37,582 bases of DNA from Rickettsiales bacterium (GTDB lineage: Bacteria > Pseudomonadota > Alphaproteobacteria > Methylaequorales > Methylaequoraceae), in the NCBI GenBank assembly GCA_002689325.1, contig NZFP01000022.1, forward strand, positions 1-37,582, written 5' to 3'. The stretch's first letter is position 1; each line of letters opens with the position of its first letter. The position numbers were made by a program, and so were the translations under genes. The notes under the pieces were generated by a model that made no database searches, was not told the origin of the DNA, and worked only from the letters and a program-made list of their open reading frames with translations. This document shows, piece after piece, positions 1 to 37,582 of this stretch.

Positions 1-1667
1 CTGAAGAAAAGAAAAAACTAGAAGAGCTTAAACAACAAGAGAAAGCTGAGAAGAAAAGATTGCAAGAAGAAAAGAAAGCAGAAAAAAAAAGAGTAAAAGA
101 AGAAAAGGCATTAAAAAAAGCTGAAGAAAAGAAAAAACTAGAGGAACTTAAACAAAAAAAGAAGGCTGAAAAAGAAAGAAAAAAACAAATTGAAAAATCT
201 CGAAAAGCCGAAAAAGAAAGGCAAATAAAGGAGTCAAAAGAGGCAAAAATACTTTCAGAGAAAAAAAAGAGAGAAGATTTAAAAAAGAAATATTCAGAAC
301 AAGAAAAAATTACAGTCGAAAAAAAGAAAAAAATTGCTGAGGAAATAAAAAAAAAGCAGGAAACAGAGATAAAAAGAATTGAATTAAAAAAACAAAAAAT
401 TGCTGAACAACAAAAACTTAAAAAAGAAAGAGATGAAAGAAAACTATTAGCAAAAAAAGAAGAGGAACAAAGAAAACTAGATGAGAAAAGAAGGATTATT
501 CAAGAGAAAAAACTAAGAGAACAAATAAAAAAAGAACAACAGGAAAAAAGAAAACAAATGAAATTAGAAAAACTAGCTGAGCAAACTAAACTTAAAGAGG
601 AAAGAGAAAGAAGGAAAGAATTAGAGAGACGTCTGATTGAACAAAAAAAAATAGAAGAAAAAAGAAAAATATCTGAAAAAAAAAGAAAAGAAGAGGAAAT
701 AGAGATAAGTAAAGAATTAGAGAGACGATTAATCGAACAGAAAAAAATAGAAGAAAAAAGAAAAATATCTAAAAAAAATGATTTCTTAAAAAAAACATCT
801 AAACAAAAAGATGTTGATCACCGAACATTAGAAAATGAAAAAAAAAAGAAAGAGATTATTGATACCAAAAAGAAAGCTCTTTTGCCAAGCGACAAAGTAA
901 CTCAAATTACAGTTATTAATAAGTCTGGTTTACAATCTAGTCAAATGAAATCAGGCAGAAAAAAGGACAGCATTATCGAGATGAAAAAAGATGTCCAAAT
1001 GGTTAAAAATAATATTGAACAAAAAATAAAAAAGGATGAATTGGCCAAAAAAAGAGAAAAAGAAATCATGGCTAGGAGATTCTCTTACTTTAAAGAATCA
1101 AAAAATGTTCAAAAAATTCAAGAAGATGATACAAAGCTTTTTTATGATGAAAATGTTTTAAAAAAGTCTTTTCTAAAAAAAGATCAAATAATTGAAGATT
1201 TTAAAATGATAGATAACAAAAAAAAGCTTCCTAATAAAAAAAATCAGGATGACAATGCAAATATTAACAATACCCAGAAGAGTTTAGCCGGTGATATGGT
1301 GGCAGCTCTGAGTTCTCCTCAATCTTTAATACAAGTCAAAGAATTTAAATCAAGTGAAAAGAGAGAAATATTAATATTCAGTGAAAATGAGATTGATTTA
1401 GGTTTAAAACAAAAAAAAAGAATTAGGGAATATGTTAATTTAATTATGGATAAACCTGTAAAAATTATTATTGGTTCATCTACCCCCTCAGGAATTAAAA
1501 ATTCACTAGTTGAAAAAAAAAAACAAAAAACAAGAGCACTACTTTTGAGAACTTTTCTCATAAACCATGGAATCTCTCATAATAGAATTTCTATAAAGAT
1601 CGAAAATAAAAGAAATATTTCAAAAAATTGGAAAAATGAGCTAACATTAATTTTTATTGACACTTGA
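1..1667 (+). CDS. Lys/Glu/Arg-rich long-helix protein with degenerate OmpA-like C-terminal region (5' truncated by window edge)
   Basis: Frame stays open from base 3 through the TTG at 60 to the stop at 1667, so the ORF runs off the left edge. ER/K-type charged sequence for ~300+ aa; the C-terminus (ILIFSENEIDLG...GSSTPSG...KTRALLLRTFLINHGISHNRISI) resembles the OmpA fold. Overlaps the next gene by ATGA. Confidence 0.7.
   Translation, partial: EEKKKLEELKQQEKAEKKRLQEEKKAEKKRVKEEKALKKAEEKKKLEELKQKKKAEKERKKQIEKSRKAEKERQIKESKEAKILSEKKKREDLKKKYSEQEKITVEKKKKIAEEIKKKQETEIKRIELKKQKIAEQQKLKKERDERKLLAKKEEEQRKLDEKRRIIQEKKLREQIKKEQQEKRKQMKLEKLAEQTKLKEERERRKELERRLIEQKKIEEKRKISEKKRKEEEIEISKELERRLIEQKKIEEKRKISKKNDFLKKTSKQKDVDHRTLENEKKKKEIIDTKKKALLPSDKVTQITVINKSGLQSSQMKSGRKKDSIIEMKKDVQMVKNNIEQKIKKDELAKKREKEIMARRFSYFKESKNVQKIQEDDTKLFYDENVLKKSFLKKDQIIEDFKMIDNKKKLPNKKNQDDNANINNTQKSLAGDMVAALSSPQSLIQVKEFKSSEKREILIFSENEIDLGLKQKKRIREYVNLIMDKPVKIIIGSSTPSGIKNSLVEKKKQKTRALLLRTFLINHGISHNRISIKIENKRNISKNWKNELTLIFIDT
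615..775. repeat. 96-bp (32-aa) coding tandem repeat
   Basis: aaagaattag at 615 and 711; protein KELERRLIEQKKIEEKRKIS duplicated. Confidence 0.85.
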
Positions 1668-2605
1668 TGAAAATTATAGGCAAATATATTCTGCGAATTC
1701 TAATGTTTTTAATATTAGTTTCAGCCACCCTCTTTTTTTATATTGATGATTTAAAAATTTTTTTTTTCACTAATCAAACACTGAATTCAATAATTTTAAT
1801 AGTAATATTTTGTGGAATCATTTATGTTCTACGTCAACTTTTTATTTTAGTTAATGAACTTAATTGGTTGAACCATTTACTGAAAGGAAATAAAACTAAA
1901 CTTAGTGTAAAGTCTCCAAATCTTCTAAAATATTTAGACACATTTCTCAGAGAACAGTCAGGAAGTCTTATTTTTTCTCAATCATCAATGAAATCAATTA
2001 TGGAGAGCCTTGATGGAAGACTTTCTGAAAACAGAGAAATATCAAGATATCTCATTGGTTTATCAGTTTTTTTAGGTTTATTAGGGACGTTCTGGGGACT
2101 TTTAGAAACAATTAACTCAGTTGCAATCACAGTCAAAAGTCTTGATTTTTCAGAAAATACTCAAAAACTTTTCCAAGTTTTAAAGCAAGGGCTAGAGGAG
2201 CCTTTAAGTGGTATGGGTACTGCTTTTAGTTCGTCTTTGTTTGGACTTGGAGGTTCGTTAATTCTTGGCTTTCTTGATATTCAGTCAGGACAGGCACAAA
2301 ATAGATTTTATAACGAAATAGAAGAAAAGTTATCTCAAAAAACAAAGTTTACTCTAATTAATATGGATGAATCTGAAAGAAAAAATTTACCACCTGCTTA
2401 TCTTGAATCTTTAATAGAGGTAACTACAGAAAATCTTAAAAAATCTACATCAGTTATTGATAAACAAAATATTCATCAAGAGTCTATTTCAAAATCAATT
2501 TATGAGGTAAATAAGTTTTTATCAGAAAATATTTCACTTAATAATGACATTAAAGAAGAAATTAAGGTTTTATCAAAAACAATAGCCAATATAAGTAAAA
2601 AATAG
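1664..2605 (+). CDS. MotA/TolQ/ExbB-family proton channel subunit
   Basis: Hydrophobic N-terminus, then GLSVFLGLLGTFWGLLETI and PLSGMGTAFSSSLFGLGGSLILGFLD, typical of MotA/TolQ/ExbB channel helices. Confidence 0.85.
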   Translation: MMKIIGKYILRILMFLILVSATLFFYIDDLKIFFFTNQTLNSIILIVIFCGIIYVLRQLFILVNELNWLNHLLKGNKTKLSVKSPNLLKYLDTFLREQSGSLIFSQSSMKSIMESLDGRLSENREISRYLIGLSVFLGLLGTFWGLLETINSVAITVKSLDFSENTQKLFQVLKQGLEEPLSGMGTAFSSSLFGLGGSLILGFLDIQSGQAQNRFYNEIEEKLSQKTKFTLINMDESERKNLPPAYLESLIEVTTENLKKSTSVIDKQNIHQESISKSIYEVNKFLSENISLNNDIKEEIKVLSKTIANISKK

Positions 2606-3669
2606 TGAGGACAACAAGAAAAAATCTTTATGAAGTTAATTATTGGCCAGGATTTGTAGATGTTCTAGGTACACTCTTAATTGTTACCATTTTTACTGTA
2701 TTAATTTCAACTATAACTCAGATTTATTTTAATGACCAATTAGAAGTTAAAAGAGGTGAAATATCAAATCTTGATGATGAAATTAACAATCTAATTAAAC
2801 AACTAGGTGGTGTAACAAAAAAAAAGAATGAAGTTGAGAAAAAGTTTTTAAAATTAGAAAGTCAATTTGAAAATCTTGTGGTTGAGAAAAATTCTCTAAA
2901 CGAAAACTTATCCAAAACTCAATATATTTTAAAAATGAAGAATAAAGAGCTGAACGATCTCGTAAAAGAAAGAAGTAATCTTTTAGAAAATATTCAAAAA
3001 AGAAACGAAAAATTAGAAACACTTTCATTAGAGAATAAAAAGTATGAAGTTGATATGTTTGAAATGAAAAGAAATATTGAAAAATTAAACAAAAGGCTTA
3101 ATGAACTCTCAAGCCTTTTAATTGCTGCTGAGGAAAAGGATAAAACCAATAAAGTTAAAATTGAAAATTTAGGAAAAAAACTTAATCAAGCACTTGCTGG
3201 AAAACTTCAAGAGTTAAGTAAATATCAATCAGAATTTTTTAAAAAAATCAAAGAAGCTCTTGGAGATAGAGAAGACATTATCGTTTCTGGCGATAGGTTT
3301 ATATTTCCCTCAGAGATATTTTTTGAATCTGGCTCTGATTTTATTCAGGAAACTGGTAGAGAAAAACTTTACAATATTGCATTAAGCCTAAAAAAGATTT
3401 CAGAAAAAATTCCGAAAAAAATAGATTGGATCCTCAGAATTGATGGACACACAGACAAAATTCCTATTTACAACGAAAGATTCAAATCAAATTGGCATTT
3501 ATCAAGCTCAAGAGCGATTAACATAGTGAAATTTTTCATAGAACAAGGTATTCCTCCTAACAGACTGGTTGCTGCTGGTTTTGGAGAGTATTCACCGCTA
3601 GTATTAGATGAAAGTGAACTGGCCTATGAAAAGAATAGGAGAATAGAAATTAAATTAACAACAAGATAA
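2605..3669 (+). CDS. MotB/OmpA-family peptidoglycan-binding protein with single TM and long coiled coil
   Basis: GTG start overlapping the previous stop (TAGTG). N-terminal TM with Asp (WPGFVDVLGTLLIVTIF), ~180 aa coiled coil, then OmpA motif DGHTDKIPI...LSSSRAINIVKFFIEQGIPPNRLVAAGFGEYSP...NRRIEIKL. Confidence 0.88.
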   Translation: MRTTRKNLYEVNYWPGFVDVLGTLLIVTIFTVLISTITQIYFNDQLEVKRGEISNLDDEINNLIKQLGGVTKKKNEVEKKFLKLESQFENLVVEKNSLNENLSKTQYILKMKNKELNDLVKERSNLLENIQKRNEKLETLSLENKKYEVDMFEMKRNIEKLNKRLNELSSLLIAAEEKDKTNKVKIENLGKKLNQALAGKLQELSKYQSEFFKKIKEALGDREDIIVSGDRFIFPSEIFFESGSDFIQETGREKLYNIALSLKKISEKIPKKIDWILRIDGHTDKIPIYNERFKSNWHLSSSRAINIVKFFIEQGIPPNRLVAAGFGEYSPLVLDESELAYEKNRRIEIKLTTR

Positions 3670-3682
3670 ATTAAAGTTCAAA

Positions 3683-5302
3683 TTATTTAGTTAATTGCTT
3701 GCTAGCTAAAATTTGGTAATCGTGAAAATAAAGATGATCTATATTTGTTTTCAAAAAACATCTTATTGCATCCTCAGGGGATTCAACTATTGGTTCTGAA
3801 TCATTAAAGCTTGTATTTAAAATAATAGGAACGCCAGTCTTTTTTTCCCATTTCTTAATAAAGTTGTAGTACCAAAAATTATCATTTTTAGAAACGGTTT
3901 GTAGCCTCGCAGATCCATCAAAATGAACAACTGCAGGTACCAATTTCCTTTTATCTTTTTTCCATTTAATGACATGAGTCATATATGGACTTGAAATATC
4001 TCTTTCAAACCAATCAGTCACCTTTTCTTTTAAAATTGAAGGTGCAAATGGACGAAACCATTGTCTGTGTTTAACTTTTTTATTAATTATTTCTTTCATT
4101 TTTTCATTTCTAGGGTCTGCAATTATACTTCTGTTACCAAGAGCTCTACGTCCTGATTCTGAGCCACCACCAAAAACAGACACAATTTGTTGATCATCAA
4201 GCAGTTTCAAAACTTTTTCATCATCATCTTTGTAGAATGTAATAAAATCTTTAAATTTCTTTAGTGCTTTTTTTATATCATTTTCATTATATTTTCTTCC
4301 AAGATATGGTGTGAAATTGTCCTTCCATTTAATTCTTTTATTACCCAAAATCTGGTGCCAAAGAAATTGAGCAGAACCTATCGCCAAACCACTGTCATAG
4401 GGAACAGGTGGAACATAAACATTTTCAATTTGAGGAAACCAATTCTGAATTTTTCCTATCAAAACTGAATTTAATGCACAACCTCCAGCAACACACAATT
4501 TTTTTGGTTTAAACTTTTTTACAAAAAAATTTAATTCTTCTTTAACTAAATTTTCAGAAGCAATTTGAAGACTTGAGGCAATATCAAATTTTTCTTTCTC
4601 ACTAAATTGCAATTTATTAAATATTCGTTTTGCAGTTTCTTTATAATCAAGGAAGTAACTTTGGATGTCTTTCTTCTTAGTCATCATGTCCATCAATGGT
4701 TCAACATATTTAGTACTATTACTCATAGAAGCCATTGCCATTACAGTCCCAGCTTGATTACCTTTTGGAAAACCAATCGATAAGCCGAAAATTTGTGTAA
4801 CAAAATTCCAACAAACCGCCATATTGAATTTATAAAAATCATAAACTTTTATTTTTTCTATTTTTGTCCCTTCTCCCATATAAATAGTACTTGCGGTAAG
4901 AATATCTTTTTCTTCTAATCCTCCACCATCAATTGTAAGAATAAGTGATTTATCAAAATTGCTTGAAAAAAAAGCATTTGCTGCATGACACATATGATGA
5001 GATAACTCAAAATATTTTCCTTGATTATTATCGATAATTAAATTCATTAAAGATTGAGAATTTGGATCATTGCATTTTGGCCATTTTTTTTTATCCCTTC
5101 CACCAAAATTTCCTAATGTAAAAAATTTAGATTTTTTTTGTAATTCTTTAGAAGAATTTTCAAAAAAAAACTTCAGTCCATCACCGAGCTCCTCTTTTAC
5201 TCTAGTAAACCTCTCAAGTTCCTCGTGAATTAAAGGCTTTCCATTTTTTAATAAACAGTAACTGACGTCATGTCCAGATTGAAAACCTACAATCGTATCC
5301 AT
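3683..5302 (-). CDS. carbamoyltransferase, NodU/CmcH family
   Basis: GFQSGHDVSYCLLKNGK...EELERFTRVKEE; CVAGGCALNSVLIGKI; GGGSESGRRALGNRSIIADPR; WFRPFAPSIL; ILNTSFNDSEPIVESPEDAI. The ORF track extends to 5365; the family-consistent N-terminus is MDTIVGF. Confidence 0.9.
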   Translation of the reverse strand: MDTIVGFQSGHDVSYCLLKNGKPLIHEELERFTRVKEELGDGLKFFFENSSKELQKKSKFFTLGNFGGRDKKKWPKCNDPNSQSLMNLIIDNNQGKYFELSHHMCHAANAFFSSNFDKSLILTIDGGGLEEKDILTASTIYMGEGTKIEKIKVYDFYKFNMAVCWNFVTQIFGLSIGFPKGNQAGTVMAMASMSNSTKYVEPLMDMMTKKKDIQSYFLDYKETAKRIFNKLQFSEKEKFDIASSLQIASENLVKEELNFFVKKFKPKKLCVAGGCALNSVLIGKIQNWFPQIENVYVPPVPYDSGLAIGSAQFLWHQILGNKRIKWKDNFTPYLGRKYNENDIKKALKKFKDFITFYKDDDEKVLKLLDDQQIVSVFGGGSESGRRALGNRSIIADPRNEKMKEIINKKVKHRQWFRPFAPSILKEKVTDWFERDISSPYMTHVIKWKKDKRKLVPAVVHFDGSARLQTVSKNDNFWYYNFIKKWEKKTGVPIILNTSFNDSEPIVESPEDAIRCFLKTNIDHLYFHDYQILASKQLTK

Positions 5303-5451
5303 TAAAGTCATTGAAAGATTGAATTTACTTAAACTATCACTTACTGAAGGTAATACAGATAACAACTTGAAATCTCCAAAATGGGTTTTAATAATAAAAC
5401 AGCATTATTTATGCCAAAGTTTTTGAAATTAGGAAATTTCTGAGGAAAAGG

Positions 5452-5748
5452 TTATGATTTTAATAGGCCAAAACGTCTAAGTATTTTCTTTTCCATTTCC
5501 CAAAAATATTTAAACTCTCCAAATATTGTTCCAACAATAATGAGTAAAATTTGATACAAAGGAAAAATAATCAAAATTCTTATTGACCAGTAAAAAAAAT
5601 TTTTCTCTAAATTTTCAGAGAAAAAAAATAAAAGTACATATTTTCCTAAATAAACTGATAACGATCCAGTTATTGCAAAAACAGTAAAGATTAAAATTAA
5701 TCTAGAAAAACTTTCAACTTTAAAAATTTTTTGAATTTTTTTAATCAT
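5452..5748 (-). CDS. small membrane protein (DUF6787-like)
   Basis: 98 aa, two TM segments, C-terminal GTIFGEFKYFWEMEKKILRRFGL; family assignment from memory only. Confidence 0.55.
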   Translation of the reverse strand: MIKKIQKIFKVESFSRLILIFTVFAITGSLSVYLGKYVLLFFFSENLEKNFFYWSIRILIIFPLYQILLIIVGTIFGEFKYFWEMEKKILRRFGLLKS

Positions 5749-6050
5749 AAAAAAGAAGATAACTCCATATCTAGCTTATCGAATAAATCAATAGAATTAT
5801 CTCTAGTACTAATCCATTGATAATTACTTCCCTCCTCTTTACATTCAAAGTGGTGTGCGCCACTGACAGGTGATGACATCCAGATTTGTTGAGTTGGGTT
5901 ATGTATACTTAATACAAAAGTAGAATTATCAATTTCTATCATTAAATTTTCTCCTTCAAAATCTACATCAAAATCGGGAGATTTTTTTTCAGCAATATTA
6001 AAGATATCATCTAATGTTTTTTTTGCTAAGTTTTGAAAATTATTTATCAC
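5745..6050 (-). CDS. cyaY: frataxin-like iron-sulfur cluster protein
   Basis: Small acidic protein with VLSIHNPTQQIWMSSPVSGAHHFEC, the frataxin signature region. Confidence 0.8.
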   Translation of the reverse strand: MINNFQNLAKKTLDDIFNIAEKKSPDFDVDFEGENLMIEIDNSTFVLSIHNPTQQIWMSSPVSGAHHFECKEEGSNYQWISTRDNSIDLFDKLDMELSSFL

Positions 6051-6115
6051 TAGTTGTAATTTATGTTAAAGCTTGCAAATTTAATCTAATGAATATATAA
6101 AACGAGTCAAGAATT

Positions 6116-6343
6116 ATGAAAAAAGAAATACATCCAGATTATCATACTATTAAAGTACAACTGACCGATGGAAGCACCTTTGAGACAAGGTCTACATACG
6201 GCAAAAAAGGAGATGTTCTTAAGTTAGACATAGATCCAACATCTCATCCCGCATGGACTGGAGAAGCCTCTAAAATCCTTGATTCCGATGGTCAAGTTGC
6301 AAAATTTCAAAAAAAATTCAAAAACCTTGGTTTCAAAAAATAG
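6116..6343 (+). CDS. rpmE: 50S ribosomal protein L31
   Basis: [49 protein letters not shown]. Confidence 0.93.
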
Positions 6344-6349
6344 TTCTCA

Positions 6350-7324
6350 ATGCTAGCCGTAGATTTTGACGAACCAGGAGGACCTGAGGTACTCAGACTA
6401 ATCGAAACCAGTGTACCAAAAATTAACGAGGACGAAGTTCTCATTAAAGTTAGATCAGCAGGTGTAAATAGACCTGATGTTATTCAAAGACAAGGTAACT
6501 ATCCAGCACCTCACGGGCATTCAAAAATTCTCGGTTTAGAAGTATCGGGTATTATTGAAAAAGTTGGGGATAAAGTAAAAAATTTTTTAGTAGGAGACAA
6601 GGTAGGTGCACTTGTAAATGGAGGAGGATATGCTGAGTTTTGTAAAGCTAACGAAAATTCAGTTTTTCATATACCAAAAAATATCTCTTTTGACGAAGCA
6701 GCCTGTATTCCAGAATGTTTTTTTACAGCTTGGTCAAATATAATAATGAGAGGCGAATTAAAAAAAAAACAAAAAATTCTAATTCATGGTGGAACTAGTG
6801 GTATAGGGATAGCTTCAATACAAATTGCCAAATTATTTGATTCTTACATTTTTACAACTGTAGGAAATAACCAAAAAGTTTCTTTTTGCAAAAAAATTGG
6901 AGTCAACAAAACAATAAACTATAATGAAACTGACTTTTTTGAAGAAATTAAAAATTCAGAAATTAGTAGTGTTGATTTAATCCTCGATTTTATTGGTGGA
7001 GATTATATAAATAAAAATATAAATCTTCTCAATAATGATGGAAAGTTAGTTAACATAGGTTTTCAAAAGGGAGCAAAAACTGAGATAAATTTTATGAAAG
7101 TAATGCTCAAAAGACTAACAATAACTGGCTCAACCTTAAGAATACGGAATAATTCATTCAAGGGTAAAATTTTAAATGATCTTGTAAAATTTGTTTTTCC
7201 TGAAATAGAAAAAGGAAAAATTAAAATTTTTATTGACTCTGTTTATAATTTAGAAGATGTTGTTATTGCTCATAAAAGAATCGATGAAGGCAAACATATA
7301 GGTAAAATAGTTCTTAACATTTAA
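6350..7324 (+). CDS. NAD(P)H quinone oxidoreductase, zinc-type MDR superfamily (PIG3-like)
   Basis: VRSAGVNRPDVIQRQGNYPAPHG...LGLEVSGIIEKVG...ILIHGGTSGIGIASIQIAKLF. Confidence 0.9.
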   Translation: MLAVDFDEPGGPEVLRLIETSVPKINEDEVLIKVRSAGVNRPDVIQRQGNYPAPHGHSKILGLEVSGIIEKVGDKVKNFLVGDKVGALVNGGGYAEFCKANENSVFHIPKNISFDEAACIPECFFTAWSNIIMRGELKKKQKILIHGGTSGIGIASIQIAKLFDSYIFTTVGNNQKVSFCKKIGVNKTINYNETDFFEEIKNSEISSVDLILDFIGGDYINKNINLLNNDGKLVNIGFQKGAKTEINFMKVMLKRLTITGSTLRIRNNSFKGKILNDLVKFVFPEIEKGKIKIFIDSVYNLEDVVIAHKRIDEGKHIGKIVLNI

Positions 7325-7333
7325 GGAAGAAAT

Positions 7334-7861
7334 ATGAGAAAACCCCTTATGCCCAAAGCAACAGCAAGCTGGTTGATTGAAAATACTTCATTGTCGTTCA
7401 ATCAAATATCCAGTTTTGTTGGGTTACATTTATTAGAGGTACAAGCAATTGCTGACGGTGAAGTTTCAAGTGGAATGCTTCCAAGAAACCCAATTGAAAA
7501 TGGAGAACTCACAAAAGATGAAATTATAAGGTGCGAAAAAAATCAAAATCTTCATTTAAAAATTAAAACCTCAGAAATTCCTCTTCCACAATCAAAAACA
7601 AAGGGTGCCAAATACACCCCCCTATCAAAAAGGGCGGATAAACCAAATGGTATATATTGGTTGGTTAAAAATTTTCCTGACCTTCCTGATGCAAAAATAT
7701 GTAAAGTAATTGGAACTACTAAGAAAACTGTTCAATCCATAAAAGACAGGTCATACTGGAACATTCAAAATTTAAGAGCACAGAACCCCTCAGAACTGGG
7801 ACTATGTTCTAGGGAAGAATTAGAGACAATAATAACAAAACACCAAGAAAAACAGGCCTAG
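7334..7861 (+). CDS. trcR: DUF1013 / TrcR-type cell-cycle transcriptional regulator
   Basis: MPKATASWLIENTSLSFNQISSFVGLHLLEVQAIADGE; alphaproteobacterial DUF1013 signature. Confidence 0.85.
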   Translation: MRKPLMPKATASWLIENTSLSFNQISSFVGLHLLEVQAIADGEVSSGMLPRNPIENGELTKDEIIRCEKNQNLHLKIKTSEIPLPQSKTKGAKYTPLSKRADKPNGIYWLVKNFPDLPDAKICKVIGTTKKTVQSIKDRSYWNIQNLRAQNPSELGLCSREELETIITKHQEKQA

Positions 7862-8038
7862 CTATTTATTTAATCTCAGAATTTCGTCCCTAATCTTTAA
7901 CTTCTTCTTTTTAATATCTGTGATGACCAAATCATCAACACTTATACTTTTGTTAACTTGATTTAAAATACTTTCGAAATGTTGGTGTTTAGACATTAAA
8001 GACTCGATTTTTTTTTGTCTTGTTGCAAGCCGACTCAT
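7862..8038 (-). CDS. DUF465 / YdcH-like small coiled-coil protein
   Basis: Manual reverse-strand ORF absent from the supplied track: MSRLATRQKKIESLMSKHQHFESILNQVNKSISVDDLVITDIKKKKLKIRDEILRLNK (58 aa). Starts on the complement of CAT at 8036-8038. Confidence 0.75.
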   Translation of the reverse strand: MSRLATRQKKIESLMSKHQHFESILNQVNKSISVDDLVITDIKKKKLKIRDEILRLNK

Positions 8039-8090
8039 AATTTTATGTTATTATCTTTTATAAATTTAATCTACTATTAATTTTGTAATT

Positions 8091-8585
8091 ATGAAAAAAA
8101 AAATCTTTATTTCTATTGTCATGGGAAGTCAGTCGGACTGGAAAACTTTAACCTATTGTGAAAATATCTTTAAAAAAATAGGCATTGGTTATGAAAAAAA
8201 AATTGTCTCTGCTCACAGAACACCTGACAGGTTATATGAATTTGCTAAAAATTTAAAAAAAACTAATATTGAAGTTGTGATTGCAGGTGCAGGAGGTGCA
8301 GCTCACCTCCCAGGGATGATAGCCTCTCTGACTCATATACCTGTTCTTGGAGTTCCGGTTGAATCAAAAACGTTAAAAGGTCTCGACAGCTTATTATCTA
8401 TAGTTCAGATGCCTGCAGGTATACCTGTACCAACTTTAGCCATTGGGAAAGCCGGTGCTATTAATTCAGCTCTAGCTGCGGCTGCAATATTGGGTAATAA
8501 ATACCCAGATATTAAAAAAAAACTGATACTATTTAGATCCAAACAAACTAAGTCTATTATAAAAAAACCTATTAATGAAAAATAG
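8091..8585 (+). CDS. purE: N5-carboxyaminoimidazole ribonucleotide mutase
   Basis: VMGSQSDWKT...VSAHRTPDRLYEFA...VIAGAGGAAHLPGMIASLTHIPVLGVPV. Confidence 0.95.
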   Translation: MKKKIFISIVMGSQSDWKTLTYCENIFKKIGIGYEKKIVSAHRTPDRLYEFAKNLKKTNIEVVIAGAGGAAHLPGMIASLTHIPVLGVPVESKTLKGLDSLLSIVQMPAGIPVPTLAIGKAGAINSALAAAAILGNKYPDIKKKLILFRSKQTKSIIKKPINEK

Positions 8586-9612
8586 TCTAGGCATATTAGG
8601 CGGAGGACAACTTGGAATGTTCATTTGTCTGGCCGCTAAAAAATATAATATTCAAACAACTGTGTTCTCTGATAACAAAAATTTTAGTGCAAAAGAGTTT
8701 TGCGATAGTTTTTTAATTGGTAGTTTTACTGATCAAAATCTCATGGATAAGTTTATAAACTCTTCGGAATTCTTTACTATCGAGACTGAAAATATTCCAA
8801 TTACAGTTTTAAAAAAAATAGAAAATAAAAAAAAAGTATTTCCATCTTCGTATATTGTAGAAATAGCACAAAACAGACTCAAAGAAAAAAAATTTCTAAA
8901 CTCTATTAGTGGAGTTAAAACAGCAAAATTTAAAAAAATTGAAAACTTTAGTAATCTTGAAAGTCACATTAAATTGTTTGGTAGAACTGGTATATTAAAA
9001 TCATGTGAAATGGGTTATGACGGAAAGGGTCAGTTCTTAATTAGTGATAAAAATATAAATAATTTAAAAAACAATAATTTAAAAGGTTATCTTCTAGAAG
9101 AGGTTTTAGATTTTAAAAAAGAAATATCAGTAATTGTTTGCTGTTCAAAAAAAAATACAATTCTATATCCTCCTGTTGAAAATATACATAAAAATTCGGT
9201 TTTAAGAGAAAGTATTTATCCTGCTAGGATTAGTTATAAAATTAAAAATGAAGCTCTTTTATTAGCAAAAAAAATAGCAACAAAACTAAAACTACAAGGA
9301 ATACTAGCAATTGAAATGTTTTTAATGAAAGATGATACATTACTAATAAATGAGTTAGCACCAAGGCCACATAATTCTGGTCATTGGTCATTAGACTTTT
9401 GTAAATACAGTCAATTTGAAAGTCTAATTTTTTCTATTTTTAGGGAAAAGTTAGTTCAACCAGAACCCTTAGATAGTTGCAAAATGATAAATGTTATTGG
9501 TAAAGATTATGAGAAAAAAAAAAAATTATCAAAAAAATATAAATTTTATGACTACTTTAAAGAAGAAGTAAAAAAACTAAGAAAAATGGGACATTATACT
9601 TTTAAGAATTAG
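8575..9612 (+). CDS. purK: N5-carboxyaminoimidazole ribonucleotide synthase
   Basis: LGILGGGQLGMFICLAAKKYN; ATP-grasp; NELAPRPHNSGHWSLDFCKYSQFE. Overlaps purE. Confidence 0.93.
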   Translation: MKNSLGILGGGQLGMFICLAAKKYNIQTTVFSDNKNFSAKEFCDSFLIGSFTDQNLMDKFINSSEFFTIETENIPITVLKKIENKKKVFPSSYIVEIAQNRLKEKKFLNSISGVKTAKFKKIENFSNLESHIKLFGRTGILKSCEMGYDGKGQFLISDKNINNLKNNNLKGYLLEEVLDFKKEISVIVCCSKKNTILYPPVENIHKNSVLRESIYPARISYKIKNEALLLAKKIATKLKLQGILAIEMFLMKDDTLLINELAPRPHNSGHWSLDFCKYSQFESLIFSIFREKLVQPEPLDSCKMINVIGKDYEKKKKLSKKYKFYDYFKEEVKKLRKMGHYTFKN

Positions 9613-10207
9613 TTTTTCTTTTAAATTTTCTTTTCAATTTGCCAAAACCAAGAACAAGTTCTATTTGTTTTTCTAAAAATCTTTTTGTACTCTCAAATTT
9701 TTCAGATCTGTCAAATATAAAAAATGAAAAAGTAAGTGCATAGATTTTCATTAATAAGAATCGTTTAGTATAATAATTATAGTCAGTAGATTTATCGCCA
9801 GATAAAAACCAAATTTCATCGGAAATTTGAAATAAGGTCTTGCTCGTATTTAAAAGTATGAACGGCTTAAGTGTTTCTTTAAAAAACTTATATTTATCTA
9901 AAATTTCGTTAAAGATTTCTAGCCTTCTCATAACAAAATAAATAACTTTCTCATGAGTTCTAAAGTTTTTAAAATTTCTAGGAAGTTTTTCACTCTTTAT
10001 TTTTTCATTTATTATTTCATTAACTTCTAGCATCAATGATTTAAAACCATTAGGAAGTAACTCAGACCTTACTTCATCGATTCTATCCTTTCCAATTTTC
10101 ATTTGTGATAATGTATTTGATATAGCATTATCTAAGTTTGAGGAACTTGAAAAGTTCTCAAGCAACTTTAGAAGAAATTTTTTTTTATCAATTTTTATTT
10201 TTTTCAT
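9602..10207 (-). CDS. COQ9-family ubiquinone biosynthesis protein
   Basis: LFQISDEIWFLSGDKSTDYNYYTKRFLLMKIYALTFSFFIFDRSEKFESTKRFLEKQIELV matches the COQ9 core pattern. Divergent from rpsU, an alphaproteobacterial synteny. Confidence 0.8.
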   Translation of the reverse strand: MKKIKIDKKKFLLKLLENFSSSSNLDNAISNTLSQMKIGKDRIDEVRSELLPNGFKSLMLEVNEIINEKIKSEKLPRNFKNFRTHEKVIYFVMRRLEIFNEILDKYKFFKETLKPFILLNTSKTLFQISDEIWFLSGDKSTDYNYYTKRFLLMKIYALTFSFFIFDRSEKFESTKRFLEKQIELVLGFGKLKRKFKRKTNS

Positions 10208-10274
10208 TTAAAAAAAAAGTTTACATTAAAAATATATCTTATATAAATAAATTTCAATAAAAAGGAGATTCAAA

Positions 10275-10481
10275 ATTATTAGAGTACAAGTAAGAGATAA
10301 TAATTTAGAGAAGGCTATTAGAGCTATGAAAAAAAAGCTCCAAAGAGAAGGTGTTTTCAAAGAAATGAAGCAGAGGAGAGCCTATGAAAAACCGTCAGAG
10401 AAAAAAGCCCGTCAAATTAATGAATCCACTAGAAGATTCAAAAAAATGCTAAGAAAAAGAATTGAGATTCAGGGTTATTAA
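10275..10481 (+). CDS. rpsU: 30S ribosomal protein S21, apparent ATT start
   Basis: Manual translation from 10275: I(M)IRVQVRDNNLEKAIRAMKKKLQREGVFKEMKQRRAYEKPSEKKARQINESTRRFKKMLRKRIEIQGY*. GGAG at 10264-10267, 7 nt upstream. No ATG/GTG/TTG/CTG in frame between the upstream TAA (10248-10250) and the conserved N-terminus. Confidence 0.88.
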   Translation: MIRVQVRDNNLEKAIRAMKKKLQREGVFKEMKQRRAYEKPSEKKARQINESTRRFKKMLRKRIEIQGY

Positions 10482-10498
10482 GTCTCCATCTTCATAGT

Positions 10499-11890
10499 TC
10501 AATTTAAACTTTTAACAATATTTTCAACCATTTTTTTTGCATCAGAAAAAAGCATCATTGTATTGTCTCTAAAAAAAAGCTCATTATCAACACCAGCATA
10601 GCCTGACGCCATTGATCTTTTTATAAACAAAACGGTACCTGCGTTTTCAACATCTAAAATAGGCATTCCATAAATAGGGCTTGTTTTGTCTGTTTTCGCT
10701 GCAGGGTTAGTTATATCATTAGCACCGATAACAAATGCAGCATCGGCGTTGGAAAATTCGCTGTTGATTTCGTCCAGCTCAAAAACTTCATCATAAGGTA
10801 CATTAGCTTCTGCCAGTAAAACATTCATATGTCCAGGCATTCTTCCAGCCACTGGATGAATAGCGTATTTAATTGTAACACCATTTTTTTTTAAAATATC
10901 ACACATTTCTCTCAAAGCATGCTGAGCTTGAGCAACAGCCATTCCATAACCTGGAACTATAATTACACTGTTGGCATTTGACATTATAAAAGCAGCATCT
11001 TCTGGGCTTCCTGTCTTGACTGTTTTACCTTCATTTTTATTAACACTGACACCCTCCTCTACCCCGAATCCACCAAGAATAACGCTGATAAATGATCTAT
11101 TCATTCCTTTGCACATTATGTAACTTAATATCGCTCCAGAGGCGCCTACTAAGGAGCCAACTATAATTAACAGATGGTTTGACAAAGTAAAACCAATTCC
11201 AGCTGCTGCCCAACCTGAATAGGAGTTGAGCATAGATACAACAACCGGCATGTCTGCACCACCAATTGGTATAATCAAAAGAATACCAAGAATCAAAGAC
11301 AGACCTACAATCATCCAAAAGATATCTGTTGAAGAATTAATTGTGAAAATTACCGTCAGAGTGAGCAAGGAAATGAAAATTGCTAAATTTAAAAAATGTT
11401 GTCCAAAAAAAATAGTAGGAGCTCCGCTTACTAAACCTTGCAACTTTAGGAAAGCAATTATTGATCCTGTGAAAGTGATTGCACCAATTGCAACTCCAAT
11501 AGACATTTCAATCAGACTAGAGGCAAATATTTCATTGTATTCATTAACAATTCCATAACTTTCTGGTGAATAAAATGCACTTGTTGCAACAAATACGGCG
11601 GCAAGGCCAACCAATGAGTGAAAAGCAGCGACAAGTTGAGGAAGTGCTGTCATCTCAATTTTAAGCGCAATGTATGTTCCAATACCGCCTCCTATTAATA
11701 TTCCCAAAATAATCATTTCATAGGACAATACGTTAGGGTTAAAAGCAGTGGTAACAATAGCTATTATCATGCCTATAATTCCCATAACATTGCCATTTCT
11801 GGCCGATTCTGGGTGAGATAATCCTTTAAGAGCTAATATAAAAAATATGGCTGAAATCAAGTAACTAATAGCTGTAAAGTTTTCACTCAT
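10499..11890 (-). CDS. pntB: NAD(P) transhydrogenase subunit beta
   Basis: Multi-TM N-terminus; C-terminal VIIVPGYGMAVAQAQHALREM...YAIHPVAGRMPGHMNVLLAEANVPYD...GANDITNPAAK...GMPILDV. Confidence 0.96.
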   Translation of the reverse strand: MSENFTAISYLISAIFFILALKGLSHPESARNGNVMGIIGMIIAIVTTAFNPNVLSYEMIILGILIGGGIGTYIALKIEMTALPQLVAAFHSLVGLAAVFVATSAFYSPESYGIVNEYNEIFASSLIEMSIGVAIGAITFTGSIIAFLKLQGLVSGAPTIFFGQHFLNLAIFISLLTLTVIFTINSSTDIFWMIVGLSLILGILLIIPIGGADMPVVVSMLNSYSGWAAAGIGFTLSNHLLIIVGSLVGASGAILSYIMCKGMNRSFISVILGGFGVEEGVSVNKNEGKTVKTGSPEDAAFIMSNANSVIIVPGYGMAVAQAQHALREMCDILKKNGVTIKYAIHPVAGRMPGHMNVLLAEANVPYDEVFELDEINSEFSNADAAFVIGANDITNPAAKTDKTSPIYGMPILDVENAGTVLFIKRSMASGYAGVDNELFFRDNTMMLFSDAKKMVENIVKSLN

Positions 11891-12195
11891 TTTTTTTCTT
11901 TCTGTTTATCTTTTTTTTTAAACATTGATAACATTCTATGAGAAACAACAAATCCACCAAAAATATTGATTGAAGCCAGAACAATAGCCAAGAAACCCAT
12001 TATAGAAGAAAAATTTATTTCCTCAGGTCCAGCAGCAATTATTGCTCCAACAATTATTACACTGGAAATAGCATTTGTTACAGCCATGAGAGGAGAATGA
12101 AGAGCTGAAGTTACACCCCAAATTACATAATATCCAATTATGCAGGCAAGAACAAAAATCATTAATAAATTTATAATAGGATCAATATTTTCCAT
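11887..12195 (-). CDS. pntAB: NAD(P) transhydrogenase alpha subunit, membrane part
   Basis: 102 aa; GYYVIWGVTSALHSPLMAVTNAISSVIIVGA...GGFVVSHRMLSMF. Confidence 0.95.
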   Translation of the reverse strand: MENIDPIINLLMIFVLACIIGYYVIWGVTSALHSPLMAVTNAISSVIIVGAIIAAGPEEINFSSIMGFLAIVLASINIFGGFVVSHRMLSMFKKKDKQKEKK

Positions 12196-12207
12196 AGATA
12201 TTTACTT

Positions 12208-13326
12208 TCATTTTTTCAAGTTTTGAACCACACAAGTTTCTTTTACAACTTCATCAGCCCAGTTGAAATCAGAAAATTTACCAGATTCACATGAATTCAT
12301 CAAAAAGTTAATTACATTTTTAGCAAATAGTCTAGAAGAATCTTGTGAAACAGTTGATGGAAGGTTTGTGGGCCCAACAATTTTTTTTGATTTGTGGTCT
12401 ACAACTTCTCCATGTTTTGTAAGTTCACAGTTTCCTCCAAATTCAGAGGCTAGGTCAATTATTACACTTCCAACTTTCATCGATTCAACCATTTTTTTTG
12501 TAATTAATTTAGGTGCAGGTTTTCCTGGAATTAATGCTGTCGTAACAACAATATCTGTTTTTGTAATACTATCCTCAAGTAGTTTTGCTTGTTTTTTTTT
12601 ATAATTTGCTGACATTTCTTTCGCATAACCAGCTGCAGTTTCTCCTGAGTCACCCTTTTCCTGCACCTGAATAAATTTAGCGCCCAAACTTTCAACTTGT
12701 TCTTTTGTTGAAGCTCTAACATCAAAAGAGGAAACAACCGCACCTAGTCTTTTGGCGGTAGCAATTGCCTGAAGACCAGCCACTCCTGCACCAATTACTA
12801 AAACTTTTGCCGGTGCGACGGTACCCGCAGAAGTCATCATTAAAGGAAAAGCTTTATTGAACAAGCTAGCTGCATCAATTACTGCCTTATACCCTGATAA
12901 GTTACTTTGAGAGGATAAAACATCCATACTTTGAGCTCTTGAAATTCTTGGCATCTTCTCAAGTGCAAAAACATTAATATTTAGTTTTTTTAGGGAAGAA
13001 AATTCTGTTTTAAACTTTTGTTCGTAAAGTAGTGTAATTAAGTTACAATTTTTAAGAAATTTAAACTCATCCGTTTGTTTATGCTTTGAAGGTCTCTGAA
13101 CTTTTATAACTAAGTCTGCTTTTGAATATAATTCATTGAGCTTTGAGGAAATAGCTGCTCCACTTTTTTTATAATCTTCATCAGTATAGGATGAACCCAA
13201 ACCTGCATTTGATTGAACAAAAACCTTGAATCCCATCTTTATCAAAGAAGGAACAATATCAGGAGTTATACTAACCCTACTCTCATTCTCGTATAATTCT
13301 CTTGGTACTACTAATTTCATTGACAC
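12208..13326 (-). CDS. pntAA: NAD(P) transhydrogenase alpha subunit, soluble part
   Basis: VPRELYENESRVSITPDIV...VLVIGAGVAGLQAIATAKRLGAVVSSFDVR...SLGAKFIQV. Confidence 0.95.
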   Translation of the reverse strand: MSMKLVVPRELYENESRVSITPDIVPSLIKMGFKVFVQSNAGLGSSYTDEDYKKSGAAISSKLNELYSKADLVIKVQRPSKHKQTDEFKFLKNCNLITLLYEQKFKTEFSSLKKLNINVFALEKMPRISRAQSMDVLSSQSNLSGYKAVIDAASLFNKAFPLMMTSAGTVAPAKVLVIGAGVAGLQAIATAKRLGAVVSSFDVRASTKEQVESLGAKFIQVQEKGDSGETAAGYAKEMSANYKKKQAKLLEDSITKTDIVVTTALIPGKPAPKLITKKMVESMKVGSVIIDLASEFGGNCELTKHGEVVDHKSKKIVGPTNLPSTVSQDSSRLFAKNVINFLMNSCESGKFSDFNWADEVVKETCVVQNLKK

Positions 13327-13329
13327 AAC

Positions 13330-15075
13330 CTATCCTAATTTTTCAAGCTCATCCATAAGATTTTTAATTAAATTCATACCAAGCTGCCAAAAATTTTTAT
13401 CTTTTGGATCTAAATTAAAATTTTTTAAATGACTTTTATAATCTATTGAACCACCTGATTTTAGTAAATCAAAGTACTTATTGTTAAATGAAGGGTTTCC
13501 TTCCTCAAATTTTGAGTATAACGAATTTACGAGACAATCACCAAACGCATATGCATAAACATAAAATGGAGAGTGTATAAAATGAGGAATGTAGGCCCAA
13601 AAATATTTATAGTTTTTTCCTAACATAACTGAATTCCCAAGAGATTCCTTTTGTGTGTTCATCCATATTTCACAAATCTGATCATCTGTTAATTCTTCAT
13701 CAGATCTCTTTAAATGTAATTCTCTCTCAAATTTAAAAAAAGCAATTTGACGAAAGACAGTATTCAACATGTCTTCTATCTTTGATCTCAACAAGAGTTT
13801 TCTTTCAGAAAGCTTTTTTGCGTTAGTTAAAAGTGACTTGAAAGTTAACATCTCCCCAAAAACACTAGCTGTTTCTGCTAGTGTAAGAGGTGTATCTGCA
13901 AGTAGAACTCCATTACTATTGGCCAAAAACTGATGAACCCCATGACCTAGTTCATGAGCCAATGTCATTACATCTCTTATTTTACCCTGAAAATTTAATA
14001 GAATTTTTGGGTTGCAACTTGGAACTGTTGGGTGAGAAAAGGCTCCGGATGTTTTTCCTTTTAAAACGCGTGCATCAATCCATGAATTTTCAAAAAATTT
14101 TTCAACAATCTTACCAAATCTTATATCAAAAGATGTATAAGACCTAATGACAATTTCTTTAGCTTCATTCCAGGAAATTTTTGGTTCTTTAAAACCGGGA
14201 TATGGTGCATTTCTATCCCAGTAATTAAGCTTTACTCCTCCAAAATATTTAGCTTTATATTTGTAATACCTATGACAAATATCACTATAATTTTGTGTAG
14301 CTGTTTTAACTAAAGAATCAATGTCAGACTTTTCAATTTGATTGTAAAGATGTCTAGAAGACTCGGAATGCTCAAAACCTCTGACATTTTTTTCAATATC
14401 AAGATCTTTAGAAATTGTGTTAATTATAAACGAAAAATTAAAAATATTATCTTTAAGGGTTTTACCAAAAACTTCGGCAGCATTTTTTCTTTCAAGTTTA
14501 TTAGGTGAACTTAATAGGTTTAAAATTTCCGCTTCCGATAAGATTTTTCCATTAATTCTAAACTTTAAGCGTGTCATTATCTGATCAAAAAATCTAATCC
14601 AGGCCGATGAACTTGTAAGAGACTTTTCAGCTAAAATTCTTTCTATATTTTCTGATTTTTGATATTTTTTAAACTTCTTATGGTTTTTAACCCAATTTTT
14701 ATATTTAGTTTTTGAAAATGCTAATGTTTTATTATCACTAAGTTTGTTTAATTCTATACCATAGAATATAACGTCCTTCTGGCAATCAAGAACAGATTCT
14801 TCAATGTATTGATAAAACTTAGCCTTGTCGTTATTAAGTTGATCAGTGCAATATACAAGGTAAGCATAACTTCTAAGTTTTAAAATTATTTCTTCAACTT
14901 TTTCAAATTCAATTAAGCTTTTGATCAACTGTGTTTTTTTTAATTTTCCAAGCTTTCCTTTATATTTGACCGAAAAAAGGCTAATTTTTTTTTTTAGACT
15001 GTGAAGATCTTTATTAATTTGCTTATCTTTAAATGATGAGTAAAATTCGTTAAGATTCCAAGTGGGTAGATTCAT
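13330..15075 (-). CDS. pepF: oligoendopeptidase F, M3 metallopeptidase
   Basis: Zinc motif MTLAHELGHGVHQFL with downstream LAETASVFGE. Start chosen at MNLPTWNLNEFY; the ORF track extends to 15129. Confidence 0.9.
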   Translation of the reverse strand: MNLPTWNLNEFYSSFKDKQINKDLHSLKKKISLFSVKYKGKLGKLKKTQLIKSLIEFEKVEEIILKLRSYAYLVYCTDQLNNDKAKFYQYIEESVLDCQKDVIFYGIELNKLSDNKTLAFSKTKYKNWVKNHKKFKKYQKSENIERILAEKSLTSSSAWIRFFDQIMTRLKFRINGKILSEAEILNLLSSPNKLERKNAAEVFGKTLKDNIFNFSFIINTISKDLDIEKNVRGFEHSESSRHLYNQIEKSDIDSLVKTATQNYSDICHRYYKYKAKYFGGVKLNYWDRNAPYPGFKEPKISWNEAKEIVIRSYTSFDIRFGKIVEKFFENSWIDARVLKGKTSGAFSHPTVPSCNPKILLNFQGKIRDVMTLAHELGHGVHQFLANSNGVLLADTPLTLAETASVFGEMLTFKSLLTNAKKLSERKLLLRSKIEDMLNTVFRQIAFFKFERELHLKRSDEELTDDQICEIWMNTQKESLGNSVMLGKNYKYFWAYIPHFIHSPFYVYAYAFGDCLVNSLYSKFEEGNPSFNNKYFDLLKSGGSIDYKSHLKNFNLDPKDKNFWQLGMNLIKNLMDELEKLG

Positions 15076-15104
15076 AAATTTATTCCAGAAATTATAATTT
15101 ATAA

Positions 15105-16809
15105 ATGACAAAAAAAACTGAAATTTCAAGTATTTTAAAAAATTCAGAAAGCTTAGTCGATATATTCAACTTTTATGTAAATATAAGACCGCACCATAAA
15201 ACATTTTTTTTTAAAAAAAATAATAATTGGATATCAAATAGTTTTATTGAAACGAAAAAACGAATAGAAAAAATAAAAAATCATTTCCTAAATAATGGAA
15301 TTAAAAAGGGTGACAGAGTTTTTTTATTGTCAAACAACAGACTCGAGTGGGTTGAGTTTGATTTAGCAATAATGTCTGTTGGCGCAATAACAGTCCCAAG
15401 TTTTGTAACAAATAATCAACATGATAACACATTTATAATAAATGACTGCAAACCCAAGTTTGTGGTTCTAGAAAATGATGGTGTCTATAAAAAAAATAAA
15501 TCTTTTTTAAAAATCAGTCAAAGTAAAATAATAACTATTGAAACTTCTTATCAATTTGAAAACTATGAGAACATTTTAAAAAAAACAAAAATAGCAAAGA
15601 CTAAGAGTAGCATTATAAAAAAAAAACATATTTCCTCAATAATTTACACTTCAGGTACAACAGGAAACCCAAAAGGTGTTGTATTGACTCATGAATCAAT
15701 AATGCACAATCTTTTTGGGGCACTAGAAATCATGGATGAATTTAAGCTTGACAATGAAAGATTTATTTCTTTTTTACCTTTATCTCATTCTTATGAAAGA
15801 ATGGCAGGTTTATACTTTCCTATTTTAATTTGTGCCCAAATTTATTTTTGTAGTTCTATGGATAAATTATTAAATGAAATTAAAGAAATTAAGCCAACAA
15901 TCTTATCTGCTGTACCCAGGTTGTATGAAAATATTTTTAAAAAAATTAAATTACAAATTAACCAATCAAATCTTGTAATTTCCTTTTTTCTAAAAATTAT
16001 TTTTGAAAATCTAGACTCAAAAAAAAAAACAGAATCTAATAGAAAGTTTTCTTTCAAAAATTTTTATAAAATTAATTTTAGAAAATAAAATAAAAAACAT
16101 TTTTGGTGGAGAAGTCAAAATTTTAGTTTCTGGTGGAGCAGCACTGAACCCTGAGATTGGTATTTTTTTTAATAAACTGAACCTCACTTTACTTCAAGGT
16201 TACGGTCAAACTGAAGCTTCTCCCCTTATAAGCTGTAACAGAAAACTTTCAAATAAACCCCAAACAGTTGGACTACCTGTCCGTGATGTTAAAGTAAAAA
16301 TTTCTAATGAGGGTGAAATATTAGTGAAGGGAAAAAATTTAATGCAAGGTTATTGGAAAAAACCCACAATTACAAAAAAAACTATAATTAATAATTGGCT
16401 TCATACAGGAGATCTCGGTGAAATTGATGAAAAAGGAAGAATTATAATTACTGGAAGAAAAAAAGATCTAATTATAACATCTGGTGGAGACAATATTTCT
16501 GGTCAAAGAATAGAAAATATTTTAATGAGTTGTAATGAAATTTCTCAAGCGGTTGTTTATGGTGACAATAGACCATATTTAATTGCTTTAATAAAAATTA
16601 CTGAGGAATATAATGCTAATGATTTAAAACGAGTTTTAGAAATGATTAATAAAAACCTTAATTCCATTGAAAGAATTAGAAAATTTATTATTCTCGATCG
16701 AGAGTTTTCTTATGAAAATGGTTTGATGACTCAAACAATGAAGGTCAAAAGAAAAAAAGTTCTAGATTTTTACAAGGAACAAATAAATAAACTTTACAGG
16801 AGTTTATAG
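15105..16809 (+). CDS. long-chain acyl-CoA synthetase / AMP-dependent ligase, interrupted by a frameshift in an A11 tract
   Basis: Frame 3 to ~16029: SSIIYTSGTTGNPKGVVLTHES; frame 1 after: VKILVSGGAALNPEIG...LLQGYGQTEASPLISCN...WLHTGDLGEIDEKGRIIITGRKKDLIITSGGDNISGQRIEN. Removing one A from 16019-16029 restores a continuous frame. Confidence 0.88.
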
Positions 16810-17753
16810 TATTTTTTAAACCATTCTATAAATCTAGGTATACCTTCCTTAATTTTGGTTTTAGGAGCGAATTTTAGATCTTTGATACTTTCAGATATAT
16901 CTGCAAATGTTGCAGGCACATCACCAGGTTGAAGAGGTAAAAAATTCTTTTTTGCCTTTTTATTCAAATTTTTTTCAATTAGTTTTATAAATTCTAACAA
17001 AGATTCTGACTTACTATTACCCAAGTTATAAACTTTGTGAAGCTTTTTCATCTTTAAATTAATAGACCCGTAAATACCCGAAACGATGTCATCCACATAA
17101 GTAAAATCTCTTTTCATTTTTCCATAATTAAAAATATTTATCGGTTTTCCATTAATAATATTTTTTGTAAAAATAAATGTTGCCATATCTGGTCTTCCCC
17201 ATGGTCCATAAACTGTAAAAAACCTTAAACCTATAGATTTAATCTTATATAAATGTGAATAATATTCAGCAATAAGTTCCGTTGATTTTTTTGAAGCAGC
17301 ATATAACGATATAGGATTATCAACTCTATCCTTCACTGAAAAAGGTAGAGACTTATTTCCACCATAAACAGATGAAGAACTGGCATAAATATATTTTTTT
17401 ATTTTCAACTCCTTAGCCAGTTCAAGCATATTAACCTGACCAAGAATATTTGAGTTGACGTAAACGTATGGATTTTCCAATGAATGTCTAACACCTGCTT
17501 GTGCTGCTAAATTAATAATAATATCGATTTTTTTTTTTTTAAAAAAATTTACAATTTTTATGTCTTCGATTTTTTTTTTAAAGAAAAAAAAATTTTTATA
17601 TTTTTTTAATAAATTTAATCTAGATTTTTTTAGCCTTACATCATAGTAATTATTTAAATCATCAATCCCTAGAACAGAATGTTTTTTTTTTAAAAGAAAT
17701 TCACTAAGATGAAAACCAATAAAGCCGGCAGAACCTGAAATAAGAAAATTCAT
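16794..17753 (-). CDS. NAD-dependent epimerase, UDP-glucuronate 4-epimerase-like
   Basis: MNFLISGSAGFIGFHLSEFLL; YASSSSVYGGNKSLPF; YAASKKSTELIAEYYSHLY; FFTVYGPWGRPDMATFIFTKNI; RDFTYVDDIVSGI. Confidence 0.88.
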   Translation of the reverse strand: MNFLISGSAGFIGFHLSEFLLKKKHSVLGIDDLNNYYDVRLKKSRLNLLKKYKNFFFFKKKIEDIKIVNFFKKKKIDIIINLAAQAGVRHSLENPYVYVNSNILGQVNMLELAKELKIKKYIYASSSSVYGGNKSLPFSVKDRVDNPISLYAASKKSTELIAEYYSHLYKIKSIGLRFFTVYGPWGRPDMATFIFTKNIINGKPINIFNYGKMKRDFTYVDDIVSGIYGSINLKMKKLHKVYNLGNSKSESLLEFIKLIEKNLNKKAKKNFLPLQPGDVPATFADISESIKDLKFAPKTKIKEGIPRFIEWFKKYYKLL

Positions 17754-18010
17754 TAATCAATTGGTTTTTGATATTTTTTTTTCCACTCAGAATAATTCAT
17801 TCCGTATATTTCATTCCTTACTTCCTCATAATCTAAGCTCATATTTTTTTTTTCTGCTTCTTCGACCATCCACTTCGACAAGCAATTTCTGCAGAATCCA
17901 GCTAAATTCATTAAATCAATATTTTGAAGGTCAGTATTTTTTTGAAGATGATCAACCAATCTTCTAAATGTGGCTGCCTCTAGGTTAATTTTTTCATTCT
18001 TATCTATCAT
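17753..18010 (-). CDS. DUF1244 protein
   Basis: LVDHLQKNTDLQNIDLMNLAGFCRNCLSKWMVEEAE...YGMNYSEWKKKYQK. Confidence 0.82.
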   Translation of the reverse strand: MIDKNEKINLEAATFRRLVDHLQKNTDLQNIDLMNLAGFCRNCLSKWMVEEAEKKNMSLDYEEVRNEIYGMNYSEWKKKYQKPID

Positions 18011-18740
18011 TAATTAAACTTTCAAAGATTTTTATTAATATACTACTGTATTTTTTAATTCCTTTTGATTTACAAATCAAATCGTTTCTTATTTCAATTG
18101 AAATATTATCCAAAAGTCCATTATTTGAATGCTTATCTACCGTATAGTTATAGAAAAAACCTGAATAAGGGAAATTTCGACCAAAGTGAATATTTTTTTC
18201 CTGAAGTTTTTTTTGTATATACAAAAGAAGTTGAATATTTTTATTGTATAGCAAACCTATTTTAATTCCCCTGTTTTCTGTGGAAGTTTTTTTTGTAAAT
18301 GAGTGAATTGCTACCAAGTAAATCTTTTTATGTTGAGCTTTTTTTTTTTTTATAAATCTTTTCAAATTATCATGGTAACAATTGTAAAAGTTTTCTATTC
18401 TTTTTTTTCTATTCTTTAAAGAGATACCAGTATTTCCCGGTATGGATTGTCCCCATGAATTAGAAACAATTAAATCATCAGAAAACAAGTATCTGTTTGG
18501 ATCAATAAGTAACCTTGAAAAGTTTGCATAAAAATAACTTTGTCCCAATTCTTTACTTAATTTTATACATAAGTCTTTAGCTCCTATATCCCAAGAAATA
18601 TGCGAATTTAACATTTTCTTGGATAAACCTAGGCTTTTATAAGACTTAGGTATATGATTAGAAGCGTGGTCGCATAAAAATATTATATGCCTTTTGCTAT
18701 ATTTTTTATCAAATTCACTTGCTGAAAAAACTTTTTTCAT
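18000..18740 (-). CDS. N-formylglutamate amidohydrolase family protein
   Basis: IIFLCDHASNHIPKSYKSLGLS...ISWDIGAKDLCIKLSKEL...IAIHSFT-like core, EIRNDLI. Confidence 0.82.
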   Translation of the reverse strand: MKKVFSASEFDKKYSKRHIIFLCDHASNHIPKSYKSLGLSKKMLNSHISWDIGAKDLCIKLSKELGQSYFYANFSRLLIDPNRYLFSDDLIVSNSWGQSIPGNTGISLKNRKKRIENFYNCYHDNLKRFIKKKKAQHKKIYLVAIHSFTKKTSTENRGIKIGLLYNKNIQLLLYIQKKLQEKNIHFGRNFPYSGFFYNYTVDKHSNNGLLDNISIEIRNDLICKSKGIKKYSSILIKIFESLINDR

Positions 18741-18794
18741 AATTTAAGATAACAATTTTTATTTTGTTAACTATAATAATCAATAAATTAAGTT

Positions 18795-20210
18795 ATGCTC
18801 AGGAAAAGAAATACTAAAATAATTGCTACTCTGGGACCAAGTTCATCCTCTCCACTTAAAATACATTCTCTTTTTCAGGCGGGAGCAGATATATTTAGAT
18901 TAAATTTTAGTCATGGAACTCATGAAGATCATAGAAAAAGGGTTTTTCATATCAGACAATATGAAAAAAGATTGGGTAGACCTATTGCAATTCTTGGGGA
19001 TCTACAAGGCCCAAAAATTAGAATTGGTTTATTTAGGAAAACATTTGCAGTTCTTAAAAATAATCAAAGATTTATTTTAGATTTAAACTCCAAGGAAGGT
19101 GACCAAAATAGAGTTTTTCTTCCTCATAAAGAGATTTTTAAATCCGTAAAAAAAAATAACAAAATTTTAATTGATGATGGAAAAATTATTCTTAATATCA
19201 ACAAGGTTTTATCTGATCAAATAATAACAGAAGTTTTAGTTGGAGGAAAAATTTCCAATAGAAAAGGTGTAAACATTCCTGAAACTTTTATCAAGATGTC
19301 TTCTCTAACAGAAAAAGATGTAAGAGATTTAAAGTTTTGTCTTGATTTAAGCCTTGATTATATTGCACTTTCCTTTGTACAAAAAGCAAAAGATTTAAAT
19401 GATTTAAAAAAGTACGTTGGAAGCCAAACAGGAATAATGGCTAAATTTGAAAAACCTCTAGCTATTAAAAATATGAACGAAATATTACAATGTTGTGATG
19501 CTGCAATGGTAGCTAGAGGTGATTTAGGTGTTGAAATGCCTCCAGAGGAAGTTCCTATTATACAAAAAAGAATAGTGCAATCATGCAGAGATTTTGGAAT
19601 TCCAGTCGTTGTCGCAACCCAGATGCTTGATTCAATGGTAGAGTCACCTTCACCCACTCGTGCAGAAGCATCAGATGTTGCAACAGCAGTTTTTGACGCT
19701 GCAGACTGTCTTATGCTATCAGCAGAAACTGCTTCTGGAAAGTTTCCTATTGAATCTGTAAAAATTATGAACAGAATAATTAGAGGTGTTGAAAATGATG
19801 TTTCTTACAGACAAATCTTAGAAAGCAAAAAAATAAAACTAGAAGAAACTACCTCTGACGCAATAAGCTCAGCTGCCTCGCAGGTTGTTAAAACTGTTTT
19901 TGCTAAAGCTATTTTTACATACACTAGATCAGGAGCTACTGCAAAAAGAGCAGCAAGAGAGAGACCAACAGTACCCATCATTGGTCTTTCACCCGAGAGA
20001 ATCACTGCCAGACAACTAGCACTAATCTGGGGGGTTCATACCATACATGCACTAGAACCTAAAAGTTTTTCAGGTATGATCGATAATGCGTGTGAATTGG
20101 CAAAAAAAGAGGGGATTGTAAAAAAGGGAGATTATGTTGTAATTACTGCTGGTGCACCCATAGGGGTTTCAGGCTCAACAAATAATTTAAGAATTGCAAG
20201 GATTAACTAG
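18795..20210 (+). CDS. pyk: pyruvate kinase
   Basis: [17 protein letters not shown]...[12 protein letters not shown]...[13 protein letters not shown]...[17 protein letters not shown]...[11 protein letters not shown]...[10 protein letters not shown]. Confidence 0.97.
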
Positions 20211-20332
20211 CCTTGTCTTGCTTTAAACCTAGAATCAGTTTTGTTGATGACATACAACCTGCCTTTTCTCTTAACAACTCTGCAGTCTCTATGTCTTTGT
20301 TTAGCTGATTTTATTGACCTTAAAACTTTCAT
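20207..20332 (-). CDS. rpmJ: 50S ribosomal protein L36
   Basis: Manual ORF absent from the track: [41 protein letters not shown] (41 aa). Stop overlaps the pyk stop. Confidence 0.92.
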
Positions 20333-20395
20333 TATAAAGTAAATTAAATAATTATTAAAATTTGTCAATTACTGAAAATATATTACTATCCTTTC

Positions 20396-20890
20396 ATGCT
20401 AGAAAAACTTAAGAAAGCTCTTAATTTAATCGTAATAAATTCCGGAAAATTTAGCTCTTTTCTTATTTTGTTTTTAGTAACTTTAGTATCAATTTCTGTT
20501 ATTCTTAGATATATTTTTTCAATAGGTTTTATTTGGCTTCAAGACTTATATATTTGGGTTCATGCAATTTTTATTCTCCTAGGTTTAGCTTATACTTTAA
20601 ATGCAGACGAACATGTAAGGATAGATTTATTATATAAATCATACAAAGAGAAAATTAAAAAAAAAATCAATTTTTTTGGGGCGTTATTTTTCGGTTTACC
20701 TTTAAGTTATATTTTAATCTTTAATGGATTCGACTACTTTTATAGGTCTTTTTTACTTAATGAAAGCTCAAAAGAAACTGGGGGGTTGCCGTATATTTTT
20801 TTATTGAAATTTTTTATTTTTTTAATTGGTATTCTCCTGTTTATTGAACTTTTAAGACAAATTTTAAATTTTTTAAGGAAAACTAAATGA
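20396..20890 (+). CDS. TRAP transporter small membrane subunit (DctQ-type)
   Basis: ~4 TM, VSISVILRYIFSIGFIWLQDLYIWVHAIFILLGLAYTLNADEHVRIDLLY. Confidence 0.88.
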   Translation: MLEKLKKALNLIVINSGKFSSFLILFLVTLVSISVILRYIFSIGFIWLQDLYIWVHAIFILLGLAYTLNADEHVRIDLLYKSYKEKIKKKINFFGALFFGLPLSYILIFNGFDYFYRSFLLNESSKETGGLPYIFLLKFFIFLIGILLFIELLRQILNFLRKTK

Positions 20891-22263
20891 ATCTAATTTC
20901 TCATGAATTTTTTTCCTTTTTGCTATTTTTTCTTTTAGCAATTTTTTTAATAGCAGGTTATCCGGTAGCTTTAACATTAGCAGGAACAGCAATTTTTGTT
21001 GCTATTTTAGGTTATTTTGTGGATTTATTCCCTTTGGTTCTTCTTAACGTTTTACCTAATAGAGTTTTTGGAATAATTACCAACGAAACTTTGATAGCAG
21101 TTCCATTATTCATCTATATGGGTGTTATGTTAGAAAAATCAGGTATTGCAAATTCTCTTCTTGAAAATATGTCAAGACTTTGGGGAAATATTCGAGGAGG
21201 TCTTGTATATTCCGTTTTATTTGTTGGAGTACTAATGGCCGCATCAACTGGTATTGTAGGTGCAACAGTTGTAACAATGGGAATCCTTAGCCTTCCTCTA
21301 ATGTTAAAATGGAATTATAATAGAAAGGTTTCAGCTGGGGTAATTTGTGCCAGTGGCACTCTTGGTCAAATTATTCCACCATCAATTGTTTTAGTCCTCC
21401 TAGCTGATATCTTTCAAGGAGCTAACGAACAGGCTTCACAGATTTCTGGAAATCTTGCTCCGGATCCTGTTAGTAGCGTAGACTTATTTGCTGGAGCAAT
21501 TTTTCCGGGGTTAATTTTAGTAGTTTTTTATAGTTTTTGGATAATACTTTGTTCTTTATTAAGACCAAATAATTTTCCGATAATAAAGTCCCATAGAAAA
21601 AATATAACTTTTAAAGAAATTTTCAGTGTAATTTTTCCTCCTATAATTCTCATAATATCAGTTCTAGGGTCAATACTCTTTGGAATTGCAACTCCAACTG
21701 AATCTGCATCATTAGGCGCGTTAGGTGCAGTAATAATTTCTTTCGCAAAAAAAAGACTTAATTTTGAAATTTTAAAGCTCTCATGTGTTGAAACTCTAAA
21801 AATTAATGCAATGGTATTTTTCATACTCATTGGTGCATCACTTTTTTCCCTTGTTTTTCGTGGTTTTGGTGGAGATTTAATTGTTGAAAACTTTCTCACT
21901 GATATACCTGGAGCGAAAATAAATTCTTTAATTATAGTTATGATCACAATATTTATTTTAGGCTTTTTTTTGGATTTCTTTCAGATAGTTTTTGTTATAG
22001 TTCCCATTGTTGGCCCATCTCTTATTTCAATGGGTTATGATCCAATATGGTTAGCGTTGATGTTTGCTATTAATTTACAGACAAGTTTTTTAACACCACC
22101 CTTTGGTTTCGCATTATTTTATTTAAGGGGCGTAGCTCCAAAAGAAATTAAAACAGCTGATATCTACTATGGAGTAATTCCATTTATTTTTATACAAATT
22201 ATTTTGTTAGTTATTTTGTATAAATTTCCTGAAATAATTACATGGTTACCAAAAAAACTATAA
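20887..22263 (+). CDS. TRAP transporter large membrane subunit (DctM-type)
   Basis: PLFIYMGVMLEKSGIANSLL; SAGVICASGTLGQIIPPSIVLVLLADI; GIATPTESASLGALGAVI; LTPPFGFALFYLRGVAP. Confidence 0.95.
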   Translation: MNLISHEFFSFLLFFLLAIFLIAGYPVALTLAGTAIFVAILGYFVDLFPLVLLNVLPNRVFGIITNETLIAVPLFIYMGVMLEKSGIANSLLENMSRLWGNIRGGLVYSVLFVGVLMAASTGIVGATVVTMGILSLPLMLKWNYNRKVSAGVICASGTLGQIIPPSIVLVLLADIFQGANEQASQISGNLAPDPVSSVDLFAGAIFPGLILVVFYSFWIILCSLLRPNNFPIIKSHRKNITFKEIFSVIFPPIILIISVLGSILFGIATPTESASLGALGAVIISFAKKRLNFEILKLSCVETLKINAMVFFILIGASLFSLVFRGFGGDLIVENFLTDIPGAKINSLIIVMITIFILGFFLDFFQIVFVIVPIVGPSLISMGYDPIWLALMFAINLQTSFLTPPFGFALFYLRGVAPKEIKTADIYYGVIPFIFIQIILLVILYKFPEIITWLPKKL

Positions 22264-23346
22264 ATCAATTCGCGATTCTAAAAAACTCTTTTCAGAATAA
22301 TTTGACCAAAACATAAATAGTTTTCTGTAATCTATTATACTTTCATGTATTCTCTTACCAAGACTATCTTTATTGGCATAATCATTTACAACATCTACTG
22401 ATCTTTCTCTAAGTGATTTAAGAAGTTCTTTGGGGTATTTTACAAAATTAACATTAAATTCATCATTAAGTCTTTTCATTGCAAAGCTATTTCTAGCAAA
22501 AAATTCTGAGGCAATCGCTGAATTTGATTTCATACAACACGTTTCAACAAGTCTTTTTAGATCGTTATCTAGCTGATTCCAACTTTTTAGATTAATAAAA
22601 GCCTCTAAACAAGTTCCTGGCTCATGCCATCCAGGATAATAATAGTATTTGCAAACTTTATGTAATCCTTTTCCAAGGTCAGCTGCTGGACCAATCCATT
22701 CAGTCCCATCAATTGTTCCTGAGGAAATTGCTGGAACTACGTCAGGTCCAGGCAAAAGAACAACATTAGTCCCAAAACTTTTTAATACTTCACCACCCAA
22801 ACCTGGCATTCTAAACTTCAATCCTTTGAAGTCTGAGGGTGAAATGATTTTTTTGTTAAACCAACCACCCATTTGATTTCCTGTATTTCCTGCAGGAAAA
22901 AACTTTAAATTGAATTGGTTGTAAATTTCATCAGCGAACTTTATGCCATCACCATTGTAAAACCACGAACTCATTTCTTGATAATTCATACCAAATGGTA
23001 TTCCCGATAAAAGAGAAATTGATGGAGACTTACCCGCCCAATAATAAGGTGAGCCAAATCCCATTTGACATGTAGCACTTTGAACAACATCGAATGATTC
23101 AAATGCACTAACTAATTCATTGGCATGAAAAAGCCTAATATTTAGTTCTCCATTTGAAATTCTTGTGATTTCATCACAAATTCTAGAAAATGCTCTACCT
23201 AAAATACCTGCTTTATCAAAGGCAGAAACTGCAACCCACGTATGTTTTTTTTTTGAGGAAACTATATTGGGAAAGAATAAATTACCTACGGCGGCAGTAC
23301 TTGCTAAACCTAAACCTATTGATTTTATAAATTTTCTTTTTTTCAT
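22258..23346 (-). CDS. TRAP transporter substrate-binding protein (DctP/TakP-like)
   Basis: N-terminal signal; SGIPFGMNYQEMSSWFYNGDG...FFPAGNTGNQMGGWFNKKI...LKFRMPGLGGEVLKSFGTNVVLLPGPDVVPAISSGTIDGTEWIGPAADLG...YYYPGWHEPGT. Start set at MKKRKFIKS; the longer ORF in the track runs into the tRNA. Confidence 0.92.
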   Translation of the reverse strand: MKKRKFIKSIGLGLASTAAVGNLFFPNIVSSKKKHTWVAVSAFDKAGILGRAFSRICDEITRISNGELNIRLFHANELVSAFESFDVVQSATCQMGFGSPYYWAGKSPSISLLSGIPFGMNYQEMSSWFYNGDGIKFADEIYNQFNLKFFPAGNTGNQMGGWFNKKIISPSDFKGLKFRMPGLGGEVLKSFGTNVVLLPGPDVVPAISSGTIDGTEWIGPAADLGKGLHKVCKYYYYPGWHEPGTCLEAFINLKSWNQLDNDLKRLVETCCMKSNSAIASEFFARNSFAMKRLNDEFNVNFVKYPKELLKSLRERSVDVVNDYANKDSLGKRIHESIIDYRKLFMFWSNYSEKSFLESRIDL

Positions 23347-23356
23347 TTTTTCAAAA

Positions 23357-23432
23357 TGGTGGGCGGAACAGGGATCGAACCTGCGACCTATTGCGTGTCG
23401 AGCAATTGCTCTCCCAGCTGAGCTATCCGCCC
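23357..23432 (-). tRNA. tRNA-Val (anticodon GAC), CCA encoded
   Basis: Reverse complement GGGCGGATAGCTCAGCTGGGAGAGCAATTGCTCGACACGCAATAGGTCGCAGGTTCGATCCCTGTTCCGCCCACCA folds into a cloverleaf; anticodon arm ATTGC-TCGACAC-GCAAT. Confidence 0.93.
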
Positions 23433-23478
23433 TATTAGACAAACTATACAATTAAAATATAAACCCAACAATAAAAAA

Positions 23479-23494
23479 TGGCATATATATTGCT
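23479..23494 (+). promoter_or_regulatory. sigma-54 -24/-12 promoter (TGGCATATATATTGCT) upstream of the flagellar rod gene
   Basis: TGGCA-N6-TTGC, GG to GC spacing of 12 nt. Predicted +1 ~23505, next to the ATG at 23506. Confidence 0.75.
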
Positions 23495-23505
23495 CTAATC
23501 TTTTT

Positions 23506-24300
23506 ATGTTTCAAATTATCAGAACAGGAATAGATGCCTCCAATAGAGATCTTGCAATTATTTCTAATAATATAGCAAATGCTGGAACTAATGGTTTTAA
23601 GAGAAGTGAAGCACAGTTTGAGGATATTTATAGATCTCAACATAATGACTCTACGGAAAAGGCTAGAGGAATTGGAGTTAAAACAATAAAACCTAGACAG
23701 AATTTTTCGCAAGGATCATTACAGCAAACTAATGGTAGTCTTGATTTAGCAATAATGGGTGAAGGGTTTTTTGTTTTAGGAAATCCAATTGGAAGAGATA
23801 TTGGAAATCAAGGACTTAGTTTTACTAGAGATGGTTCATTTCAGTTAGATAGACTTGGTAACCTAGTTACAACTGATGGTCTTCCATTATTAGGTGATGG
23901 CCAGACTTTAATAAATATTCCTTTTAAATCAACAACAGATGAAGGTGAGGCAATCTTAACAGAAATTTCTGTAAATAATGAGGGAAAAATAGAGGCAACT
24001 TATGGTTTGGATCAAAAGAACATAGTTGGACAGGTTATTCTCGCTGATTTTGTTAATGAATTTGGTCTTCAAAATATTGGTAATGCAAGGTTTCAACAAA
24101 CTGGAGATAGTGGAGAACCCACATTTGCTGCACCTAAAGAAGAGACACTGGGAAAAATTCAAGCAGGATTTTTAGAAAGATCTAATACAGATATTACAGA
24201 TGAAATTACTCTGATGCTAAGAACACAACGAGCATTTAACGGATGCTCAAAAATACTTCAATCCGAAATTGACATTACGAAAAAACTGTCATCTAGATAA
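23506..24300 (+). CDS. flgF: flagellar basal-body rod protein, FlgF/FlgG family
   Basis: MFQIIRTGIDASNRDLAIISNNIANAGTNGFKRSEAQFEDIY; LDLAIMGEGFFVL; LSFTRDGSFQLDRLGNLVTTDG; C-terminal LERSNTDITDEITLMLRTQRAFNGCSKILQ. FlgF versus FlgG not resolved. Confidence 0.85.
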   Translation: MFQIIRTGIDASNRDLAIISNNIANAGTNGFKRSEAQFEDIYRSQHNDSTEKARGIGVKTIKPRQNFSQGSLQQTNGSLDLAIMGEGFFVLGNPIGRDIGNQGLSFTRDGSFQLDRLGNLVTTDGLPLLGDGQTLINIPFKSTTDEGEAILTEISVNNEGKIEATYGLDQKNIVGQVILADFVNEFGLQNIGNARFQQTGDSGEPTFAAPKEETLGKIQAGFLERSNTDITDEITLMLRTQRAFNGCSKILQSEIDITKKLSSR

Positions 24301-24709
24301 TTGGAATATTCCAAGAAATTGAATTAATATTTAGCTCAAACTTATCTTTGACATACAAATAACCGTCTTTATTGACCATCAAATTATCAGAAATATCTAA
24401 TTCTAGTCTAATTTTTTTTTTGTTATTTTTATTCATACCTAAAAAATTAATTAATTTTTCAATTTTTTCTATTTTATAAAAAATATTTACTACCATCAAA
24501 GGCTGATCAGTATGAATATATAAAGTATCAGGAATCTTTTTTACAATTCTTTGAATAGTAATGTTACATCTACCTCTTGAAATATTTTCAAAATTGCAAT
24601 TTAAGTTTAAGGAAACAGAACTTTTATAACTAATGTCAATGCTGTTAACTAGTAATATAATTTTGTCTATTTTTTTCCATTTATTTAATTCTTTATCAAC
24701 TAATTTCAT
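24293..24709 (-). CDS. uncharacterised protein downstream of fliA
   Basis: 138 aa, overlaps the fliA 3' end by 14 bp, same strand; no family recognised. Confidence 0.6.
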   Translation of the reverse strand: MKLVDKELNKWKKIDKIILLVNSIDISYKSSVSLNLNCNFENISRGRCNITIQRIVKKIPDTLYIHTDQPLMVVNIFYKIEKIEKLINFLGMNKNNKKKIRLELDISDNLMVNKDGYLYVKDKFELNINSISWNIPII

Positions 24710-25394
24710 TTCTAAGCTTTTCGATAATAGATTTTTTGATTTGTGAGATTCTGCCAGTGCTTATTTCAAGTATGTCTGATATTTCGTAAACATTAAGTTC
24801 TTCAACATAATATAATTGGGCTACCATTGCCTCTCTTTGATTGAGCACCTTCAAAGAATTGCGAATTTGAGTTTTTAATTCTTTATCCTGCAATTCTGCT
24901 TCAGGGTTTTTTAATTGACTAGCATATAGAACTGAGTATTCATCATAAGCTTGATCAAGGCTTTGAACATTATTTGCCTCAAAAGCTTTCTCCCAATAAT
25001 TAAATTCATCATATGTTATACCGAGACTTTTAATTAAATCATCCTTTGATGGCTCTTTTCCTTGTAGTTTTTGTAATTCAAGTCTTTTTTTTTCAAACTC
25101 TTGTTTTTTTTTTATTGTAGTACGACAAAGATTTGAATTCTTTCTTAAAAAATCTATTATCGAGCCTCTTATTCTTAATTGCGCATACTGCTGAAAAGTA
25201 ACTCCATCTTTAGGTGAATATTTTTGTGCAGCAAAAACTAAACCTTCCATTCCTTGCTGAATTAAATCCTCAATTTCAACTACCTTTTGTACTCTTCCAA
25301 AAATCTGCCAAGCAATTTTCTTAACAAGTTCTAAATTATTTTCTATCAGCTCGTTAATTGAAAGTGTTGATTTTTCAGAGTAATAATTAACCAT
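24696..25394 (-). CDS. fliA: flagellar sigma factor 28
   Basis: LVKKIAWQIFGRVQKVVEIEDLIQQGMEGLVFAAQKYSPKDGVTFQQYAQLRIRGSIIDFLRKN...LNQREAMVAQLYYVEELNVYEISDILEISTGRISQIKKSIIEKLR. Confidence 0.93.
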   Translation of the reverse strand: MVNYYSEKSTLSINELIENNLELVKKIAWQIFGRVQKVVEIEDLIQQGMEGLVFAAQKYSPKDGVTFQQYAQLRIRGSIIDFLRKNSNLCRTTIKKKQEFEKKRLELQKLQGKEPSKDDLIKSLGITYDEFNYWEKAFEANNVQSLDQAYDEYSVLYASQLKNPEAELQDKELKTQIRNSLKVLNQREAMVAQLYYVEELNVYEISDILEISTGRISQIKKSIIEKLRNEIS

Positions 25395-25401
25395 CTAAAT
25401 A

Positions 25402-26199
25402 TCAGGCTCTTTTTTTGACTTTTGACAAAAAAGTTAAACCGCCCCAGTCATTTTTTGGTGTTTCATAAATTTTTTTTGCGATATTTAAAAAACCCAGAGA
25501 TACTTCAGATTTTGGGTTTTCTGAAACAATCGGTACCCTATTAATTATGGATTTTCTTATTAAAGATGAATTTTTTACACACCCTGAATAATGAAGGTTT
25601 ACATCAAGAAATCTTGTAGTAATTTCCTGAAATTTAGAAAAAAGATCCTTGCCTTCTTTTTCATTTTCCACTTGATTAACAACAACACAGTAATTTTTAA
25701 ATGACGATTTTAAAAATATTGCTTTTAATAATGAATAAGAATCTACAAAACTTGTGGGCTCCCCCACTATTACAATTACAATTCTGTCACAGGCTGTTGC
25801 AAAAACGAGTGCATTATCTTCGGCACCCGCAGGTATATCAACTACTAGTTTAACATTTTCAATATTCTTCAAATGATCATCAATGGCATTTAAAATTGAG
25901 TATCTTTTTTTATTTTCTACATTAAGAAGATTACTAGATGCTGTACCACCTGAGATCAATTTAATACCACTTTTACATGGAATTATTACGTCAGAAATAT
26001 TTTTTTCTCCTGAAATTACATCAGAGACTGTCAGACCTGGGTTGACTCCCAGGAGAACATGAGAATTTGCCATTCCAAGATCTGTGTCTAATAAAAAAAT
26101 TTCTGAAGTTATTTTCTTTAGAGCAATTGAGAGATTAACTGCTAAAGTTGTTTTACCTACTCCACCTTTACCACTTGTTATAGCAATCGAATCAGACAT
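25402..26199 (-). CDS. flhG: FlhG (FleN/MinD-family ATPase)
   Basis: IAITSGKGGVGKTTLAVNLSIAL...LLDTDLGMANSHVLLGVNPGLTVSDVI...LVVDIPAGAEDNALVF; located between flhF and fliA. Confidence 0.9.
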   Translation of the reverse strand: MSDSIAITSGKGGVGKTTLAVNLSIALKKITSEIFLLDTDLGMANSHVLLGVNPGLTVSDVISGEKNISDVIIPCKSGIKLISGGTASSNLLNVENKKRYSILNAIDDHLKNIENVKLVVDIPAGAEDNALVFATACDRIVIVIVGEPTSFVDSYSLLKAIFLKSSFKNYCVVVNQVENEKEGKDLFSKFQEITTRFLDVNLHYSGCVKNSSLIRKSIINRVPIVSENPKSEVSLGFLNIAKKIYETPKNDWGGLTFLSKVKKRA

Positions 26200-27334
26200 C
26201 TGAAAAATTCTCTTTCATATATTTGGTAAGGGAATCCTCATTAGCTTGAATAAGCGAATCAATTATAACTTTTGTCCCAGTAACAATTCCTATTCTAGCA
26301 TTATTAAGCGCAAGAGCAGAAAACTCCTCAGCCCCAACCCAGCATTCGTCTAATTTAGTAATTGCCACCATTGGTCTAATTTCTTCAGCCTTTTTACATA
26401 TACCTTTTATCATTTCAGAATTTGATCCACTTTGTACTGTTAATATAGAACAAAATTCAAATGACGGAAATGAATTTTTAATCTCATTCATTTTTTGGAT
26501 ACTAAAATTTATATCCCCTGAAAAATCAAACACATTAATTTCTTCATTATTTTTGTAATTATCATTAAAATTAAAACTTTTGTAATCCTGGATACTAAAA
26601 CCCAAAACTCTACTGTATGATCTCAAAACATCTGAATGTCCAGTGCTCGACGATGAAACATCAATAAAATTTATTTTTTTTGTCAATTTTGCATCTGATA
26701 AATAAGAAGCGATCTTAGCTGATAAAGTTGATTTACCAGAACCTGAATTACCAAAAACAAAAATATTTTTTGACTTTAATAATCTTGAAAAATCATTAGA
26801 AGCAAGTTTCTTTGAAAGTTCTCTAAAAAATGAAACTCTTCCTTCTTCTGTTTTTTTTCCTATGAATGAATAATTAAGTTTATTAATTATCTCCGGAGAA
26901 AATTTCTCTTGTCTAAGTTTGATAGGTGTGAAATACGATAATTCATGAGAAATACCAGACTGATCTGTTATTATCATATTACTAATTTCTTTTCTCATTG
27001 AATCAATATTTTCATTAATTTTTTCAAAATATTTTTTTGAATAATCATCTGAAACTTTGTTATAGGTTTTTTTATTTAGGTATGAAATGTTATTATCAAC
27101 ATTCTTTTCAGAACTCTTTCCTTCCAAATGTTTTAAAAAGGTTTTAGAAAAAGTATTCTTTTCATCTTTCAACTTTTTATGATCTTTGATGATATTTTCA
27201 TTGTCAGAAGCTTCAATTTCAACAAATCCATTATTTTTCTTTGTCGATAATATTATTGCTTTTTCACCAAATTCATCATTTACTAAATTTATAGCGGACT
27301 TAACGTCCTTTGCCTTAAATGTTTGCGTTTTCAT
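26192..27334 (-). CDS. flhF: FlhF SRP-type GTPase, divergent
   Basis: N-terminal MKTQTFKAKDVKSAINLVNDEFGEKAIILSTKKNNG; P-loop FVFGNSGSGKSTLSAKIASYL; TKLDE. Located between flhA and flhG. Track start is 27382; MKTQTF is preferred. Confidence 0.88.
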   Translation of the reverse strand: MKTQTFKAKDVKSAINLVNDEFGEKAIILSTKKNNGFVEIEASDNENIIKDHKKLKDEKNTFSKTFLKHLEGKSSEKNVDNNISYLNKKTYNKVSDDYSKKYFEKINENIDSMRKEISNMIITDQSGISHELSYFTPIKLRQEKFSPEIINKLNYSFIGKKTEEGRVSFFRELSKKLASNDFSRLLKSKNIFVFGNSGSGKSTLSAKIASYLSDAKLTKKINFIDVSSSSTGHSDVLRSYSRVLGFSIQDYKSFNFNDNYKNNEEINVFDFSGDINFSIQKMNEIKNSFPSFEFCSILTVQSGSNSEMIKGICKKAEEIRPMVAITKLDECWVGAEEFSALALNNARIGIVTGTKVIIDSLIQANEDSLTKYMKENFSDV

Positions 27335-29450
27335 TATTTTTCTCCTTTTCTGAAGTTGATAATTTTTCTCCAACTGTAGCAATTACTTTCACTCTTTTAT
27401 TTTCAGGTAGTTCCGTGAAAGATAAAACTACAACGTCTTCTACGTGCTGACGCAATAGAATAGATAGATCTTTTCTTATTATAGGTGAGGTAACTATAAC
27501 TAAGGCGTTACTATCAGAAGAAAATTTCTCACCTATTTCTATAATTGATTGTATCATTTCCTTAGCTAAACTTGGGTCAATTAATAATCCCTCAGAACTA
27601 CTTTTTTTTGCCATTGTAATAAGCATTTGTTCAAAATCAGGATTAAAAGTAACTATGTTCAGAGGATCTTTTACATTTGAAATTTTTTGAATTAATAAAG
27701 ATGAAATAACCGGCCTAACAGCTTCTGATAGTTCATCTGGTGATAATTTTTTTTCTGAGAGGTTTGACAAAGCTTCTAAAATTTTTTTCAGGTCACTTAT
27801 TGGAACTCTCTCAACTAAAAGATTTCTTAAAATCAATGTTAGGTGATGCAGAGGAACTAATTTTGGAACAACTGATTGAACTAGTTGAGGATTAACTTTT
27901 GATAAATTATCTAATAATGATTGAACATCATCCTGACTCAACAATTCACCTGCGTACTGTAATAAAACTTGATTTAGATGTGTACCAATTACTGCCTCAG
28001 GTTCAACAATCATGTAATGATGGGATTCAGCTTTAGCAATCATGTGCTTTTCAATCCAAATTGCATCGAGTCCAAAGGATGGGTCCTTCACTTTGATTCC
28101 TTGAATTTTTTGTTGAGTTTCATCACCTGGCATTGCTAACTTCCTATCAGCATATATTTTATCTTCAGCTACTATTGTATGACCAATTTTTATTTGATAG
28201 GCATTGGCCTCTAATGACAAATCGTCTCTCACCCTAACGTTAGGAATAATGAAACCTAGATCTTTTGAAACTTGTCTTCTTATGCCAGTAATTTTGGAAA
28301 TTAATGGTCCTGCAGATTTTTTATCATTCGAGTCTACCATTGAAATAAGTCCATAACCAAGATCAAGAGAAATTGAAGAGTTATCTGAAACTTCATCCAT
28401 ATCAATTTTTCCTGGATTTTCTTCTTCAATGTCCTCTTTATTAGTTTTTGAATCAGAATCATTAGATTGTTTTGATGTATACCACGCTATAATTCCAGAA
28501 AAAAGCGCCCCAATGAGGAATAATGTATTTGGCATACCTGGGACCAATCCAAATAATAAAAGAACCGCTGAAACTGGAACCCATGCTTTTGATAAACCCA
28601 TTTGATTTGAAATTTGTCCTGCTAAATCATCATTATCTGAAGAAATTCTAGTAACAATTGTTGCAGTAGCCATCGCCAAGAGTAAAGAAGGAATTTGCGC
28701 AACAAGTCCATCACCTACAGTTAATAAGATGTAAGTTTCAGCCGATTCGGATAAACTTAAATCATGTTGCGTAGTACCAATAATGAGCCCACCTATAATA
28801 TTAATAATTAAAATTAAAATACCAGCTATCGCATCTCCTTTTACAAACTTTGCTGCACCATCCATAGCACCATAAAACTCGCCCTCTTTGGCAATTTCTT
28901 TTCTTCTCTCTTTTGCTTCTTCACTTGTTAATATTCCTGCATTTAGATCAGCATCAATTGCCATTTGCTTCCCGGGCATTGCATCTAAAGTAAACCTTGC
29001 TGCAACTTCAGAAACTCTTCCTGCACCCTTTGTAATAACAATTAAATTAATTATTACTAATATTGCAAAAACAAAAAGACCAACTGCATAACTACCTGCC
29101 ATTACAAATTCACCAAATGCTTCAATTATTCTTCCTGCTGAATCAGTTCCTGAGTGACCATTTTTTAAAATAACTCTAGTTGATGCCACGTTAAGCCCTA
29201 GTCTTAAAACAGTAGCAAATAACAATACTGTTGGAAAACTTGAAAAATCTAGTGGCCTAAAAGCTTGTAATGCCACCATTAAAACAAGTAAAGAAATAAG
29301 TAAATTTGATGTTAATAAAATATCTAGCAACCATGGACTTAAAGGTATAACCATCATGGCAATTAAAATTATAATTCCAATAGGTATGCTAAAAGTCTTA
29401 ATAAAACTTAAAAAATTCTCTTTTTCAAACTGTCGTAAAACTAAATCCAT
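27315..29450 (-). CDS. flhA: flagellar export apparatus protein FlhA
   Basis: Multi-TM; AARFTLDAMPGKQMAIDADLNAGILTSEEAKERRKEIAKEGEFYGAMDGAAKFVKGDAIAGILI. Confidence 0.97.
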   Translation of the reverse strand: MDLVLRQFEKENFLSFIKTFSIPIGIIILIAMMVIPLSPWLLDILLTSNLLISLLVLMVALQAFRPLDFSSFPTVLLFATVLRLGLNVASTRVILKNGHSGTDSAGRIIEAFGEFVMAGSYAVGLFVFAILVIINLIVITKGAGRVSEVAARFTLDAMPGKQMAIDADLNAGILTSEEAKERRKEIAKEGEFYGAMDGAAKFVKGDAIAGILILIINIIGGLIIGTTQHDLSLSESAETYILLTVGDGLVAQIPSLLLAMATATIVTRISSDNDDLAGQISNQMGLSKAWVPVSAVLLLFGLVPGMPNTLFLIGALFSGIIAWYTSKQSNDSDSKTNKEDIEEENPGKIDMDEVSDNSSISLDLGYGLISMVDSNDKKSAGPLISKITGIRRQVSKDLGFIIPNVRVRDDLSLEANAYQIKIGHTIVAEDKIYADRKLAMPGDETQQKIQGIKVKDPSFGLDAIWIEKHMIAKAESHHYMIVEPEAVIGTHLNQVLLQYAGELLSQDDVQSLLDNLSKVNPQLVQSVVPKLVPLHHLTLILRNLLVERVPISDLKKILEALSNLSEKKLSPDELSEAVRPVISSLLIQKISNVKDPLNIVTFNPDFEQMLITMAKKSSSEGLLIDPSLAKEMIQSIIEIGEKFSSDSNALVIVTSPIIRKDLSILLRQHVEDVVVLSFTELPENKRVKVIATVGEKLSTSEKEKNNENANI

Positions 29451-29540
29451 AATTTTTATACCTTAAAGTCAAAAAATTGACCATTCAAAAGCCTCGGTTT
29501 CTCTAAATTTATTAATTTTTTTTGCATATATATAAAGAGA

Positions 29541-29556
29541 TGCAAGGGCTATGCCA
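29541..29556 (-). promoter_or_regulatory. sigma-54 promoter (minus strand TGGCATAGCCCTTGCA) for flhA
   Basis: Reverse complement of tgcaagggctatgcca; GG to GC spacing of 12 nt. Predicted +1 ~29530, 80 nt before the flhA ATG. Confidence 0.8.
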
Positions 29557-29591
29557 CAAAGATCAAAAACAAAACAGGAATTTAAATAGGA

Positions 29592-29607
29592 TGGCATAAA
29601 TTATGCA
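29592..29607 (+). promoter_or_regulatory. sigma-54 promoter (TGGCATAAATTATGCA) for flgP-flgT operon
   Basis: TGGCAT-N5-ATGCA with 12-nt spacing. Predicted +1 ~29618, 31 nt before the ATG at 29649, which has an AAGGA SD. Confidence 0.75.
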
Positions 29608-29648
29608 ATGATGTCCAATAAGTTATAAATTTAATTAAGGATAAAAAT

Positions 29649-30152
29649 ATGAAAAATTTAGTATTAGTAATTTTAATCTTATTCACACAATCATGTGCAA
29701 CTAATTTTATGGAAGCTTTAAACAAGCCTAAATTAAGTAAAAATGATTTAAGTGGTGACTATTCTGCACCGACAACGCAGTTGAATAAAACCAGAGAATT
29801 ATTGGACGGTGGATCAATTACTTTTCCAACCTTAACAGCAACAGGCTATGCTGTAGTTTCAACTCAACCTGGACAAAACATTGAACAAAGAAGACTAATG
29901 GCAATCAGGTCCGCAAGAATGTCAGCAATGAGAGAATTAGCTGAACAGATACACGGCCTTAAAGTAGACAGTAATACAACAGTTATTGATCTAATGGTTC
30001 AGAATGACACATTCAGGGGTATTGTTTCTGGAGTTATCAGAGGGGCAAGAACTATAAGGATTAACCCAACCGGATCAGATACATACGAAACTGTTTTAGA
30101 GATTGACCAAGACATGGTTGCTTATTTATTTCGACAAGCACAAACACTTTAA
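29649..30152 (+). CDS. flgP: FlgP-like (LPP20-type) outer-membrane lipoprotein
   Basis: Lipobox LFTQSCATNF; TATGYAVVSTQPGQNIEQRRLMAIRSARMSAMRELAEQIHGLKVDSNTTV. Confidence 0.78.
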   Translation: MKNLVLVILILFTQSCATNFMEALNKPKLSKNDLSGDYSAPTTQLNKTRELLDGGSITFPTLTATGYAVVSTQPGQNIEQRRLMAIRSARMSAMRELAEQIHGLKVDSNTTVIDLMVQNDTFRGIVSGVIRGARTIRINPTGSDTYETVLEIDQDMVAYLFRQAQTL

Positions 30153-30164
30153 TAGGATATAAGA

Positions 30165-31343
30165 TTGAGAAGAATTGCATATAATAAGATTGACGAATTA
30201 TTAAAAGAGCTAATACTCTTTTTTTCATCTCTACTATTTTTTTTATTTTTTACAACTTATTTAGTTGCTCAAGATTTTAAGCATATAGAGGTTGTTTCTG
30301 AAGGGCGTTCTGTAATCATTGAAGGTGATGAAGAAACAGCCAAAAAAAGAGCTTTAGATGATGCTTTGTATATGGCAAGCCTTCAAGCAGGTGCAAAAGT
30401 AGATGGTTACTCTTCAGTCAATACAAACACATCCTTAAATGAAAATATATTAATTCGACCTTCATCTTCTATAAAAGATTTTGTTATCATTGAAGAAAAA
30501 AAGGATTCTACTCATTTTACTGTTAAAATAAGAGCCTTTCTTGTTAGTGTCGATGAAACACTTAACTGTAATACTCGAGAGCAAATAAATTTAAGTTATT
30601 TGAGACCCTACTTCAGAGTCTCTAGTAGTCTTCCAGCTTACAGTCAAAAACTACCTTCAATTATTTCTTCAAATATATTTAAAAATTTAAAGGAATTTAA
30701 AAACTTAAAGCTCAGAGATTTAACTGGGTTTGAGTTTAACCCTCAAAAACTTCTCAATAAACCGTTAGAATTAGACTATATATCTTTGGTAGAAGGTGAT
30801 GGTGACAATATTAAAAGTGGTGAATTTGGTTTACATCCTACAATTGACATAAGTCGTGGAAAAGGAATGCTTACAAGGTTCTCTGATGAACTAACTGTTA
30901 ATTTAAATTTAAATATTTATGAAGGGCCAAGCTTAAAAATAATTGATTCATTAAACTACTCATTCTCAATCTTTTTAGGAAATGAAACTGGCTACTCTCA
31001 TATTGATGCTTTTTATAAAGTGCCATACGATAAAATAGTAAGTTTAATAACTAAGAGTTTGTCAAAAATTCAATTCAGAGTTATTGATCAGTTAAAGTGC
31101 CAGCCTCTAGAAGCAAAAGCAGAGCTAGTCAAAGGAGTTTTGACTGTACCAATTGGACTTAATCATGGACTTGAAATTGGAAATGTAGGTTACGTGTCAA
31201 ATAATAATATTAATCACTCTATGAATGATTGGGTTGCTGTTACCGTAAAGAAAACAAGCGGAAACTTTTCAATTCTTGATATACTGAACCCATCAAATAA
31301 AAAAGAAGATTTGAGTGGAAAAATTATAAGGTTTATAAATTAA
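30165..31343 (+). CDS. flgT: FlgT-like flagellar assembly (H-ring) protein
   Basis: Signal/TM, then HIEVVSEGRSVIIEGDEETAKKRALDDALYMASLQAGAKVDG (FlgT N-terminal pattern); adjacent to flgP. TTG start assumed. Confidence 0.68.
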   Translation: MRRIAYNKIDELLKELILFFSSLLFFLFFTTYLVAQDFKHIEVVSEGRSVIIEGDEETAKKRALDDALYMASLQAGAKVDGYSSVNTNTSLNENILIRPSSSIKDFVIIEEKKDSTHFTVKIRAFLVSVDETLNCNTREQINLSYLRPYFRVSSSLPAYSQKLPSIISSNIFKNLKEFKNLKLRDLTGFEFNPQKLLNKPLELDYISLVEGDGDNIKSGEFGLHPTIDISRGKGMLTRFSDELTVNLNLNIYEGPSLKIIDSLNYSFSIFLGNETGYSHIDAFYKVPYDKIVSLITKSLSKIQFRVIDQLKCQPLEAKAELVKGVLTVPIGLNHGLEIGNVGYVSNNNINHSMNDWVAVTVKKTSGNFSILDILNPSNKKEDLSGKIIRFIN

Positions 31344-31344
31344 A

Positions 31345-31779
31345 ATGAAAAATTTCTTTGTTATATTTTTAGTTATTGTTTTTAGTTTTGAAATTAAATC
31401 CAATGAACCTTTTGTTATACTGGAATACAATAATCAAAATTTAAACGAATCTGGTACCAAAAATATAAATAAAAACAATAAGTTCATTAAAGATCACAAT
31501 TATTCGGTTAACCACAAAGTAAAAGACGGTGAATCTCTTAGTGGAATTCTTCACAAATATTATGGTAATACAGGGTTAAATATGAAAATTATAGAAATAT
31601 CTATCATAGAAATTAATAAGCATGCATTTGTAAGAGAAAATCCTCATTTTTTGTATGCTGGCAAAATTTTAAAAATCCCTTCTGTAAGCGAAATAATGAA
31701 TCTAGTAAGAAACGCACCTGACAAAAAATCCAATTCAAAATCAAGTCAAAGAAACCATATTTATTTTTATGGAAATTAG
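31345..31779 (+). CDS. LysM-domain exported protein
   Basis: VNHKVKDGESLSGILHKYYGNTGLNMKIIEISIIEINKHAFVRENPHFLYAGKILKIPS. Confidence 0.7.
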   Translation: MKNFFVIFLVIVFSFEIKSNEPFVILEYNNQNLNESGTKNINKNNKFIKDHNYSVNHKVKDGESLSGILHKYYGNTGLNMKIIEISIIEINKHAFVRENPHFLYAGKILKIPSVSEIMNLVRNAPDKKSNSKSSQRNHIYFYGN

Positions 31780-31783
31780 TAAA

Positions 31784-32485
31784 ATGAAAATATTTTTTTT
31801 TTTTATTTTTTTAAGTTTTGTATTTGACACTAAAGCTTCAAACTCCATTAATGGCAAGGATATAGAAGATTTAGCTAATGCTTGGCTAAAAAAAAATAAT
31901 CAAACTAGTAATGTTAAAATACTAAACAGCTTGAAGTACCCCTTCTGCAAAAAGGATGATTTGCTAATTACAGATATTTCGGGTTCCTTCAATCTCATTA
32001 AAATCAAATGTTTGCATCCCAACGAATGGAGTTTGATAACAAGGAATAAGTCTAAAAATAGAAAATTATTCAACTTAAAACAAAAAAATAAAAAGCAATT
32101 TAATGTTCTAACTTTAAAAAGCTCAAAATCTGCTGGATCTACTATCAATGAAGATGATTTAGTTTCTGTAAAAAAATCAATTATCATTAAAGATAACTTA
32201 GTTGAAGAAAAAAGTAAGATAGTTGGAAAAAAACTTAAAAATTCAATTTCCTCTGGTAGAGTACTGTATCATTCAAACTTTGAAAAAGATTGGTTAATAG
32301 AGAAAAATAGTATTATAGTAATAGAAAATAAAGTTGGAGGTATTACTATTAAAGAGGAAGGAATTGCCCTGAATAATGCAGATTTTATGGGAAAAATTAA
32401 GGTTAAAAACATAAAAAGTGGTAAAATTATTAACGGATATGCAAAAAATGAAAAAAAAGTTGTATTAAAAACTAAACAAAATTAA
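31784..32485 (+). CDS. flgA: flagellar P-ring chaperone FlgA
   Basis: Signal peptide; SAF-like region KSAGSTINEDDLVSVKKSII...VGKKLKNSISSGRVL...IEKNSIIVIENKVGGITIKEEGIALNNADFMGKIKVKNIKSGKIINGYA. Track start is 31769. Confidence 0.83.
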   Translation: MKIFFFFIFLSFVFDTKASNSINGKDIEDLANAWLKKNNQTSNVKILNSLKYPFCKKDDLLITDISGSFNLIKIKCLHPNEWSLITRNKSKNRKLFNLKQKNKKQFNVLTLKSSKSAGSTINEDDLVSVKKSIIIKDNLVEEKSKIVGKKLKNSISSGRVLYHSNFEKDWLIEKNSIIVIENKVGGITIKEEGIALNNADFMGKIKVKNIKSGKIINGYAKNEKKVVLKTKQN

Positions 32486-32532
32486 AGCGGTGACGTTATA
32501 TATATATAATGATATTAATTTAGGGAAAAATA

Positions 32533-32847
32533 ATGGTTGATCATATTAAAAATAATCTAAGTAATCTTGGCAGTTCTGGAAGTAGTAAAGTGAGTTCTGA
32601 ATCCAAGAAATCTAGTAGTGCACAGATTAAAGGGATTAATCATTCTCAGGCTGAACAAAAATTTGATAGTAGCGAGGTCTCCAAGTTCGTAACCAAAGAG
32701 AAAATTAAAGATATGGCAAAAGAACCTCCAATAGATCAAGCTGCAACAACGCGAATAAAAAATGCTATAGCTAATGGTTCCTATCCTATTGATTTGGACA
32801 AAATAGCCGATGCCTTATTTGATGCATATAAAGAAATGAAAGAATAG
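32533..32847 (+). CDS. flgM: anti-sigma-28 factor FlgM
   Basis: C-terminal ATTRIKNAIANGSYPIDLDKIADALFDAYKEMKE, classic FlgM region. Confidence 0.87.
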   Translation: MVDHIKNNLSNLGSSGSSKVSSESKKSSSAQIKGINHSQAEQKFDSSEVSKFVTKEKIKDMAKEPPIDQAATTRIKNAIANGSYPIDLDKIADALFDAYKEMKE

Positions 32848-32870
32848 AACTTTTTTCTTCTTTATACCTA

Positions 32871-33146
32871 ATGCAGAATGACTTGGAAAATTTACTAAAA
32901 CTCTTAGAAAAAAGTTTTAATACCAATAATTTAAGTGAACTCCAATCTCTTGAAAAGGAAATAGTTGAGATTTCTTCTCACATAAAAAAAGCAATAAATT
33001 CTCCTGAAAATATTGATAATCAGTTTAATAAAAATGATCTGGAAACATTAGAGAACTTAATTAACAAAATATCTTCAAAACAAAAGGATCAAAAAAGTTT
33101 CATATCTGACTTTCAGAATTTTGTCAAAAATAGAAAAATTAATTAA
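32871..33146 (+). CDS. flgN: FlgN-like flagellar export chaperone
   Basis: 91 aa helical protein directly after flgM; assigned mainly by position. Confidence 0.45.
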   Translation: MQNDLENLLKLLEKSFNTNNLSELQSLEKEIVEISSHIKKAINSPENIDNQFNKNDLETLENLINKISSKQKDQKSFISDFQNFVKNRKIN

Positions 33147-33182
33147 TGTTGTAGTAATAAACTTATAAAATTATGATGAGTT

Positions 33183-33608
33183 ATGGACTTTTTTCAAAAT
33201 TTTATACAGTTAGATCCTATAAACAATACTGTAAAAATTCTATTATTTATTTTTTTATTATCGTTAATTATAATAGTGTGTGCTTTTTATTTTGATTTTT
33301 TGAAAAATAAAAAAAATGAAAAAAAGATTAGTATTTTAGAAAGAGCAATTAAAGATTTAATAGAAGAGTTTCGGACATTGGAATTGTCTTTGTCTGATCA
33401 AAAGAAGATTTTAAATGACTATAAATATATTTTGGAGAGATTGGATCAAGAAATTTCAAGATTGGCAGATTCATCTCAAGGAGACTCGAACATAACAAAT
33501 GCAATAAAAATGGCTAATGAGGGTAAATCTATTGAAGAAATTTCACAGATAACAGGTATGACTAAAGAAGAAATTGAACCTATAATGAAGTATCATGGAA
33601 GAACCTAA
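33183..33608 (+). CDS. single-TM protein with DUF2802-like C-terminal helix-turn-helix
   Basis: N-terminal TM, coiled coil, then ITNAIKMANEGKSIEEISQITGMTKEEIEPIMKYHG. Confidence 0.6.
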   Translation: MDFFQNFIQLDPINNTVKILLFIFLLSLIIIVCAFYFDFLKNKKNEKKISILERAIKDLIEEFRTLELSLSDQKKILNDYKYILERLDQEISRLADSSQGDSNITNAIKMANEGKSIEEISQITGMTKEEIEPIMKYHGRT

Positions 33609-33610
33609 GG

Positions 33611-33985
33611 TCACATCTTAAAAACATGCTTACTGCATTTAACGTTTTGTATATGGTTTCTAAAATTAACATTCAATTTTGATGATTTCTTTTCAATTTT
33701 AATTGATATAAATGGGTCTTCTCGCTCAATAACCATAAAATTTTCACTGTTCTCTTTTATTTCTAGCTTATAACCTTCATTATCAATCTCTACGTCTACT
33801 AAATCTCCTATCTCATAATTTTTAATAAACACACTTTTTAGTTTAAAATAATTTTTTGAGCATTCATAAGTTTCATATTTAAACCTTAAAAATAAATCCT
33901 CACACCCGATTAATAGTGGAAAAATACACGACAAGAAAATAAAATTAAAATAATTACAACTATTCTTTTTTCTTTGAAATTTCAT
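33611..33985 (-). CDS. small putative lipoprotein, unknown
   Basis: Lipobox-like ending FLSCIFPLLIGC-E; ~100 aa beta-rich mature part; overlaps the upstream repeat protein. Confidence 0.6.
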   Translation of the reverse strand: MKFQRKKNSCNYFNFIFLSCIFPLLIGCEDLFLRFKYETYECSKNYFKLKSVFIKNYEIGDLVDVEIDNEGYKLEIKENSENFMVIEREDPFISIKIEKKSSKLNVNFRNHIQNVKCSKHVFKM

Positions 33986-35297
33986 TATCTATGATTTCCT
34001 CCCCTATTGGTTTTTGATCCTCAGATGTTTGGTCATTTTTAATTTCACCTTTCTCAGATTCATCTGAACTTACAACTTCCTCTGATTTAAGCTCACTTTC
34101 TTTTTTTTTGTTTTCATCAGAACTATTTTCTTTGGTTTCAATATCAGAATCTTTTTCTCCTGAAACTTCATTATCTTTTATTTCTTCCTTAATTTCTTTT
34201 TGACCTTCTGATGTTTGATCATTTTTTATTTCATCTTTCTTAGATTCATCAGAGTTGGAAACCTTTTCTGATTTAGGGTCACTTTCATTTTTTTTGTTGT
34301 CACCTGAATCATTTTCCTTGGTTTTTATATCAGAATCTTTTTCTCCTGAATCTGGAGATTTATCGTCATTAACCTCCTCAACTCTTTCTTGATGTCGCTC
34401 TAATAAATCCTTAATTCCTTTTTCCTCTCCACTTTTATTTTCGTCTAATTTGTTTTCTTCCTTCTCTTCATCTTTACTTACTTTTTCAGGGTCAGTTGTT
34501 GTTTTATCTTCAGCAGAGGTTTTCTCTACATCGGCCTTAGATTGACTAATTTTTTCTTCATCTTCCTTTTTAACAACTAATTCTTCTTTATTTTTTTCTT
34601 GATCAATTTTTTCTTCTTTTTCTACCTTTACCTCTTCTTTTTCTGCCTTTTTCACTTCTTTTTCTGCCTTTACCTCTTCTTTCTCTGGCTTTACCTCTTC
34701 TTTCTCTGCCTTTACCTCTTCTTTCTCTGGCTTTACCTCTTCTTTCTCTGGCTTTACCTCTTCTTTCTCTGCCTTTACCTCTTCTTTCTCTACCTTTACC
34801 TCTTCTTTTTGACCTTTTTCTTCTTTTTCATTTTTTTCATCTTTTTCTTCAGATTTTTTTTCCACCACTATTTCCGCTTTTTTTGCTTCGATTAATTTTT
34901 TTCCATCTTCTTCTTTTACATCAAGAACAATACCTTTATCTATTTGTTTACCATTTACATCTCCGGATTCTAACATTACAACGCGAATCCACTTTTCATC
35001 TGTATCTTTTTCTTCTTTTTGATCTTGAACTGAATCTTCTTTTACTGGTTTAGAAATAACTTCTTTTTTAATTTCTACTTTTCTCTCATATAAAGACTCT
35101 ATTTTTGCTCTTATTATTTTTACTCTTGCAGCAAGTAAACCAAGCCTTGTAACCTCATCTGTTTGATCATTTAGTAATTTTTTTATTATTGAATTCACTT
35201 CATCTAATGGCTTATTGCCAATTTTACTAATTATTTTATCCCTTACCTTCACTACCTCAGGATCAAGCTCAGTATTCATTGAATATTTTTCATCCAT
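33960..35297 (-). CDS. low-complexity Lys/Glu repeat protein in flagellar locus
   Basis: Globular N-terminus (MDEKYSMNTELDPEVVKVRDKIISKIG...), internal WIRVVMLESGDVNGKQIDKGIVLDVKEEDGKKLIEAKKAEIVV, heptad K(A/P/V)EKEEV repeats and two 62-aa repeats. Start moved to MDEKYS (SD-like AAAGGA upstream); track start is 35321. Confidence 0.75.
   Translation of the reverse strand: MDEKYSMNTELDPEVVKVRDKIISKIGNKPLDEVNSIIKKLLNDQTDEVTRLGLLAARVKIIRAKIESLYERKVEIKKEVISKPVKEDSVQDQKEEKDTDEKWIRVVMLESGDVNGKQIDKGIVLDVKEEDGKKLIEAKKAEIVVEKKSEEKDEKNEKEEKGQKEEVKVEKEEVKAEKEEVKPEKEEVKPEKEEVKAEKEEVKPEKEEVKAEKEVKKAEKEEVKVEKEEKIDQEKNKEELVVKKEDEEKISQSKADVEKTSAEDKTTTDPEKVSKDEEKEENKLDENKSGEEKGIKDLLERHQERVEEVNDDKSPDSGEKDSDIKTKENDSGDNKKNESDPKSEKVSNSDESKKDEIKNDQTSEGQKEIKEEIKDNEVSGEKDSDIETKENSSDENKKKESELKSEEVVSSDESEKGEIKNDQTSEDQKPIGEEIIDNEISKKKE
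33985..34356. repeat. two tandem copies of a 186-bp (62-aa) coding repeat
   Basis: atatcagaatctttttctcctgaa occurs at 34141 and 34327, spacing 186. Protein copies SGEKDSDI(E/K)TKEN...EIKNDQTSE(D/G)QK. Confidence 0.85.
34613..34812. repeat. 21-bp coding tandem repeat, ~9 units (heptad K[A/P/V]EKEEV)
   Basis: Iterations of tttacctcttctttctctg(c/g)c on the plus strand. Confidence 0.9.
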
Positions 35298-35315
35298 TTT
35301 GACTATCCTTTCTTT

Positions 35316-35331
35316 TGGCATTTAATTTGCA
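35316..35331 (+). promoter_or_regulatory. sigma-54 promoter (TGGCATTTAATTTGCA) for flgBCDE
   Basis: TGGCA-N6-TTGCA with 12-nt spacing; predicted +1 ~35342, 23 nt before the flgB ATG. Confidence 0.82.
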
Positions 35332-35364
35332 AATTCCAAACCAAATATAGAAAAAAATAAAATT

Positions 35365-35754
35365 ATGACTAATAGTATTAAACAACAATTCGAAGTTTAC
35401 AGCAACGCATTAAGAATTAGAAACAATAGAAATGAAATTCTTGCTTCTAATATAGCTAATGCAGCAACACCTAATTTTAAAGCTAGAGATTTAGACTTTG
35501 AGGTAGAATTAGCAAATGCTTTAAGTGTTGGTCCTTTAAAAACTTCTAAAGATGGACACATTGCTCTTGCATCCAAGAATCTTCCTGGAAAAGTTCAATA
35601 CAGAAAACCTCTTCACCCTTCTATGGACGGAAATACAGTAGAATTATCAATTGAGCAAACTGAATTTGCTGAAAATACAATGAGATACCAAACAACACTA
35701 AATTTTATTAATTCTAAACTAACAGGTTTAATGAGTGCAATTAGAGGCGAATAA
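35365..35754 (+). CDS. flgB: flagellar basal-body rod protein FlgB
   Basis: NEILASNIANAATPNFKARDLDFEVEL...HPSMDGNTVELSIEQTEFAENTMRYQTTL. Confidence 0.94.
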   Translation: MTNSIKQQFEVYSNALRIRNNRNEILASNIANAATPNFKARDLDFEVELANALSVGPLKTSKDGHIALASKNLPGKVQYRKPLHPSMDGNTVELSIEQTEFAENTMRYQTTLNFINSKLTGLMSAIRGE

Positions 35755-36167
35755 TGGATATTAAAAATGTATATAAAATAGCTCAAAGAGCAATGGGTGC
35801 TCAGCTTGTAAGGCTTAATGCAATCGCAAGTAATTTAGCTAATGCTGACAATATTGCCCAGAACCCTGAAGATGCCTATAAACCAGTAAAACCAGTTTTT
35901 GAAACTAAATATTTCGATTTAATCAGAAAAAGAGGCATTTCCACTGTTGATGCTGTAACTGTTCAAAAGATGGATATTGAACCAATTAAAGTATATAAGC
36001 CTGGTCATCCTATGGCTGATAATGAAGGCTTTATATATAAAGCACCAGTTGATGTTGAAGAAGAATATGTGGATATGCTCGAAGCATCAAGACAATACCA
36101 AAATAACGTAGAAGTAATATCAACAATTAAAGCTTTAATGCTTAAAACTGCAAATATGGGAAAATAA
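35754..36167 (+). CDS. flgC: flagellar basal-body rod protein FlgC
   Basis: QLVRLNAIASNLANADN...YKPGHPMADNEGFIYKAPVDVEEEYVDMLEASRQYQNNVEVI. Confidence 0.94.
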   Translation: MDIKNVYKIAQRAMGAQLVRLNAIASNLANADNIAQNPEDAYKPVKPVFETKYFDLIRKRGISTVDAVTVQKMDIEPIKVYKPGHPMADNEGFIYKAPVDVEEEYVDMLEASRQYQNNVEVISTIKALMLKTANMGK

Positions 36168-36180
36168 TCTGAGGTAAATT

Positions 36181-36885
36181 ATGAATGACATTAACAAATC
36201 ATCAGAACAATCACTTAACGCAATACTTTCAAAACTTGGAGTAAAAACTCAAGAAGAGGTTCAAAAGCAAGGAAATAAAAATACTCTAGGACAAGAGGAC
36301 TTCCTTAAACTTATGACTGCTCAGCTTCAGAATCAGGATCCTTTTGCCCCTATGGATAATGGAGATTTTATTGCACAAATGGCGCAATTTTCTACTGTGA
36401 CAGGAATTACTGAAATAAACAATAATTTAACAAATTTGGGTTCAAAGCTTGAACCTAATAGAGTAGCAACAGCTGCACAATTTCTTGGACATTCTGTTCT
36501 AGTACCTGGTCAGGTTGCTAGCCCTGATGACAAGGGAGAAATTCATGGGGTTGTTGACTTGCCGGGATATTCTAATGATGTTGGTCTAACATTTACAAGC
36601 CCATCTGGAGAAATTGTTCATACTATGAATTTAGGTTCTAATGAAAAAGGTTTAGTTGGATTTAGTTGGGTAGATATACCTGAAGACATCAAAAAAGATA
36701 AAACACGCTTAACCATTCAAGCTTACGCTGGAAATGGAGAGGCAAGTGACGGTTTGACAACAGCCGTTTATAACAAAGTTATTGCTGCATCCGCACCAAA
36801 AAATACTGAGGATGTAATTTTAGAAACAAAAGATTATGGAGAAATCTCAGCTTCTGATGCAATAAAATTTAAATCAAATGATTAA
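36181..36885 (+). CDS. flgD: flagellar hook capping protein FlgD
   Basis: LGQEDFLKLMTAQLQNQDPFAPMDNGDFIAQMAQFSTVTGITEINNNL. Confidence 0.94.
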   Translation: MNDINKSSEQSLNAILSKLGVKTQEEVQKQGNKNTLGQEDFLKLMTAQLQNQDPFAPMDNGDFIAQMAQFSTVTGITEINNNLTNLGSKLEPNRVATAAQFLGHSVLVPGQVASPDDKGEIHGVVDLPGYSNDVGLTFTSPSGEIVHTMNLGSNEKGLVGFSWVDIPEDIKKDKTRLTIQAYAGNGEASDGLTTAVYNKVIAASAPKNTEDVILETKDYGEISASDAIKFKSND

Positions 36886-36907
36886 TTAACAATAGAGGAG
36901 AAAAAAT

Positions 36908-37582
36908 ATGTCATTTTATACAGCACTTACAGGACTTAACGGAGCACAGTCGGATATTTCGGCAACGTCGAACAATATCGCAAACGTTAACACGACCGGT
37001 TTCAAAAGGTCGAGAGCAGAATTTGGTGATATATTTGCAACGTCTCCATTACAGAACGCGTCTTCCTCTATTGGTTCTGGTACAATCTTAAAAAGTGTTA
37101 AGCAGCAGTTTACACAAGGTAACATTACCTCCTCACTTAACGTGCTTGATATGGCGATTTCAGGTCAAGGTTTCTTCTCCTTAAAACCATCTTTGACTTC
37201 AGGACAGACAGTTTATACACGTAACGGTTCATTTAACGTAAACAACGATAGATACGTAACTGACTCATCAGGACAGTTTCTTCTAACTTTTCCAGTTAAT
37301 GATGATGGATCTGTTACTGCAAAAGATTTAGTTAGTGCCGTTCCCCTTCAGTTACCAGTTACATCAGGAACACCAAAAGCGACAACTTCAATTGAATTAG
37401 GTGTTAACGTTTCAGCAACAAGTGATGTTATTACTGATGACTCACAATTTGCAAGTGGGTATGTTTTCAACCCAAATGATCCGACTACTTTTAATAATTC
37501 AACATCAATTACAATCTTTGATGATTTAGGTAACCCAACAATTGCAACAATTTATTTTATAAGAACTCAGGCTGCTTCTGCA
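36908..37582 (+). CDS. flgE: flagellar hook protein FlgE (3' truncated by window)
   Basis: Manual translation: MSFYTALTGLNGAQSDISATSNNIANVNTTGFKRSRAEFGDIFATSPL...; strong AGAGGAG SD; open to the window end, hence absent from the ORF track. Confidence 0.93.
   Translation, partial: MSFYTALTGLNGAQSDISATSNNIANVNTTGFKRSRAEFGDIFATSPLQNASSSIGSGTILKSVKQQFTQGNITSSLNVLDMAISGQGFFSLKPSLTSGQTVYTRNGSFNVNNDRYVTDSSGQFLLTFPVNDDGSVTAKDLVSAVPLQLPVTSGTPKATTSIELGVNVSATSDVITDDSQFASGYVFNPNDPTTFNNSTSITIFDDLGNPTIATIYFIRTQAASA

Follow-up and report, generated by a model that had tools for sequence, protein, structure and literature searches.

Sigma-54 promoters, a FleQ/FleT-like activator pair and predicted leaderless starts in the Fla1-type flagellar genes of a streamlined marine alphaproteobacterium

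The Fla1 flagellum of Rhodobacter (Cereibacter) sphaeroides is a gamma-type flagellum in an alphaproteobacterium, and its system comprises RpoN2, FleQ, FleT, FliA and FlgM (PMC7277832, PMC11999139). FleQ is a DNA-binding activator without an N-terminal regulatory domain (PMC11999139, PMC9542535), a second activator, FleT, lacks a DNA-binding domain and is encoded just 5' of fliEFG, and sigma-54 promoters lie at the flhA, fliA and flgM units. In Pseudomonas, FleQ is a single protein with receiver-like, AAA+ and HTH domains, the flhA, fliE, flgB, flgF and flgA units are under sigma-54 control, and a FleQ box (P. putida consensus GTCAaAAAAtTGAC) is found at flhA downstream of its sigma-54 promoter (PMC6120874). 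Leaderless mRNAs, with the AUG at the transcription start, have been described in Sinorhizobium (PMC3616915) and Bradyrhizobium (PMC4842269). In Bradyrhizobium the associated motif is a sigma-70-like extended -10 element, TGnTA (PMC4842269), and the promoter motifs that the transcriptome literature searched by us assigns to leaderless mRNAs of bacteria, where it names any, are of the sigma-70 type.

Here we describe flagellar genes in a window of 37,582 nucleotides (contig NZFP01000022.1) from an uncultured marine Rickettsiales bacterium whose genome assembly is 89% complete. The motifs with their enrichment and conservation, the genes present, the spacings and the conservation of the boxes were read from the sequence, and from them we infer the actual transcription starts, activator binding, a sigma-28 step and leaderless translation. 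The whole explanation, to which we give a probability of roughly 0.88, is that sigma-54 (RpoN) and a FleQ/FleT-like pair drive the flagellar units, with a box-binding activator, a FliA step and leaderless starts. RNA polymerase carrying sigma-54 would transcribe these units from -24/-12 elements, driven by the activator pair encoded beside fliE-fliF-fliG, as in R. sphaeroides Fla1; the DNA-binding activator would recognise GTCA-N6-TGAC boxes in the flhA-flgP gap, 5' of the fleT-fliE operon and 5' of rpoN; the sigma-54 units would yield fliA and flgM, FliA then probably serving the main flagellin gene; and, at about half of the well-supported sigma-54 promoters of the genome, transcripts would begin with AUG and be translated without a Shine-Dalgarno leader.

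Four -24/-12 elements stand at the starts of flagellar units, in the places, on the strands and at the gene positions given in a preliminary description of this DNA. Three of them match TGGCAY-N5-TTGCW exactly: TGGCATATATATTGCT (23479..23494, plus strand), followed exactly 11 nt on by the ATG of a rod gene; TGGCATAGCCCTTGCA (29541..29556, minus strand), before the flhA unit; and TGGCATTTAATTTGCA (35316..35331, plus strand), 33 nt before the ATG of the flgB-flgC-flgD unit. The close match claimed for all four is one base off at the remaining site, TGGCATAAATTATGCA (29592..29607, plus strand), before the flgP-flgT-flgA-flgM unit, which reads ATGC where the consensus has TTGC and so is without the TT of the -12 element. 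The GG-to-GC spacing, said to be 12 nt throughout, was measured as 12 in all four.

The rod gene (23506..24300, plus strand; TIGR03506 above cut-off) belongs to the FlgE/F/G subfamily and is probably flgF; its mRNA is predicted to be leaderless. The flhA unit, on the minus strand, comprises flhA (27315..29450), encoding an export gate of Fla1 type according to an FlhA tree, flhF (26192..27382), which scored under the cut-off curated for the FlhF model, an flhG-like MinD/ParA ATPase gene (25402..26199), named from its position beside flhF, and fliA (24696..25394), encoding sigma-28 (TIGR02479, 193.4 bits, cut-off 189.6). On the plus strand are genes for a flgP-like LPP20 lipoprotein (29649..30152) and a flgT-like protein (FlgT_N; 30165..31343), flgA for the P-ring chaperone (31769..32485), flgM for anti-sigma-28 (32533..32847), flgB (35365..35754), a gene for a flgC-like rod protein (35754..36167) and flgD (36181..36885). 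A putative divergent sigma-54 promoter, TGGTTTGGAATTTGCA (35328..35343, minus strand, two mismatches), overlaps the flgB promoter and precedes a Lys/Glu-rich gene at 33960-35321; it is degenerate and conserved together with the flgB promoter, AATTTGCAAaTTC.AAACCA being kept in 18 loci. A possible additional promoter, TGGCATAAATAATGCT (5401..5416, minus strand, one mismatch), lies 35 nt 5' of a carbamoyltransferase gene.

The number of such sites is far above chance. The window holds seven TGGCAY-N5-TTGCW matches with at most one mismatch, compared to 1.94 +/- 1.53 in shuffles, and none of 100 shuffles of the window reached seven. The whole genome (1.307 Mb) contains 11 exact sites, where a first-order Markov model predicts 1.9. 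Nine of the 11 are intergenic, although intergenic DNA makes up 5% of the called sequence (binomial P about 1e-10), and a tenth lies at the true start of glnB, the ORF of which was over-extended in the gene calls. Ten of the 11 are just 5' of a gene start, in examined sequence that is about 95% coding, a strong intergenic enrichment rather than background density. The use of sigma-54 extends beyond flagella (e.g., to glnB), a point missed in the preliminary description. The machinery that sigma-54 control presupposes was also found: rpoN is full-length, with the AID, CBD and DBD domains, and is present as a single copy in the assembly; the genome encodes at least one GAFTGA-bearing activator; and the search for an activator of FlrA/FlrC/FleQ type yielded a FleQ/FleT-type pair together with NtrC. 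Among 32 family genomes, many of them incomplete, rpoN was found in 24 and flhA in 27.

All four flagellar promoters occur at orthologous positions in about 20 family genomes and in one SAR116 cell, and two Rhodobacteraceae MAGs share part of this conservation. This conservation across the family bears on the possibility that a CtrA-type hierarchy runs the flagellar genes, the -24/-12 elements being secondary or inactive. CtrA control is frequent among flagellated Alphaproteobacteria, and ctrA could be located in the missing part of the 89% complete assembly. However, neither of the two OmpR-type (Trans_reg_C) regulators encoded in the genome is CtrA-like by eye, and the FlhA differs in type from native alphaproteobacterial ones. 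We consider CtrA control of these genes very improbable. The contrast drawn earlier between CtrA and sigma-54 was nevertheless too sharp, as Caulobacter employs both, sigma-54 with FlbD acting there below CtrA.

The flagellum is a horizontally acquired one of Rhodobacter Fla1 type, as indicated by the FlhA grouping, the FleQ/FleT-like pair and the presence of fliA and flgM. In the FlhA tree, the protein falls into a clade with those of the SAR116 cell and the Rhodobacteraceae MAGs (support 100/100) on the gamma/beta side, a placement that concerns FlhA only among the flagellar proteins, and at least 22 typical alphaproteobacterial FlhAs stand apart from this clade. Of the two activators (both at G000:C20), named from domain layout and gene order, one has an AAA+ domain without an HTH and is followed by fliE, fliF and fliG (the FleT layout), and the other has an AAA+ domain with HTH_8 and no N-terminal domain (the FleQ layout). 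The earlier comparison with R. sphaeroides Fla1 is thus apt, both in the FlhA grouping and in the activator pair with its fliE-fliF-fliG order, equivalent to fleT-fliEFGHIJ; shared with Fla1 are the gamma-type flagellum, the activator without a DNA-binding domain just 5' of fliEFG, the second activator with one but no N-terminal domain, and sigma-54 promoters at the flhA, fliA and flgM units. There are also differences. One rpoN was found here compared to four in R. sphaeroides; one flhA was found, and therefore no second flagellum under CtrA control; in the FleT-like protein about 130 residues are retained ahead of the AAA+ domain; the two activator genes diverge from an intervening box; and many leaderless starts are predicted, in an AT-rich genome of 1.3 Mb.

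That box is one of only nine GTCA-N6-TGAC-type palindromes in the genome and lies 95 nt ahead of the fleT promoter (fleT-fliE operon). In the window, the FleQ-type palindrome GTCAAAAAATTGAC (29468..29481), which matches the P. putida consensus in full, lies 59 nt past the flhA promoter and 110 nt ahead of that of flgP. It is present in 20 of 20 family loci, and its distance to the flgP -24 element is 108-111 nt in 15 of 18 loci and 138-141 nt in the other three. A further box precedes the rpoN start by 88-92 nt in 13 of 13 readable genomes, and the search for strict boxes gave none at the rod gene or at flgB. The position at flhA, downstream of a sigma-54 promoter, and the set of units under sigma-54 control recall the Pseudomonas FleQ regulon, from which this genome differs in spreading the FleQ domains over two proteins and in the conserved box before rpoN. 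The palindrome might instead be bound by another regulator, as it was assigned by its resemblance to the Pseudomonas consensus, and that consensus leaves most Pseudomonas FleQ peaks unexplained (PMC6120874). We regard this as rather unlikely in view of the full match, the location next to flhA as in Pseudomonas, and the similar box between the two activator genes. With a FleQ-like activator binding these boxes, the compact circuit (one rpoN found, NtrC and the FleQ/FleT-like pair) looks self-reinforcing via the box before rpoN.

Between the flhA promoter and flhA there is also a short ORF of 23 aa (29456..29527, minus strand) starting 13 nt past the promoter. Most relatives have a similar ORF, starting 10-13 nt (mostly 11-12) after the flhA promoter and often ending at the flhA start. 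A conserved leader peptide was considered and rejected: neither the sequence nor the frame of the ORF is constant, and what is conserved there is the FleQ-type box; a regulatory peptide is therefore not claimed.

The proposed sigma-54 to sigma-28 cascade is less secure. Both fliA and flgM lie within sigma-54 units, but the E. coli-type sigma-28 promoter (TAAA-N15-GCCGATAA) gave only scattered matches with 1-3 mismatches in the genome, and none was found before the flagellins, the sole exception being a 3-mismatch match at the end of the first flagellin gene. What is present 5' of that gene is a variant TAAA-N14-GTCGTT-like element, conserved in three genomes.

The distance from promoter to start codon suggests a further property. 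At many of the promoters (those of the rod gene, flgL, glnB, a lytic transglycosylase gene and three modification-type genes) the ATG follows TTGCT by 10-11 nt, where sigma-54 transcription, expected about 12 nt past the GC, should begin; a distance of 11 nt was counted in seven genes of this genome. The ATG falls at the predicted +1/+2 in about half of the genome's well-supported sigma-54 promoters; leaderless sigma-54 mRNAs, with AUG at the 5' end, are therefore predicted on the basis of spacing. The rod-gene promoter is conserved in 19 family loci, at 10-11 nt from the ATG in 18 and at 13 nt in one. Of 111 motif-to-ATG distances in the family, 49 fall at 10-12 nt, in a histogram that counts orthologues more than once; outside the family the figure is 4 of 33, and 76 gamma/beta flagellar loci showed no peak. 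General sigma-70 leaderlessness was not indicated, as a genome-wide peak of -10 hexamers near start codons was not seen. Neither the start-codon geometry nor the FleQ box had been noticed in the preliminary description.

The spacing could be real and the mRNAs still have leaders in practice, if a distal sigma-70 promoter gave leadered transcripts or if sigma-54 transcription started several bases upstream. DNA alone cannot show transcription starts; sigma-54 starts vary by a few bases, lying 8-13 nt past the motif in Campylobacter (PMC3847290); and a second upstream promoter could let leadered and leaderless versions coexist. However, with a start a few bases upstream the leader would still be too short to hold a Shine-Dalgarno sequence, the space for which is already occupied by the -24/-12 element. 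Unrelated genes, moreover, keep the 10-11 nt distance, as do the rod genes of 18 of 19 relatives, in contrast to the SAR116 rod gene with its 25 nt and AGGAG. Leadered mRNAs at these promoters are therefore quite unlikely. It is probable that in this streamlined marine alphaproteobacterial family much of the sigma-54 regulon, flagellar and nitrogen genes alike, is leaderless, with the ATG at the sigma-54 start and a T in place of A at promoter position -11. The likeness to Sinorhizobium and Bradyrhizobium is the AUG at the transcription start, here a predicted one, and the promoter differs from that of Bradyrhizobium in being of the -24/-12 type; sigma-54 promoters with leaderless starts were not found described as a combination in the literature searched.

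The Fla1-type flagellum thus occurs beyond Rhodobacter, in small-genome ocean bacteria. If the predicted starts are true, activator-dependent transcription would feed straight into leaderless translation in these cells. A conserved leaderless sigma-54 class would link enhancer-dependent transcription with leaderless translation, and it would make it easier to recognise the sigma-54 targets of uncultured bacteria from their DNA alone.

The four -24/-12 sequences that the preliminary description had placed at the starts of flagellar units, before the rod gene, probably flgF (23479-23494, plus strand), flhA (29541-29556, minus strand), flgP-flgT (29592-29607, plus strand) and flgB (35316-35331, plus strand), were confirmed on the window sequence. 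Those at the rod gene, flhA and flgB match TGGCAY-N5-TTGCW exactly and that at flgP has one mismatch; the motif count of the window was not reached in any shuffled window. The host genome (1.31 Mb in 46 contigs, 89% complete; GC 29.5% in the half examined), in which the window forms contig C23, contains 11 exact matches versus about 1.9 expected; nine of them are in intergenic DNA, which is 5% of the sequence examined. One more sits at the actual start of glnB, which adjoins the glutamine synthetase gene, and the eleventh (contig C13, 28326) falls within an ORF called on the opposite strand. Among flagellar loci, the exact matches point to the rod gene, flhA, flgB, fliK, the flgG unit and a third flagellin (recognised via relatives, as its own contig stops inside the gene); apart from glnB, the others are genes for a lytic transglycosylase, a FliB-like CxxCxxCC protein and a methyltransferase. 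One-mismatch sites add flgP, motA, flgL and an FkbM methyltransferase.

Several other features of the window were recorded. A one-mismatch motif (5401-5416, minus strand) lies 35 nt before a carbamoyltransferase gene (3683-5365, minus strand). Divergent from flgB is a gene for a Lys/Glu-rich repetitive protein (33960-35321, minus strand), whose probable sigma-54 promoter overlaps that of flgB, with AATTTGCAAATT common to both. A tRNA-Val(gac) gene (23357-23432), through which a mechanical ORF call runs, directly precedes the rod-gene promoter, a position kept in relatives. An AMP-binding (acyl-CoA synthetase-like) gene (15105-16809) is broken up as a pair of ORFs (15105-16088 and 16324-16809), which may reflect a frameshift or an assembly error.

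The family consists of uncultured marine Alphaproteobacteria, including the single cell AG-901-J22 (85% FlhA identity). Where loci were readable, the four promoters precede orthologous genes in up to 20 further family genomes. Their -24 and -12 elements are retained and the intervening spacer varies; the rod-gene promoter of relative G009 is identical to ours. All four are kept in a SAR116 cell (60% FlhA identity), and the flhA-side and flgP-side elements are present in two Rhodobacteraceae MAGs (52-54%); the remaining relatives, gamma- and betaproteobacterial, share about 40-46%. Such conservation strongly indicates that the promoters are functional.

A complete rpoN was found. Four activator-like proteins match PF00158: NtrC, an NtrX-like protein and two on contig C20. 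The first of the C20 pair lacks a DNA-binding domain and its gene lies ahead of fliE, fliF and fliG; the second carries a Fis-type HTH and is devoid of an N-terminal domain. This pair matches the FleQ/FleT layout of Rhodobacter sphaeroides, in which FleT also lacks a DNA-binding domain, belongs to the fliEFGHIJ operon and forms a complex with FleQ (PMC7277832, PMC11999139, PMC9542535). On the promoters and what they probably mean, the preliminary description was borne out. In the FlhA tree, the family, the SAR116 cell and the two Rhodobacteraceae MAGs form one group (100/100), set apart from a separate clade of other alphaproteobacterial FlhAs (100/100); this tree assigns the flagellum to the acquired Fla1 type. 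In the flgK position there is a rod/hook-type gene (L136, contig C46, 5471-10843) of about 1790 residues, far above the usual FlgK.

Between flhA and flgP, GTCAAAAAATTGAC (29468-29481) is identical to the FleQ consensus of P. putida (PMC6120874). This box is present in 20/20 family loci; its distance to the flgP -24 element is 108-111 nt in 15 of 18 and some 30 nt greater in three. The flhA promoter lies upstream of the box, an arrangement that has also been reported for FleQ in Pseudomonas (Jyot et al. 2002, as cited in PMC6120874). GTCA-N6-TGAC occurs at only nine sites in the genome. One separates the two divergent activator genes and is followed, 95 nt downstream, by a TGGTAAG-type TTGCT promoter that three genomes retain; another FleQ-type palindrome (L119, contig C1, 11704-11717) lies about 88-89 nt in front of rpoN, and 13/13 readable genomes (our own and 12 relatives) share this location. 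We infer that the FleQ-like activator would bind the boxes at flhA/flgP, the activator genes and rpoN, and it may reinforce rpoN; the conserved palindrome suggests that the sigma-54 gene is itself under flagellar control.

The proposed sigma-54 to sigma-28 cascade is plausible but only partly supported. Family models identify fliA and flgM as genuine, both lie within sigma-54 units, and three genomes conserve a variant element, CTAAAC...GTCGTT, upstream of the first flagellin; in the scanned half of our genome it has a single clear flagellar context. However, the classical sigma-28 promoter is absent before the flagellin genes, and the third flagellin carries a sigma-54 promoter.

Seven genes of the genome have their ATG exactly 11 nt downstream of TTGCT. 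Homology fixes starts for PII (beginning MKKIEAIIKPFKLDEV), FlgL (MKIS) and the rod protein, which aligns from its first residue. If transcription starts about 12 nt after the GC, the predicted mRNAs would begin at the AUG or one base earlier. Among the matches listed, in which orthologues repeat, the distance is 10-12 nt in 49/111 cases in the family and 4/33 in other alphaproteobacterial families; gamma/beta flagellar loci show no peak. Rod-gene spacing is 10-11 nt in 18/19 relatives; the SAR116 homologue has 25 nt and a Shine-Dalgarno sequence. Position -11 is T in all seven predicted leaderless cases and mostly A in a hand-picked leadered set (Fisher P 0.003); this position also plays a part in discriminating among RpoN copies in Rhodobacter (PMC11999139). 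Radical-SAM-like and TolC-like outer-membrane genes of relatives (L248, G009 contig C3; L249, G009 contig C13; L237, G004 contig C16) also have the motif with 10-11 nt spacing. Literature searches within an open-access library turned up no account of leaderless sigma-54 mRNAs. The start-codon position is the unexpected element, and it makes this system a variant of a known one.
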